From Asparagopsis taxiformis (taxonomy: Eukaryota > Rhodophyta > Florideophyceae > Bonnemaisoniales > Bonnemaisoniaceae): a DNA stretch of 64,000 nucleotides. The notes under the pieces are model-generated. The model saw nothing but the letters and a program-made list of their open reading frames with translations, searched no databases and was not told the origin of the DNA. Of the stretch, positions 1 through 64,000 are shown one piece after another (the stretch's first letter is position 1; each line of letters starts with the position of its first letter). Position numbers and translations under genes: made by a program. The stretch lies in assembly GCA_030407315.1 (NCBI GenBank), contig JALQPE010000171.1:164485-228484 (forward strand), read 5' to 3'.

Positions 1-433
1 TACAGCGTTCATGCACATGCGATAAATCGTCGCTAGAACTAGAGGCTATGTACTGGTCCACGATGTCATCATCGTCATCCATTTGCTCCACCTGCACGGC
101 GGGCTGGGCGGGCGGGCGGTTTTCAAGCGCCTTGAATGTCTGCCAAGCAGGCATGAGGACGGCTACGATGAGAATGGCGAAACGTAACGCGGCGTTTACG
201 AATACAATAGCAATTGTGGCGAATATGGCAAGGGTGAAAATATTTTGCGCTACGGGATGGGACGCGGAATTGGAAGCGCGCGCTGCATGACGGCATGTGC
301 GACGGAGCGGGTGGCGTCGGGATGGCCGTGTTGGTTCGGTGGTGGTGGCTTCGGGCGCGATATTGGACATTATTTTTGTGGAGAGATGATGGATATAGGA
401 GTGGAGATTTTGGTTTAGTTGGTCGGGATCCAT
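1..433 (-). CDS. REEP/TB2/DP1/HVA22-like membrane protein, 3' end outside window
   Basis: An open frame runs on the minus strand from ATG at 433 to the window edge (about 144 residues) with no stop, so the C-terminal part is missing. A second in-frame ATG is at 370. The N-terminal half is polar and rich in Thr, Arg and Ser. One long hydrophobic stretch follows (about residues 65-95), ending in P-A-W-Q-T-F-K-A-L-E, which matches the hallmark Y-P-A-Y-x-S-Y/F-K-A-L/I-E of REEP/HVA22 ER-shaping proteins. An acidic tract (E-Q-M-D-D-D-D-D) and a serine run come next. The expected role is membrane curvature in the ER or in vesicles. The acidic insert after the signature is not typical. The call rests on one motif plus hydrophobicity, so it is moderate. 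Confidence 0.5.
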   Translation of the reverse strand, partial: MDPDQLNQNLHSYIHHLSTKIMSNIAPEATTTEPTRPSRRHPLRRTCRHAARASNSASHPVAQNIFTLAIFATIAIVFVNAALRFAILIVAVLMPAWQTFKALENRPPAQPAVQVEQMDDDDDIVDQYIASSSSDDLSHVHERC

Positions 434-986
434 TGTGAATTGATGAGTTTTATGCTGTTGAAGTGAGTGAGTAGCTGTTAGGATGGCGACGCATATAAAG
501 TTTGACAATACTCTCTCCGATTGTGTGCTTCGGTCTGCTGTGATTCCTTGTTGTATGTTGTGCCATCACTGCGATGTATGGAAAGGATGGTAATATCATG
601 AAAAGAACCAATTTCAATTGAAGGCAGAGTAAATGTAATTTGTAACATGGAAATCAAATTGGAGATTCCGTAATTCAATGTAAATCTGGGGAAGAAATGA
701 ATTGCTCGGCGTGAATATCTCAAATGGTGAAAATTATTCTGTAAATAACATTTGGCATACAACATACACGCCACAACTCAGCCATGCAATCAAGCTACGC
801 GGCTGATCATGGCACCCTGATATATCGAATCCACGTTGCAGCAATGTAGCTCACCCTAAATTTCCCAACCGTAGAAACCGCAGGCAGCAGCCTTTACACG
901 CACAAATTGTAAACTTATAATAATCGCCACCATGTGCGCAAGCGACACCTCGGCTCGCATCATCAATTCGCAGCACGTCGGTCGCC
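434..986. other. Intergenic, divergent promoter region
   Basis: This is AT-rich DNA between the minus-strand REEP-like gene and the plus-strand gene starting at 987, and it should hold both promoters. A 98-codon minus-strand frame at 478-774 shows no recognisable domain. An out-of-frame ATG in good context (GCCACCATG) at 932 lies just upstream of 987 and could act as an overlapping upstream ORF. Confidence 0.5.
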
Positions 987-1424
987 ATGTCCAACCGCAT
1001 TCAAAGCCTGCACATTGTCTACGACGCGGACGGCACGCGCACCGGCGAAATCATCTACATCGTGAAGAAGTTTCTCGGCGTAGCGCATTGCTCTGCCTGC
1101 GACATTACGCACGGGCCGCGCTGTGAAAAGCCACAATTCACCGACATGAAACGCAATTTTCCTGTGCCCATGTTCAATATCCATCGCGACGAAATGGACC
1201 AACAGATGACGCAAACTGTCGCCGAAAATCTACCCTGCGTGGTGGCCAGAACCGACATGTGCGACGTCCTGCTGCTCAACGCCGAGGCGCTCGAGGATTG
1301 TAACGGCGATGTCGAGCTCTTCGAGCAACAACTTTATCGCGGCGCTGAACTGTGTGGTCTGGCATTGCCGGAGAAAGCCGGAAACACATCGCCAGTGTCG
1401 TGCATTCCATCCGATGTAAAATGA
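987..1424 (+). CDS. Small conserved protein of unknown function
   Basis: This 145-residue protein opens with a beta-strand-like segment (about residues 7-15) and has a C-S-A-C-D-I-T-H-G motif around residues 35-43. Small bacterial and algal uncharacterised proteins that I recall contain a similar H-C-x-L-C-D-I-T-H signature. The paired cysteines and the histidine could bind a metal or be redox active, but that is inference. There is no signal peptide or membrane segment. The start is the ATG at 987 in the context GCCATGT. An earlier ATG at 932 is in another frame whose product runs to 1126, so either the 932 start is skipped by leaky scanning or transcription begins below it. The gene has its own promoter region and is followed in the same direction by the cysteine synthase gene. 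Confidence 0.65.
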   Translation: MSNRIQSLHIVYDADGTRTGEIIYIVKKFLGVAHCSACDITHGPRCEKPQFTDMKRNFPVPMFNIHRDEMDQQMTQTVAENLPCVVARTDMCDVLLLNAEALEDCNGDVELFEQQLYRGAELCGLALPEKAGNTSPVSCIPSDVK

Positions 1425-1743
1425 ACACAAGAGTGCTCAAGTGTTGGGCTTGATCGCGCGATTTTGTCGACACAACCCAACTGTTAGCGCGAGCCATCGA
1501 AATGATATCATGTATCTAATTTCTCTCAGTTCAATCTATTGTACCCTAAATGACTGCAGCCATCCCAACGGGCGGGCCCATCAATCATATTTGTATCTCT
1601 CGTCAGCCAATTAAACAATCCAAACTAATCCAGATCATAACCAGCGATCTCTTAGGCACATCATCCGACGCGCACACATGTCATCTCCAGCAATCGTCCC
1701 ATCCGCAGCCACCATCCGCGAACGCTATCCCACCAACCGCACC
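1425..1743 (+). other. Spacer and probable promoter/5' UTR of the cysteine synthase gene
   Basis: No gene is evident. The stretch holds the 3' end of the preceding gene's transcript and the upstream region of the cysteine synthase. The reading frame of cysteine synthase is open upstream to an earlier ATG at 1678, but that one has C at -3 while the ATG at 1744 has A at -3. Confidence 0.4.
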
Positions 1744-2832
1744 ATGTACGCCTTCACACTCCCAGTACCCGTCACCGCGCACGCGCGTCCCACCCCCCTC
1801 TCCGCCCGCAAAACCCTCCATGTGGCCCGCGTGCCCGCTCGTGTCACCATGGTGGCCGCCGGCACCAAGTCCAGTTCCGCCGCCAACGCAGCCGATCTCG
1901 TCGGTAACACCCCGCTCATGAAGCTCACCCGCATCCCGGAAGCGGAGGGTTGCGTCGCCAATGTGTACGCAAAGCTCGAGAGTCTCAACCCGTGCAGCAG
2001 CGTCAAGGATCGCATCGGTCGCGGCATGATCCTCGGTGCCGAGGCCGCCGGTCAGATCACCCCCGGAAAGACCGTGCTCGTGGAGCCGACTTCGGGTAAT
2101 ACAGGAATTGCTCTCGCCTTTATCGCTGCCGCAAAGGGCTACAAGCTCATTCTTACCATGCCCGATTCCATGTCCATGGAACGTCGTATGGTCTTGCGCG
2201 CCTTTGGTGCAGATGTTGTTCTTACCCCCGCTGCAAAGGGCATGAAGGGTGCTGTCACCAAGGCGGAAGAAATTTGTAAGAATACGCCCGATTCATTCAT
2301 GTTGCAGCAGTTTGCTAATCCGAATAATCCAAAGGCGCATTATGAAACTACCGGCCCCGAGATCGCCAGTGCTATTGATTGTGACGTGTTTGTGTCTGGT
2401 GTTGGAACTGGCGGAACTGTTACTGGAGCTGGTAAATATCTCAAGGAGAAGAACAAGGATACGTATATTGTTGTGGTGGAGCCCGTGGAAAGCCCGGTTT
2501 TGTCTGGCGGCAAGCCAGGTCCGCATAAGATTCAGGGTATTGGCGCAGGATTTATCCCGGCCGTATTGGACACCTCCATTTATGATGAAGTTGTTCAGGT
2601 GCCATCACCGACTGCCATCGAGATGGCGAGACGCCTGGCGGTTGAAGAAGGCCTTCTCTGCGGAATTTCATCTGGCGCTGCAGTGATCGCGGCGACAACT
2701 ATTGCAAAGCGTCCCGAGTTTGCGGGTAAGAATGTTGTCGCGATCATTCCGTCATTTGGTGAAAGGTATTTGACGTCGGCGTTGTTCGATAAGCAACGTG
2801 AGGAGGCGTACGAGATGAAGACAGATGCGTAA
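1744..2832 (+). CDS. cysK: O-acetylserine (thiol)lyase / cysteine synthase, plastid-type leader
   Basis: This enzyme makes cysteine from O-acetylserine and sulfide using pyridoxal phosphate, the last step of sulfate assimilation. From the ATG at 1744 it has 362 residues. The first 40 or so are rich in Ala, Arg, Pro, Thr and Val without acidic residues, as in a plastid transit peptide, and the catalytic part begins near D-L-V-G-N-T-P-L. The PLP-binding lysine sits in S-S-V-K-D-R (about residue 88). The substrate loop T-S-G-N-T-G and the phosphate-binding [10 protein letters not shown] glycine loop are intact. The length without the leader (about 320) is normal for the family. Starting at 1678 would add 22 residues. 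The gene converges on the TLC-domain gene with 113 bases between stops. Confidence 0.95.
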
Positions 2833-2945
2833 GGTTTATTATAAACAGTTTGTTGACTCCAATTGAAGTAAAGAACAGAATTTAGCATCTGTGCTATGTT
2901 GAAGTGTGTTGCAGTTGATAGATTACGAGCTAGAGGGGAGGAAGA

Positions 2946-3773
2946 TCAATCGATCTTTGTTACTCGGAACGGCTGTGGTTTGGTGTTCCACGAATTGATC
3001 ATACGGGCCACTTGTACGCCGATCAGAAATATGTGTGGAACATAGATCAAAAGGAAAAAGAAGCGACAGTAGAACCTCATATGCCATGTGAAAAGATACG
3101 ACATCGACACTTGCAGTTGCTGTGAACATTTGAACAACAGATACATCGGAGGCAATCCGCACGTCAAGAACACCACCATCACGCACAACAAGTGTGAAAG
3201 ATTGAGCAGGGTTTGGTTCCTAATATTCATCGCCGCACTCCACCATCTCAAATCATTTGGAATATGGCCGGCGGACGATATGAGAAAGGCAGCTGCTGGA
3301 AAAGCGGAACATCTTCTATACGCGATATTGTATGCTAGCAAGGCAACTGCGAGTACATGATGCGCAATCCACTCGGTGGTGAAAGAAGGCGGGGAAGGGT
3401 GCATGACGAATCCAGCGGTATCATGCGCATAAAAGCCAATGATGACAATGAAAGCGACATGTGCGAGCGGACTGTACGAGTACACATAATCACGAGATAT
3501 GGTGTCATCGAAGAACATAATATATACGTTGAACACGGTTTGGACGAGCTGAAAGGTGCAATTTAGCGCCCGTCGATCCCATTCGAATCGATCGCGAAAC
3601 GGAAGAGCTTTGTAAGACGCGAACAACGGCCCGATGTAGGTCTTGTGCACGAGGTCGAATATTTGAAAGAAAGTTATGGTGAGTAGAAGGAGAATGACGT
3701 CGGGAATTGGTGTTTCATGTTGCGGCAAGGGCGGCGGCGGCGGCGGTACGTTGAATTGCATTGAATCGGCCAT
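2946..3773 (-). CDS. TLC-domain (TRAM/LAG1/CLN8) multispanning membrane protein
   Basis: This 275-residue protein has a short head containing seven consecutive prolines, followed by about six or seven hydrophobic segments spread evenly to the C terminus. The segment W-I-A-H-H-V-L-A-V (near residue 138) fits the paired-histidine motif in the central helix of TLC-domain proteins, and the layout resembles TMEM56-type members more than true ceramide synthases: no homeodomain-like or Lag1 acyl-CoA motif is visible. The family acts in ER or Golgi membranes in lipid sensing or synthesis, and the substrate here cannot be named. The start is the only ATG near the first hydrophobic segment. It is transcribed divergently from the phosphate carrier gene. 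Confidence 0.75.
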   Translation of the reverse strand: MADSMQFNVPPPPPPLPQHETPIPDVILLLLTITFFQIFDLVHKTYIGPLFASYKALPFRDRFEWDRRALNCTFQLVQTVFNVYIMFFDDTISRDYVYSYSPLAHVAFIVIIGFYAHDTAGFVMHPSPPSFTTEWIAHHVLAVALLAYNIAYRRCSAFPAAAFLISSAGHIPNDLRWWSAAMNIRNQTLLNLSHLLCVMVVFLTCGLPPMYLLFKCSQQLQVSMSYLFTWHMRFYCRFFFLLIYVPHIFLIGVQVARMINSWNTKPQPFRVTKID

Positions 3774-4423
3774 GAGGATTGTTTGGACGACGGAGCGTTA
3801 GTGAGCAGGTTGGGAAGTGAGGCGATCGACGACGCATCGGATACGGATTGAGTAGCAAACTGGGAATGTCGTGGTAGTTATGGATGATGCAAACATAGCA
3901 GCTCGGCAGTGCAATGAGACATCGGTACGGACGACGTTCCCCTGCTGTACTGTAACTGTATCTTAAGAGAATCGCGAGATATAAAAATTTGGGGCGCCAA
4001 GTTTTCGACAACTTGGCTACGGCCCTTTGGCGAGCGAAGCGAAACAAAACGACGTCGAGTCATCGCGCGTACAAACGGCCTGGAATAACCTTCTCGCACA
4101 GCCAAATGATTGGCCGACATGGCATCGAAAAATATCTATCCACACATATGATTGGCCATGATTCAACATCTTTGCAATGACACATTCACAACGGAAACGT
4201 GTCCAGCAATTTACAAATTTCAACAGTCCAAGAAATATTCTCTTTCGTTGACCGCCGCCAGTCATTTCGGCCGCTACCAACCGCGTACCCGTGCACCGCT
4301 CGTCGTCTTATCCACGTAACATACAGTAGGCCGCCACACCCGCTGCATCACACGACTCATCCCAGCGATCCGCTACGAGCGTCGCCCGCGATCCGATCCT
4401 TTCCGTCGTCAATTGCCACCAAA
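3774..4423. other. Divergent promoter region (TLC gene / phosphate carrier)
   Basis: This 650-bp gap lies between two divergent starts. A TATAAAAA motif lies at 3980-3987, roughly midway. The phosphate carrier frame is open upstream to 4199, but that upstream extension looks like untranslated sequence. Confidence 0.4.
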
Positions 4424-5527
4424 ATGCTCGCCCAGTCCCTCTTCGACACCGCCGTCACCGCCAGCGCGAGCACGGGCGGTCTCACGTCGGCCATGTCGCC
4501 GTCTCTCACCGCCGCGTATATGACGCGTCGTCAGACGACGCCCGTCTCGTCCGCGCCCGCGTCGCCATTTGCCAAGATCGTGGCCGCCTCCGCCGCCGAG
4601 GGCGACAAGTGGGACATTCGCTACACCCACGCCGTTCCGCATACCAATAGTTACTACGGCAAATGCATGATTGGCGGAGCATTGGCCTGCGGCTTGACGC
4701 ATGCCGCCGTCACTCCCCTGGACGTCACCAAATGCAACATGCAGGTCGATCCCAAGAAATACACCGGGCTCATTTCTGGCTTGCGTACCCTCGTCGCCGA
4801 GGAGGGCGCCACGGGCGTGTGGAAGGGCTTTACTCCCACCCTCATTGGATATTCGATGCAGGGCCTCTTCAAATTCGGTCTCTACGAGTACTTCAAGGAT
4901 ATGTATGGCAACATGGCCGGCAAGGAAAATGCTGAAAAGTACAAGGGTGTCATCTATTGTCTTGGTTCCGCCTCGGCAGAGTTCTTTGCTGATATTGCGC
5001 TCTGCCCTATGGAGATGGTCAAGGTCAAGGTGCAGACCGCTCCGCCGGGCACCTGGCCGACTGCGTTTGGACCCGCCCTCGCTAAGATGTCTGCCCAGAG
5101 TGCTGAAACCCGCTTTCCGTTTGGTTCCGTTGTTCCGCTCTGGAGCCGACAGATTCCGTACACTGTTGCCAAGTTCTACTTCTTCGAAAAGGCCGTTTCC
5201 TTCTTCTACACCAACGTCTTCACTGAGCCTAGAGAATCCTACTCGAAGAACACGCAGCTTGGTATCACCTTTTTGTCTGGTTACACTGCCGGTATTGTTT
5301 GCGCTATTGTCTCCCATCCTGCCGACTCGCTGATTTCGCAGATTGGAAAGGCCGAAAATAAGGGCAAGTCGTTGGGTGCCATTACGAGCGAAGTGGGTCT
5401 ATCCAACTTGATGACTCGCGGTCTCAGCACCCGTATCATCATGATTGGAACTCTCACCGGTCTCCAGTGGTGGATTTACGATACCTTCAAGACGGCCACC
5501 GGCCTGGGGACTAGCGGCGGTAAATAG
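4424..5527 (+). CDS. Mitochondrial phosphate carrier (SLC25A3/MIR1 type)
   Basis: The protein imports phosphate across the inner mitochondrial membrane with protons and so feeds ATP synthase. From the ATG at 4424 (context CCAAAATG) it has 367 residues. Three mitochondrial-carrier repeats are visible: P-L-D-V-T-K in the first, P-M-E-M-V-K in the second, and the divergent P-A-D-S-L-I in the third, which is what phosphate carriers show. The stretch Y-Y-G-K-C-M-I-G-G through V-D-P-K-K-Y is diagnostic for this subfamily within the larger carrier family. About 65 polar, Ala/Ser/Thr-rich residues precede the carrier fold, longer than in yeast and comparable to animal forms that have a cleaved presequence. 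The antisense strand is open for 300 codons, a by-product of codon bias. Confidence 0.95.
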   Translation: MLAQSLFDTAVTASASTGGLTSAMSPSLTAAYMTRRQTTPVSSAPASPFAKIVAASAAEGDKWDIRYTHAVPHTNSYYGKCMIGGALACGLTHAAVTPLDVTKCNMQVDPKKYTGLISGLRTLVAEEGATGVWKGFTPTLIGYSMQGLFKFGLYEYFKDMYGNMAGKENAEKYKGVIYCLGSASAEFFADIALCPMEMVKVKVQTAPPGTWPTAFGPALAKMSAQSAETRFPFGSVVPLWSRQIPYTVAKFYFFEKAVSFFYTNVFTEPRESYSKNTQLGITFLSGYTAGIVCAIVSHPADSLISQIGKAENKGKSLGAITSEVGLSNLMTRGLSTRIIMIGTLTGLQWWIYDTFKTATGLGTSGGK

Positions 5528-5754
5528 ATCTAGTTGAATTCCGGCACCATTCCGTGCTTGTGTAAAGCTCAATTGTGCGCAAGCCCAATTTTTCCAACTG
5601 CTCTGCTAGAAAACTTAACAGCTGCATTACCTGACTAGTCTATCATAGCTACTATCTCTGCTGCTAACTATGTAGAAAAAAATCAACTCGTCTCCCCCAA
5701 GCTATTGACAACTGCTGTACATAGCCGAATTCTCACATTTCCTTTCGTGCAAAA

Positions 5755-8700
5755 CTAACGCTCCCGTTCAATTCCATCATCACTGGACGTATCGTCTTCT
5801 TGACCACCTCCATCGTGCTGTCGCTCATCCAGTCGCTTGTACCTATCTTCAACCAACACGGCTCCATCGCTGATGGCTCGGCGATGTGTTGCCTTCCGCC
5901 CATTGTTTCCTATTGCGTTGGCAACTTCCTCAGTTGTGCTCGGGAAACCAAGTGGTACAACAGAATGCTCACCATCGTGTTTCTGCAGACGGTCCATATC
6001 CACACTTTCGAGTCCGAGTGGTCCACGCGGGTATCCTTGACCACCAGCTTCCACCCAACCTGCAGTCATTAAACCGGCAGATGGAATCATGTGTACTCTA
6101 CCAGTTGTCACACCCTCCACATCCAATTCGGTATCACTCCCGGCTCGCCGCAATACTCGCATCCTCTTTCTTCGCGTTCCATGTGGTGTACGGTACGGGT
6201 GACGGAAAATAATTGTCTCATCAGGGTCAAAGTTGAACCCTGAGAATTGATATTCCTTCTCTCCCTTCACAACAAACGTTACCGGTCCTGACGGGGTGCC
6301 GTGGCTCATAGGATCATAGCTCGGAACTCTATTCAAAGCCTTCGGTAGTTCTCCAACTATCTCCTCTCGCGTTTTTCCAGAGCGCATCAGCTCCTGAACC
6401 AGCATCTTCATATTTGGACGACGGCGTCTCTTACTATATTTCCACAGCAAACTCGGGCTTGCGCACAGCACCGGGCAAATGATAGCAACAAACCAAAATC
6501 TCGCTTCAGAGAACACTCGATGAGTTACTGCATACAGTGGGGGTGATAAGTTTCCGTCGAGTGCAATCTTCCGGTACGAAAAGAGAGGAGCTATTATGAA
6601 CCATGATATGAACGAAATACCATATAGAATTCCTGTCAACTTTGTCCATGCGCTTTGATAAACAAGAAGGATCACATGGACGTTGATGATGACAACAGAG
6701 AATACCACGACACCAAATGGCCACATCCCCAGCGTCTGTCCATTGGCTCCTGCTTTATCTCCGAAACCCCAGTAGCAGACGTAGAAAATGATCGCTGACT
6801 GCCATAATGCCGCACACAGCCAGCTGAGAAATACACGAAAGTTGTATGCGGTGTTTCGTTGGCCTTTCAGATATATTTCCGGAAAGGCAAGAGCATAGTC
6901 TGCAGACAGTTCCTGATCCAGAATTCCCAAAACGATCGGGGGAAGTGAAGTTAGAAGAAGGTTGTACAGACCACCCATCCATGGATCCAATAGAGGCTGA
7001 CCAGAAAAAGCTGAAAATGTTGCCCAGTACAATTCGCACAATGTAACTGTCGCATTCTTGTAGATTGTGAAAAGCACCATCTTTGAGAGACGCTTATAGC
7101 TCCATCGACCATGTACAAGCATCAATCTTGCAAGAAACCTAAACTGCCCGATGGAATAATCTGATGCCAGCTTCGCTTCCTGCCCTTCAAGGCCTACGAT
7201 ACCGACACCGACATGTGCTGCTTGAATCATACCCACATCATTCGCACCATCCCCAATCGCTAGAGTAACCATTTCTTTGTCGTGTTTCCGAACCAGCTCT
7301 ACAATTTCTGTCTTCTGCTTGGGACTCACACGGCAAGCAATGACAGATCGCGCCATACGGGTCACGACCATGAACTTCTTCTGCAAATCCGGGTCAAGAG
7401 CGTAGTGCAAGGTTTGGCCGTCGATAACAAGTCCGAGTTTCCTGTCCATACTAGGATCTTGTCGCATAGCGCTCCAGCGGCCTAATGCTCGATCAACTTG
7501 CGCTGCAGTATCCTCGAGATTATCCTCGTTGATGATTACGACATCCATACCTTCATCAATAGCCCCACACGAGAGCCCAATATTAATTGCAGTTTCCTGC
7601 TTGTCTCCAGTTAGTACCCAGACTTTAACACCAGCCTGTTCCAGTTTCTTCAGTGTTTCGGGAACTCCTTCCTGAAGCTTGTCTTCGATCGCCGTTGCTC
7701 CGAGCAGAGTAAGGTTTCTTTCAATTTCATCAATAACGATCGCCATTGCCTTGTCACGATCACCAAGTTCAGATGAAGCTTTCCGATACCGATGTTGCCA
7801 CCCTTTGAACCATTCATCATCCAAGTCTGCGTACGCTAGACAAAGGGTGCGCAGTCCTTCGACAGCAAAATCATGGAGATGGCGTTCAGTGACGTCAGAA
7901 GACTGACCTGGAGCTAATCTTGCAAAGATGACAGCATCAGCGCCTTTTGTGTAAATTCGAACTTGACCATCGGAATCTCTTGTGATGACGCTCATTCGCT
8001 TCCGAGTAGAATCAAACTCGATTGTCTCGAGAAGCTGATGAGTCTCAGGCCGAGAAAAAACGTCAATAACAGTGTCTCGGTTGGACCGCGAAACATATGT
8101 ATACCCTTGCTTCCGAGCAGCGTGTACTAATGCAGCTTCGTCAGGGGATGAGGCTTGATATTTCACAAACGCACAACTTGCGGAAGAACCGTTCATAGAA
8201 GACGGCTGGAAGAGAGGATTGCTCTCATTTGCTGAAGAAGTGACATCGATCGCCGACGAATTTAAAGACGAAGGGATGCGAGAACGAGCGGCCAGACGGT
8301 CTCTGCTTTCATCCAATGAGTAATCGCGGGCCGACACAGTACCGTCCGCACTACCTCCCCGATTTCGTCGTCGGCGAAGGCGGCGGCGGCCGGCGATTGA
8401 GCTACCCGTACTGCCATCTACAGTTTCACCCATGGTATTTTCACTCGCAGCACCATCAGTATCGACAGGTGCTTCAGCGACAACCGAATGACATATTGCA
8501 AGGAGACGGAATGCTTTATCCGCAGCTTCCAGGTCATCCACTGAAAAGTGTCGTACAGCAGATGATTCAGGTCCTGCTTGCAATGCTTCTTTCAAGTCGC
8601 TCATACTTGAAGCACCCAAGCGCGGTGACTCATCTGATTCGTATACTCTACCATTAATAGAGCACTTCTTGAATTCCATTTTGTTCGCAGTTAACGTTCC

Positions 8701-10413
8701 AGTCTTGTCAGTGAAGACATGATGTACGACTCCAAGTTCTTCATTCAGATTTGAAGTGCGAACCTCCGTCCGAATACCTGTCGTATGGTCTACAATATGT
8801 TCATCGTGTTCAATAAAGTACACTTGGAAAGCTCTGACAATTTCCATTGACACGTACAAGGAGATTGGAATGAGAGCAGAGAAAGTAATGAAAAAGGTGA
8901 AGAACCTGAGAAAGGATTCCCATGCGCCACAACTGGATTGAAACAAATACCAGGCATCACCTTCTTCGAACAGATTGGTGCAAACCTGACTAAAGCGGAC
9001 AGTGAGTGCAACCACGATACAGATCTGAAGAGCAAGGGTAAGAAAGTAATGACGATTTGTCTCGCGTTCCAGCCTGGAATTTTTTCGAGGCCTTGGTTTG
9101 ACATTCTGCATGAGTTTGGTATCACAACCAGTATTCACAACAACACCTGTAACCCATTCTGTATTCATAACTGACGAACCGCGGATCATGATATTCTCTG
9201 GACCAAGTGGAATCGGCTCGTTGATTGGAACAGTTTCTATACTCTCGTCACTCTCGTCATCGAGCTTGGAACCAGAAGCAAGCATCGGAGCCTTTTCAAT
9301 GATAATGCGCCCAACGAATTTATACATGCGATCATTGGGGGCTTCACATTCAATGCGCCCTTTAGTGAGCAGAGCGGAGGCATCGGTCTTAAATGCAGCT
9401 GCGATTGCTTGAGGAACAACCTTTACTTTGAGATTACTCTCTCCATCCAGCTGTTTTGTTTCAATATATGCGAGGCCATCTTCACTGGATGAGGAAACAA
9501 GAGCAATATCAGCAGGAAGATGCTCCTTTTCATGCACTTTGATGATGTCACCAACACGCACATTGGCCCAGCGGTCCTCTGGTTCGGTGCTACCAAGAAC
9601 ATGTGTGACAGCACGATTCACTCGACGATCCTCCTTGTAACGATGGTAGTCCTCGATGCCCTCCTTGATTCCAGAAATGGCAACGACGACGGCGAGAACC
9701 CAGAGTGTTGAGTATCGGCCAATCGTAAAGATGGGCGAGACTGCATCAATTGTATATCCGATACCGACAAACAGGAAGTAAGCGTTTGAAAACCTTGTAA
9801 ACTGTTCGTAGAGAAACATGGGCAGAGCTGTCCACAATGAATATTTGGTAGTCGACACGTAATTGCTTGGAAAATGATTGTTCTTTGCTTCATCATTCAA
9901 ATGAACGACTCTTGTTATGGTTTCGTGTCTGCGACGCGGGTGGTCAGGAGGGGGACGATCATCGCCGGCGGTGGATCCATCGTTGGCATCTGTGGGAGCA
10001 CGTTTGCCACCAAACGAACCAAGAGAAGCGAGATTGGGCAAGTGAACTCTCCTTGCGGCACGAGAAGCGGGAGCGGCGAGAACGGCAGCGCGGTTTACAG
10101 CACGTTCACCCAAATGATGAGCCTTTTGAATGGACTTGTCAGCGGTGCGTGCCAGATCTCTGGCACTGAGATTGAAGAGCTTATTGGCGGATGCGGTGAT
10201 GTTAGTATCTGAAGTTGGAGCGGCTGCTGAATCGTCGGGATGAATAGATGCGGATGGAATCGAGCGCACTTCGGAGCGCGTAGCGATTCTTTCGGCTTCC
10301 CTGTCATCGAGCATCATATAGGAGCGGCCCGAGGGCGCGGCAGAGGCCTCTGAAGTTGAGGGCGCATTGCGGAAACCGACCCGACGTTTGTCCTTGGGCT
10401 TGTCGTTGGTCAT
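5755..10413 (-). CDS. P4-type ATPase (aminophospholipid flippase)
   Basis: This flippase moves phospholipids from the outer to the inner leaflet of Golgi, endosomal or plasma membranes. The 1,552-residue protein keeps every P-type ATPase landmark: the actuator loop D-G-E-S in a Q-L-D-G-E-S-N context, the phosphorylated aspartate in D-K-T-G-T (Asp569), the nucleotide-binding K-G-A-D, the hinge T-G-D-K-Q-E-T-A, and G-D-G-A-N-D-V. The segment F-P-S-N-Y-V-S-T-T-K-Y is P4-specific. Ten membrane helices are expected, two before and two after the actuator domain and six at the C-terminal end. Oddities are a disordered head of about 175 residues, an inserted low-complexity loop of about 120 residues after the phosphorylation site, and a tail of about 200 residues. 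Most P4-ATPases have 1,100-1,350 residues. No CDC50-like partner gene is seen in the window. Confidence 0.96.
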   Translation of the reverse strand: MTNDKPKDKRRVGFRNAPSTSEASAAPSGRSYMMLDDREAERIATRSEVRSIPSASIHPDDSAAAPTSDTNITASANKLFNLSARDLARTADKSIQKAHHLGERAVNRAAVLAAPASRAARRVHLPNLASLGSFGGKRAPTDANDGSTAGDDRPPPDHPRRRHETITRVVHLNDEAKNNHFPSNYVSTTKYSLWTALPMFLYEQFTRFSNAYFLFVGIGYTIDAVSPIFTIGRYSTLWVLAVVVAISGIKEGIEDYHRYKEDRRVNRAVTHVLGSTEPEDRWANVRVGDIIKVHEKEHLPADIALVSSSSEDGLAYIETKQLDGESNLKVKVVPQAIAAAFKTDASALLTKGRIECEAPNDRMYKFVGRIIIEKAPMLASGSKLDDESDESIETVPINEPIPLGPENIMIRGSSVMNTEWVTGVVVNTGCDTKLMQNVKPRPRKNSRLERETNRHYFLTLALQICIVVALTVRFSQVCTNLFEEGDAWYLFQSSCGAWESFLRFFTFFITFSALIPISLYVSMEIVRAFQVYFIEHDEHIVDHTTGIRTEVRTSNLNEELGVVHHVFTDKTGTLTANKMEFKKCSINGRVYESDESPRLGASSMSDLKEALQAGPESSAVRHFSVDDLEAADKAFRLLAICHSVVAEAPVDTDGAASENTMGETVDGSTGSSIAGRRRLRRRRNRGGSADGTVSARDYSLDESRDRLAARSRIPSSLNSSAIDVTSSANESNPLFQPSSMNGSSASCAFVKYQASSPDEAALVHAARKQGYTYVSRSNRDTVIDVFSRPETHQLLETIEFDSTRKRMSVITRDSDGQVRIYTKGADAVIFARLAPGQSSDVTERHLHDFAVEGLRTLCLAYADLDDEWFKGWQHRYRKASSELGDRDKAMAIVIDEIERNLTLLGATAIEDKLQEGVPETLKKLEQAGVKVWVLTGDKQETAINIGLSCGAIDEGMDVVIINEDNLEDTAAQVDRALGRWSAMRQDPSMDRKLGLVIDGQTLHYALDPDLQKKFMVVTRMARSVIACRVSPKQKTEIVELVRKHDKEMVTLAIGDGANDVGMIQAAHVGVGIVGLEGQEAKLASDYSIGQFRFLARLMLVHGRWSYKRLSKMVLFTIYKNATVTLCELYWATFSAFSGQPLLDPWMGGLYNLLLTSLPPIVLGILDQELSADYALAFPEIYLKGQRNTAYNFRVFLSWLCAALWQSAIIFYVCYWGFGDKAGANGQTLGMWPFGVVVFSVVIINVHVILLVYQSAWTKLTGILYGISFISWFIIAPLFSYRKIALDGNLSPPLYAVTHRVFSEARFWFVAIICPVLCASPSLLWKYSKRRRRPNMKMLVQELMRSGKTREEIVGELPKALNRVPSYDPMSHGTPSGPVTFVVKGEKEYQFSGFNFDPDETIIFRHPYRTPHGTRRKRMRVLRRAGSDTELDVEGVTTGRVHMIPSAGLMTAGWVEAGGQGYPRGPLGLESVDMDRLQKHDGEHSVVPLGFPSTTEEVANAIGNNGRKATHRRAISDGAVLVEDRYKRLDERQHDGGGQEDDTSSDDGIERER

Positions 10414-11040
10414 TGTTCGTGTTAGTTAAGTGGACTGCGAGCGCTCGCTGCGCTGCACTGCACTGCAGTGAGTGTGGAGAAGCAAGTGCGGCGGATTGGG
10501 GGTCAGGTGCGGAGCATGAGTATCGGACGGCGGCACTCAAGGTGCGAAGGAAGATATTGAATGCAAAGTGGAAGAGCGGAAGGCGTGAAGAGAATGCAGC
10601 AGGTAATAATGAAGTGTTGGTGGATGCGTTTCTGTTGTGTTCGGTGCGCAGCGCAACGCAGTGCACAACGTGCCAACAACAGGACAAGTACAACTGTCAA
10701 GTAGCGGAGGTTGAAGAAATGCACACAGGCATCATCTGAATGGTGCTGATTTCGGCCAGCTGTCCATCCTATTTTTCTAAATTTTTCGTTTCTCCGCTTG
10801 ATTGCACAGCGAGTGGAATCTAACAAATTTCAAATTTTTAGTGCAATAATCAATCATTATCATACGTACACGTCATGTAAACAGTTTACATACTGTAATG
10901 TAAATCAATTCCCTTACACTGAATCATACTCGCCTCAGTCGCCGACCGTGCCATCACTCGTACGGTGGAGCCAATGCCGGTGCCCGTCGCGCTCAAGCGC
11001 CCCAATTATCCCGTTGCCCGTCTCCTCCGTCATGGTCGCC
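10414..11040. other. Divergent promoter region with a TGCACTGCACTGCA repeat
   Basis: This is the gap between the P4-ATPase start (minus) and the NudC/Sel1 gene (plus). A pentanucleotide repeat TGCACTGCACTGCA lies at 10454-10467, 41 bases upstream of the P4-ATPase ATG. The same 14-mer is found upstream of the EF-3 gene. The frames in this gap on both strands have no family features. Confidence 0.45.
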
Positions 11041-12489
11041 ATGGCAACAGACCTTCAGGCGCACTCCGACAAACCGCCACCGACAAAGCCCGACCTCCAA
11101 GCGACTGTGGCCCAAGTAGTTGACGATGTAGCCAAAGATGCCGCCTTTTCCGCATCTCTCGTTGACGAAAAAGTCCGCGTACAATCCCTCATAAACAATC
11201 TTGTATCCAACGTTGCGAATCCGCCTTCTACACCACCGTCCGATAGTGTCCCTGTTGGTGACCATCGTCCCCGTACACTTGATTCTCTCCCGTTATCATG
11301 GACCCAAGCCCTTGACGCTGTCACACTGTCCGTCTCCGTCCCTGCTGCCACCCGTAAGAACCACGTCACTGTCTCCTTTACTCCTGGTTCCGTGAAAGCG
11401 CGTGTACGCGATGAAAATGATGCAACTGTCGTCCAGTTCGACAAGCCTATCCTCGCAGCCGTGGACGTGGACGGCTGCATGTGGGCATTGGAAGGCGTGG
11501 GTGAGCATAGGAGGCTGACAATTGAATTGGAGAAAGCACAAGCGCAGTGGTGGTCCAAATTGTTCATGGAGGATGATCCCGCTGACTATACTCTCGTCGA
11601 CGCCGAACAAGATGACGTGCTCGACACCTCAGTGAATGATACGGCGCATACGACCGTAGTTACAGATATCGAGGATACCGACGCTGATCAAACTGAAGAG
11701 GTAGACAGTGAACAGGCCAACAACGCCGAGGGGGAAACCAGTGTGCAGGATGGAGTTGAAGCTGTAGTGAATGAGGTTGTGGATGCAGCTGTCGCTTCCT
11801 TGTCTGACAGTTCAGAAGATGAAGTAGCGAAGAGTACAAACGAACCACAAAAGGTTCTGACACGCGCTGACTTGCCACGAATTGTGTCTCAGTACCGCAC
11901 AGCAGTCGAAAGAGGCGGGCCAGGTGCCGCAGATGCCGCGCTTCAACTTGCGACGTTTTACCATCACGGGATAGGTGTGGAGCAAAACGACGTGGAATCA
12001 GCTCGTCTGTATAAATTTGCCCTGGAGAACGGAGCACTCGACGCATCTGCTGCCTTCCAACTTGGTCTGATCTACAATCAAGGCGCACCAGGTCTGGAGG
12101 CGGATGCAACAGAGGCTGTACGATGGTGGCGAGTTGCGGCCAGTCTTGGCAACTCTGTAGCGATGTTCAACCTTGGGGTGATGGCTATGAATGGTTCTGG
12201 ATGCGAAATGGACCCTATAATGGCCACGCGATGGTTCCAGCAAGCACAGGCACTTAATTCGCAGCTGACGCCGCCGCAGTTTTCGCGTACACAGTTGGAA
12301 GAACGCATGGTGATCGCCGCACGTCTGAAGAAGGAGCGGGCGAAGCAGCTCATGTCACCAGAGGAGAAGCAGAGACGGAAGGAGGAAGCGCTGCGAAAAG
12401 TACGATTAGTATGTTATAGTACGGCTGCTGTTGTTGGGGTGACAATAACGGCGGTTGCCATTCGACATTGGTGGAGAAATCAGCTGTGA
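11041..12489 (+). CDS. NudC-like CS domain fused to Sel1 repeats, C-terminal membrane anchor
   Basis: This 482-residue protein is counted from the ATG at 11041 (context GTCGCCATGG); an ATG nine bases earlier is in frame. Residues 80-165 fit a CS/p23-like domain of NudC type: W-T-Q-A-L near the start and the closing L-E-K-A-Q-A-Q-W-W-S-K-L are NudC hallmarks. A strongly acidic linker follows (about 180-280). Then come three Sel1-like repeats (about 300-415) recognisable by A-L-Q-L-A-T-F-Y-H-H-G-I-G-V and A-M-F-N-L-G-V-M-A-M-N-G-S-G. After a basic helix, the last 25 residues form a hydrophobic segment ending in R-H-W-W-R-N-Q-L, a likely tail anchor with the bulk facing the cytosol. CS domains work as Hsp90 co-chaperones and Sel1 repeats bind proteins, so a membrane-tethered chaperone adaptor is plausible. 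I do not know this domain order as a named family. Confidence 0.8.
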   Translation: MATDLQAHSDKPPPTKPDLQATVAQVVDDVAKDAAFSASLVDEKVRVQSLINNLVSNVANPPSTPPSDSVPVGDHRPRTLDSLPLSWTQALDAVTLSVSVPAATRKNHVTVSFTPGSVKARVRDENDATVVQFDKPILAAVDVDGCMWALEGVGEHRRLTIELEKAQAQWWSKLFMEDDPADYTLVDAEQDDVLDTSVNDTAHTTVVTDIEDTDADQTEEVDSEQANNAEGETSVQDGVEAVVNEVVDAAVASLSDSSEDEVAKSTNEPQKVLTRADLPRIVSQYRTAVERGGPGAADAALQLATFYHHGIGVEQNDVESARLYKFALENGALDASAAFQLGLIYNQGAPGLEADATEAVRWWRVAASLGNSVAMFNLGVMAMNGSGCEMDPIMATRWFQQAQALNSQLTPPQFSRTQLEERMVIAARLKKERAKQLMSPEEKQRRKEEALRKVRLVCYSTAAVVGVTITAVAIRHWWRNQL

Positions 12490-12522
12490 TAGGTTTATTG
12501 AATGGGATTACTTTGATGTACA

Positions 12523-13116
12523 TTAAGATTGTTTGTTCTGCAAGAGCCACTTGCCAACGCTAGTCGTCGGGGCGTTTGGATCGCATTGAGCTTTGGGACA
12601 CCTGAAGTGGCAGGATCTACGACGGGCCTCGAGGGTGGGCAATGGGTTTGAGGTCTTGACTTGCTCCAATGTCGGCTCATCGGTTAGGTCTGTGTAGACA
12701 CGAGCCAGGTTAGAAAAAGAAATTTCACGCTTCGGCAAGGTGTCCATTCTGTCCAAATCGGATGAAGAATAGGACTTGACACTTTCCGGTAGCTTTTTTT
12801 TATGGGAAGAATGATAGGACAGTGTCGTCTTGGTGGACCCATCGAGATTTTCTTGAGAACGATTGGCCAGAGTGTTTTCACGCGTCTGCTTGGCAGTTCC
12901 TTTTCTCTCGTCTTCAACGAAACTGGAAACGAAGGGGCGTGTAGTGATCCATGACGTAAAGATAACTTGTCTTCCGCGCAAGTTGGACAGCATGGAAGCA
13001 ATTCTTTGACGTCGAGAACGCTTGTTCGACTGGGCGTGCTGCCGCTGTTCGGACATTGTTGAAGCAGATGACACACTAGTGGTCGACGGCAACGCCGGGT
13101 GCTCGGACGTGCGCAT
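12523..13116 (-). CDS. Serine/basic-rich hypothetical protein
   Basis: This 197-residue frame runs from the ATG at 13116; the frame is open further upstream to 13296, and another ATG is at 13056. It is rich in Ser, Thr, Arg and Lys with no membrane segment. A conserved-looking patch is R-R-Q-R-I-A-S-M-L-S-N-L-R-G-R-Q, and the tail carries C-H-F-R-C-P-K-A-Q-C, three cysteines that could hold zinc. It ends 33 bases from the stop of the convergent NudC/Sel1 gene. An overlapping frame of 201 codons exists in another phase, so coding status is uncertain. I do not recognise a family. Confidence 0.4.
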   Translation of the reverse strand: MRTSEHPALPSTTSVSSASTMSEQRQHAQSNKRSRRQRIASMLSNLRGRQVIFTSWITTRPFVSSFVEDERKGTAKQTRENTLANRSQENLDGSTKTTLSYHSSHKKKLPESVKSYSSSDLDRMDTLPKREISFSNLARVYTDLTDEPTLEQVKTSNPLPTLEARRRSCHFRCPKAQCDPNAPTTSVGKWLLQNKQS

Positions 13117-14531
13117 CGTGGATTGAGCCGGGTCGCGCGCACTTGTAGGCGTCGAGAGACGAGATGCGCGGGGGGCAGACAGTAAGATACGGGCTGGACA
13201 AATGATCGAGCAATGTCGATTTTGAAACCGAGGCCAAAGTGAGAATAGGGTGCGTCGGGTGTACGGCGTGAACGAATTGAGACGTACATCGATCACGTGA
13301 TGCCATTGTAGGAAACATTTTGGTGCGCAATTGCGAACGGATGGTGCGCAATGGCAAGTGGAAAAAGGGCTACTAGCAAAGTGTATTTCGCAAGGACAAT
13401 GTAAAATGATCGGTGAGGTTGTACGTGTTTATGGCCGCTAGTGTGACCGTGTGCAGAACGTTGCGGATGCTGTCACGTTGTCCACACGTTTATAGAACGG
13501 CTGGACTACATCTACCGTGCGCAAGCCCACTGGATACCGACCAATTAGAATACAATCAGCGCGTCTCAGAGTCCTCGAGTGTCAGTAGCTCACCACTTGT
13601 TCACGTCATCTGTGTACACACAGACAGCTTGTCCCTAGAAGAAGAGTGACCGACGCACCAAAACAACTTGAGCGAGCCTTGCGATGTGGTGTGGTGTCGG
13701 GTGCACACCTATACTTGAAACGTTAGCATCCGTTCCCACTCGCCAGTACACGTGTACAAGGTTTTATTCAATGCAGTTGGTCTTGCGTCATTTCCCGGAC
13801 GGCAAAGTTGAACAATTTGAATATGGAGCGCAGTAGGTGCTCGGCAGCCGAGATCATGGAAACAAACCCCTGTGGCGAGTGTTGTTTTGTTTCGTACGAT
13901 AGATAGTACACATGTGAAGAGTTGTCTGTATCTGCACAACTTGGTTTGCTGTCAAATATCTCATGCCGCATATGGTATTGAAATGTATTATCTCGACAGC
14001 CCACCGCCTTTTTTTTGTTGACGCCACTTGCGATCTCGCAATAATCACACTATATCTCAACACCGGTGCGACTTCAGATTCTACGAAATCAGTACAAGGG
14101 AAGCGTAGCTTTCTAGTACCAATGAATATAGCAAGCCACAGCGACCAATGTGATCGCAGCTGATCCAGATAGCAACCAAAGCTACTCAACTGCGCTGTCA
14201 ATAGATGCTTCCACATCCTTATTGTCTCTTCTATGTGTCACGCTGTACTCAGCGGAGCGCCAAGGCGATCGCTAGGGTAAATCTACTACACACACTCGCT
14301 GTCCAAAATCTACTTTCAGCGAGATCGTTTCCATTTCCACCATCATCCCGGATGGAACAAAGTTCATTATTCTTCAGTGGTGCTGCTCTTTGTTTACTTT
14401 CTGCAGTAGCAAGACGAAATAATTACAAACTACCTAAACCACTACGCTTGATACTCTTCAAAACTCATTAGGCGCTTCATGATCATCCGCTCTCTCACCC
14501 GCAAATATACAACATCAGTTAGTTACATGGC
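13117..14531. other. Gene-free stretch of about 1.4 kb
   Basis: Only short frames without domain features are present on either strand. No tRNA-like B box or structured RNA was recognised. It contains the upstream region of the hypothetical gene at 12523-13116 and the 3' flank of the SPFH gene. Confidence 0.4.
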
Positions 14532-17165
14532 TCATCGACTGAGCGGCATTGCACCAGGATGCGTCAGTTGTACGCCGCCAATTTGTCCCATACTAGGAGC
14601 CAGAGGTGTTTGGTAAGGAAACTGTGAATGGATGTCATACGACGGTACACGCACTTGGAAACTACCACCCAATGGGGCAAACGTTTGATGAGCAGGTTGT
14701 GTTTGTTGCCGCAACCGAGCATCTGTGCTCGCTTGTAATGGCGTCGCTGCTGCAGCATGCGCATTGTGACCGATCTGAGCGGCATATGGCATTTGTGCAG
14801 GTGCAGCTATTGGGGCAGCCTGCGCCATTGGTGCGGCCTGTGCCATTGGTGCGGCCTGTGCCATTGGTGCGGCCTGTGCTATTGGTACGGCCTGTGCCAT
14901 TGGTACGGCATGTGCCATTGGTACACTAGTTGGAAATGCACCAGGTTCTACTGCTGCACCGCCGTTACTCAACGGTCCGTGCTGATAGACGTGATGTGCT
15001 TCTGCTGGCGCAACGCTCGCTCCTGCCCTGTTTTGAAGAAGATGGAGAGGATCCAGTCCAGTGGCTGCAGTCGCACCCGCGCCGCCCGCATACGGATTAG
15101 CGATGGCTTGGAAAAATTCCGGAGGTGGAGGACGTCCGTAGGCAGTCATATACTGTTCCGCTAGTTTCATTTGCATCGCCCTTTCTCCACCCGGTCCATT
15201 GACAACTTCCGCAACGTCCCTCATTGCTGACGCTATTGCCTCGCCTCTTTCCGTGATGGCGTGCGCTTCACCTATAGCTTGATTCACAATTTCCATTTGT
15301 CGTGCTTGTGATAGTTTCATCTGTGCCTGCATTTCGCCGTCCGCACGATTGATGATTGCTTCGCGTTCCGCTTCCGATGCTAAAATATCCGCCCGCTTCT
15401 GTCGCTCCGCCTGAACTTCACGGTCCATCGTGGCTCGCAGCTCATCCGGCGGATCGATGTCCTTCAGTTCGAAACGAGTGCAGCGTAGTCCCCAGGGGCG
15501 TGCTGCCTGGTTGATCAGCGTCACGATTCGCTCGTTCAATTCGTACCGCTGCTCAAACGCTTTGTCCAGTGTAATTCGTCCAATTTCACTGCGAACGCAC
15601 GTTTGTGCTAGAAGCACCACTGACCGATACGGATTTTCAACTCCGTATGATGCTGCCACTGGATCTTCAATACGAATGAATAGTAATCCATTTACGCGCA
15701 CGCTTACATTGTCGTACGTATAGCATTGCTGCATGGGGATAGGGATACTGGTTTCCTTTAGCGAGTGACGAAACGCAATTTCTTCAATGCATGGCATTAT
15801 AAAGTTATTTCCCGCATTCAGTTTACGATGATATCGTCCGCCACGCTCGATGATGAAAGCTTCGTTTTGCGGAACCTGCACATGAAACATACCACGCGGT
15901 GTCTCAGGCTTCAGCGCATTTTCACTTATCAGGTCATCATCCTCCATGGCTTCAAACTGCCCCTCTTCATGCATCATTCCTGGTTTGTTCCAGTACTTTT
16001 GTTTCTTCTTCTCCTCTTCTTCAAGTTTTTTCTTCTCCTTCTCTTTCTTATTGAGAAACATTTTCCTGACCAGATACCCAATAGTAGCAACGGCAAGAGC
16101 CACTAAAGCAGCTTTGAAAACGTTTTTCTTCGTAATTTTGGTATCCTTTTCACTTCCAGAATGATCTCCATGTTCATGTTCATCTCCATGTTCATCTTCA
16201 TGTTCATCATCGAAGCCCCCAAATTTATCTTCAATCTTGTCCTTGATTCCTTTCAATGGAAATCTGCCACTCTCAGATGGATGTGAACCTTTTGAATCTT
16301 TCTTCACACCCCTCGGTTTACTTCCAGCTGCACGAGTGCTCTGTGGACTCGGCAAATCATCATAACCCTCAAGGAACTGAGCACCAAATTCGTCATAAAC
16401 AGTTACACGATCTCTGGAATCTAATCCACGGTTTCCATCAGAACTGGAATGCAACGTACCAGCTGGGTAATCACGGTTGGAGCCCCTTGAATACTGCTGA
16501 GAACGCTTCTGAGACGGAGATGGATGTGATCTCTTAACAGCACGTTGCGCAGCTGGAGATACAACACGATTAGCTCGATTATCCGGTGAACCTGGAGTTG
16601 TTGAACCAGGGTAGCCACTCGGCGGCTCTCCAGTAGAGCGGCTGCGCTGAAATGCAACATCAGGCGGGAGGGGATGATGCATCGGTGACCCTGCCGGGGT
16701 AGCGGAGCGTGAGCGACGCTGCGAGCGGCGTTGCGAGGGGCGCTTTGACGACGATGACGACGTCCTTTTCTGAGAAGAATCACGACGCTGGATGGGATGC
16801 GGAGAAGCCGGGTAGACACGTTGCTTGCGACTGGAGGTGTTTCCCGACCTTACCTTCCTAGAGCTATGTGTTTTGGAGCGCTGGAGGGAATCACGCGGAG
16901 AAGCATGTTGCGACGACGAATGGGTGCTGCGACTTCGGAATGCATCGTCTCGCGGTGAATGGATGTCGTTTGGAGAGCGGCGCGAATCTATGGGTTGGGT
17001 ACGCCGATCACGTTTGTTGTACGAGGTGTCCGGCGGAGCGCTGGAGTGACGGCGCTTGGGGTGTTTGTTTCGGGTCCGGCTTCTTCGCGGCGGCGGCGCA
17101 CGCAGACTGTCTGGCACCAGGAACGAGAAGCCGTTGAACTCGAATAGCGGCCGCTTTTTGGGCAT
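14532..17165 (-). CDS. SPFH/Band-7 protein of the stomatin-like-2 type with long N-terminal extension
   Basis: The protein has 877 residues. The first 340 or so are disordered and rich in Ser, Arg, Pro and His (many R-R-S and S-Q-R groups), with an acidic His/Glu/Asp block near 310-335. A single hydrophobic helix (about 345-367) is followed by a run of Lys and Glu. The SPFH domain (about 423-600) is close to stomatin-like protein 2: V-P-Q-N-E-A-F-I-I-E-R-G-G-R, then D-N-V-S-V-R-V-N-G and R-S-E-I-G-R-I-T-L-D. A coiled coil rich in A-E-R-E-A/Q-A follows. Near 747-784 the tail has seven or more copies of an A-x-P-M-A-Q hexapeptide. SLP-2 proteins organise cardiolipin domains of mitochondria; ordinary members have 320-400 residues and enter by a short presequence, so targeting here is uncertain. 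The hexapeptide block corresponds to a degenerate 18-bp DNA repeat at about 14,812-14,925. Confidence 0.85.
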   Translation of the reverse strand: MPKKRPLFEFNGFSFLVPDSLRAPPPRRSRTRNKHPKRRHSSAPPDTSYNKRDRRTQPIDSRRSPNDIHSPRDDAFRSRSTHSSSQHASPRDSLQRSKTHSSRKVRSGNTSSRKQRVYPASPHPIQRRDSSQKRTSSSSSKRPSQRRSQRRSRSATPAGSPMHHPLPPDVAFQRSRSTGEPPSGYPGSTTPGSPDNRANRVVSPAAQRAVKRSHPSPSQKRSQQYSRGSNRDYPAGTLHSSSDGNRGLDSRDRVTVYDEFGAQFLEGYDDLPSPQSTRAAGSKPRGVKKDSKGSHPSESGRFPLKGIKDKIEDKFGGFDDEHEDEHGDEHEHGDHSGSEKDTKITKKNVFKAALVALAVATIGYLVRKMFLNKKEKEKKKLEEEEKKKQKYWNKPGMMHEEGQFEAMEDDDLISENALKPETPRGMFHVQVPQNEAFIIERGGRYHRKLNAGNNFIMPCIEEIAFRHSLKETSIPIPMQQCYTYDNVSVRVNGLLFIRIEDPVAASYGVENPYRSVVLLAQTCVRSEIGRITLDKAFEQRYELNERIVTLINQAARPWGLRCTRFELKDIDPPDELRATMDREVQAERQKRADILASEAEREAIINRADGEMQAQMKLSQARQMEIVNQAIGEAHAITERGEAIASAMRDVAEVVNGPGGERAMQMKLAEQYMTAYGRPPPPEFFQAIANPYAGGAGATAATGLDPLHLLQNRAGASVAPAEAHHVYQHGPLSNGGAAVEPGAFPTSVPMAHAVPMAQAVPIAQAAPMAQAAPMAQAAPMAQAAPIAAPAQMPYAAQIGHNAHAAAATPLQASTDARLRQQTQPAHQTFAPLGGSFQVRVPSYDIHSQFPYQTPLAPSMGQIGGVQLTHPGAMPLSR

Positions 17166-17388
17166 TATGGTTCACGTGCGGCTGGGACAGGAGGCTGTGA
17201 AATCAGAAGATGGTTTTCATTAGAGGGCGGCTGTGGAAGGAAAGCGTTCAATTAGAGCGGCAGGAGCATCTATGGTATTACGTAGAAAGATCCACTAAAT
17301 ATGACTTGGCAAAAAATTGATATGTTACGTTACGTATCTTGTTAACGTCTACGCCACCATCCCAGCTTACAGAGCTCAAGATCTCAAT

Positions 17389-19445
17389 ATGCTTCAACCA
17401 GCTCTCGATATCCATCCGTCCGTGCAGGCAGCGCTCCTCAACAACAAACCGATCGTCGCTCTAGAGTCGACCCTGTTAACGCACGGTCTACCCTATCCAG
17501 AAAACCTCACGTTATCAACTCAGCTCTCCGAAACGCTTCACGCGCAGCATGTCACACCAGCGACCATCGCCGTAATATCCGGAGTACCCCATGTAGGTCT
17601 AACACATGCTCAGCTACAACTTCTCTGTCAAACCGGAGCCACTATTCCCAAACTATCCACCCGCGATCTCGCCACCGCCTTTGCCAATCGCACCCATGGC
17701 GCTACGACCGTCGCAGCGACAATGTCCATCGCGTCTGCCGCCGGCATTCGGGTCTTTGCCACGGGCGGCATTGGTGGCGTGCATCGCCACGTAACCGACA
17801 GCTGGGACATATCCGCCGACATATCCGCACTGTCACAATACCCGATGCTAGTCGTATGCGCGGGTGTGAAATCCATTCTCGACGTAGCCAAAACGCTCCA
17901 GGCTTTAGAAACTGCCAATGTACCTGTGTTCGTTCTCAACCACCCGTCCTTCCCGGCCTTCTACACACGCGACACTGATTTGCCCGCGCCTGCAATTGTT
18001 CCAACTCCAGCTGCAGCCGCCCGAATCTTCCATCTAGCGCACTCCTCCCCAGCCTGTCTTCCCCGTCGCGGTGCCCTGCTAGCTGTTCCGATTCCGCGCC
18101 AACACCAGCCACAGCAATCTGATATTCAAAATGCAACAGACACTGCGCTTGCGGAACTGCGCCAACGGCCCGCTATTTCGTCCGGTAAAGTAACGCCCTT
18201 TCTGTTGCGCCGCGTCTCAGAATTGACTGATGGGGCGTCGCTGCGCGCAAACATCCAACTCGTGCTCAATAATGCTCGCGTTGCTGCTGCTGTGGCGCAG
18301 CAATTGTGTCGTCTGCAAGTATCTTCCGTGCAGTCAGAGCAGCAGGTGCTTGTTGTGGGTGCCGCTGCGTTGGATGTACATTGTAAGCCGTCAAATAGAC
18401 TGCGACCCGGTATATCAAATCCAGGCCATGTGCGCATGGCGGCTGGTGGCGTAGCAAAGAATGTCGCAGAAGCTGTTTTGTTTGGTGGTGGAAATGTCAA
18501 GTTTGTTTCTGCTGTTGGTGATGACACAACTGGAAAAGCTGTGATTGCCGCATTGCGATCCGTAGGCATCTCCACGGATACAATACATATTCACAGTGGT
18601 GTTGCCACTGCTACTTATGCTGCGGTTACAGATAGTGATGGAGAACTTTCGGTATGTTGCCTTGATTATTATTCTTGTCCTCACTTTTGCTCTGGTTGTA
18701 CCGCATATCTGCTAACATTTCGTGCTCTCTGTGAAAAACTAAGGTGGCTATTGCGGATATGGATGATATGTTCAATTCCAACAAATTCTCCATATTGGCA
18801 GAGAACAAACAAGCCATTGAAGAATCACTGCGTAACGTAAAAATTGCATGTATGGATGCAAACTTATCTGTGAACGACCTTCGCCAGCTAGTTTCGATGT
18901 GTCATGATGCCAAAGTTGAATGCTGGTTTGAACCGACCACAGCTATAAAATGTGTGCGCATTGTAGATGCACAGGTCCTGCACCATGTAACATACCTCTC
19001 TCCGAATAGCGGCGAGCTCAAAGCAATCGCTGAAAGACTGCTTCAAAGGAAAGGGATTGAAACTGGTGGGTTACACAATCAAAAAGGAGATTTCTCAGAT
19101 GCAATGCATGACTACTATGCCGAAAAGGTTCTGGAAGAGGGCGGTGGCGGGGTTCTAGGCCAACGGATCTATTGTACACGAGGAGCACGTGGGGTTACTC
19201 GGTATAGTTTTACTGAACGAGGGGGACGACATCAATTGCTCAAGCGGGATTTCGCTGCAGTACGGCTGGACCCTGAAAGAATAAAGAGCACAACGGGGGC
19301 CGGCGATTGTTTTGCAGGAGTCTGTCTAGCTGGATTAGCACGCGGCGCAGCAGAGAACGAATACATTATCGAAGGGATTAAGGCAGCTGCAAAATGTTGC
19401 ACTATTGAGGAAGCTGTACCGCGTCGACTGCAATCTAAAATGTAA
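17389..19445 (+). CDS. Pseudouridine-5'-phosphate glycosidase fused to PfkB-type pseudouridine kinase
   Basis: The coding sequence is 17389-18651 joined to 18744-19445 (654 residues). The N-terminal half is a PsuG/IndA glycosidase: A-L-E-S-T-L-L-T-H-G-L-P-Y-P, A-T-I-A-V-I-S-G-V-P-H-V-G-L, and the active-site lysine segment C-A-G-V-K-S-I-L-D-V. The C-terminal half is a PfkB-family sugar kinase with A-G-G-V-A-K-N-V-A-E-A near its start and the catalytic G-A-G-D in T-T-G-A-G-D-C-F-A-G. Together they would phosphorylate pseudouridine and split the product into uracil and ribose 5-phosphate, salvaging it from RNA turnover. The two-domain order is well known in eukaryotes. The intron restores the expected E-L-S-V-A-I-A-D-M sequence. 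The frame is open to 17317 but only through a TTG, so 17389 is the first ATG. Confidence 0.93.
18652..18743 (+). other. Spliceosomal intron (92 nt) in the pseudouridine glycosidase/kinase gene
   Basis: The 5' splice site is GTATGT, a CTAAC branch-point-like sequence sits about 33 bases before the end, and the 3' site is ACTAAG. It is phase 0. Reading through it destroys the PfkB frame, while removing it joins two parts of a conserved kinase segment exactly. Confidence 0.92.
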
Positions 19446-19570
19446 ACAGAGGCACTAAATACATATTGAGCATAACAAGGTGGTGGTTCTTTAGAGTTGA
19501 CAAAAATTAAACGTGGCACGAGACCATAATCTGAAACTACGCCTTGCTCAAGCAAGGCACTACGACCGGC

Positions 19571-22500
19571 TTATATTTCTCCTTCGGAATCAGTGCCGTT
19601 GATTCCTTCATAGTATTCTCCAGATGCCTTTTGCGCTGCGCGCTTGCGCTCGAGTTTCTTCTTCTCCTGGCGAGACATCTTCTTCTTTGTCTTCGGTGCC
19701 TTCACCTTTACAGTGTTGCCAAAGGCATCGGTCATTTCCGTGATTTGCTTCACCTCGATCTTCTCTTTCTCAGCATTCTTGGTCCAATCCAAGTCTCCCT
19801 CGAGGTTGAGCTTGGCCGGTTCGGTTTCAGTGGCCGGAGTCAAGTTCCACACTTCAGGGCATACTTCCTCAGTAAATTCGGAGTTATGTGAAATGATAAC
19901 GACACCACCCTCGAATTCCTTGATGGCATAGGTCAGAGCAACGAGAGACTCACGGTCAAGGTAGTTAGTAGGCTCATCAAGGACGATCAAATGAGGGCAG
20001 TTCCACAAGGCTGCAGCAAGAGCAACCTTCACCTTCTGACCTCCTGACAAAGCACCCAGACGGCAATGGGTACCGAACTCCCTGTTGAGACCAACATTCT
20101 CCAGATGGGTCTCCACGTTGGAGGCAGTCAAAGGCATGGCAAATGCGGAAGCACGCGATGCTACCTTCTCGTCAACAGACTTGATAGCCTTACCCCAGCC
20201 CAATGATTCGAGCTTATCAAGTGACAACCAAGCAGTAAATGTGGATGGCTTGCCCTCCCACTTGACCTCGTATTCAAAGTCGTCCTTGGTGCCCTTCCTG
20301 GTACGACGTTGCGATGTGAGACGGTCGATCACAAGCTTCTCACGATGTTCCTTAGCATCAGCTTCCGTGACCCAAACATGTTGGATAGGAGTTTTCATGA
20401 GTTTCAACTCCTCGTCGCTAACTTGCATAGTGTCCTTCTGGAGAGCCTCACGATCCTCACCATATGCATAACGCCATCTGATGTACTCGTTGGGGGTCTT
20501 CTCGAGATGATTCTCGATGTGGTGGAAAGCATGCTGGGCAATGTAACCAACACGGGCATTGGCATGCTTCCAAACCTTACCAGAGTCAGGTTCCAATTCT
20601 CCCGTCAGAAGCTTCACGATCGTAGATTTACCGGCACCATTAGGACCGATGCAAGCAACACGTGATGCAAGCGAGCAACGGATGGTTACACCAGCGATCT
20701 GGGGACGGTTGGCACTTGGGTATGTGAACACAACGTCGTCCATCTTGATGATGGCCTTACCCTTGGAAGTGATACCGTCCAGATTTCCAGGCTTAGGGAA
20801 TTTGAACTTGAGCTTGGTTTCCTTCATCTCGAAGTAGGTCTTCGCCTTGGGAACCTTCTTGACAAACTCAGTCAAGTTACCCTTGTGCAGTTTGAGTTTC
20901 AAGTTCTCAATCTGGATGATATGGGTACAGCAGTTATTCAACAAGCCCTTGTCGTGAGATACGATGATACTAGTGACGTTGGTCAAGTTGTTGAGGTAGT
21001 CCTCGACCCACTTGACGTTAACAACATCAAGATGGTTAGTGGGTTCATCAAGAAGCAGGATATCAGCATTCTGGAGCATAGCACGTGCAAGGGCGAGCTT
21101 CATACGCCAACCACCTGATAGGTAAGACACAGATCCATCAAGCATGAGCTTCGTGAATCCTACATCACCCAAGACCTTGGTGATAGCGTCGCGTGGGATA
21201 TCGTAGGCACGAATAGCTTCATCTGCAAAAACGTAGTCGACAACATTGAGATGGCTTAGTTCGCCAAGAATATCAGCCTCTACAAAAACGGTACGGACTT
21301 CACTAGCAGGAGGGAAACCTTCGACCTGGCCGTTCGCAATGGCACGCATGAGAGTAGTCTTACCACACTCGTTGGGACCCAAAAGGCCATAACGGAATCC
21401 ACGCTTGAGGCGAAGGTCTGTGTTATTCAGCAAGACCTTGGAACCATAGGCGAGGGAGAATTTGCAACGGCAGAGCTCTTCGGCATCCTCCTCCTCTTCT
21501 TCTTCGTCAACAATGGTCATGAACTTGGTGCAACGAGACAACATGGCGTTGGCAATTTCATCAGCTGATCCCTCCGTGATGAATGGAGCGATGATAGGGC
21601 TAACACACAGTCGCCATTCACCAGCATCAAGGGCCTGGTTGGCAATGAGAACAGAGACCTCCTCAACAATGAAATTGAGAGCGGTCTCGAACATCGCTCC
21701 ACCCTTGGCACCACCCATGCTTTCCTCGAGTGCCTGAAGGATGGCGTCCCTCTGCGGACGTGGAGGCTCTGGGGCCATGCCCTCGCCCTTGGAGGCACCA
21801 TCAAGAATTTCAACACCATCAGCACAGACGGAGCGGGCCTCAGGGTCGGAAATTTCGTCCGAGGCACGCTTGAGTGCAGGCATCAATGAGGGAATGAAGG
21901 GTTCAACGTCACTGGGGCGTTCAACAAGCTTGGCCATGTTGGTAATAATCTTAGCAGAGATACGCTTCAGCGGTGTGGAACGAGTCTGGAAAGCACGCTT
22001 CAACAATGGGACGGTAATGGCGAGTGCGTTGCACTCTACTTGAGCGACAAAAGTGGTGGCGGCAAGTTTGTAGATAGCATCCTCTACTTCGCCAGGATTT
22101 CCGAGGGCAGACATGAGATAGGGGATAAGCGGCTTGACATCAGGGTTGTCAATGCAGTCACACATCTTTGCCATAGCGGCCTTCGAGCCGTCAGAAAGGG
22201 CAGCCTTTGCCTCACACATGAGTGGGGCAACGGCCGGAACGAGGTCAGGCATGCAAGAGCCAATTTCCTGGGGGGCATCGGTGGCAACCTTCAAAATGAG
22301 CCCGAGGGCACCAGCCTGTGTCTGCCACTTTGCCTGAAGATTGAGGCCTTCAACAAGCATGGAGAGACAGAGGGCACGCTTGGCGACGGGGTTAAGGGCG
22401 TCAATAATAGCGGCGCAAGCTTTGGAGGCGACGTTTTGCACATTCTTGGAATTTTTATCGGCCATAAGAGTCAGGCAGGGAGCAAGAAGCTTGTAGAGGA

Positions 22501-22792
22501 ATGGAGCGGCGGCGGCACCATGCTTCTCCAGGAGGTTGAGGACAATGTGAAGGGCGACTTCGCGGGCACCGGCCTGCTTCTTATCGGAGCTCGAGAGAAG
22601 TTTGGTAAGGCTTTCGACAAGGCCAGAAGCGGGAGAAAATGCAGCAATGTCTTTGGCGGGACCTTGGACAAAATTTGCAGCGGACTCTACACGAGCGGAT
22701 TGTTTGACGGCGGCTTCAAAAGCTGCTTTGATGGTGGGGTCTGCGGACGGCTCCACAATTGTGAAAGACGGTGGGGAAGTTTTGGAAGCCAT
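19571..22792 (-). CDS. Translation elongation factor 3 (EF-3)
   Basis: EF-3 is a ribosome-bound ABC-type ATPase that helps release E-site tRNA. It is best known from fungi and also occurs in several algae and oomycetes. From the ATG at 22792 the protein has 1,073 residues (yeast EF-3 is 1,044). Residues 1-320 form HEAT-like helical repeats. The first ABC domain has G-P-N-E-C-G-K-T-T (Lys478) and the signature L-S-G-G-W-R-M-K-L. The second has G-P-N-G-A-G-K-S-T (Lys722) and L-S-G-G-Q-K-V-K-V. A chromodomain-like insertion lies between its Walker A and signature motif, as in fungal EF-3. The tail is very basic. The frame is open 25 codons further upstream but without family similarity. Confidence 0.97.
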   Translation of the reverse strand: MASKTSPPSFTIVEPSADPTIKAAFEAAVKQSARVESAANFVQGPAKDIAAFSPASGLVESLTKLLSSSDKKQAGAREVALHIVLNLLEKHGAAAAPFLYKLLAPCLTLMADKNSKNVQNVASKACAAIIDALNPVAKRALCLSMLVEGLNLQAKWQTQAGALGLILKVATDAPQEIGSCMPDLVPAVAPLMCEAKAALSDGSKAAMAKMCDCIDNPDVKPLIPYLMSALGNPGEVEDAIYKLAATTFVAQVECNALAITVPLLKRAFQTRSTPLKRISAKIITNMAKLVERPSDVEPFIPSLMPALKRASDEISDPEARSVCADGVEILDGASKGEGMAPEPPRPQRDAILQALEESMGGAKGGAMFETALNFIVEEVSVLIANQALDAGEWRLCVSPIIAPFITEGSADEIANAMLSRCTKFMTIVDEEEEEEDAEELCRCKFSLAYGSKVLLNNTDLRLKRGFRYGLLGPNECGKTTLMRAIANGQVEGFPPASEVRTVFVEADILGELSHLNVVDYVFADEAIRAYDIPRDAITKVLGDVGFTKLMLDGSVSYLSGGWRMKLALARAMLQNADILLLDEPTNHLDVVNVKWVEDYLNNLTNVTSIIVSHDKGLLNNCCTHIIQIENLKLKLHKGNLTEFVKKVPKAKTYFEMKETKLKFKFPKPGNLDGITSKGKAIIKMDDVVFTYPSANRPQIAGVTIRCSLASRVACIGPNGAGKSTIVKLLTGELEPDSGKVWKHANARVGYIAQHAFHHIENHLEKTPNEYIRWRYAYGEDREALQKDTMQVSDEELKLMKTPIQHVWVTEADAKEHREKLVIDRLTSQRRTRKGTKDDFEYEVKWEGKPSTFTAWLSLDKLESLGWGKAIKSVDEKVASRASAFAMPLTASNVETHLENVGLNREFGTHCRLGALSGGQKVKVALAAALWNCPHLIVLDEPTNYLDRESLVALTYAIKEFEGGVVIISHNSEFTEEVCPEVWNLTPATETEPAKLNLEGDLDWTKNAEKEKIEVKQITEMTDAFGNTVKVKAPKTKKKMSRQEKKKLERKRAAQKASGEYYEGINGTDSEGEI

Positions 22793-23622
22793 TTGTGATG
22801 TGCCGAGGTTAGCTGTTAGTCGTAGCGCTACAAGAGGGGGAAAGGGCAAGTTACAATGTTGGTGCAAAGTGACGAGCGTCGGGGGGATGGCCGTCGGCGT
22901 AGTTTAAGTAGGGCGGTCGCTGAGAAGAGGTGAGAGCCTGCTGGCACTGCACTGCACTGCACGACAACGCAACGCAATGGAATTGATGACAGATGTTATG
23001 ATATGACGACGTACGCTAGAACGAATGACAGACAGCGATTGTAGGTCGAAGACAGTATTCTGGCCCATGCAGCGATGCATTTGAAGGCGGGTGCATAATT
23101 GGCGGACAAGAATGGGCGACGACGGCGGCAGCGGCCGGTGCCTGCTCCCCCGACCATGCTATTCGTTAATTGTGTGGATACAACTGCAAGATTCGTGCAC
23201 CGTGTGCGTTTTGGTTGGCTAGAAATGCATGACATCGCCGTGGCATTTTCCCCATGATAAATCATTGCAATCAACGGTTATGTTACACCACTTGTCGGCT
23301 TCCTATTCGCCTTGTTCCTGCTACGTTTAGGTACGGTTGAAGGACCTACATTTGTGAAACCGTAAGCACCGTGGAGAGCAGTTGGACGCGGCGCCGTGCC
23401 CTGAAAAAAATGAGCTGGAAAATAGGTGTAATGAGCTGGCCATTGGGCACTAGGCCACTACGATTACTGCCTGGCTGGCCGCCAAACGTCCAATTCAACG
23501 CTGTTTCCACCAATGAACTGCTCACATGAGTACATGCAATCTCATTGGTGAATGGTCCATTTTGAATTGACCCTATTTCCGGCAACGTGGCAAATCAACA
23601 TAATAACTAAAATTTGTTCATT
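22793..23622. other. EF-3 promoter region and topoisomerase 3' flank
   Basis: No gene was recognised in 830 bp. The 14-mer TGCACTGCACTGCA occurs at 22948-22961 within a longer CACTG repeat, 156 bases upstream of the EF-3 ATG, as it does upstream of the P4-ATPase gene. Confidence 0.45.
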
Positions 23623-26415
23623 TCAACTGTTTCTCCGCTTGGCGCCTACTTTCACAACGTTGTCCTCATTGGATTGCGCTTTCCCATTTGATGACACCGC
23701 CGACGTTACCACCTTGACACTCCGTTTTCCCTGCCGCTTCTTTGATCCTGCCGTCAAACTCTCCGCTTCCTTCTCTGCTTTCTTCTTCGCACTACGCTCA
23801 GCTCGGACTCGTTTCCTCTCTATTGCGGCATCCAACAATTCAACTGCCTCATCCAATTCAATCTCAAGCACGCTCTCCGCGCCCTTTCGCAAACTCACAT
23901 ATACACCCTCGCAAACAACGTACGGACCATATGGCCCTATTGCCGCTCGAACTTCCTCACCACTGCTGTGATGTTTTCCGAGCACGCGTGGTAAGCTCAA
24001 CAGCTTACACGCAACCTCCAATGTTACTTCACTGACATCCATTCCGGGAAGTAATCCACACCTCTTCGGTTTCGTGCCTTCTATGGCGTCCTCGTCACGC
24101 CCTAATTGCACGTACGGTCCATAACGGCTTGTCTTCAAAAGAACTGGCAGTCCTGACTCGCTGTCTACCCCCAATTGCGGATCTTGTGCCATGTGTAGCA
24201 CTTTTTCCAGATTCTCCCCACATAATTCATCCGCCAGAGTTGCTTTTGGTAGCGACGCTACAACACTTCCATCCTGTTCTACGTACGGCCCATACGTTCC
24301 AACAAGCACCCGTGTTGTCGACCAGTCCAGTGTTTTCTTCCCCTTTGTGGCCTTACTCTCACCCTTCTTTTCTCGCATTTCTTTCGGCATGTTTGGTAGC
24401 CAGATTTCCCGGAATGCCCCTCCATCAATTTCTCTTTCACGCCGTTCCACACTAGCCGCCAATCCATCCTCTCCACAGTAATAGCTTTTAAGATATTTTG
24501 TTCGGTCTTGACTTCCAGACGCGATCTTGTCCAGCGCTTCTTCCATACTTGCCGTGAATTTCGCATCTACAAAGTTTGGAAAGTGATTCCGCAGCAACTT
24601 TTCGACAGCAAATGCAGTTAGACTAGGCACAAGTGATTTCGATGACACAGACTTGCCTTCACCCAATGTACTGCCGCGATACGCATACCCTCTCTGAATC
24701 AATTTTTCTATAATGCTCGCATATGTACTAGGTCGTCCAACTCCTAGTTCTTCTAGCTCTTTCACTAGCGATGCATCATTATATCGTGCAGGTGGTTTTG
24801 TTTCATGCCTCACCACCGTAATATCACTTGCTCCCAACGCATCACCGTCTTTCATCGCCGGTAAATATGAAGAAGTGTTCGAAATATCGTCACCGTGGTA
24901 TGCTCGTAGAAAACCAGGATCAACCACTACGCTTCCCGTTGCCTTAAATTCAGCCACATCTGCTTCGCATGGAACAGTGATTTTTACAGCAGTTTGGTCC
25001 AGTAGTGCAGGAACCATTTGCGTCGCCAGTGTCCGTCGATAAATTAGTGAGTATACTGCTTGTTCATCTGCTTCAAGCTCGGTCAATTCCTCCGGCCTTC
25101 GAAACGATGTCCCGGCTGGTCGAATAGCTTCGTGTGCAGCCTGCGCTGCCTTGGGCTTTGAGCCGCGTTTGCCACTCGCCCCCTTCCGTAACGTATCGGC
25201 ACCGTAGAGGTCTTTGACAGCTTCCCGACACGCCTTTACTGCCTGCTCGCTCAGCGATGGGTTGTCCGTCCGCATATAAGTAATAAGCCCGTTTTCGTAG
25301 AGCTTTTGCGCCACACGCATACAACGTCCTGCCCCCATTCCAAGTTTATTCCCACATTCTTGTTGTAGTGTGGAAGTAATTAACGGTACAGGAGGATTGC
25401 GTGTAGTCCGTTTCTTCTCAACAGTTGATACTTTCGCGCTTTCACATTGCAGCCTGCTTACAAGTTGCTTCATTCCTTGCTCATCAAATAGTCTCAAGCC
25501 CTTTTTCTCCGCCGCGGCAGAGAGTTTCCCCGTTTCATCTTCAAAATCGCTACCTCGGACAAGTCGTACACCATTGACAGCAGCGAGAGTACCAACAAAC
25601 TTGTTGCCATTATCGGAAGTAAAATTAGCAGTGCAATCGTAGTATTCTGCCCTTACGAAACGTAAACGCTCCAGTTCGCGGTGCACAATAACTGACATGG
25701 CAACACTTTGTACACGACCAGCGCTAAGGCCACGTGCAATTTTCTTCCATAACAATGGTGACATAGTGTATCCCGCAAGTCTATCGAGCACGCGGCGCGT
25801 TTCCTGTGCCTGGACGAGGTTGAGGTCAATTTCCCTGCAACTTGAGAAGGCATGTTCAATGGCTTCAGGAGTAATTTCGTGAAATACGGCACGTTTGATA
25901 GGGATGGAAGGCTTTAGAACTTCAGTCAAATGCCATGAGATAGCTTCGCCTTCTCGATCCTCATCTGTGGCCAAAATGAGTTCATCACTTTCTTTGAGCT
26001 CTGCTTTGAGCTTGGTAATAATGGGCTGCTTGCCAGATATCAACACATACAAAGGACGAAAACCGTCCTCAACATCGACACCAAGTCTAGCCCACGGTTC
26101 GCCTTTGTATTTTGCAGGGATTCGCTTGGCGGAGCCGGGGAGTTCGCGAATGTGACCGACGCAACTACGCACTTTGTAACGATCTTCGGGAAGCAATTTT
26201 TGAATGGTTAATGCTTTTGCAGGACTCTCCACGATGACAAGAGCGGTTTCAGCATTTTTCTCGGGCTTGGAACGGGCGCAGACAACAGGTACACGTAGAA
26301 CGGAAAGACGACGGGAAGGCGGGTTGAGCAAGCGCAGAGGGTTGGTCGTGAAGGCTAGACCAAATGTTTCTGGTTGTGGAAGCACCGCGAGGCGCGTGAG
26401 TGAGCTACGCATCAT
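23623..26415 (-). CDS. topA: Bacterial-type DNA topoisomerase I, organelle (plastid) targeted
   Basis: This type IA topoisomerase relaxes negative supercoils. From the first of two adjacent ATGs (26415, 26412) it has 930 residues, with about 55 residues of Arg/Leu/Pro/Ser-rich leader before the TOPRIM domain begins at V-I-V-E-S-P-A-K. The TOPRIM acidic motif is D-E-D-R-E-G-E-A, and the DNA-cleaving tyrosine lies in I-T-Y-M-R-T-D (Tyr380). The C-terminal third has repeated G-P-Y-V or R-Y-G-P-Y-V units (G-T-Y-G-P-Y-V, S-R-Y-G-P-Y-V, I-G-P-Y-G-P-Y-V) as in cyanobacterial and plastid enzymes, ending in a lysine-rich tail. That architecture and the leader argue for plastid nucleoids, with mitochondrial dual targeting possible. 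The frame is open upstream to 26613 through low-complexity sequence that I take as 5' UTR. Confidence 0.93.
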   Translation of the reverse strand: MMRSSLTRLAVLPQPETFGLAFTTNPLRLLNPPSRRLSVLRVPVVCARSKPEKNAETALVIVESPAKALTIQKLLPEDRYKVRSCVGHIRELPGSAKRIPAKYKGEPWARLGVDVEDGFRPLYVLISGKQPIITKLKAELKESDELILATDEDREGEAISWHLTEVLKPSIPIKRAVFHEITPEAIEHAFSSCREIDLNLVQAQETRRVLDRLAGYTMSPLLWKKIARGLSAGRVQSVAMSVIVHRELERLRFVRAEYYDCTANFTSDNGNKFVGTLAAVNGVRLVRGSDFEDETGKLSAAAEKKGLRLFDEQGMKQLVSRLQCESAKVSTVEKKRTTRNPPVPLITSTLQQECGNKLGMGAGRCMRVAQKLYENGLITYMRTDNPSLSEQAVKACREAVKDLYGADTLRKGASGKRGSKPKAAQAAHEAIRPAGTSFRRPEELTELEADEQAVYSLIYRRTLATQMVPALLDQTAVKITVPCEADVAEFKATGSVVVDPGFLRAYHGDDISNTSSYLPAMKDGDALGASDITVVRHETKPPARYNDASLVKELEELGVGRPSTYASIIEKLIQRGYAYRGSTLGEGKSVSSKSLVPSLTAFAVEKLLRNHFPNFVDAKFTASMEEALDKIASGSQDRTKYLKSYYCGEDGLAASVERREREIDGGAFREIWLPNMPKEMREKKGESKATKGKKTLDWSTTRVLVGTYGPYVEQDGSVVASLPKATLADELCGENLEKVLHMAQDPQLGVDSESGLPVLLKTSRYGPYVQLGRDEDAIEGTKPKRCGLLPGMDVSEVTLEVACKLLSLPRVLGKHHSSGEEVRAAIGPYGPYVVCEGVYVSLRKGAESVLEIELDEAVELLDAAIERKRVRAERSAKKKAEKEAESLTAGSKKRQGKRSVKVVTSAVSSNGKAQSNEDNVVKVGAKRRNS

Positions 26416-26484
26416 CGGCAGAGCAATCGGAGAGATGCAAAGTGGCGCTGGAGGAAGGTGGAAAGAATGGAGAGTTATTATATT

Positions 26485-26500
26485 ACACACACACACACAC
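26485..26500. repeat. (AC)8 microsatellite
   Basis: A perfect AC dinucleotide tract lies in the probable 5' UTR of the topoisomerase I gene. Confidence 0.9.
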
Positions 26501-26696
26501 TCCGCTTCTGAGATTGGCATTGACCTCGAGATCCTTGAGAAACAAAAAAATAAATTTGGCTGAATATTCCCGACATCGATTCGGGCCGTAAATTGCAGCA
26601 TGCAACTGTCCAATGCAAATCAAACGGATATGATCCCCCGACGAGATATCTTTACGACGATAAAGTTAGGGTAACATTCTACCTTTTTATCAACTC

Positions 26697-28535
26697 CTAC
26701 GCATGATCCTTCGGCTTCATCGCCGGGAACAATAGCACTTCCTTAATCGAAAAGTTATCAGTTAACAACATAGCCAAACGATCAATACCTAATCCCCATC
26801 CCGCTGTGGGAGGTAGTCCATACTCCAATGACACGCAAAAGTCTTCATCATGCACCATGGCCTCCTCATCGCCGCTGCTCACATCCTTCTGCGTTGACCT
26901 GAACCGTTCTCTCTGCACTTCGGGGTCATTCAATTCCGTGTAAGCATTGCACAGTTCCTTACCATTGGCAAACAGTTCAAATCGCTCCGTCATCCCTGGC
27001 AAGTTTCGATGCCACTTAGCTAACGGCGACATGATTTGAGGGTGATCGCAGATGAACGTTGGATTCACGCACTCAGGTTCAATATATTCCCCGACAAGTG
27101 AATCCAAAAGACGAGCTGTTGTTCTGGGCTCTTCGCAATCGACCTCAAGACGAACATGTAGATCATCCAAAAACTTGCGCGTTTCATCCGATTCCATGTC
27201 TGCAGGTATCGTGAAGCTAGGCTCACTCAACTTGACCCTCAATCTTTCTTCTAGTCCCGCAACCATAGAAATACGTTTGAATGGTGGAGAAAAATCAATA
27301 TGTACAGGTTCACTGTCTGCACCATTAGGATGGTACGTCACGATATAGCTTCCCGTCACCTCTTTCACGAGCCCTGACAACATCTGCTCGGTAAGGACCA
27401 TCAGGTCAGAATAGTCCAAGTAGGCGGCATAGAATTCACATGCGGTAAACTCTGGATTATGTGTGAGATCAATCGACTCGTTGCGAAAATTACGTCCGAT
27501 TTCGTACACTCTCTCTAATCCGCCAATAACTAGCATCTTAAGGTACAATTCCGGTGCGATTCGCATGTACATCTCCGTCTTCAGGTCCTCATGGAACGTC
27601 TTGAATGGCTTTGCAGTCGCTCCGCCTGGCATCGCACTCATCATAGGCGTCTCCACCTCGAGGAAATCCTGCTCATCCAGGAATTGCCTTATATATCTAA
27701 TAACCTTACTACGCGTCTTGAAGATATCTCGCGTTCCAGGATTGACAATGAGATCCAAATATCTCTGTCTGAATCTCACTTCACTATCAGTAAGTGCCTG
27801 TTCCATCTTGGGCAGCATGTGAAGACAAGACGCCAACAACTTGACCTCTTTTGCAAATATGCTGAATTCACCCTTACGTGACTTACCCGGACAGCCCACC
27901 ACGCCGACCACATCACCGCGACGAAGCAACGCATGATCCTCTAGAAACGACTCGCCGCCGTTCTTGGCATCTGCAATAATCTGTACCTTGGACCCGTCGC
28001 CGCGCAAATCATAAAACACCAGACGTGTTCCAGCTGCTCTCTTGGAGTACAAGCGCCCAGCGAGTGATACAACAGGGCTCGAGAGCTGCTGCCCAGGCTC
28101 AATTGTATCTGCAAACCTTTCAATGTATTCTGGGATGGGCATGGTAACGTTAAACTTGTGTGGATATGGGTTCTTGCCTGCATCCTTTAATGCGCGTATG
28201 GCGGCCTTACGATTGGCGATGTATTGGGATGGGTCAAGATTTTCGCCCGAGTCATTAAGGGCCGCTGCAGCAGCCTTGGAGCCATCGTCTGCTGTTGCTG
28301 CAGCGGCTTCGGTCTTCTGCTTGCGAGCGGCAGCCTTCTCTACCGCCTCAACTGCCTTGCGATGTGCCTTCTGACGGCGCTTGAGCTCATTCTTGCTGAG
28401 ACCTGGCTGTGCTGCAGCTGCAGCGGCGGCGGCTACTGCCTCGTGCAGGGATGGGTCAACACCAGATGTGGCTAATGGGGTTGAATGGGATTGCGTTGGT
28501 GGATCTGTAGGCATTTTGTGGTCTTGGCTGGTCAT
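26697..28535 (-). CDS. Lysyl-tRNA synthetase, class II (cytosolic type)
   Basis: The enzyme charges tRNA-Lys with lysine. From the ATG at 28535 (the upstream extension begins only with TTG) it has 612 residues. An alanine-rich, then lysine/arginine-rich N-terminal helix (S-K-N-E-L-K-R-R-Q-K-A-H-R-K) is the tRNA-binding extension of eukaryotic cytosolic enzymes. The OB-fold anticodon domain covers about 125-240. Class II motifs are clear: F-L-E-V-E-T-P-M-M (motif 1), F-R-N-E-S-I-D-L-T-H-N-P-E-F-T (motif 2) and G-W-G-L-G-I-D-R-L-A-M (motif 3). No organelle leader is obvious, though a second product from an alternative start cannot be excluded. Confidence 0.96.
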   Translation of the reverse strand: MTSQDHKMPTDPPTQSHSTPLATSGVDPSLHEAVAAAAAAAAQPGLSKNELKRRQKAHRKAVEAVEKAAARKQKTEAAAATADDGSKAAAAALNDSGENLDPSQYIANRKAAIRALKDAGKNPYPHKFNVTMPIPEYIERFADTIEPGQQLSSPVVSLAGRLYSKRAAGTRLVFYDLRGDGSKVQIIADAKNGGESFLEDHALLRRGDVVGVVGCPGKSRKGEFSIFAKEVKLLASCLHMLPKMEQALTDSEVRFRQRYLDLIVNPGTRDIFKTRSKVIRYIRQFLDEQDFLEVETPMMSAMPGGATAKPFKTFHEDLKTEMYMRIAPELYLKMLVIGGLERVYEIGRNFRNESIDLTHNPEFTACEFYAAYLDYSDLMVLTEQMLSGLVKEVTGSYIVTYHPNGADSEPVHIDFSPPFKRISMVAGLEERLRVKLSEPSFTIPADMESDETRKFLDDLHVRLEVDCEEPRTTARLLDSLVGEYIEPECVNPTFICDHPQIMSPLAKWHRNLPGMTERFELFANGKELCNAYTELNDPEVQRERFRSTQKDVSSGDEEAMVHDEDFCVSLEYGLPPTAGWGLGIDRLAMLLTDNFSIKEVLLFPAMKPKDHA

Positions 28536-29788
28536 TGTGAACGATGCTAGCAATCTTGGTCAATGAGATCTGTCAGTATATTTAAAAAGCATTGATGACG
28601 AGCATGCGTTGGATGACGATAGTTGGTCCGCTAACCTGGAGGCGATGCGATCACAGGTGCCACCGGCGGTAGTATCCACATTCGAAAATTAAAAGTTTCA
28701 AATTTCATTCAAAAAGCTACCCGGTGTGGAAGGTTTCCATGCTTCCCTAAACGAACAACTCGGTAGTCGTTTCATTGTCGACGTGAGTATATCTTCGTCC
28801 TTTCCAACGCGTAGCACACGAATTCACTGCTGGTGAACTACGCCATTCGACTTGATACAGCATTGCAATTCATTGTAATCCTTATTACCAACATATACGT
28901 TTTTTCCTTACAAGACAGTAGAATTCCCGAGATTTGCTTCTCATTGCAGGTCGAGGTGGATTTCTGAATTCTATTCATCTGCCTTCCCTTGCAATACAAT
29001 TGTATTGTACGTATCAGGAGCCCTTTTAGTCATGGTTCCCCTTTTGTATAGAGAGGAAAAAATAGACAGGACACAACAAAAAACCTAATTGTTATGCGCG
29101 TTATTGCAGATTGCACATTAGACTTGTGCTGAAGCCATTGGTTTCTTCTGCAAATCAGTACTCGCAACATCTCTCCATACACTTACCTTTTTCATTCACT
29201 CTGTTGTTACTACTCCTTATTCAGCTTTCCAGCAAAATAGCGTTTATATTACGTTCGCGGTCCTACATTGCGTGACAGAGGTACAAAATGAAGTGATAGG
29301 CGCTGGAGGAAAAGAGCTGAGCCATTCGTCAGTTTTGTTTCTTTGCCCATCACGAGATCTTGACTCGCAGCAGATGGCGCAATGGATTCGAAATAACCTT
29401 ATGATCTGACTGTAGGGGGCTCAAGATTATTCTCAAAAAAAGTTGGCCATACAGTTGTGGCAATATTGACAGCCGATTTTCTCGCCTCTCATCTCAAAAT
29501 GCTCTAAGTTAAATTTAGTTCGACAGCTGAGTTGCACCATCCTCATGGTCTCACGCTGCACCCAATGAGCAGCAAGTGCTACAACATATTGACAACATTC
29601 CCAACTAGACTCCAAACACAGCACTCTGAAAAACAGTTAAATTGAACTGTAAGCAAGGCAACCAGATTGACACTGCCCATACTTTTACCGTGTTGACGAC
29701 CATGTTGCTCTCATCACGTTTTCTTCCGTCCGCGCCCAAACTGACGCTGACCGAAACCTTCTTCGACGCCACTTTTGTCTTTCTTAAA
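28536..29788. other. Gene-free stretch, divergent promoters
   Basis: This is 1.25 kb between the LysRS start and the ARP1-like start. It is AT-rich, with scattered poly-T runs and no convincing reading frame or tRNA. The ARP frame is open upstream to 29642, with an in-frame ATG at 29702 that would add 29 residues lacking actin-family similarity. Confidence 0.4.
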
Positions 29789-31155
29789 ATGACTTCCGTC
29801 TTCGATCTCAACCAGCCCGTCGTACTGGACTTGGGCTCCGGTTTGACCAAGGCCGGGTTTGCAGGATCACCCGAGCCATCTGTGGTCATGGGTACAATCG
29901 TGGGACATCCAAAGCTTCCACGCGTCATGCCATCGTCTGGATCCGTTGCACCACACTTGCCCACATCACAAGTCTTGGATACACCAACTGCAGATGTCAT
30001 CACATCGCCTACATCTACACGAGCTCAGTATGCCTCTGCTGCTGCAAACGCTGCCACCTCATTGCACAATGTTGTTGTGGGCGATAAATTGCATACATTG
30101 TCTGGAATTCTGCGCCTAGAAAGCCCGATGGAGAGGGGAGCGGTCAAAAATTGGCCAGCTGTGGAGGAAATATGGCGTCATATTATCAACGATCAACTTA
30201 AAGTGAGTTTCGGTGAACATCCCATGCTCGTTACTGAGAATCCACTCAATCCACGACGTAATCGCGAGAGAATGGCTGAATTCTTCTTCGAGTCAATGCA
30301 TGTGCCTTCCCTCTATGTTTCCATACCTGCGATCCTTTCATTGTACGCGTCTGGCCGAACAACTGGGCTTGTGTTGGATGTCGGGGATACTGTCTCAGTA
30401 GCACTACCAGTTGCAGAGGGCCATTGCGATACGAATGCGATAACCAGAATTGATGTGGGGGGAAGGGATGTTACAGATAGACTTGCAACGTTGATGCGAA
30501 AGTCTGGTACGTCTCTATTGGCATCTTCATCCGAGAAACAGGCTGTTCGTCGAATCAAAGAGCGTCATGTGTATGTTGCTGCTAATCCGCGTGAGGAAGA
30601 GCACAAATTTATTGCTGAGGGAGGGAACCATGGAAAATTGTCTGCTCGTTTCGATTTACCTGATGGCAATGTAATAAGCGTAGGGGCGGAACGGTTCAGG
30701 TCACCGGAGATTCTTTTCAACCCCAGCATAGTGGCTGCTGAATATGGAGGTGTGCAGGACTGTTTGAAAAGATCAATAGATTCTGTTGACTTGGAGTTAC
30801 GTACAAGAATGTACAGTTCAATTGTACTTGCGGTAAGTAATTTGGTTGGCAAGTCTAGTGATTGCTCAATGTGTCTCGCTGACTTGTTCTGCTTTCAACA
30901 TCGACGTGTTTATTCCAAATCTAGGGAGGGTGTACCAAATTCAGAGGGTTTGGTGAACGACTTGTGGGAGAAATGCGAAGTTTAGCTCCGAGTGATACAA
31001 AAATCCGTATTCATGCACCGCCAGATAGATTGTATACTGCTTATACAGGCGGGTCCATTCTAGCATCGTTGGCGACAACATTCCGATCTATGGCAGTATC
31101 GCGCGCTGAATATTTCGAAAGTGGAGCAGCAATATTGCATCGAAAAACTCTGTAG
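29789..31155 (+). CDS. Actin-related protein, ARP1/centractin-like
   Basis: The coding sequence is 29789-30832 joined to 30925-31155 (424 residues). The start [18 protein letters not shown] is that of an actin-fold protein. ARP1-like rather than conventional-actin features include [31 protein letters not shown] and the C-terminal A-P-P-D-R-L-Y with G-G-S-I-L-A-S-L. Centractin builds the short filament of dynactin, the dynein adaptor. An insert of about 45 Ser/Thr/Ala/Pro-rich residues sits near residue 55, where actins have the DNase-binding loop, and the phosphate-loop glycines are altered (D-V-G-D), so this is a divergent member. The intron is phase 0. The stop is 5 bases from the stop of the convergent HAD phosphatase gene. 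Confidence 0.85.
30833..30924 (+). other. Spliceosomal intron (92 nt) in the ARP1-like gene
   Basis: The 5' site is GTAAGT and the 3' site is ATCTAG, with a GCTGAC branch-like sequence in between. It is phase 0. Splicing rebuilds the conserved [17 protein letters not shown] segment of actin-related proteins. Confidence 0.92.
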
Positions 31156-31160
31156 CAATT

Positions 31161-31838
31161 CTACACCTTGTTGACAAAGTCAACAATCTGTTGAGGATTG
31201 GAGACAACAATTGCAGCTCCATTCGCATTGAGGTGTTCTGCGTTACGAAATCCCCACGGGACGCCAACAGGTGTCATGCTGGCGGCGACACCGGTCTTCA
31301 TGTCTACATCAGTATCACCAACAAAAATACAGTCAGTTGGCTGCACATCGTGCATGTGATTAGTCAAAATTGCCAGAGCTGCAGTTGGATCGGGCTTGAG
31401 TGGAACATCATCACGTGCGCCAGCCACGTACTTCCAATCGATGTCTGAGAAGAGATGTGCAACTATTGTGCGAACATTTTGTTCTGTTTTGTTTGAAAGA
31501 ACGGCTACCTGCGTTCCTTGCGATTGCAATTGTTTTAGCATGTCGTGAATGCCAGGAAACGGGACGGTTTGAGCGTGTCCATTTGGACCGTTTTCGAAGG
31601 CCAATTTGAGTTGAACACCGGTTTGGACTTGATCTGCAAGCGGAGATTGACCGTTTCTGATTGAAAGGACAGTTGTTAGAAGCTTTTTGTTTCCTCTACC
31701 CGCGAATGTCTTATACTCGTCCACCGAGAAAGGATCGAGACCGAGCTGTTTGAGGGCATAGTTGGTTGCATTGGCAATATCTTGGATAGAATCCACCAAC
31801 GTGCCGTCGAGATCAAAGATGGCTGCCTTTGGTGGCAT
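31161..31838 (-). CDS. HAD-family phosphatase, phosphoglycolate phosphatase type
   Basis: From the ATG at 31838 the protein has 225 residues, the usual size. The nucleophile motif D-L-D-G-T is at residues 9-13 and is followed by L-V-D-S. The second motif is V-L-S-N-K-T-E, and the last is F-V-G-D-T-D-V-D-M. A helical cap of the C1 type separates motifs one and two. Homologues of the Gph type hydrolyse 2-phosphoglycolate made by Rubisco oxygenation or DNA repair, but pyrophosphatase or other sugar-phosphate activities are also known, so the substrate is inferred. No transit peptide is obvious from this start. An upstream in-frame extension of 80 codons exists but begins in the promoter of the neighbouring gene. 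Confidence 0.85.
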   Translation of the reverse strand: MPPKAAIFDLDGTLVDSIQDIANATNYALKQLGLDPFSVDEYKTFAGRGNKKLLTTVLSIRNGQSPLADQVQTGVQLKLAFENGPNGHAQTVPFPGIHDMLKQLQSQGTQVAVLSNKTEQNVRTIVAHLFSDIDWKYVAGARDDVPLKPDPTAALAILTNHMHDVQPTDCIFVGDTDVDMKTGVAASMTPVGVPWGFRNAEHLNANGAAIVVSNPQQIVDFVNKV

Positions 31839-32191
31839 TGTAGAAGGGCGGAGCAGAATCGGTGGATGGCGGAGGTTGCGAAGATGCCGCTGCTGCGATG
31901 GAGTTGAATTACAGAAGGGCAACTGTAATCGGTGACAAATTGGACAGCACAGCATGCGCACAGTACACATGTATTTCACTGTAGACAAGCGCAAACGATT
32001 GGTAAAAAGGGATCTAATCATCAACTGTTCCACTTCGACGAACCAACTCATCTTTTGCTGAGCTTGCGTGATCCGCAACTACACAGCGCCGTTTACATAC
32101 GCGCAGCTTTGCACCGTCGCCAACAACCGCGAATCGCACCCACCTAGGTGCCACTGCAGCTCATTTCCTCTCCTGCTAAACAACTTGCGCA
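31839..32191. other. Divergent promoter region (HAD phosphatase / F-box-like gene)
   Basis: This is 353 bp between two divergent start codons. Nothing else is recognised. Confidence 0.4.
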
Positions 32192-33895
32192 ATGACCGAC
32201 AACGCGTTTGAACCGATGCACGTCACACCCGCTATCACCCTGCAACAACTTCCAGAATGCGTCCTTCAACGCATCATCAAGCACATCGCTATCGACTCTA
32301 ATCGCGGAACGCCATATTACCCGCCGAAAGCCCCTTTTGATCTTCTCCCACTGGCTGCCACTTCACGTGCCTTCCGCACACTCGTCTCCCGCACTCTCGA
32401 CAATGATCAGCCCTGGTTGCATGCTAGTTCTGTCACCCAGTTTGAGAACATCAAGCGTGAGGAACAGCGTCTCCTGGCCTGGTATCGCCTCGCTGCAGAC
32501 GGCTTGAAGGGCCTGCACTTTCAAGCACGCTTCACTTCCTTCCCTAGCATCAGACACCGCATCGCTCAGGTCGTTCTTGCTTACGCTCCTGCTCTCAAGA
32601 TTGTAGATGTGTCTGGGATCAGTTCTTCCGACAATGATTACTCCCAGTTTGTATCTTCCATGAAACAATTGTTTGCAAACGTTCGATCTACGCTCGTCGA
32701 TCTTCGATTATCTTTGGCAACCTCCAATCTCCTCGACGTCGTTTGTGATTCCAATTTAGAAAACATCAGCAAGCTTGAGATCAGAATCAATGTGGCTGTC
32801 GATGCAGCCGTACTAATCCGATTACTTCGCTCTCTTCACAAGTCTATGCAAGACGCAAAGCCGAAAGATGACAAGTCCTATTCCAGCCTCGACAGTCTCA
32901 CCCTGAGGTGCTTCCAGCCTTTACCCGATGATCTCATGCCAGAGGCTGTTAAAGCTGCAGCGCCCAATCTCACCAAGTTGTGCTATTTCGAAGTAAGCAC
33001 TATGGCTCATGGAGACCCAGATCTTAGCAATAAGTTCATATCCATTGCTCGTGCTTACAACAAGCTGCAGATGGTCAACTTTCATGACGCCAAATTGGAA
33101 ATGGTAGCCGTTTCCGATTTCTTCGTTGCCGATCACCATCCATGTCTCAACGAAATTTCTTTCCACGAATGTTCTATCGAAGCGTTCCCCGAGTCTTTAG
33201 ACATTCTTGAAGCGCTAACTTGTAGTCGTATCAGAAGCCTGCATCTAACAAAGCGTGTCGGTGCCAAGCAGCTGATTGATATCAGCCGACATTGTCCGAA
33301 CATAACTGAGCTCACATTGCCTCTTCCTCGTGATGCTGTTCAGTCGCTGCATGAAGCGGTGGCCATGATGCCTGAATTGGTTTCAATGTCGCTGCTGATT
33401 TCAAGGCCGACAGCTGAAGCATCTAGTCGCGAGCATGATATCTGCGAAATGGCAATTGTGAAGGCGTTGCATGCCACAGGTCCCAAGTTTGCTCGCTTTA
33501 TGTTGCATGGAGAAACGTTGAGTGTGAAATGTATTTGCGGTGTGTTGAGAAAGCTTGGTGCGCAGCTGCGATACCTTGTGCTTGGCATTTATTCTCCTCG
33601 CAAATCGAAGACAAAGTGCATCATGAAGCTGCTGGACGTGATCAAGGAGCACAACAAGGAACTACGTGTATTGTGCTTTGGTCTCAATCTGGAATATGAT
33701 CGTCATGCGGTTGCCATGAACAAGGATCTTCTGGAGGCAATTGATTCGGTTCGTAGCAAGCTACCATACCTGGATCCGGATTGGTTGCGCAGGAATGCGG
33801 CTTCGCTCAAGTGTATGTCACGTCCTCAGGACTTCCAGGATTATGATTCGGATGATTCGAATACACTCGATGATGACCTTGGTGGATTTTTGTAG
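32192..33895 (+). CDS. F-box-like protein with leucine-rich, LRR-like body
   Basis: This 567-residue protein starts at ATG 32192. Residues 18-65 fit an F-box: L-P-E-C-V-L-Q-R-I-I-K-H-I, then L-P-L-A-A-T-S-R-A-F-R-T-L-V. The rest is a series of 25-30-residue units with leucine-spaced patterns such as L-D-S-L-T-L-R-C and I-T-E-L-T-L-P-L-P, typical of degenerate leucine-rich repeats in FBXL proteins. The C terminus is acidic (D-Y-D-S-D-D-S-N-T-L-D-D-D). If the assignment holds, it would act in an SCF ubiquitin ligase as a substrate receptor, binding SKP1 through the F-box. Target and localisation are unknown. No WD or other domain is visible. Confidence 0.65.
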   Translation: MTDNAFEPMHVTPAITLQQLPECVLQRIIKHIAIDSNRGTPYYPPKAPFDLLPLAATSRAFRTLVSRTLDNDQPWLHASSVTQFENIKREEQRLLAWYRLAADGLKGLHFQARFTSFPSIRHRIAQVVLAYAPALKIVDVSGISSSDNDYSQFVSSMKQLFANVRSTLVDLRLSLATSNLLDVVCDSNLENISKLEIRINVAVDAAVLIRLLRSLHKSMQDAKPKDDKSYSSLDSLTLRCFQPLPDDLMPEAVKAAAPNLTKLCYFEVSTMAHGDPDLSNKFISIARAYNKLQMVNFHDAKLEMVAVSDFFVADHHPCLNEISFHECSIEAFPESLDILEALTCSRIRSLHLTKRVGAKQLIDISRHCPNITELTLPLPRDAVQSLHEAVAMMPELVSMSLLISRPTAEASSREHDICEMAIVKALHATGPKFARFMLHGETLSVKCICGVLRKLGAQLRYLVLGIYSPRKSKTKCIMKLLDVIKEHNKELRVLCFGLNLEYDRHAVAMNKDLLEAIDSVRSKLPYLDPDWLRRNAASLKCMSRPQDFQDYDSDDSNTLDDDLGGFL

Positions 33896-34068
33896 GAACA
33901 GAACAGAGATGACTGGCTTGATCGTGGATGAAGACATGCGCCGAATGTTTATTGTCCATTAGGTTTGTGCTGAGAATGAGTGCCGCCAAAATGTTTTTAA
34001 TTTGAAAAAGTCGGAGATTTACGCAGATAGCTTTTCTTCCACTCCTCTACCAGACCATCGCTGGGATC

Positions 34069-34075
34069 TATAAAT
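34069..34075 (+). promoter_or_regulatory. TATA-like element upstream of the PEX11 gene
   Basis: TATAAAT lies 53 bases before the ATG at 34128, a reasonable TATA-box position for a short 5' UTR. There is no experimental support. Confidence 0.35.
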
Positions 34076-34127
34076 TGCCACCGCTTTCGACTAGACCGCT
34101 AACCGCACCATTCTATCTTGTATCACA

Positions 34128-34904
34128 ATGTCGATGTTAGCTGCAGAAACATGGCACCGCACTCTCTCACAGACCGATGGGAAAGATAAACTCTTCCGTC
34201 TGTTGCAGTACCTCTGCAAATTGCTGCGCGGCCTTGACGCCGGCCGGTCGCCACCGCGCCCGAACACAGCTACCGCCAAGGTAGCATCCCTGGAAACTGC
34301 ATTAGCTACTTCGCGTCAGATTTGGCGTTTGTTCAAGTGGGCGTCCGTGTATGCCAAATCAAAGCAGCGCATTTCTTCCATTTCAACTCAGTCTCTCCCG
34401 CCATTGCCAGACCTCGCAGCTCTAATTGCTGACGCCGGTCTCTTTTCATACTATGTCTTTGACAATGTAACCTTTCTACACAAGACTAAACTAGTTGCTG
34501 GTGATGTTCGCAGTGCCTCCAGGCGCGCCGCCAAGTTTTGGCTCACTGCTGTGCTAGCGAGCCTTGTCGGCTCCGTGCACACTATGCTACAATTGCACAG
34601 GCGGCAACAACGTCTGCTCTCTCAAATGAAACGTGCTGGACAGGAGAAGAAAGATGACAATGCCACAGGTAGCAGCAGTGGCACAGTGGACTCTGAGGCC
34701 GATGTCAGAAGTGAATATCTAAGCGTTTTAAGACAAAGGAAGGCGGCAATGGCAGTTTGTACAAAGCATTCTGGGGATTTGATTGTGGCATGGAGTTTGA
34801 CTCGCCAACAGCAACTTCATCCAGCCATTGTAGGCGCTTGTGGTTTTGCGAGCAGTGTTGTCGCATTCTGGCAGTTGTGGCCAAAATATATGCCCACCGA
34901 GTAG
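34128..34904 (+). CDS. PEX11: PEX11-family peroxisomal membrane protein
   Basis: PEX11 proteins elongate and help divide peroxisomes. This one has 258 residues. The N-terminal amphipathic segment G-K-D-K-L-F-R-L-L-Q-Y-L-C-K-L-L is the membrane-remodelling helix characteristic of PEX11. The middle contains S-R-Q-I-W-R-L-F-K-W and D-N-V-T-F-L-H-K-T, both typical of the family. A charged, Ser/Gly-rich loop (about 165-190) separates two hydrophobic parts, the last of which ends near the C terminus with G-A-C-G-F-A-S-S-V-V-A-F-W-Q-L-W. The length is normal (230-270). The start is the first ATG after a TATA-like element. Confidence 0.88.
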   Translation: MSMLAAETWHRTLSQTDGKDKLFRLLQYLCKLLRGLDAGRSPPRPNTATAKVASLETALATSRQIWRLFKWASVYAKSKQRISSISTQSLPPLPDLAALIADAGLFSYYVFDNVTFLHKTKLVAGDVRSASRRAAKFWLTAVLASLVGSVHTMLQLHRRQQRLLSQMKRAGQEKKDDNATGSSSGTVDSEADVRSEYLSVLRQRKAAMAVCTKHSGDLIVAWSLTRQQQLHPAIVGACGFASSVVAFWQLWPKYMPTE

Positions 34905-36330
34905 TGAAAAGGTGTAATATGGTCCATTATAGAGCTGTTGTCAAGAATGTATGTAAACGTGAAAGCAGATTGTCAAGATGTGATGTGGCGGAACGAATAT
35001 GTATGCTTCGCAATCAACAAGGCGAAGAGTACAAAGGATGTATGCAACATCGGAGAAATGTTCTTTTAAAATGGCGGCATGGACTCCAACCTGCCCTTGT
35101 CATGGAATACAACAGTGAAAAGATTCAAGCCGGTGGAGAAGTGGCCACAATGGAAGCAAGCCGTTTGACGTTACCGATGCAAACGGCAGCAAGGTGAATT
35201 CAAATCAAATGACATGCATAAAAACGCGGTATATCCAATCGCTGTACAATTTGCACCCGAATAACTTTCCAATTGGATGATGCCTGGATTCCTTGCTGGA
35301 ATGACGCTCCAGCATGGATGAGCATTATCGTACATACCCATTTTGGTGCCAAAATTATATATCTCCTTTCCTGTTTTTCGACTTCATGTCAGCTATGCCA
35401 GTGTGTGCGACTATTTCTCCTTCCGAATCAAAATCAAATGTCAATCGCCTTCGGTGGAAAGCTATTCATCGTCAGTTGAACAGCACTGACAACAGAGTAC
35501 CCTTGGTATATGTTACATTGCCAATACTTCGTTCTGATCTAGGTCATATATAAGTACAGATAGACTTGAAAACGTTACATTTTTCAACTACTCATAGCAT
35601 TGTTAGACATATGCCATGCTCGGAGATTGCAGTATACTTACCGAGAATTGACGGAGGCGTTACATCCAAAACCGTCACCTGTTTTTCTCGGCTTTAGATA
35701 GAAAGCGTTTCTAATTCATTGATTTGTGCTTTGAAATACTGTCATTGTTGGTTTCATTATTGTCTTTAGGAGCTCAGCATTACTTTTAAGTACAACTGCC
35801 TTCGAGTATACTTCAACTACAGTTGTATCCAACTCTTTTGTGGGCTGGAACGATTACGTCATGCCCCTCTGGTGAAATATCATATTCTTCACTTTCCATC
35901 TCGAATAGTAACGGTGAGTTGCAGTTATTCGGGTTATATCCATGTCATGTCTGTTTTTCTTATTGTTGTTGTGGGATCGGGCGAGCAGGCAAGGGGACAT
36001 CACGCTAATTATACGCTTAACGACTCCCTCATGTGGCCATAGTGCTGTGATATATACACATATATTCATGTCACAGGAATATTCAGATCCATTACAATAG
36101 CGCTTGAAATAAACTATGTGAACAACGTTGAGTGCTGTAGTACCAAAACTGCTCTACACTGATAAAGAAGGATACCAGTGACTCTTGATCTAGTTTACAC
36201 GAAATCTAAAACGTCCAAGACCAGCATATAATGCGACAATAACGGCCTGTGCACTCTATATGTCAATGTTTGTGCCGTCGAAATGCTGCTATGGGGTAAA
36301 TTGTTCATGTTTCTGCGACAAGAAAATAAA
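34905..36330. other. Gene-free stretch of 1.4 kb
   Basis: AT-rich DNA with only short frames on both strands lies here. A 146-codon plus-strand frame at 34757-35197 overlaps the end of PEX11 and has no domain features. No tRNA or repeat was recognised. Confidence 0.4.
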
Positions 36331-37020
36331 TCAAACTTCTCTCCTTTTCATCTCCACATAGACGGTGACAAATTCTTGTTTTCCTATTCTGCCATCTTCA
36401 TTGGCATCATACCTTGCGAAACATTCCAAGGCATCATGATAGTTAATAGCTACATGGAGGGAACGCAGGGCATCCATAAATTCTTGCAAATCCAAGTAAC
36501 CACTATTATCTTGATCGAATCTCTCAAATGTGCTGCTAGCTGCAGCTCTGGAAGCAGCTTCATTGAAAGGTGGCTGCTGGGGTATTGGTATCTGTGGATT
36601 ATGCTCTTCGCGATGCCAATACATTGGGGCACTGGACTGGGGCATCATGGGTGGCGTGGTTTCTTGAGTTTGGTATTTTATGGGCTGCGAAGGCTGTTGA
36701 TTTGAAAAGGCGTGGTACTCCATGCCTCTGACATCAGGGTTGAACGGTGGTTGTCTCGAAAAGTTTGCATGCTGCTGCACGTACGGAACGTATCCTTGGG
36801 TCTGACCCGGACCATAAGCTCCAGCGGGAACTGCATATTGCTGTTGTGGCGTTTGTTGCGGCGAATACTGCTGAGAGTAGGATTGGTATGGTGCGGTGGG
36901 TTGAAACTGTACAGGTGGTTGCGCTTGGTCTGGTCGAGAGCGAGGTTGCGGATGTGTTGGCTGGTAGGTTGGATAGTTTGGTGTACCGAAAGGAGGCGGC
37001 TGGCCGCGATAACCGGACAT
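36331..37020 (-). CDS. EF-hand pair protein with Pro/Gln/Tyr-rich head, peflin-like (copy 1)
   Basis: From the ATG at 37020 this protein has 229 residues. Residues 1-150 are low-complexity Pro, Gln, Tyr and Gly (prion-like), as in peflin and ALG-2 relatives. Near the C terminus are two EF-hand loops: D-Q-D-N-S-G-Y-L-D-L-Q-E and D-A-N-E-D-G-R-I-G-K-Q-E, both with the acidic ligand positions intact, so calcium binding is expected. Only two loops are seen, whereas the penta-EF-hand family has five, so this is either a reduced member or an independent family. A paralogue is the next gene upstream on the same strand (37799-38641), an evident tandem duplication. The likely role is calcium-dependent adaptor or membrane-repair-type functions. 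Confidence 0.8.
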   Translation of the reverse strand: MSGYRGQPPPFGTPNYPTYQPTHPQPRSRPDQAQPPVQFQPTAPYQSYSQQYSPQQTPQQQYAVPAGAYGPGQTQGYVPYVQQHANFSRQPPFNPDVRGMEYHAFSNQQPSQPIKYQTQETTPPMMPQSSAPMYWHREEHNPQIPIPQQPPFNEAASRAAASSTFERFDQDNSGYLDLQEFMDALRSLHVAINYHDALECFARYDANEDGRIGKQEFVTVYVEMKRREV

Positions 37021-37798
37021 TGAGATTTGTTGAAAGTGTGTTGGGACGGTAGCGATGGGTTTGGAATGATCAGGAGCCTGAGATGATGACGCAGTCAGAC
37101 CGAGTAGAAGTGGAGCGCTGCTCATATAGGGTTGAGCGGCTCACCAATGAGTATGCACAACACTCATTGCCAACATGTAAGTTTAATAAAATAGGAATTG
37201 TTGACGTGCATTGAGTGTCAACAGGGCATGGCTGGATGCGGTTGACAGGCGGTGTTGTCTAGTTGGAAAATAGAGCGAAAGTTGAAAAGTGAATATTTTA
37301 AAATGTTTTAAATTTGGCTGTCATTCAGTACAACGTGTCAAAATTTGAACCAATGAAATTTGGAAAGTTGATTTTACAGACAGCAATGCCGTCGCAAACC
37401 AATTTGCGTCAACGCCAGTGTTAACCTGTGATGTAAAACTATTATTCAACTGTTAGTTCTTCCCTCGTTGCCCACGACGCGCTGATTGTAAGTGCGTTGA
37501 CTAACTAATCGTTATGTCGTTGTATGTACACAAACTTATTTACCAACGATGAGCGAGATCGCTTGCACTATATTCATCCATGTTGTAACGTGAGCAGCGC
37601 AAGTTTTTATTGTACACCCAACTTGTGCAAAGCATGGGCACGACTAACCCAAAGTACTGGTAGTAGAGTAGAACAAGAAATGAAGAATCGGTCAAAACTC
37701 CAGTTTCCTCGTGTTCATGCGCTCCATGCATTGCATCGCAGTGGCAGAGTCGGAGAAAATTCTAAGCTGATAGTTTGACGAGCGAGTGTGAAACTATT
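37021..37798. other. Spacer between tandem EF-hand genes
   Basis: This is 778 bp holding the promoter of copy 1 and the 3' flank of copy 2. No gene is seen. Confidence 0.4.
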
Positions 37799-38641
37799 TT
37801 AGTACATTCTTCGTGCAATTTCGTCCACATACAACCGTTCAAACTCGTTCATTCCTATTCGCCCATTCTGATCTGAATCACACTTCGCGAAATATTGTAG
37901 AGCTTCTTGATACGTTACCAAGCCGCCGACCAGATTTCGAATCACATTGACAAACTCTTGAACGTCTAAATACCCGCTCGCATCACGATCGGCTTGAATA
38001 AATGCAGCGCGCGCGTCCTGCGCCGTAGCTTGACACCAATGGGGACTGCCGATGGGGTACGGTGAAGCGCTTGGCATATGCCCGTACGGACCTGCGCTGT
38101 GCATCGGTTGACTGTACTGTGGCGGTCCGGCATTCGGCGGATACTGCGGCATGCCGTACGGCGTATGTGAGGGAGGCGGCGGTTGATGCGGTGGCGGTGG
38201 CGCGTATTGCATGCCGTATGCGCTGCCCCCCTGCTGCGGCAGCGGCGGCGCCGAGTTGTACGACGGCATGTGCGAGAGTGACGGTTGCGCAGAATATGGC
38301 ATTCTCTGCGTGTTTGGCGTTGAAAAGGCTGCTTGCGGCGGCGGTTGTGTGGATGGGTACGTTGCGGGCGGGTGCTGCGGCTGGTGCGCATAGGGAGGAT
38401 TGGAGTAGGAAGTTTCCGAATACGATTGTGGATAGGGGTGATTCTGCTGCGAATAGGCAGCGGATGGCGTTTGGTTGTACATGGTTGACGAAGATGGCTG
38501 CGGGGGTGCGTAGCGGGCGTCGTAAGGTGGCGGCTGTGATGGTGGTGGGGGCGCTCCGTACGCAGGCGGTGGATAGGGGGAGTTTGTATAAGAGGGCTGC
38601 GACGGTGGCGCGGCGTTATGCTGCGGGTAGTAGTTAGACAT
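37799..38641 (-). CDS. EF-hand pair protein with Pro/Tyr/Gln-rich head, peflin-like (copy 2)
   Basis: This 280-residue protein has the same plan as its neighbour at 36331-37020. About 200 residues of Pro/Tyr/Ser/Gln/Ala-rich sequence with repeated P-P-P and Y-A-P-P groups come first. The EF-hand loops D-R-D-A-S-G-Y-L-D-V-Q-E and D-S-D-Q-N-G-R-I-G-M-N-E follow. The spacing between loops and the intervening helix (Y-Q-E-A-L-Q-Y-F-A-K-C) match copy 1, supporting duplication. The low-complexity head differs in composition from copy 1, as expected of fast-evolving prion-like sequence. The C terminus is E-I-A-R-R-M-Y. The start is the only ATG before the head. Confidence 0.8.
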   Translation of the reverse strand: MSNYYPQHNAAPPSQPSYTNSPYPPPAYGAPPPPSQPPPYDARYAPPQPSSSTMYNQTPSAAYSQQNHPYPQSYSETSYSNPPYAHQPQHPPATYPSTQPPPQAAFSTPNTQRMPYSAQPSLSHMPSYNSAPPLPQQGGSAYGMQYAPPPPHQPPPPSHTPYGMPQYPPNAGPPQYSQPMHSAGPYGHMPSASPYPIGSPHWCQATAQDARAAFIQADRDASGYLDVQEFVNVIRNLVGGLVTYQEALQYFAKCDSDQNGRIGMNEFERLYVDEIARRMY

Positions 38642-39199
38642 GGTGGTGCGGCGCGGAGTGCTGTGGTCGTTTGCAAGCGGAAAATGAAGCGAGAAGAGAT
38701 GTAAATGCTAAATGTTTGACAGTATCGCTAGAACGAAGGAGAACGTCGCTGATGCAGCAACAAGGTTTGCAAAAATCGCGAGTCATCCAGTTGATGATGG
38801 ACCATATTATGCCACGCTGTAGCACCGCAGCTTGTTCCCACGTTGCAATAGTGAACGAGACACTATTTTGCTGTTGACTTATTTCTGTCAACACACAACG
38901 TAAGAATATCCTATATTTTCTCCAGCCTCATCCTGTTGGAGTTGACCAGACTGCATCCCTGTTTACACATTCCGTTCAATTCATTGTTGCCGCATTACAG
39001 TGTTCCAACCCTCTCATCATTTAATTTTGGCGGTGGAATGACATTTTCAATGAAATCCCTTTCCACCGAGTTCCTCCTGTCAACATATCTGTGACAAGCT
39101 GTTATTGCTCATTGAGTGGAGGCACAACACTCTTCTGTTGACAAGTAAATCTGACGCCCTTGCATCGTCGTCGAGTTGACATCTTCGACCAATACCATT
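38642..39199. other. Divergent promoter region
   Basis: This is 558 bp between the EF-hand copy 2 start and the TPR-like gene start. No gene is seen. Confidence 0.4.
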
Positions 39200-40459
39200 A
39201 TGCTTCGATTCCTGTCTTCACGTTCGCTTTCTACGCTTTCGGCGTCCCATTCTCTGGCAACGACCCCGCGCATCCAGTCCGCTGCCATGGCAGTCGCCTC
39301 TTTTGACGAACTCAAGGAAGCCACTAAAACGCGCGATGCTCAAGTAGCCAGCACTTTACTTCATCGTCTACTTCAAATTGTCAAAGGCCTCCAAAATCCG
39401 TCAGATCCCTCCAACTCTCGTCCCTCTATGGGAAAAAATTTCGAGGCTGTCGTCCATGGCTGTCTCTCGCGTCATTATCATGCCATTGGCGATGTACCGA
39501 ATGAACGGCTCCATCGTATTGAAACTATATCTGCACTCGTAGATGACAATACCTCTGACGATACTGCAAGCCATGCATTAGTCGCAATGGCCTATAATTC
39601 GCTCGCCTTAGCATGTCTACGTGTACCTTCTGCCGAAGCACAATTAGCTGCCCAGGCAGCAGCAGCCCAAGCTGAACAATTGGCCGTTTCTCCAAATCTC
39701 CGAATGGCATCTTCCCTCTTCTCTGCCCTTGCTCGTCAGAAAGGCTCCAAACATCAGCACGTAATGCTATCCGCTTTGACTGCCATGCCTACAGATCTAG
39801 ATATTGAATCTGGTGAACTGGATATTCCCGGATACGCACGCTTTTTCCTTGCTCTTCTAGAGCCAGTTGGGCAATCAAAACAGCAGGACACAAATGCCAT
39901 TGATCAAATCAAAGCTTTACTCATTCGTTGGGATAACAAGAACGACTTCGACATGGTTGAGGCTTTATGTGCAGCAGCACAGCAGCTTCGTATCAGGGAC
40001 TCCCATAACAAAGATAGCCTCAAACAAGCAGAGGACTTTTTGACCCGTGCCTTGCGTACTGCGGATTCACTCGGTAATGCCCTCGATAAAAGTGAATCTC
40101 TGCTTGGGTTAGCTCAACTATATGCACTTCGAGGGCAAATTATCGAGGCAGAAGGCCTCTTTAGAAATGTTGAAGAGCGATTTGAGGCAGTGTGGGAGAA
40201 GAAAGCATTTACTGTGTCGTCCGCTGATATGTTCTGCAGAACGTTGAGGGCGTTCGCTGCATTCCTAGAAGGGAGTGAAATCAACGGCAAACGGCGAGAT
40301 AAGGAGGGTGCTCTGAAGAGGGAACGTTTAAGCCAAGTCCAACAACTGTATCCGCTTATTCTTGGCACAGGTCAAACATCCCACATTCCGTTGTGGTTTA
40401 TCGATTCAGCTCTACCTCACTTTGAGATGCCTGCCCCCGAATTATTCTGCGAGAGTTGA
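39200..40459 (+). CDS. TPR-like helical protein with organelle-type leader, function unknown
   Basis: From the first ATG (39200) the protein has 419 residues. The first 38 are rich in Ser, Leu, Arg, Thr and Ala with no acidic residue, consistent with a mitochondrial or plastid presequence. An internal Met-Ala follows where processing might occur. The rest is largely helical. The segments A-Y-N-S-L-A-L-A-C-L-R and L-L-G-L-A-Q-L-Y-A-L-R-G-Q-I-I-E-A-E-G-L-F look like degenerate TPR helices. No catalytic motif is apparent. The gene converges on the RNA methyltransferase gene with 169 bases between stops. I do not recognise a named family. Confidence 0.7.
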   Translation: MLRFLSSRSLSTLSASHSLATTPRIQSAAMAVASFDELKEATKTRDAQVASTLLHRLLQIVKGLQNPSDPSNSRPSMGKNFEAVVHGCLSRHYHAIGDVPNERLHRIETISALVDDNTSDDTASHALVAMAYNSLALACLRVPSAEAQLAAQAAAAQAEQLAVSPNLRMASSLFSALARQKGSKHQHVMLSALTAMPTDLDIESGELDIPGYARFFLALLEPVGQSKQQDTNAIDQIKALLIRWDNKNDFDMVEALCAAAQQLRIRDSHNKDSLKQAEDFLTRALRTADSLGNALDKSESLLGLAQLYALRGQIIEAEGLFRNVEERFEAVWEKKAFTVSSADMFCRTLRAFAAFLEGSEINGKRRDKEGALKRERLSQVQQLYPLILGTGQTSHIPLWFIDSALPHFEMPAPELFCES

Positions 40460-40628
40460 TGGTTAAGATCTGCGTTGCAGAGAGGAGATTTCATACCTGA
40501 GTTACTCAAGATTTAAATGTTCAAAGCCCTGAATGTTCCGCGAACGGATTGATATGGTAATGGCATATCAGAGAGAACCTGTGACCACTGGTACAGATGG
40601 TAGCTTGTCGCTAGAGAAAACCAGCATC

Positions 40629-41495
40629 TCATTCATGCAGTTTGGCTGCCTGTTTCGCCTGGATTTCCTTGAGTTGACGGTCATACATGATTACTGCACC
40701 AGCTGCTGCTACATTCAAGCTACTTGGTCTTCCCTCTGCAGTTGGAATTGAGACATGGGCGTGTGCAAATTGAACCAGAGCGGGTGGAATTCCCATATCT
40801 TCACTGCCCAGGACATATAAAGCACGTTTTGGATGTTTGAACTCAGTCAGATTCGTACCACCATACTCTACTGCTACAATTTGGGTGTCCACAGGCACAG
40901 ATGCCATGAAGTTACCCACGTTTTCATAAGCAAGACATGGGATTTGTCGATACGTCTTGTAAATGTCTGCGCTGCCCTCGATCTTCTTTTCATACCGTTT
41001 GCCAATCGTAAATGTCATCGCTGCACCAAACTGCAGTGCAGAGCGCCACAAGGATCCATGGTTACTCGCTGTTTTTCCGCGAACAATGCCGATACCAAAC
41101 CAGCTACCTGTCAAACAAGTCAGGGACGAATCGCACACAATCCTCTGTGCTAAATTCCCACTGGCGCGACCGGAATCAGTTCGAGAAACTAGCTTGACGT
41201 CAATACGGTGCAATTGTCCCTGTTCACTTGGTACTTCAGCTGTTATTAGTTGGTCACTGCTATTTTGAATTTGAACGAAACAATCTGCAGTCTCTTGGTA
41301 CACATGTGGAACGAATCGATCTGAATCAAGAAGAGCCTGTATTGCTTGCCAAATGTCAAACGCCTTGCAGACAGGTTGGTTCTCCGTCGACACTGCATTC
41401 TCTAATATAACCTCTCTCCCATTTCGCGGCTTCTCAAATTCATAGTACACTCGTAGACGAACGCTACAGGTCGCAGGTCCATCATGCTTTGACAT
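40629..41495 (-). CDS. SpoU/TrmH-family RNA 2'-O-methyltransferase
   Basis: This 288-residue protein uses S-adenosylmethionine, and its C-terminal domain has the SPOUT trefoil-knot motifs: A-L-Y-V-L-G-S-E-D-M-G-I-P (motif 2) and S-L-N-V-A-A-A-G-A-V-I-M-Y (motif 3). Motif 1 is probably near residue 125 (T-G-S-W-F-G-I-G-I-V-R-G-K-T-A-S-N-H-G), with Asn and Arg/Lys around the usual catalytic N/R position. The N-terminal 100 residues (R-V-Y-Y-E-F-E-K-P-R-N) are unlike the L30-like domain of 23S rRNA enzymes and may be specific to the RmtB/TrmH-like group of bacterial origin. tRNA or rRNA is the expected substrate, but the position modified cannot be told. Confidence 0.85.
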   Translation of the reverse strand: MSKHDGPATCSVRLRVYYEFEKPRNGREVILENAVSTENQPVCKAFDIWQAIQALLDSDRFVPHVYQETADCFVQIQNSSDQLITAEVPSEQGQLHRIDVKLVSRTDSGRASGNLAQRIVCDSSLTCLTGSWFGIGIVRGKTASNHGSLWRSALQFGAAMTFTIGKRYEKKIEGSADIYKTYRQIPCLAYENVGNFMASVPVDTQIVAVEYGGTNLTEFKHPKRALYVLGSEDMGIPPALVQFAHAHVSIPTAEGRPSSLNVAAAGAVIMYDRQLKEIQAKQAAKLHE

Positions 41496-41880
41496 GCTTT
41501 TGGCGCTAGTAGTGGGATCAAAAGTGAGGAAGGGAATTCGCAGAGGATTTCTATTTTGCGACGATATTATGATCGTTTTGAGAAACGAATTGTAACGGGG
41601 GTATCACATCTAAGGAGTAGGCTGGGACTTGTCGACGGGGTAGACAAAGCCCTATGAGAGAGCAATCAATTCCTCGTCACTTTATGGCATTTCAGGCTTC
41701 TGCTATTCTAATACTGCGAAGGATTGTACGCACTTCGCGTGCCATTCTGCGAGGACGACAATTCTTAGTTGCTCTCTGGTACGGGGAGCTTCCATCTCGT
41801 AGTCCCTAGCACGAAACAAACGTGAGTTGCCATATCCGCCTGGGTTTCTAGCGTTACAAATGTAGTACAGTTGCTCACAG
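41496..41880. other. Spacer between methyltransferase start and NAP1 stop
   Basis: This is 385 bp with no convincing gene. A minus-strand frame at 41703-42176 is an out-of-phase shadow of the acidic NAP1 tail. Confidence 0.4.
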
Positions 41881-42918
41881 CTATTGCTGTTTGCATTCCT
41901 CTGGTGTTTTGGCAGCGGGTGGTAGTTGCACTGCACCATTCGGCCTCGTTGTACTGTCATCGTCACCATTCGAGGAGGCCTCATCTTCATCGTTATCATC
42001 TCTATCATCCTCCTCTTCATCCTCGTCATCGTCTTCTTCCCTTTCCTGTTCCACTTCGTCATCGTCATCGTCTGCCTCTGTTTCAGCCAAATTGAGGTAG
42101 TACAGAAGGGCGCGAGGAATAAGATCAGCCCGAATACATTGGCCAAGCTCGTAGTCAGCATCCATAACGTCTTCAAGCTCTTCTTGAAGAGAGGGATCTA
42201 CTTCTCCGTCAGTATCGACGAGGCCTTGAGGGGGATTAAAAAAGTTGAAGAACGAATCAGTTGGCTGTTGCTTGACAAGAATGCGACCATTCTTAGTTTT
42301 CTTACGAAGAGTACGGACGGTTAGATCTTTGCCTGGTTTCCACAGCACCTTGCATCCTCTAGCCTCTGCAAGCTCTTCAAAGTCATCCTCCTCCATAATA
42401 TAGGTTTTGCTGAGCACATCGTTCTCGAAAAACGGATTATCTCTAAATTTGAGTCTGATAGTAAATGAACCGACTGGTAATGCATGTGGACCGTCTACAA
42501 ATTTTTCTTTTGTGACAGTGTCACAGCTGACGTCAATGAGATAACTGAGAGCGAGCGCATCTTTCTCCGTGATGTTTTCACGCAAAACTTCACAATTCTC
42601 AAACACCTTGAACCAAAAGTCGTCGAGCTTTGATTTATCGAGCACTTCCTTGCGCTTGACGAATATTGGGGAGAAACGCTTCTCGTACCTCTCCTCCAAT
42701 TCCTGCTTTTCTCTGAAGTAATCTGAAAAGATTTCATCGTGCTCCTTCTGAAGATCCCTCAGGTTGAAGAGAGATTGGCTTCTTTCTTTGTCGGCCACAA
42801 TGTCAGGCGCTACGGTACGCAAGTGATCGTCACTGAGCAAGTCAATCTCTATTAGATCATCGCGGGTGTTCATGGCAGCCCGCAACGACGCGTTGAGGTC
42901 GTTACCTTCGGTGGACAT
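41881..42918 (-). CDS. Nucleosome assembly protein 1 (NAP1-like histone chaperone)
   Basis: NAP1 shuttles H2A-H2B and assembles nucleosomes. From the ATG at 42918 it has 345 residues. The long dimerisation helix covers about 45-95 (L-R-D-L-Q-K-E-H-D-E-I-F), followed by the earmuff domain with F-W-F-K-V-F-E-N-C-E-V-L and the F-F-N-F-F-N-P-P segment, both diagnostic. The acidic tail contains long runs of Asp and Glu. The last four residues are C-K-Q-Q, a farnesylation-type CaaX box that is also present at the end of plant and animal NAP1 proteins, so lipid modification is plausible. Twelve additional upstream codons are open to 42954 but do not resemble the family. Confidence 0.94.
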   Translation of the reverse strand: MSTEGNDLNASLRAAMNTRDDLIEIDLLSDDHLRTVAPDIVADKERSQSLFNLRDLQKEHDEIFSDYFREKQELEERYEKRFSPIFVKRKEVLDKSKLDDFWFKVFENCEVLRENITEKDALALSYLIDVSCDTVTKEKFVDGPHALPVGSFTIRLKFRDNPFFENDVLSKTYIMEEDDFEELAEARGCKVLWKPGKDLTVRTLRKKTKNGRILVKQQPTDSFFNFFNPPQGLVDTDGEVDPSLQEELEDVMDADYELGQCIRADLIPRALLYYLNLAETEADDDDDEVEQEREEDDDEDEEEDDRDDNDEDEASSNGDDDSTTRPNGAVQLPPAAKTPEECKQQ

Positions 42919-43072
42919 GGCGATGGGATCGAAGGAATGCGGAGCAATTGGCACGTCTATCGCAGAAGCTGGAACGGCAGCAGCGACATCGACGCAAGTA
43001 GATATGAGTTGCCCTGTACCCGACTGAGCATGGACGTCGTGCGACTAGTAGACCTGCAAATTTTATTGTTTT

Positions 43073-43933
43073 TCACAATTTACCAACAATGCTATTTCGA
43101 TGATGCCAATCATCGAGCTTGATGGATATGTCGGCTTTACTTATTCGCGCGCCGGACACCTCAGATATATACACCGCTTCTCCGTAGAGGTCTGTGCGTC
43201 TAAACAATTCCAGAAACGTAAACATCAAGGTCTTCTCATCCAATATTCCTGTGAATTTGGTACTACTGCTGTTCTTCGACGCAGATGATCCCATGCCAAC
43301 ATTGACCCAGCCCGGGCAAAAGCAATTTATCCGCACCTGATTCCCAGCGCACTTGTCTCGCATACTTTTCGTGTAACCGACAACACCATGTTTTGATGCG
43401 CAATAATACGGTGCTATTGGAATATTAAAAACACCGCCTGCTGAACCTATATTCACAATTACGACATCATCGTGGCTTGGCCTTGATTGTTCCAACACTA
43501 GGCGATACAATGCAGCTTCCGTAGCCGTGATTAGTGCTGTCAGGTTTATGGCGATCGTTTCTTCCAGTTTGGCCTCATTGGCAAAGCCTGCATTATTCAC
43601 CACTGTGTCCAAACCACAAAATTCTTCGGCTGCAAGCCGCATTGTTTCTGCTACACGATGCTTATCACGAACGTCGCACTGAAAAAAAATTACAGATGCG
43701 TCTGGTAGTGAGGCCACTTCCGCAAGCTTTCTAGCCGCAGCTTCTCCTATCTCAGGTGTGCAGATGTCAGCGATCGCCAGTGACGAGCAGCCATTACACA
43801 CAAGTGCTTTCGCGAATAGAAAGCCGAGGCCGTTTGCAGCACCGCTGATCCAAACCTTTCGGCCCCTTACTGCCGCTGTATGCGAACTATACGGCTCTTG
43901 TCTTCTGATTTCTACTATGTTTGTCTTGTCCAT
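43073..43933 (-). CDS. Short-chain dehydrogenase/reductase
   Basis: This 286-residue Rossmann-fold oxidoreductase has the cofactor glycine motif S-G-A-A-N-G-L-G at about 31-38, N-N-A-G near 115, and the catalytic Ser and Y-C-A-S-K (Tyr and Lys) near 182-186. The residue after the second beta strand is an Asp in A-I-A-D, which favours NAD over NADP. The pattern resembles the 15-hydroxyprostaglandin-dehydrogenase/adh_short group. The substrate is unknown. There is no leader. The gene lies between NAP1 and IleRS, all on the minus strand, with separate spacers, so no operon is implied. Confidence 0.88.
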   Translation of the reverse strand: MDKTNIVEIRRQEPYSSHTAAVRGRKVWISGAANGLGFLFAKALVCNGCSSLAIADICTPEIGEAAARKLAEVASLPDASVIFFQCDVRDKHRVAETMRLAAEEFCGLDTVVNNAGFANEAKLEETIAINLTALITATEAALYRLVLEQSRPSHDDVVIVNIGSAGGVFNIPIAPYYCASKHGVVGYTKSMRDKCAGNQVRINCFCPGWVNVGMGSSASKNSSSTKFTGILDEKTLMFTFLELFRRTDLYGEAVYISEVSGARISKADISIKLDDWHHRNSIVGKL

Positions 43934-44210
43934 GACTTAATCTTGCAACAGATCGTGAGTCTAATAGAGAGGTCGCAATTCTGGACTAAGGGTGATTCCA
44001 CTACTTTAATCCGCGCGAGCGTCACTACACATCGATTTTTTCAATTTTCACAACGCAAATCTCGGTGCAATCTCACATTCGACAGCCTGGAAGCTTTTAA
44101 CAGTCTTCATTCACTCGAAGGATAAAACTATCTCATAGTTTTCATCTCGTTATAAAGACTACAGCGACAGGAAGGGAATGCGGGCTTTTACTGCAAAGTT
44201 AGCTGCTCAA

Positions 44211-47200
44211 CTACAGCGGCGCTCCCGCTGCAACTCGATCAAACGAAGAGTAAAACACGTGCTTTCCTATTACAAGTGAACAGCTCAGCGGCTCGTTATC
44301 TACCTTGATGTTAATATTAATAGTTTCTTCCATACCATCTCCCGTTGATACAAGACATTCCGCAGATCGGCATCGAACATAATCCGTCACAATTTTCACA
44401 GCCACCTTGTCGCCAACAATTTCACAAATACGGGATACACTTGGGCAGAGGCCAGCAGTAGTAAGACACACTGCAAGGTTGGCATCACCAATAGATTCAA
44501 CACTTTCATGCGCGATCACAACGCTGCTCGCTGATTTCTCAGCAATCATCAAGGGGACTGAACCGCTCAGAGCATCTCGGAATACTTCCACTTTGTTCGA
44601 GATAACAGAGCGCAATCCATCATCCTCTGTCTCTATGAAAATTTCAATCTGATCTTCTGGCTTTAGATGAGACTTCTTTCTCAGTTTCTGAATGCGATTC
44701 ACTATCTCTCGTGCCAGACCCTCATCAATCAAGTCATCATCTCTCACAGTGTTCAGAGCAATAAGTAGTCCTGTTGATGATGCCTCAACCTGAAGATCAC
44801 CACTCGTTTTGTATTGATCCCGTAAATCTCTTGTAATCTTGACATCTGCAGTAGTAAGAACGTGTCCCTCGATCTCAATCTCACCACAATCTTCCAGTTG
44901 AAGTACTCTTTCAGGAGAAAGAGCCCTCACAGCTTTATGGACCACTTTGAAACTCTTTCCAAGTTTCTTGCCAAGCACTCGACCATCCGCATCTGCCTTC
45001 AACAGAACATATTCGCTTTCATCCAGCGAATATTTCACTTCTCGAACATTCAATTCTGAAGCTACGTAATCTTCCAAAGATTTAATGGCATTGATCACTT
45101 TCTCATCTCTGTGGATGATGGTAGCTTCTTTCAATGGTTGTTTCAGAGCCAGTTCTTTGTGTTCTCGGCCAACTCGTCCGAGTTCAATGACCATTTTCAT
45201 TTGTTCGATAGCCATCTCAAAAGACTTATCAATCCAGGTAGAATCGATAGCTGGTAGCATGAGGAAATGTACAGAATCAGCTCGAAGAGATTCAGGTACT
45301 AGAGGGCGCAGGACTTGATATGTGTACTCAGAAAAGAATGGCGCGAAAGGTCCCATTAGCTGCGACAAGCTCAAAAGCACTTGAGCCAAGGTACCTAGTG
45401 CAGCTCTCTGCTCTTCTTCAGACCCGGCACCTTTCAATCGTGGCCTATTAAGGCGAACATACCAATCGGTAAGAGAATTAACAAAGCTCAATAGCTTTGG
45501 AACGACTGTGTACAGTCTATATGCATTCATTTCCTCATGAACATGAACGATTAAGGAACCTAATGCCGATTCTATCCACAGGTCCATTTGATTCTTATGT
45601 GCAGAATACTTTGTTGCGTCTTCGATGGTAACAGGTATCCCAGAAGAATTGCTTAGAGAACGAACATTTTGGGTTAGGAAGCGCAAAGCATTGAACCAAG
45701 GCAGCATTACGTCCTTGATGACATCACGAACACCATCCTCTCGGAACCGTAGTGGCTCCGCACGAACAACTGGCGAATTAATCAGGTAGAGGCGTAGAGC
45801 ATCTGCACCATATGTATCCAAAACGTGAGACGGATCTGGGTAGTTCTTCAGTCTCTTAGACATCTTCTTTCCATCTTCTGCGAGAACAAGGCCATTAACG
45901 ACACAATTCTTGAATGCTGGTTTATCAAAAAGTGCTGTCGACAACACCATCAACGTATAGAACCACCCTCGTGTCTGATCAAGGCCTTCCGCAATGAAAT
46001 CTGCCGGGAACGTTTGGGGGAACTGTGAAACATTTTTTTCATTGAAGGGATAATGAACTGAAGAGTACGGCATTGAACCACTTTCAAACCAACAATCGAA
46101 CACTTCTGGGATGCGCCGCAGCACTTCTCCGGTTTTAGGAGATACAATCTCAATATCATCTATTGAGTCACGATGAAGGTCTGTGATCCCCGTCTGCCCT
46201 GAAAGCTCCTCTAGTTCTTTGACTGAACCGACCACAAGTCGCTCTCCAGTTTTTTCGCTTGTCCAGATGGGCAAAGGAGTACCCCAATATCTGTTTCTTG
46301 AAATGTTCCAATCTCGAGCATTTTCAAGCCAACTCCCAAATCTGTTGTGCTGCACAAAATCTGGAACCCATCGCGTTTGATCATTGTTCGCTAGTAGCCT
46401 GTCCTTGATATCCGTAACTCGCACAAACCAAGAAGGCACAGCACGTTGGATTAGTGGAGTTTCTGAACGCCAACAGAAGGGGTACCGATGGTTCAAGGAA
46501 TCATTCTTGACTAGACGGCCGATTTCCTTCAAGTGAAGAATAATGTGCTTATCAGCTTCTTTGACACCCATCCCAACAAAATCCGCTACAGGTTGTTCGA
46601 ATCGGCCATCAGCATCTACAGGACAAGGAAGTCCTTCCTCGAGATCGACAATATTGTTTGTTGTACATACTCTGTAATCATCTTCACCAAAGGCAGGGGC
46701 TTGATGAACGATTCCGGTTCCATCCGAGTCAGTGACGTAATCATCGACTAAGACTCTAAATGCTCGTTCTTTAAAGTCCTTAGCGAAGTAGTTGAAGAGG
46801 GGTTCATACTTGAGTCCTGCCAATTCTGTGCCTTTTACCTTCCTCAAGATCTGGAAGCCCTTATTCTTCTTTGGGTTCTTATAGAGTTGAACAAGCCGAG
46901 ATTCTGCCAAAACATAAACATTATCAGACTTTTCATCCTGGACATAGACATACGTAAGTTGCGGATGAACGCAGAGGGCGAGATTTGAAGGCAGTGTCCA
47001 AGGGTTGTTGTCCATGCTAGCATGGAAGCCGGAATGTCCGAGTCAATGATGGGAAATGATACTGTGACAGCGGGATCATTGACATCTTTGTAGTTGAGGC
47101 CAGATTCAAAGTTAGAGAGTGGTGTTGTACATCCGGTTGAATAAGGCATGACCCGGAAACCGCGGTAAACCAAACCCTTTTCGTACAAGGTCTTGAAAAC

Positions 47201-47689
47201 CCACCAAATACTTTCCATAAACGACGTATCCAGGGTCTTGTAGTCGTTCTCAAAATCGATCCATCGACCTATCCTTGTCACCACATTTTCCCATTCCTTC
47301 GCGAAGCGCATAACAATTTTTCGGCATTCAGCGTTGTAATTTGCAATACCCAGTTTCATTACATCTTCACGCGACTTGATGCCCAGCTGCTTTTCAATCT
47401 CAAATTCGATAGGAAGACCATGGCAGTCCCAACCAAATCTACGCGGTACATGATGGCCAGTCTGGTATGCGAAGCGCGTGACCGTGTCTTTGATTGTGCC
47501 TGCTAATAGATGACCGTAGTGAGGCATTCCAGTTGCAAAGGGAGGCCCATCATAGAAAGAGTAGATGGGTCGACCCTCACTAAGCTTGTTGGCTGTATGA
47601 AAGGCGTCGATGTTTTGCCAGTGTTGCAGAACCTGCTCCTCTGAATCAGGAAAACTGACACGATCGGGCAATTCTCCGAAGATAGACAT
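44211..47689 (-). CDS. Isoleucyl-tRNA synthetase (cytosolic type), frame broken once
   Basis: The enzyme charges tRNA-Ile. Two overlapping frames, 46844-47689 and 44211-47015, together give about 1,160 residues of a eukaryotic IleRS. The HIGH-type motif is H-Y-G-H (in [12 protein letters not shown]), and the KMSKS loop reads K-K-M-S-K-R-L-K. The CP1 editing domain, the anticodon helical domain and the C-terminal domain all follow. The frames meet inside the conserved editing-domain segment A-W-T-T-T-P-W-T-L-P-S: the first frame reads A-W-T-T-T-L-G-H-C, the second N-P-W-T-L-P-S. One extra base at the GGG run at 47002-47004 (plus strand) would restore a single frame. Because IleRS is essential, an under-called base is more likely than a pseudogene; no splice sites fit. 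Confidence 0.92.
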
Positions 47690-47920
47690 CGCTGCTGTGT
47701 TACAGCTCTCCGCGGCGGATGATGACAGGCGAACAAACGAGTAGCACTGGTGATATAAGTCCGCAGCAGGTTGTTGATGATAGCGATTATGAGGAGAAAG
47801 CTTGCTATCCCGACGGTGACGTGATCACATGTGCTGTTACACGAAGCGGACGGGATAAAAATACCGGTTTATTTTTCAATTTTCAAAAACTGTATCGAAG
47901 CGAAGCGAAGAAAGCGTCGA

Positions 47921-48340
47921 CTATGCGCCATCACGCGCCGCTCGGAGCGATCGTTCCAGGTCATTCATTGCAGGTTCGACGTATCGAACGAAGACGAAAA
48001 CTGCGCCCTTCGAACGTGGAGCTACAAGCCATGCAACAAATATAAACTTGAATAAGTAGTACATGGGGAACCAAAACCCTAGAAGTGGGTCCAAAACATT
48101 TTGTGTGACGAAGAGGAAGGACGCAGTAACCATCCATGCTATTAGCTTATCGACGAGGTCCGCGTTACTGGTATTGGATTTCAATGCCTTGTAGCACGTA
48201 TAGGACGCGTGCAAGTACCCCATGGCGTAACTGTAAGGTGGCGCAGATGAAGATGAATGTTGTCAGCAATCCAGTTGACGAACTGTGTAGATGCGAATAA
48301 GACGTACATACCACCCAAGATTGGACAAAGCAGCCCCCAT
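47921..48340 (-). CDS. REEP/TB2/DP1 family ER-shaping membrane protein
   Basis: The coding sequence is 48312-48340 joined to 47921-48230 on the minus strand (112 residues). The short first exon is followed by Y-A-M-G-Y-L-H-A-S-Y-T-C-Y-K-A-L-K-S, matching the REEP signature Y-P-A-Y-x-S-Y-K-A-V-K-S. The later part W-F-P-M-Y-Y-L-F-K-F-I-F-V-A-W-L and Y-V-E-P-A-M is diagnostic of REEP1-4 type proteins. Two hairpin membrane segments are expected, bending tubular ER. The intron is 81 nt, with GTATGT at its 5' end and TTACAG at its 3' end. Without the first exon the protein would start in the middle of the signature. Together with the fragment at the left edge, the window has two members of this superfamily. 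Confidence 0.88.
48231..48311 (-). other. Spliceosomal intron (81 nt) in the REEP gene
   Basis: On the minus strand it begins GTATGTACG and ends CCTTACAG, with a TGCTGAC branch-like sequence before the acceptor. It interrupts a codon after its second base. Confidence 0.85.
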
Positions 48341-48457
48341 CGTTAACTGCTTCGGCTAACGCCAACGATGAGAACATACACGCATGTCAAAGTTTATCAA
48401 CCAACTTGGCCTGGTGGCAACACAAAATTATAAATTATCTTTTCTAAACATGGAAAC

Positions 48458-49042
48458 TCATTTCTTTCCGAACAAGTCCTTCACGCTCTTGACAAAATTA
48501 CCCATCGCGTCTGCGTTCTCGTCTACGTAGCCTGCATCTACATATTGGCCTTCGACTTCGACGAAACCCTTGAAGAAATCCCTGGCACTTCCCGTGGCTG
48601 CACGGCGCAGTTCTGCCTCCTTCAATGCTGAAACTCGGTTCACATCTCCGGCTGCGCGCGCTTTCTCAACCGCACGCTCTCTTTGCTTTTGAATATCGCT
48701 AGCATTGTCCTGTGTCAGGTATTGAAGAGCAAGCATTTCATCCCCGTCTGCTTCACCAAGGGCAGCGTCCGCACTTTGTAGACTGGCTCCATCTACTGAA
48801 TTGCACAAGCGAACGACGGCTTCAGCCCATTCATCTGTCATATCAGCTGGTGGCCATGCTGTTTCTTCATTGACAGTCGCCTCTGACGATACTTTTGAAT
48901 CTGCCATGGTCATTCGAATTGACCGATTGTTGCGCATAATTGACGTCGACGGCCTTACATTGCAGCTTTGCTGTCTTTGCCCCGCAAAGCCATGTAGAGG
49001 AAAGAAAGTTGTCGGCGTCACAAATGCTGTTGTACGCGTCAT
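48458..49042 (-). CDS. Probable plastid-targeted small protein, function unknown
   Basis: From the ATG at 49042 this protein has 194 residues; the longer frame begins only with TTG. The first 45 residues are rich in Thr, Arg, Phe, Ser and Pro with no acid and include F-V-T-P and F-A-G-Q, consistent with a red-lineage plastid transit peptide. The mature part is acidic and helical. A central stretch A-L-G-E-A-D-G-D-E-M-L-A-L-Q-Y-L-T-Q resembles UBA/CUE-like three-helix sequences only weakly. The tail is lysine rich (V-K-S-V-K-D-L-F-G-K-K). No enzyme motif is visible. Confidence 0.65.
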   Translation of the reverse strand: MTRTTAFVTPTTFFPLHGFAGQRQQSCNVRPSTSIMRNNRSIRMTMADSKVSSEATVNEETAWPPADMTDEWAEAVVRLCNSVDGASLQSADAALGEADGDEMLALQYLTQDNASDIQKQRERAVEKARAAGDVNRVSALKEAELRRAATGSARDFFKGFVEVEGQYVDAGYVDENADAMGNFVKSVKDLFGKK

Positions 49043-49507
49043 GATGCTCGGTTGACTCAATTATCGATGACCAATACTGTGATCGATCTGTAGGTCTTAT
49101 ATATGAACAAGTTGGGCAGAGGAATAAAAATTAGAGGTTCAGCAACAGTTCCAAACTACAGCTACACAACCGCGAATTGAACTTTCTCTGGTGGCTCATT
49201 ATTTTCTAAATTTATCTCAGTGCAACAACAACAAAATTTGTGCAGATGCTTCGCACACTGAAAAGACTTTGGTACAACTTTCTAGCAATCTTGTCTTCGG
49301 ATGTTTTACAAATTGGGACACAATGGCAAAACCTATTCTACTACATGCTTTGTACCTGTCAAGAAAGTTTGCAAACAAACTTGTGCAGAGCTGCTACTAA
49401 AAACTAATCAGCTAGTCTCGTCTTGAATCATTCAAATGTCCACAGATAGCCTGAACTCAGCTTAATGTCACCCCTTACGTCATTTCACCTATTATTCTCG
49501 GTCAATC
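49043..49507. other. Divergent promoter region (unknown plastid protein / haloperoxidase-family gene)
   Basis: This is 465 bp. A 69-codon frame at 49191-49400 lacks support. Nothing else is recognised. Confidence 0.4.
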
Positions 49508-51019
49508 ATGAAGACCAAATTCCTTTCAACCTTGACGCTTTTTTCCCTCATTTTTCTCCTCGTTGCCCCAGTATCAACACAGGAACTAGGTCGCCCGATT
49601 TCTGCTGCTGACTATGCCCCACTTCTTTCAATATTTATTCGTAGACTTGAACAGCCCTTGCAATATCGTGCTTTCTTTTTCTATGACGCGATTTGGTACA
49701 ATAACCTTGTTGTGCACTCCGAGAATGGCCTGCTCATCAATGGTTCGGAGCCCTCGTTCCGTCGAGCTTCACTACCGGAGCAATCAATTGGTTATGCAGT
49801 CTCTTCAATCGCTGTTTCTGTAACGCTCGGGATATTCGGGGAAGAAGATGCTCGCGCTGTGCAGGATGTCGCTGCCCAACAATTATTCTTGGATTTACCA
49901 CTCCGAGCTGAAGACGTACCTGAAGACCACCCTGCTCGAGAAGATCTGTTAGTGGGCTTCGCTCTTGCCGAAGAATTTCAGTCTGGTCAAGCAAACAATG
50001 GCTTTAATGAAGATGGAACTGATGACGGATCAACGATAAACCTCATACCTTTTGAGGATATAACTGGTTATGAGCCAATTAACACACCGAAAACTATCAA
50101 GGACTTAAGGCGCTGGACACCACTTATTGAAAGTCCACGGCCGCAATCTATAGGAGCTTACAATGTGCAACTTGCAATAACTCCACAGGCAGCGTTTGTT
50201 AATACCACCGTCTTGTCTGACGAGTTTGCTGCCTCTCAACGAGTACCAAGTCCTTACCCAGATGAGATCCTGCGCGATGCGACATGTGCACCAGATCAAG
50301 TGAATCTGCAGTCAATGCAAGTACAACGAATTTGTCAGGATACCGAAGAGGCACTTTCGGCTCTTGCAGGCTTGACAGAAGAACAAAAAATCCTCTCTGA
50401 GTACTTCGATGACCCTGTATCGAGCCTAACTTTAAATGTGCCTCGTTTGGCGGCAGCAGCCAATGTCAGTTTTCGTGATTCATTCATAATATTGATTTTG
50501 TTGAATGGGGGGATGTACGAAACCACATTGTTGACCTGGAGAGAGAAGAGAAGACATGACGCTGTCAGGCCGACGACACTAATTCAACAACTGTACAATG
50601 AAGTAGATATCGAGAACGGTGCTAATGTGGCTGCACAAGGTCAAGACTTTGCTTCATTCTTACGTACACCACCAAGACAGGAATATCCTAGTTTGCATGC
50701 AGCGCAGTGCCAGTATTATGCTGACGCTGCCGAAATTGTTTTGGGGCTAAGCGAGTTGAATATCGATGTCGTTATAGAGCAGGGAAGTTCAGACATAGCT
50801 CCAAGTCAGTTGCCTTCGTCCAACTTCACGATAGAAATCCGTGATTTACAGAGGGACATTGCTAGTGCATGCAGTGAGAGTCGAATATGGAGCGGTACAA
50901 ACCTTCGTCCAGCAGTTGAACGCGGGCGAGAGCTTGGGAGCAGGATTGCCAACGAGTATGTGAATCGACTTAGCTGTCTGCTACCAGACAATGACATACT
51001 TCCTCCTTGTCGACAATAA
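49508..51019 (+). CDS. Vanadium-haloperoxidase/PAP2-superfamily protein, secreted, ligand His replaced
   Basis: The protein has 503 residues. A signal peptide (K-T-K then L-F-S-L-I-F-L-L-V-A-P) should be cleaved near residue 24. The mature part follows the algal-type vanadium haloperoxidase plan. In the first active-site motif (K-x6-R-P) Lys347 and Arg354 are present in K-R-R-H-D-A-V-R-P. The second is P-S-L-H (394-397) instead of P-S-G-H, keeping the acid-base His397. The third, S-R-x5-H, reads S-R-I-W-S-G-T-N, so Arg459 is kept but the axial histidine that bonds vanadium is Asn465. Most family members oxidise bromide or chloride with peroxide in the cell wall. This one may be inactive, act as a phosphatase, or use another ligand. 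The sequence is otherwise uninterrupted, so it is not an obvious pseudogene. Confidence 0.82.
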   Translation: MKTKFLSTLTLFSLIFLLVAPVSTQELGRPISAADYAPLLSIFIRRLEQPLQYRAFFFYDAIWYNNLVVHSENGLLINGSEPSFRRASLPEQSIGYAVSSIAVSVTLGIFGEEDARAVQDVAAQQLFLDLPLRAEDVPEDHPAREDLLVGFALAEEFQSGQANNGFNEDGTDDGSTINLIPFEDITGYEPINTPKTIKDLRRWTPLIESPRPQSIGAYNVQLAITPQAAFVNTTVLSDEFAASQRVPSPYPDEILRDATCAPDQVNLQSMQVQRICQDTEEALSALAGLTEEQKILSEYFDDPVSSLTLNVPRLAAAANVSFRDSFIILILLNGGMYETTLLTWREKRRHDAVRPTTLIQQLYNEVDIENGANVAAQGQDFASFLRTPPRQEYPSLHAAQCQYYADAAEIVLGLSELNIDVVIEQGSSDIAPSQLPSSNFTIEIRDLQRDIASACSESRIWSGTNLRPAVERGRELGSRIANEYVNRLSCLLPDNDILPPCRQ

Positions 51020-51463
51020 TTGATAAAGTCATCATTCTAGGTCATGTAAATTTATATAATCCAAATAGCGATAATTAATAAGTTGCTGCCCTAGGGGGTA
51101 GGAGGAAGGAATGTGTTAGACGATGAACATCTTGTGAGTAGGACAGCGGCAGGAGGAGCCGCGCAGCGCGCAGAGGTGGGTGAAGAGATGGAAAGGAGTT
51201 CTGCGAAGTTGTTCGGTAACAGTGGAAGTTTACGCAGGAAAAACGACCATTCGCATATCCTGGTGTCAATCGGAAAAGTAAATTTCCTCGTATGAGGTCA
51301 CGCTTGGACTCATACGGGGCCGAGAAAATTGGCCAAAATACGAAAAAACAGCCTTTCGTTCTGGCGGTTCAACTTAAATTTTTGTGGAGCTTTTCTGCGT
51401 TTAATTGTGTTCAAGAAGCCAAAAGATAGAAGAAACGATGATGTGATCTAGTGTCTATCGGAC
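51020..51463. other. Start of the accessory region, gene-free
   Basis: No gene was recognised. Around 51,287-51,320 a degenerate CCTCGTATGAGGTCAC...CATACGGGG arrangement echoes the palindrome at 51464-51507. Confidence 0.4.
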
Positions 51464-51507
51464 AAGTGGCCTCATATGAGGTCAAATGACCTCATATGAG
51501 GCCACTT
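51464..51507. repeat. 44-nt palindrome with perfect 21-nt arms
   Basis: Each arm begins AAGTGGCCTCATATGAGG and ends in TCA (21 nt); the second arm is its exact reverse complement, with only AA between. Each arm itself contains the 12-nt palindrome CCTCATATGAGG. It could extrude a cruciform, bind a dimeric protein, or be a junction of two element ends. Confidence 0.9.
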
Positions 51508-51674
51508 TTTACCACTGTAGTTTAAATTGAAAAAATAAACGAATAGCTCCAATTTTACCACTAGAAGACTCGCCGGCGAGATTAATGATATGGTAGGGCA
51601 GAGTGAATGCTGAAATTTTAATCCTTCCATCAGCAAACTACGTCAACTAAATCTCGATCCTGAAATCACAAAAA

Positions 51675-52145
51675 ATGGTGAAACCAGTTGATTGTCGCCA
51701 AGTTGTCGGAAACAGGGTTCTCGCCCCTACCAGACAACTGACATCTATCTCCAAATGTCGCAGGATGTATGGCGCTGGATGGAAGACAAAGATGATATCC
51801 GGAACTGTCATTCGAGTCATTAAGGAGAGAGGCAACAAGCGAATGATGACATCTATCGAGGCTGAGTGGGAGCTGGCCAATGGTAACAAGGTGACATCCC
51901 TGCGTCTCTGCAGTGTGAAGGCACCTGCAGGTGATGAGGAAGACTGTGTGACCGAAGGAGGAGATCAAGCTCAAGACACCGGGAGTGACGGGAATGAGGC
52001 CGAAAAATCAGATGCATTCACGCCGCAAGAGCGTGGCTTGAATACGAGTGTTAATACTCAGCCATGTGACACTGGTCAACCGATGAGCCGGTTGTCATAT
52101 GCAATGACGTGGAATGGATTGTATCTCATGTATCTATGCAAATGA
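51675..52145 (+). CDS. Possible mobile-element-derived protein fragment
   Basis: This is a 156-residue frame. Residues 10-60 (G-N-R-V-L-A-P-T-R-Q-L-T-S, then Y-G-A-G-W-K-T-K-M-I-S-G-T-V-I-R-V) resemble a small beta-rich module that I recall at the start of transposon-encoded proteins of oomycetes and algae, where it precedes a DDE-type transposase. Here the downstream transposase domain is absent: after residue 85 the sequence is acidic and low-complexity, and it stops just before the left end of the inverted-repeat element. It is probably a truncated remnant. The assignment is from memory of motif style and is weak. Confidence 0.3.
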   Translation: MVKPVDCRQVVGNRVLAPTRQLTSISKCRRMYGAGWKTKMISGTVIRVIKERGNKRMMTSIEAEWELANGNKVTSLRLCSVKAPAGDEEDCVTEGGDQAQDTGSDGNEAEKSDAFTPQERGLNTSVNTQPCDTGQPMSRLSYAMTWNGLYLMYLCK

Positions 52146-52180
52146 ATGGTTGGCGCCCGAATCGGTCGTGGAGGGTGATT

Positions 52181-52833
52181 GGGCTGTAGTATACGTGGCA
52201 ATTCCGAAATTGCCAATATTTACGATTTCCGCGGAATTCGAATTTCCGCGGACCCCGAGCGATAACAGCAATGCACGAACATTGCTGGCGCGTGCGCGCG
52301 CGCAACCGGCACACGTGTGCAACGAATGTACTGGCAACGGCCAACCCAACGGACCAACGGGTCCCCACGTGCGACCCACAAGGTCCTTTCCCATTCGGGG
52401 ACGTTACGAGCAGTGTTTACACTGTAAAGCGATGCCATCGTGGCTAAATAGGTATTGGCATCATGCCGGGAGGGAAAGGGGACAAGCATCGAACGAGCAA
52501 CGGCTCTAGTCTACGACTGACTTCTACGTTTACGTTTACGTTTTCGCCTAACGAGGCTTCGTCTCCGTCGAGCTGCGCACTCCCTACCCATCGCCACACG
52601 TGAGGCTGATTGCGTGTAGTGCCTCCGGGCTTGGTTGAGAGCGCCTCCGGTGACGTGCCACCTCGTTTACCGAACGTAATCCTCGCGTGGATAGTTGCGT
52701 CGTGACGCTCGTTTCTACTCGCTAACCCATTCTCTACCTTCTACCGTCCTAAAAATACAGTCAAACACCAGCGGGTGGCACTGTTCGTTCGTTTCGTTAA
52801 GGACAGCGTGTCCACTAGCTCGTACCAGCTACT
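52181..52833 (+). repeat. Left terminal inverted repeat
   Basis: It pairs with 53938-54572 in inverted orientation. It contains internal (TACGTT)n-like short repeats near 52,530-52,545. The innermost shared sequence is CGTACCAGCTACT. Confidence 0.85.
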
Positions 52834-52953
52834 CCTAGAACTACTAACGTACCACACTGGTCTTCCGACCTAGAAGTTGCTACGAGCAAAACGACAACTA
52901 ACGAGGTTGAGCTCCTTTACGTTACGAAAGATACGTGCTACGGACTACGGTCT

Positions 52954-53932
52954 ATGAATTACGCTGTGTCGAACCCCAGCGCGTCGCCCAGGCAACCGTT
53001 GCCAACGTCAGCGGACGCCGAAGCCGACGTGGCCTTGTCAGCAGAAGCGCTCATCGCGACCGATCGATCTATCCCGACGGATATCGAGGCGATCGGCCAG
53101 ATACCACGTACGGTAAGCCCGTTTGAGTCCTTGGGTATGGACCCCGCAACGCGCGGTCAGCTCGAGCAAGGGAACGTGACTCCCACGGCACTACGTGTAG
53201 TGTACGAAGACCTTCGAGGTCACATCGAAAGGGCGAGCGACGCGGCCGTCGACGAAGCCGTAAGGCAGAGACTCGGAGTCTCGCAGCGCGAGGCTTCTGC
53301 GTTACGTGAACGCTCAGCGACCCTCGAACGGGAAAACGAAGACTTACGAAACCGCTTCTCCGCCGTGGAGGAAGACTCGACTCGTTTGTCGTAGTTTTTT
53401 AACGAAATCGTCGCCGGACGTTCCGCTCCGCCGAGCGGAAGCGATCCGAATTACGAAGAAGGCTCGCGCGCCTATAACTCGCAATCCTCCCCGGCCGTTC
53501 CGGGAGGATACCCCTCAACACCTGGACCGACGACCCCGACAACGTACGGAAGGGGGGCGACAGTGCAACGAGCCATCGCCAACCGACGAGACGCCAGGAA
53601 GGCAATTATGTTTTCACGATACCCCTGACCACGTGCGGTCAGCGGGCGCAGAACGAACTGCACAATTCGATACGAGAGCTCCCACGCCACGCGAGGCGTA
53701 CATTCCGTGGCTGGGTGCGTTCGGCACGACGGACACGCGAGTCCACGAAAACGAACATACCGACGCGGTACGCTTACCAGGGAACGCCCTCGAACCCGTT
53801 TGCCACACGTTGGCAGAGCACACGACAATGCTCGACGCATTTGCGAACGTGATGTCGTACCGCATGTACCGACTGAACGATGTGCGCGAACATCTCTACG
53901 TTAATGAGAGTTGTGGAACGATAGTTCGTTAG
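52954..53932 (+). pseudogene. Decayed coiled-coil protein frame inside the inverted-repeat element
   Basis: From the ATG at 52954 a 146-residue frame encodes an Ala/Asp/Arg-rich protein with a clear heptad coiled coil at about residues 95-140 (L-R-E-R-S-A-T-L-E-R-E-N-E-D-L). It ends at TAG 53392-53394. In the same frame another 80 codons of protein-like sequence follow (with G-G-Y-P-S-T-P-G-P-T-T-P-T-T-Y-G), then a TGA. The last part continues in a different frame to 53932. This pattern of one in-frame stop plus at least one frameshift suggests an eroded gene. A Gag-like structural protein is a guess from the coiled coil and size; no zinc knuckle or protease is seen. Confidence 0.5.
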
Positions 53933-53937
53933 ACGAA

Positions 53938-54572
53938 GTAGCTGGTACGAGCTAGTGGACACGCTGTCCTTACGAAACGAACGAACAGTCCACCCGCTGG
54001 TGTTTTGACTGTATGTTAGGTAGAACGGTAGAGATAGGTTAGCGAGTAGACACGAGCGTCACGACGCAACAATCCACGCGAGGATTACGTTAGCGGACGA
54101 GGTGGTACGTCACCGGAGGCGCTCTCAACCAAGCCCGGAGGCACTACACGCAATCAGCCTTACGTGCGGCGATGGGTAGGGAGTACGCAGCTCGACGGAG
54201 ACGAAGCCTCGCTAGGCAAAACGTAAACGTAGAAGTCAGTCGTAGACTAGAGCCGTTGCTCGTTCGATGAATTGTCCCCTTTCCCTCCCGGCACGATGCC
54301 AATACCTATTTAGCCACGAGGGCATCGCTTTACAGTGTAAACACTGCTCGTAACGTCCCCGAATGGAAAGGACCTTGTGGGTCGCACGTAGGGACCCGTT
54401 GGTCCGGTGGCCGTTGCCAATACGTTCGTTGCACACGTGTGCCGGTTGCGCGCGCGCACGCGCCAGCAATGTTCGTGCATTGCTGTTATCGCTCGGGTCC
54501 GCGGAAATTCATAATTCGCGGAAATCGTAATTATTTGCAATTTCGGAATTGCCACATATACTACACAGCCCC
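53938..54572 (-). repeat. Right terminal inverted repeat
   Basis: It is the reverse complement of 52181-52833 with scattered substitutions and short indels. The small length difference (about 18 bases) is due to those indels. Confidence 0.85.
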
Positions 54573-55140
54573 ACCCCCACACGTGGACGTCCCGGCCACG
54601 CGAGGCCCGTCAGGACGCGCCTGAGACACGGGGCCGTGGCGCCTTTTCGGGTACAACTGCGGACGTGGCAGTTGTCCCGAAAAATCTCGTTTAAACGTAC
54701 GCGGCCCGGTTGGCTGATCGAATCGCCACGGCGCCGGAGCGCGCGCGTGCGCTCCGGCTCTTTCGTAATCATCGAGGCCCGCCCGTTGGCATCGTACGTC
54801 AATGCCTCGCTTAGGCGTTTCCCTGCAACGAATGCAGTGTCCAATTCCACCAAGCGGGTGTGCTTCAATTCAGCGTGATACGTGCGCAGGCCGCGGCCCT
54901 TTCGTGAATCTGCCAGCGGGCATTACGACAAACGGTCGTCCGAAGGTTATTTAAGCCGCGGCTTAACGTGATAGCGATCGTCGCTCACCCTTCCTCTCAC
55001 CATCGTCATCCAGGCCGTTGCCTTTCGTTCTCCCTTATCTCTTTCCCCCCGCTGGGTACTGCTACCTCCGTTCATTTCGTTCTCTTGTTTCGTCTAGCCC
55101 GCGCGGCTCTCGTTTTCGTGCTCGTTGCACTGTTCGTCTT
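54573..55140. other. GC-rich accessory DNA with three strong hairpins/palindromes
   Basis: There is no gene. The structures are: 54644-54683, 16-bp arms (TTTTCGGG then ACAACTGC, one bulged T) around a 7-nt loop; 54733-54758, perfect 10-bp arms GCCGGAGCGC with a 6-nt loop; 54951-54966, the perfect palindrome TTAAGCCGCGGCTTAA. A 119-codon minus frame at 54509-54868 crosses the element border and is judged non-coding. Confidence 0.6.
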
Positions 55141-55174
55141 CGTTGCGTACGTCTGTGTTCTCGGAAATGGACGC

Positions 55175-55440
55175 GGACGTCCACAACCTCTAGTACACCT
55201 AGTATTACTAGGCGGACGTCCATGTTCTCCAGTATTTTTGGATGTCCGCCTAGAACCGGACGTCCATGCGGTCTAGTACGTCTAGTATTACTAGGGCGAC
55301 ATTCATTGTTTCTAGTACCACGGATGTCCCCCTCGGGATGGACTTCCGCCATGTCTATGTCCACCTAGGACGGGCGCCGGTTCAGAAATTCAAAAATTTC
55401 GACCCCAGAAATTTCTGCCGCCGTGCTCGACATGGATGTC
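55175..55440. repeat. Cluster of GGACGTCC motifs and CTAGTATTACTAG tandem units
   Basis: GGACGTCC occurs at 55175, 55214 and 55258, and a GGATGTCC variant at 55240. Two copies of a unit with CTAGTAC...CTAGTATTACTAGG start near 55190 and 55273 (period about 83 bp). The GGACGTCC motif is also in every core unit of the large repeat array further right. Confidence 0.7.
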
Positions 55441-56774
55441 CGCATCCATCACGGCGACCACTCTATTTTTCCTTGTCGGTCGACTCCAATTTCGTCTTTA
55501 ATTTTTTCATCCTCTCGCTCACACCCCCTTCCTGTTGGTGCTCACCTCCCCCGTACTGTACCTCAAACACCCCCAATACCACTCTAGCACGCATTTTCAG
55601 ATACCTATCCCGCTTCCACGGTGCACACCTCCATTCCATACCTACTTTTCTGCTCTACCGTACAGATTTCGTATAACCAGTCCTCATACTACCTCAGAAT
55701 AGGGCAAAACACCCCCTATCTCCTCGACCATGCTCTCCCCCATCACCTTTGAAACGTATTGTTCTTCAGTACCCTCTCTCCTCTACCCTCAACCCCTCTC
55801 CTTCGCCCTCTACACAAACTTCCCTGCAGCTTACTCTTCCAAAACCTCTCACTCCCCATCCCGTACCCGACCTGCTCCACCCCTCCCTCCCTCAGCTGCT
55901 CCATGCCCCCACGCCATCCGCATCTTCGATACCGTATACACCACCACCACCGGCCCACGCTCCCGCACTGCGGGGTGGCTCCCCCGCCGTATCCCCAGAA
56001 ACCTCCCCGCTCTGAAACACATATCAACCCCCCACTTCGCACCCTTCCTCCCACTCCCCTCCCTCCCCAAATACAATAACCCCTTCTTCTCCATCACATC
56101 CCCACTCACCACAGCCAGAACAGACGCCACCCCCTCCCCTTCTTTCTCCTCACTTTCCTAAAAACCCCTCCTCTCGGCGCCTTCAACCGCACCCTCCTAC
56201 GGTCCCACCTAAACACCTCCTCCGCCCTCACTACCCCAACACCCCGCAGCGTCTCCCCAATCCCCATAATATGCTTGTCGGCACTCCTCTCCGAATCACA
56301 ATCCATTCTAAACCCGCACTCCGTACATTTCCACCTCCCCCTGTACCATCCCAAGATTCCATCCCCCCACAGAACACATCCTCATACCACAGAAGAATTT
56401 TCTTCCTCTCATACCTCATCCTTAAAACCTCCATCAGCTCCATGTAAATTTCGATGAAAATATTTCTCTACTATGCAATCTCAAACATGTATGAGCCTAT
56501 GCCTTTCCGCTTTGTCAACCCTGAATATTGGTACTCATGTATTCATAAAATAGGGCCACCCACATCCCTATCCCGTTCTGCAAGCTTTACAAACCACTAG
56601 ACGCATACTCCACAACTATACAACAAACACTACTCGCTATTTCAGACGACGCGGTACACAAGTAGCGTAGTGTCAACCTTCCGTGACGCCTTCCCTGATG
56701 CGTACAAGTGGGAAACACGTCTAGACGTATATCACAAGTGAGCGCGGGAATTTTCGGCACAGGAGATGCTGGGC
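55441..56774. other. About 1 kb of pyrimidine-rich DNA, no intact gene
   Basis: From about 55,500 to 56,450 the plus strand is mostly C and T, with few G. Frames of 60-143 codons on both strands are by-products of this bias. The only item of interest is the possible zinc-ribbon remnant on the minus strand described separately. Confidence 0.55.
56106..56443 (-). pseudogene. Possible remnant with TnpB/Fanzor-like zinc-ribbon end
   Basis: On the minus strand one frame reads W-K-C-T-E-C-G-F-R-M-D-C-D, then S-A-D-K-H-I-M (codons around 56,330-56,270). In TnpB and its eukaryotic relative Fanzor, the second half of the zinc ribbon is followed by D-x-D and N-A-A-x-N-I-L. The order and spacing are similar, with a two-residue insert. 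An adjacent frame (56231-56443) carries a tyrosine/lysine-rich segment that could be the upstream part after a frameshift. The first Cys pair and the catalytic carboxylates are not found, so this is at best an eroded fragment and may be chance. Confidence 0.2.
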
Positions 56775-56868
56775 CACCAAATTGATTTTTCGGAAATTTT
56801 AGAATTTCTGGGCTGGCCAGCAATGCAATCGAGCTGGACATCCACCGGACGTCCATTTCAGGTTGGTC
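56775..56868 (+). repeat. Core unit A0, partial and diverged
   Basis: It keeps only the right third of the core, from the GGAATTT-like part through CCACCGGACGTCC and CAGGTTGGTC. The hairpin and the 14-bp palindrome are absent. Confidence 0.8.
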
Positions 56869-57021
56869 GCGAGAGGGTGGGGGGGGACCATGATGAAACA
56901 AGGACCAAGACCTTTCCCTGACGTGTTGAGCCTGAAATCGACCCTTCGTGAGACGCGATTTTGGCTTACAGTTGGTGCTAATAGAAGCCAGTGATAGCCC
57001 CGATCGGGGCGGCAGCCGGCT

Positions 57022-57320
57022 CCGGCTTACAGTTGGTGCTTACAGACGCCAGTGATAGCCCCCGATCGGGGCCGGCGGTCGGTTCCTGGGGCCGTTGTGG
57101 CCAAATTAGACACCCTGATTTGAATTAAAATTTGGGCTATTCTCAAAAACATGCACATGTGAACATGTTTTTGAGATGGGGGTGTGCCGTACGGCACAAT
57201 CGACCCGCCCAAATCGATGTTTTTTGCAATATTTTTTTGTGCCCGAAATTGTAGAATTTCTGGGCTGGCCAGCAATGCATCTGAGCTGGACATCCACCGG
57301 ACGTCCATTTCAGGTTGGTC
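57022..57320 (+). repeat. Core unit A1
   Basis: A full core with hairpin 57142-57175 and palindrome 57184-57197. It is followed by spacer X, which is nearly identical in A3 and A5 contexts. Confidence 0.9.
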
Positions 57321-57530
57321 GTGTGCTGCCTACATCCACGCATTGCAGAAACTAAGCCAGCGGGTTCACTACTAATACAAAGTACACGGAATATGAGTAA
57401 CGTGATAGGTGAGTAGTGTTTGTGTTGAGGGAGTAAGGCGGGACCATGATGAAACAGGAAAAAGATGTCACCCAAGCATAACTTAGGCTTGAAGCCTGGA
57501 ATCGACCCATCTTTCGGCGCCATTTAGCCT

Positions 57531-57822
57531 CACAGTTAGTGCTTACAGAAGCCAGTGATGACCCCGCTCGGGGCGGCGGCTCCGGTTCCTGGGGCCGTTG
57601 TGGCCAAATTAGACACCCTGATTTGAATTAAAATTTGGGCTATTCTCAAAAACATGCACATGTGAACATGTTTTTGAGATGGGGGTGTGCCGTACGGCAC
57701 AATCGACCGCCCAAATCGATGTTTTTTGCAATATTTTTTTCTGCCCTGAATTGTAGAATTTCTGGGCTGGCCAGCAATGCATCTGAGCTGGACATCCACC
57801 GGACGTCCATTTCAGGTTGGTC
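57531..57822 (+). repeat. Core unit A2
   Basis: A full core with hairpin 57645-57678 and palindrome 57687-57700. It is followed by the short spacer Y. Confidence 0.9.
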
Positions 57823-57917
57823 GTGAGAGAGTGAGGCGGGACCATGATGGAACAAGGACCAAGACCTGTCCCTGGCGTATTGAGCCTGAAATTGACCCTT
57901 CGTGAGACGCGATTTTG

Positions 57918-58210
57918 GCTTACAGTTAGTGCTTACAGAAGCCAGTGATGGCCCCACTCGGGGCGGCGGCCGGTTCCTGGGGCCGTTGTGGCCAAATTAG
58001 ACACCTTGATTTGAATTAAAATTTGGGCTATTCTCAAAAACATGCACATGTGAACATGTTTTTGAGATGGGGGTGTGCCGTACGGCACAATCCACCCGCC
58101 CAAATCGATGTTTTTTGCAATATTTTTTTGTGCCCGAAATTGTAGAATTTCTGGGCTGGCCAGCAATGCATCTGAGCTGGACATCCACGGACGTCCATTT
58201 CAGGTTGGTC
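57918..58210 (+). repeat. Core unit A3
   Basis: A full core with hairpin 58033-58066 and palindrome 58075-58088. One base is missing in the terminal CCACCGGACGTCC (reads CCACGGACGTCC). Confidence 0.9.
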
Positions 58211-58420
58211 GTGTGCTGCCTACATCCACGCATTGCAGAAACTAAGCCAGCGGGTTCACTACTAATACAAAGTACACGGAATATGAGTAACGTGATAGGT
58301 GAGTAGTGTTGTGTTGAGGGAGTAAGGCGGGACCATGATGAAACAGGGAAAAAGATGTCACCCAAGCATAACTTAGGCTTCAAGCCTGGAATCGAACCTT
58401 CGTAAGACGCGATTTTGGCT

Positions 58421-58710
58421 TACAGTTAGTGCTTACAGAAGCCAGTGATGACCCCGCTCGGGGCGGCGGCCGGTTCCTGGGGCCGTTGTGGCCAAATTAG
58501 ACACCCTGATTTGAATTAAAATTTGGGCTATTCTCAAAAACATGCACATGTGAACATGTTTTTGAGATGGGGGTGTGCCGTACGGCACAATCGACCGCCC
58601 AAATCGATGTTTTTTGCAATATTTTTTTCTGCCCTGAATTGTAGAGTTTCTGGGCTGGCCAGCAATGCATCTGAGCTGGACATCCACCGGACGTCCATTT
58701 CAGGTTGATC
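58421..58710 (+). repeat. Core unit A4
   Basis: A full core with hairpin 58533-58566 and palindrome 58575-58588. The array loses similarity about 45 bases after it, on the side of the dioxygenase gene's 3' end. Confidence 0.9.
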
Positions 58711-59024
58711 GTGTATCGTGCACGTCCACCCATTACCGGAAGCAAGTAGGCGATGAAGCACGTACAAACCCAATTGTTCTGCTATTTCTAGCATAGACCA
58801 TCGAGTCTAGAGATGTGAGGGAATCGTCCTGGAAATCATGCTCCAACCCACGAGGGAATGGACAATCTAGTTTGAAAGCATGGAACGGAAGTACATTATA
58901 CTAGGTTCATAGATTGGAAGTGATAAAGGAGATGATTATATTCTCGATAATTGTTTACCAAAGTAGTAGTTGTTAAGCTATCTAGCCGTCGGAAAATTCT
59001 TCTTCCTCTTCGTCCTCACTATAT

Positions 59025-62000
59025 TCAGGATCTCCCGGCAGAATAGGCGTTATCGGCAACTGTGGAGTTGAATAGCTCAAGATGAATTTTGACCGGTGTG
59101 AGGGTTCTCTTCTTGGGAGCTTCTGTCGTCTTCATCCGCATGATTCCGAGTTGCCCTGTCTTCGGCCTACGATCTTTCTTGACCGGGATGGGAACAACTG
59201 TCTTGTGGCGAACATTGACAGGTGCCGGTTGACTTTGCCTGGCAGACCGGCGCGGAGCATTGGCGATTACTTCTTCTTCGAATCCCAACCGCCTGATGAA
59301 ACCAAACGAAACATTGTCGGGAATCGGATACGACGCATTCCTGAAATACGTGTGATACCTCGTTGTCGTGTGTGACACAACTCTGTCGACATGCCCTGCC
59401 CCGGCATGTTGTACATGGCCGTGACCGATGAAGACTGAACGTGGCGGAACGATTACCTTCTTCAGCTTCATCGTCTTGGCGTACATATCTAATTCCAGCG
59501 CTTTGGAAAAGACGTACTTGTGGGACCCTGGACACACCCAGATAGGGAATGGGTCATCTCCGTTGGCAATAACAAAGTAACCCGGAAGTTGATCTTTGCG
59601 GTCGCGAGGAGGAACAGGGAAATCATTGTGTGGGACCTGCCGAGGACACCCCTTTCCCGTTATCAAAAACCGTCCCCCAGATGCCGGCATGACAAGTTTT
59701 TCTCCCGGTAAACCGCACTCCTCCAGCCCTATCAGCCGGACAAGGATTCCCAACCACACATCCAGCAGGGCTCGCCGCGTCACAAACTTGAACCGGTCGA
59801 TATGCGTCTCATCGTTCTCGGCATAGTCAACCAGGCAGTGGCGCGTAGACGTGAAGCGAGCCCTCCCCTCATTCCGGTTCTTCTCATCTGTTTCATCGTC
59901 CCCAGTATTGACAATGGGACTCCACAGCTGCCGGTTCCCAGGGTCCTTGTGCACCTCCTCCCCCTCCCACGTTCCCAAAAAGTACCGAAACAATTCCTGG
60001 TTAGGAATTTCTTCCATGAGACCCAAGTCAAATGGGAACTTGTCCGACGCATCGAGGTAGCTTACATCCGCGAAATTGTGCATCACCGTATACCCTCGCT
60101 CGTTGATTTCCGTTCGGCAATTGTGGAAGTACGCCATACCAGTGCCGGCCTCATACGAATCCTTCCAGCTTGTAGACATTCGCGCAACCTGGGCGAAGTC
60201 CAGCCTCGAGGGTAGAAACGTCGATGTAGGCTCACACATCGCCTTGGCAGCCATCTTCCACGCTGCGAAAAACATCGGATAGATGGTGTCGATCTCGAAA
60301 ACAAGATGACGAGCCCGATGTTGTTCCGGAATATGCAGCCCCTCAAACACAGGGTCCATCGCCACTTGTTTCAAATACCTCACCTCTCTGCCCTCCTCAT
60401 CGATTTCCACACTCTCCAATAACAACCTGAGCTCAATCGGGGGCAGACAGCCAACCCTCACCGATGCGATGACGTCCGCGGGACGCTGCGCCAGATGATG
60501 CCCTTCAGCTCGGTCTTTGACTTCGAAATCGTCGGGAAGAGATGGCATCCGGTCGTCGAACAGGAGGTCGTGTTCAGAAGGAGAGTCACGAACGATGTAA
60601 CCGTCTTCATCGACTTCCACTCCTTCCGGAACAGTGAATGTAATTGTCACTTCGCGGACCCCCTTGCTTTCGACTTGGCCCACGTCTGCACCCTGTTTGT
60701 CTTCCTCGTCCGAAGCGGTATGGACAGATTCTTGGTTGGAGGGAGTCGCACCAGCACGTTGGTTATCTTGGGGGACAATCTCAACGGCAGAATCGGGGGA
60801 ACGGGCGGAGTCTTCGTCAACCTCATCACCGGAAGCAGTGGCTTGTTGTTGATCGGTGGGTTTATCAACAACGGCCTGCTCTTCTTCCCCGGCGGATTGT
60901 TGTACCACAACCGGCTCTTCTTCCTCGAGGCGTGTGCTCCCCGTCGAGCGAAGTCGCTGTGAACGGCGGCGGATGCCATGCGAAGCAGGCTCATGTTCGA
61001 CATTCCGCTGCTTCTTGTGAGTGAGTCTCACATTGGCAGCAGAAGGGCGGCGTTTGCGTCGAGCCTTAGTCTTCTTCTTCAATGTCGGATTGAAAAACTC
61101 TTTCAAGTTCGTTTCCAAATCCTGTAAACGCGTGGTTCTCCGTCGCATTCGAACCTCACTGCTCCGGTCGTCCCCTCTATACATTGCAATGGCATTGGTG
61201 AGATGCCATTGCAACTCCTTCGGCTGCTTAACCGACCCAATTGCCATCTCTGTGCTCAGAAATGACTTGCGCATAATACTCTTTGGGCGCCCAAACGCAG
61301 CGTACAGAGAATTTGCTATTGCAGTCACGCGACGGACGTATGTATAGAAGTCGTTCACGTCAAAGCGTCCATCCGGACGTCCACCATGAGCAGGGTTCAA
61401 GTACTCCGAAAGACCACGCAAGACGAAGACAAAGTTTTCTTCCAGCAACTCGCGCACTATCTTGTGGTCCAGGTGCGTTATCCCAATCTCGTTGCGGCGC
61501 TCGGAATTGTTCAGCTCACGCAACACTTCGTCGAGAACAGGATGCTTCAGCGTTGCTATAGCCAAACGCGTCCACCGCCGGGCCGTGTTCGTTGAATTCA
61601 TCATCCCCATGAACTGCGCCTCGAACAATGTTCGGATGACATCAGACTCACGCAAGTCGCCAGCGTTTTCCACGTTATTTGCAACAGCAATCGTACGGAT
61701 GAACTGCTGGATGGACGACAAGATTCGAACCAGGGAGCGCTCCGTCAGTTGCGTCCCAGTCGTATGGTTCGACTCTGCACTCTTGTGGATGATCTCATGA
61801 GGCTGGAGATCACTGTCGTCCTTGCGGCGAAGGTAGTACACATCCAGAGGCTGAGTAACCCAGCGCAAGCGGTTTGCCTCCTGTGGCAGCTTGGTTCTGT
61901 GCATACGGGTGAGGCGCGTGAAGTCATCCGCAATGCTATGCATAGCATTGAGACGATGCAGTCCGTCGATCACGGTCACGTTCGCATTGGCATGGAATTT

Positions 62001-62936
62001 GCCATTCTGGAACAGACGCGTGTCGGCGGACAAATGCGTGTTCTGCGACCTCAGCACCGTCACAGTGATACGCGAAGAGCTCACATACCCCACCGCCAAC
62101 ATATTGTTGCGCAGGTCCTCCACGTGGTCTTCTTTGACATCGCGAAGGGTCACGGCCGGTTCCACTAGCTGCCTCACCAACACAGTCGCTCCTTCTCCGA
62201 CGTAATCCGACGTCACAAACTTGGGCACCATAATTTGCGTCCCCTGCTGCTCACGAATGCTTTCCGCCACCTCCGGTTCGTCGTCCACCTCGGTTACGTC
62301 CTGCGTAGTAGCTTCGGTGACGTTGGAGCGAGCAGGGTGCTTCGTGCCTCCACTGGAGGCTCTGGCAGAGCGAGCAGGGCGCTTCGTGCCTCCCGAAACC
62401 GGGACGGAGCGTGCTGGATGCTTCGTACCCCCCGAACCAGTGATTTCGCCTGCTGGACCGGTACTGGGCATCCGTCCCGAGCTGGCCTGGTTCGTCGCTG
62501 CGTTGAAGTTTGACGCTGCAGCAGGGGTACGAATGTCGCTAGGGCCATCCTCCGCAGCGGGGCGCATCATCCGAGTATCCCAAGGGTAAAACGCCGCGGC
62601 GTATGCTCCACCCATCGTCTCCGGCGGTCCCTCGGCGCCATCAAACATGTACGGGAACGGGAGGTCCTTGAACTTGTCCTTAGTCGCAATGTTGCGCACG
62701 ACGATATAGTCGGCCTCGTCGGTTTCCGGCAGCTTGTGGTTGTGCAGCGTGCGCGGAAGGCCAACATCGCCACCAGCAGTGCTCACCGAAGCCGTCCCAA
62801 TATGCACAGCCGCACCGTCCACGTCCGCAAACAAGTCGACATCGACGCCGCGCTTGAGTCCGCGCGACTCCGCTGACGCGCTCACTTGATCGCCGCAAAC
62901 CGTTGAAAACAAACTGCTGAAATGCGTATCCGCCAT
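59025..62936 (-). CDS. ParB/Srx-like domain fused to 2-oxoglutarate/Fe(II) dioxygenase
   Basis: From the ATG at 62936 the protein has 1,303 residues. Residues 1-250 are mostly disordered and include three G-G-T-K-H/R-P-A-R-S repeats (about 170-205). A ParB/sulfiredoxin-like domain lies at about 265-335: a strand-rich stretch ending in V-I-D-G-L-H-R-L-N-A-M (Asp324, His327, Arg328), the D/G-x-H-R signature of ParB N-terminal domains. A helical region (about 375-560) follows, then a basic patch (K-K-K-T-K-A-R-R-K-R-R) that looks like a nuclear signal, then an acidic linker. The C-terminal domain has H-N-D (His1103, Asp1105), distal His1177 in V-Q-H-A-G-A-G and Arg1193, the iron and 2-oxoglutarate ligands of PhyH-like oxygenases. 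The upstream frame to 63119 lacks an earlier convincing start. The substrate is unknown; DNA or chromatin is inferred. It sits between two blocks of the same repeat. Confidence 0.75.
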   Translation of the reverse strand: MADTHFSSLFSTVCGDQVSASAESRGLKRGVDVDLFADVDGAAVHIGTASVSTAGGDVGLPRTLHNHKLPETDEADYIVVRNIATKDKFKDLPFPYMFDGAEGPPETMGGAYAAAFYPWDTRMMRPAAEDGPSDIRTPAAASNFNAATNQASSGRMPSTGPAGEITGSGGTKHPARSVPVSGGTKRPARSARASSGGTKHPARSNVTEATTQDVTEVDDEPEVAESIREQQGTQIMVPKFVTSDYVGEGATVLVRQLVEPAVTLRDVKEDHVEDLRNNMLAVGYVSSSRITVTVLRSQNTHLSADTRLFQNGKFHANANVTVIDGLHRLNAMHSIADDFTRLTRMHRTKLPQEANRLRWVTQPLDVYYLRRKDDSDLQPHEIIHKSAESNHTTGTQLTERSLVRILSSIQQFIRTIAVANNVENAGDLRESDVIRTLFEAQFMGMMNSTNTARRWTRLAIATLKHPVLDEVLRELNNSERRNEIGITHLDHKIVRELLEENFVFVLRGLSEYLNPAHGGRPDGRFDVNDFYTYVRRVTAIANSLYAAFGRPKSIMRKSFLSTEMAIGSVKQPKELQWHLTNAIAMYRGDDRSSEVRMRRRTTRLQDLETNLKEFFNPTLKKKTKARRKRRPSAANVRLTHKKQRNVEHEPASHGIRRRSQRLRSTGSTRLEEEEPVVVQQSAGEEEQAVVDKPTDQQQATASGDEVDEDSARSPDSAVEIVPQDNQRAGATPSNQESVHTASDEEDKQGADVGQVESKGVREVTITFTVPEGVEVDEDGYIVRDSPSEHDLLFDDRMPSLPDDFEVKDRAEGHHLAQRPADVIASVRVGCLPPIELRLLLESVEIDEEGREVRYLKQVAMDPVFEGLHIPEQHRARHLVFEIDTIYPMFFAAWKMAAKAMCEPTSTFLPSRLDFAQVARMSTSWKDSYEAGTGMAYFHNCRTEINERGYTVMHNFADVSYLDASDKFPFDLGLMEEIPNQELFRYFLGTWEGEEVHKDPGNRQLWSPIVNTGDDETDEKNRNEGRARFTSTRHCLVDYAENDETHIDRFKFVTRRALLDVWLGILVRLIGLEECGLPGEKLVMPASGGRFLITGKGCPRQVPHNDFPVPPRDRKDQLPGYFVIANGDDPFPIWVCPGSHKYVFSKALELDMYAKTMKLKKVIVPPRSVFIGHGHVQHAGAGHVDRVVSHTTTRYHTYFRNASYPIPDNVSFGFIRRLGFEEEVIANAPRRSARQSQPAPVNVRHKTVVPIPVKKDRRPKTGQLGIMRMKTTEAPKKRTLTPVKIHLELFNSTVADNAYSAGRS

Positions 62937-63278
62937 GGTTGTTGAGTTGGAAAGGAAAAGAGATGGTTGACGTTGACGTATTCGAGTGATGTGGATGGTA
63001 TGTTTCACGTTAAGTTGAAGAATGGTCGTGAACGCCAATCGCTGGAAATAATAACACAATACAACCGAAATTTTGTTAGGTACACACCTATCGTGACCGC
63101 TGGAATGCAAGACAGGCAATCGAGATGTGAGTGTCCGTTCAGAACGGGCCCGAGTCGGGCTCTCGAAACCTGACGAGGTGGCGTGAAGCAGGCAGTGTCC
63201 TTGATGTGTAATGTGTTAAAATTACAGCTGTCAAGCTAGGCGGCTTTGGGGCGGCTGCGAGCACCCCTTTATCCGGGG
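62937..63278. other. 5' flank of the ParB-dioxygenase gene
   Basis: This is 342 bp that should hold the gene's promoter. The right repeat block begins abruptly at about 63,279 with ACACCCTGATTTGA. Confidence 0.5.
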
Positions 63279-63488
63279 AACACCCTGATTTGAGTTAAAA
63301 TTTGGGCTATTCTCAAAAACATGCACATGTGAACATGTTTTTGAGATGGGGGTGTGCCGTACGGCACAATCGACCCGCCCAAATCGTTGATTTTTGCAAG
63401 ATTTTTTGTGCCCGAAATTTTAGAATTTCTGGGCTGGCCAGCAGTGCATCTGAGATGGACATCCACCGGACGTCCATTCAGGTTGGTC
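63279..63488 (+). repeat. Core unit A5, left-truncated
   Basis: It begins exactly at the gene-side border of the repeat block. The hairpin and palindrome are intact. Confidence 0.85.
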
Positions 63489-63700
63489 GTGTGCTGCCTA
63501 CATCCACGCATTGCAGCAACTAAGCAGGCGGGTTCACTACTAATATAAAGTGCACGGAATATGAGTAACGTGATGGGTGAGTAGTGTTTCTGTTGAGGGA
63601 GTAAGGCGGAACCATGATGAAACACGGAAGAAGATTTCTCCCTAGCATAAGTTAGGCTTGAAGCCTGCAATCGACCCATCTTCCGGCGCCATTTAGCCTC

Positions 63701-63988
63701 ACAGTTAGTGCTTACAGAAGCCAGTGATGACCCCGCTCGGGGCGGCGGCCGGTTCCTGGGGCCGTTGTGGCCAAATTAGACACCCTGATTTGAATTAAAA
63801 TTTGGGCTATTCTCAAAAACATGCACATGTGAACATGTTTTTGAAATGGGGGTGTGCCGTACGGCACAAACGACCCGCTGAAATCGTTGATTTTTTTACA
63901 ATTTTTTTGTGCCGAAATTTTAGAATTTCCGGGCTGGCAGCAGTGCAATCGAGCTGGACATCCACCGGACGTGCATTTCAGGTTGGTC
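63701..63988 (+). repeat. Core unit A6
   Basis: A full core. It reads CCGGACGTGC where the others have CCGGACGTCC, and one hairpin arm ends in TTGAA instead of TTGAG. Confidence 0.85.
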
Positions 63989-64000
63989 GTGAGAAGAGTG

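Follow-up and report, generated by a model that had tools for sequence, protein, structure and literature searches.

The 64,000-nt stretch of Asparagopsis taxiformis DNA analysed here (the window) carries a minus-strand frame that opens with an ATG at 62936, runs for 1,303 stop-free codons and ends, stop included, at 59025. Three distant metagenomic proteins could be aligned over most of the length of its product, and these relatives together with the window protein make up the four aligned members referred to below. The frame is laid out as follows.

59025..62936, minus strand: predicted ParB-like/2OG-oxygenase gene, 1,303 codons (frame; comparison with other copies)
61677..62231, minus strand: ParB/Srx-like stretch, residues 236-420, approximate boundaries (aligned in 4/4 members)
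61953..61967, minus strand: DGLHR motif, residues 324-328 (sequence and member alignment)
61125..61676, minus strand: conserved stretch, residues 421-604, following the ParB-like core and probably helical as judged from sequence (alignment)
60390..61124, minus strand: linker of low complexity spanning residues 605-849; its basic patches are at 620-630 and 655-663 (alignment, sequence)
59292..60389, minus strand: 2OG-Fe(II) oxygenase-like domain, residues 850-1215, approximate boundaries (best-conserved part)
59622..59630, minus strand: HxD (His1103, Asp1105), predicted iron ligands (sequence and alignment)
59406..59408, minus strand: His1177 in QHAG, predicted third iron ligand (sequence and alignment)
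59358..59360, minus strand: Arg1193 in RYHxYF, predicted 2-oxoglutarate ligand (sequence and alignment)

The residues singled out in the initial annotation, namely DGLHR, the HND at 1103-1105, H1177 and R1193, were all found in place, as were basic residues of the kind it had called a nuclear-type patch. The ParB-like stretch of the three relatives is 18-27% identical to that of the window protein, and D-G-x-H-R is invariant in all four members; taken alone the motif is weak, because it arose by chance in 87 of 5,000 residue shuffles (1.7%). It may represent the DGxHR or GxxR type of motif of the ParB/Srx superfamily, and the N-terminal part preceding it is predicted to be rich in strands. In the oxygenase-like domain, the window protein and relative P0001 share 37% identity over 364 aligned columns. 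H1103 and D1105 are invariant in 4/4 members, while H1177, A1178, G1179, R1193, Y1194 and H1195 are invariant in the three that cover the region (P0002 ends before it), and a further fragment, P0005, retains HTD, the distal H and an RYY motif. The predicted Fe(II)/2OG ligand set, an HxD...H triad with a downstream Arg, is complete and conserved, and would bind iron and 2OG. Its spacing and the surrounding PGSH...QHAG...RYHxYF pattern are presumably PhyH-like.

Searches of known families and folds returned little. For the window protein, the profile search gave no family and the PDB sequence search no chain. When all four members were compared with families at E values up to 10, only Av_adeno_fibre (E 0.017) and DndB (E 0.21) were obtained, each for one member, and PHROGs yielded a single unnamed family (E 0.02, one member). 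Of two PDB profile searches, the first returned a single chain, at E 1, and the second none; a ParB-domain profile search found no match among 6,920 candidates. Viral contigs scanned with the window protein gave no pattern match, and scanning them with two alignments gave 11 pattern matches each, of which none was confirmed. The protein had no significant profile match to PhyH, ParB, Srx or TET/JBP. The ParB/Srx identity proposed earlier was not recovered by profile search, DndB in one of four members being its sole and weak trace, and the proposed TET/JBP link found no support, since none of the four members matched PF12851 (Tet_JBP) even with the limit set at E 10. For the predicted jelly roll (double-stranded beta helix), an AlphaFold model of the oxygenase half, built from a six-sequence alignment, placed the strands in a plausible order, but its mean pLDDT was 37.7 and its best Foldseek match (E 0.44) was not significant. 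In agreement with the earlier remark that no named family combines a ParB-like part and an oxygenase in this order, the searches found none. Searches of the genome for TET/JBP and MT-A70 gave no matches, yet these are no proof of absence because no control gave a signal either. In the window, neither Rfam nor tRNA scanning produced a match.

The oxygenase gene is not a lone gene but the cargo of a multi-copy DNA transposon, which bears out the suggestion that it is encoded by mobile DNA: it lies within an element with defined ends that is present in many copies. The corresponding features are listed below.

55150..64000, no strand assigned: window portion of the transposon, from the element end at 55150 to the end of contig C171 at 64000
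55150..55176, plus strand: end of the element, CGTCTGTGTTCTCGGAAATGGACGCGG, covering the first 27 nt of its terminal inverted repeat (junctions, end counts)
56795..58746, no strand assigned: array of ~0.4-0.5-kb repeats between gene and terminus (gene-to-end spacing in 54 copies)
63249..63992, no strand assigned: further repeats of this family, upstream of the gene (similar repeats in other copies)

Leaving aside the window's match to itself, all 33 long matches begin at window positions 55139-55150, and in 20/20 fetched junctions the terminus is joined to a different flank. The window holds a partial element because the contig ends at 228484, which is window position 64000. One complete copy measures 22,487 bp and is bounded by 34-bp terminal inverted repeats that match at 32 of 34 positions. 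Its genes specify a coiled-coil protein and a Plavaka-type transposase, together with an N6/N4 DNA methyltransferase-SET fusion and the ParB-like/oxygenase protein; the transposase frame of this copy is shortened and it shows no visible target-site duplication, for which 2-3 bp would be expected of Plavaka. Contig C386 was considered as an empty allele and rejected, as the retroelement that had received the transposon is present there in a further copy, with a transposon copy of C386's own close by. Allowing up to 3 mismatches in 141.5 Mb, the element-end tag gave 2,747 matches (control 0), and tags for the transposase, methyltransferase and oxygenase genes gave 1,001, 943 and 905, respectively (controls 0).

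The transposase matched the Pfam profile Plavaka (PF18759) with an E value of 5.3e-9 and 36.2 bits (cut-off 26.3) over profile positions 207-318 of 325. By its transposase only, the element would be classed as Plavaka-type; its termini (CGTCTG..CAGACG) are unlike those given for PlavakaA (TGT..ACA) or PlavakaB (CATCA..TGATG) in PMC12730594. A 1,065-aa frame combines the Pfam domains N6_N4_Mtase (PF01555, 3.4e-15) and SET (1e-6), with DPPY at residue 507 and DPFSG at 746, and the PDB sequence nearest to its C-terminal 444 aa is the DpnA adenine methylase (9.5e-7). The methyltransferase module lies between inverted repeats and both orientations were found among the copies, so its expression could be switched.

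Gene order was followed with exact tags among the matches listed on contigs C9-C190. A correctly oriented element end lay 3.0-4.6 kb downstream of 54 of the 69 listed oxygenase tags, the distance varying in steps of ~0.4-0.5 kb, and a methyltransferase tag lay within 16 kb upstream of 29 of the 69; the 15 without an end and the 40 without a methyltransferase tag in range pool contig ends, diverged tags and deletions. A transposase tag lay no more than 12 kb from 33 of the 57 listed methyltransferase tags, and at 5.5-5.8 kb in 26 of these cases. In all four contigs common to the transposase and oxygenase matches listed, the transposase lay 9.1-9.6 kb from the oxygenase gene on the same strand.

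The oxygenase protein is under purifying selection. In 20 copies, taken from 36 scored among 4,507 candidates with a bias toward intact copies, variants common to at least two copies comprised 22 synonymous and 10 replacement changes (pN/pS 0.14), and singleton variants alone gave a pN/pS of 0.33. An in-frame stop was present in 3/36 scored copies. The final ~20 codons of the window copy are out of frame relative to 31/36 scored copies: the span aligned to the window protein is 1-1283 in 30, 1-1282 in one and 1-1303 in five, the window among these. The frame of the copy on contig C1565 has 1,318 codons.

We put at roughly 55% the probability of the following reading, in which the gene is cargo of a ~22-kb Plavaka-type (CACTA-like) transposon amplified in a red alga, and the transposon encodes a system that rewrites DNA or chromatin marks. 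The element ends, copy number, recurrent gene order, transposase, methyltransferase-SET partner and purifying selection are observed, whereas the functions given to the proteins are proposed. The ParB-like half would bind element DNA, possibly the 0.4-0.5-kb repeats on either side of both this gene and the methyltransferase module, thereby bringing the C-terminal oxygenase to it. The oxygenase could then hydroxylate methylated bases, most simply those that the N6/N4 methyltransferase of the element itself deposits, or alternatively a chromatin protein nearby. Together with the SET domain, such a system might keep element chromatin open or mark element DNA as self, and transposase expression would be maintained. 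The initial annotation had suspected a DNA-modifying oxygenase, and the link to DNA modification is strengthened because a DNA methyltransferase-SET gene sits in the same element. Both halves of the protein are conserved.

A narrower version, which we offer tentatively, is a private DNA-modification system in which the methyltransferase-SET protein would mark element DNA and chromatin, and the ParB-like/oxygenase protein would recognise element DNA and oxidise those marks, with inversion perhaps switching module expression. The host has no detectable C5-cytosine methyltransferase (0 candidates in its genome; controls gave a signal in 10 of 14). If this chemistry is true, a eukaryotic mobile element would possess its own write-and-oxidise kit for DNA marking, and with some 900-1,000 tag matches for each gene it is a known, abundant target for direct sequencing of modified bases.

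The marks could instead be built up rather than erased: as in phages, methyltransferase and oxygenase would act in turn to produce an oxidised base on element DNA, which would shield it from host nucleases or flag it for the transposase. The recurrent proximity of the two genes within one element is consistent with such hypermodification, as is the undetected C5 enzyme, which may leave the host little 5mC for erasure, but the searched frames of one complete element revealed neither a glycosyltransferase nor a kinase, and we consider it unlikely. Slightly less likely still is a protein hydroxylase with histones, ribosomal proteins or the transposase as substrate, in which the ParB-like half would serve as a recruiting or nucleotide-binding domain. 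Small molecules or proteins are the substrates of many PhyH-like enzymes, and the PhyH-like ligand pattern and the SET domain of the partner gene point this way, but the ParB-like half and the accompanying DNA methyltransferase circumstantially favour DNA. That transposons merely picked up an ordinary multi-copy host gene family by accident is scarcely credible, for although capture of host genes is common, the 36 scored copies, which lie on 36 different contigs, share 98-100% identity within the matched stretch, their spacing to terminus and partner genes recurs and no divergent host paralogue appeared among them, albeit one could be hidden because only these 36 of the 4,507 candidates were scored.

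The proposed transposon-borne marking system is best read as analogous to, yet distinct from, the TET/JBP-carrying transposons of fungi. Such transposons are thought to evade silencing through 5mC oxidation; in the element described here, the methyltransferase-SET protein is accompanied by a ParB-like oxygenase that looks unrelated. In phage modification clusters ParB/Srx and oxygenase genes also occur together but are usually separate, whereas here a DNA-binding ParB-like part and an oxygenase would be joined in one eukaryotic protein. The N4CMT of bdelloid rotifers is a host gene, unlike the present enzyme, which is transposon cargo and has a SET domain. Both are bacterial-type amino-methyltransferases in a eukaryote, as N4CMT is described in PMC8885841. 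In fungi, TET/JBP dioxygenases are carried by KDZ, EnSpm, Plavaka, hAT, Helitron and other DNA transposons (Kojima 2025, PMC12730594); the same paper states that fungal CcTET also oxidises 6mA, which is discussed there as a TET substrate. Those elements as described resemble ours in being DNA transposons, sometimes Plavaka, with an Fe(II)/2OG oxygenase and an HxD/E...H triad, and ours differs in its lack of a detectable TET/JBP match, its ParB-like fusion, its methyltransferase-SET partner and its algal host; 'ParB' has no occurrence in the main text of that paper (PMC12730594). Many genes of the Amoebidium Plavaka giant repeats are tyrosine recombinases, and, unlike in the present element, no methyltransferase-SET or ParB-oxygenase is named among them as described in PMC11244446. 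HarbingerS and MuDR of Phytophthora likewise carry a SET histone methyltransferase on a DNA transposon, but there, as reported in PMC12730594, it goes with other transposase superfamilies, whereas here the SET domain forms one protein with an N6/N4 DNA methyltransferase.

The ParB-like/oxygenase protein is encoded by an open reading frame on the minus strand of the window (59025-62936, ATG at 62936) that runs for 1,303 codons without a stop, and the motif positions given for it in the initial annotation proved exact on re-inspection of the sequence. When the 141.5-Mb assembly (3,156 contigs) was searched, at least 36 copies of this gene were found, each on its own contig and with identities of 98-100% (of 4,507 candidates, 36 were scored), three of these 36 copies carrying an in-frame stop. 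The last ~20 codons of the window copy (59025-59090) were frameshifted relative to 31 of the 36 listed copies, and intact copies ended in an acidic C-terminal tail. Homology between copies extended beyond the gene on both sides and ended abruptly on its 3' side, where all 33 long non-self matches began at window 55139-55150. This terminus, CGTCTGTGTTCTCGG..., was identical in 20 fetched junctions, each with a different flank. The gene is mobile cargo; the initial annotation had raised the possibility that its protein is encoded by, or acts on, mobile DNA.

A complete copy of the element was located on contig C1565, with terminal inverted repeats identical at 32 of 34 positions.

Features of the complete copy
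C1565:48757-71243: complete element, 22,487 bp, GC 51.4%
First gene: Plavaka-type transposase (Pfam, 5.3e-9)
Second gene, opposite strand: coiled-coil frame of at least 620 aa (2460-4843, minus, of fetched stretch L030), with only weak coiled-coil Pfam matches
Third gene: 1,065-aa protein with an N6/N4 DNA methyltransferase (3.4e-15) and a SET domain (1e-6; both Pfam)
Last gene: ParB-like/oxygenase protein, 1,318 aa in this copy

The transposase frame is 677 codons long in this copy versus 1,036 in 51 of the 66 listed copies, and Pfam gave no confident family for the coiled-coil protein. The methyltransferase-SET protein carries DPPY at 507 and DPFSG at 746, and among PDB sequences its C-terminal 444 aa matched DpnA (9.5e-7), CcrM (0.002) and KMT5A (0.019). 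No target-site duplication was evident in the one complete copy. Immediately inside its left terminus lie 43-bp tandem repeats (3540-4020 of fetched stretch L051).

Short sequence tags for the terminus, oxygenase, methyltransferase and transposase gave 2,747, 905, 943 and 1,001 matches across the assembly, respectively, at up to three mismatches; the reversed control of each gave none. The excess of terminus over gene matches would follow from the presence of two ends per element and from deletion, or truncation at contig ends, of many copies. Since element tags occur genome-wide in hundreds to thousands and the window's own contig stops within a copy, the family may account for much of the assembly fragmentation.

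Gene order was examined using exact tag places among the matches listed for contigs C9-C190. A correctly oriented terminus lay 3.0-4.6 kb downstream of 54 of the 69 oxygenase tags, at distances rising in steps of about 0.4-0.5 kb that would fit a variable number of flanking repeats. A methyltransferase tag lay no more than 16 kb upstream of 29 of the 69; in 13 cases the two tags shared a strand (10 of these at a distance of 5.90-5.92 kb), and in 16 they lay on opposite strands. Similarly, 33 of 57 methyltransferase tags had a transposase tag no more than 12 kb away; 26 of these pairs lay on opposite strands, 5.5-5.8 kb apart, and seven shared a strand. Where the expected partner is missing, the contig may end first, the tag may have diverged or the copy may be deleted. 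On all four contigs common to both protein match lists, among the matches listed, the transposase and oxygenase genes lay on one strand, 9.1-9.6 kb apart. Relative to the transposase and oxygenase genes, the methyltransferase tag is found in either orientation. In the complete copy, the methyltransferase-SET module is flanked by inverted 555-bp repeats of 93.7% identity (L030/L012, element coordinates 8564-14737), and in another copy (L027, 1-2156) the stretch adjoining the methyltransferase gene is reversed. Recombination between the 555-bp repeats would be the simplest cause of this flip, and the arrangement resembles an invertible switch. Separately, facing element ends enclose two oxygenase tags of opposite orientation at C133:7-21949 and C164:10857-51055, giving some copies a palindromic or composite appearance.

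Among 20 copies of the oxygenase gene, the first 1,280 codons contained no stop. Variants common to at least two copies comprised 22 synonymous and 10 replacement changes (pN/pS 0.14), and singletons 15 and 16, respectively (pN/pS 0.33); intact copies are over-represented in this sample, as it was drawn from the best-scoring matches. These ratios point to purifying selection in the lineages that spread.

When about 5.8 billion proteins were searched, with scoring restricted to the 8,000 candidates with most words in common, three relatives of 1,060-1,185 aa emerged, alignable over most of the protein, with linkers of weak or no similarity. Conservation was highest in the oxygenase-like part (37% to relative P0001 over 364 aligned columns). 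Neither DGxHR nor HxD varies among the four members, nor do the distal H and R among the three that extend that far, relative P0002 terminating upstream of the distal H. A C-terminal profile search added two fragments, P0004 and P0005, the former identical to the window over its aligned part; a ParB-like-half profile found none among 6,920 candidates.

The ParB/Srx-like and 2OG-Fe(II) dioxygenase domains named in the initial annotation found no counterpart in profile and sequence checks of the window protein (no Pfam family, no PDB chain). Across the four members, Pfam, PHROGs and PDB sequences gave no known domain at useful significance; single members matched Av_adeno_fibre (E 0.017) and DndB (E 0.21) in Pfam and an unnamed PHROG (E 0.02), and of the PDB profile searches one gave a single chain at E 1 and the other none. 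In the low-confidence oxygenase model (mean pLDDT 37.7), strands lie close to the HxD and PGSH/QHAG/RYH motifs and follow one another as they would in a PhyH-like jelly roll, although a model of this confidence does not prove the fold. Foldseek with this model gave no significant match (171 at E up to 10, best 0.44).

For a cargo gene with demonstrated mobility, recurrent partner genes, conserved ligand residues and a selection signal, we envisage that the ParB-like half would recognise DNA and the oxygenase half would oxidise methylated bases or chromatin, and that the protein might cooperate with the methyltransferase-SET protein in keeping the element active. Among the titles and abstract openings listed by our searches of open-access papers, none described a ParB-like/2OG-oxygenase protein, or an N6/N4 methyltransferase-SET fusion, carried by a transposon. 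A fungal parallel is offered by TET/JBP genes borne by Plavaka and other transposons; according to PMC12730594, both 5mC and 6mA are oxidised by the enzyme CcTET. Giant Plavaka repeats in Amoebidium are described in PMC11244446.

Thirteen phycobilisome-linker matches in the genome (control positive in one of 14 genomes, a cyanobacterium), together with one linker encoded on C38, a contig on which element ends also occur, point to a red alga as host, a glaucophyte being a less likely alternative. Beside the oxygenase gene in the window, 16 long frames were tested, and 15 of them gave a Pfam match as single open frames. The host genome yielded no C5-cytosine methyltransferase (controls positive in 10 of 14); Tet_JBP and MT-A70 likewise gave no match, but the control genomes were equally silent. 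At window 17317-18840, an indigoidine-synthase-A-like domain is fused to a PfkB kinase domain.

The left flank of the complete copy and the flank in the window resemble Gypsy retroelements; by reading of the sequence, L051 was seen to contain a gag-like frame with a zinc knuckle, and L029 an integrase-like one. A large inverted repeat at window 52185-54565 (arms of some 600 nt, separated by about 1.2 kb) is probably retroelement-derived, since stretches of it are 92-94% identical to the retroelement-like left flank in L051. Near the insertion, at window 49508-51019, lies a vanadium-haloperoxidase-like host gene (VCPO second domain, DUF6851).
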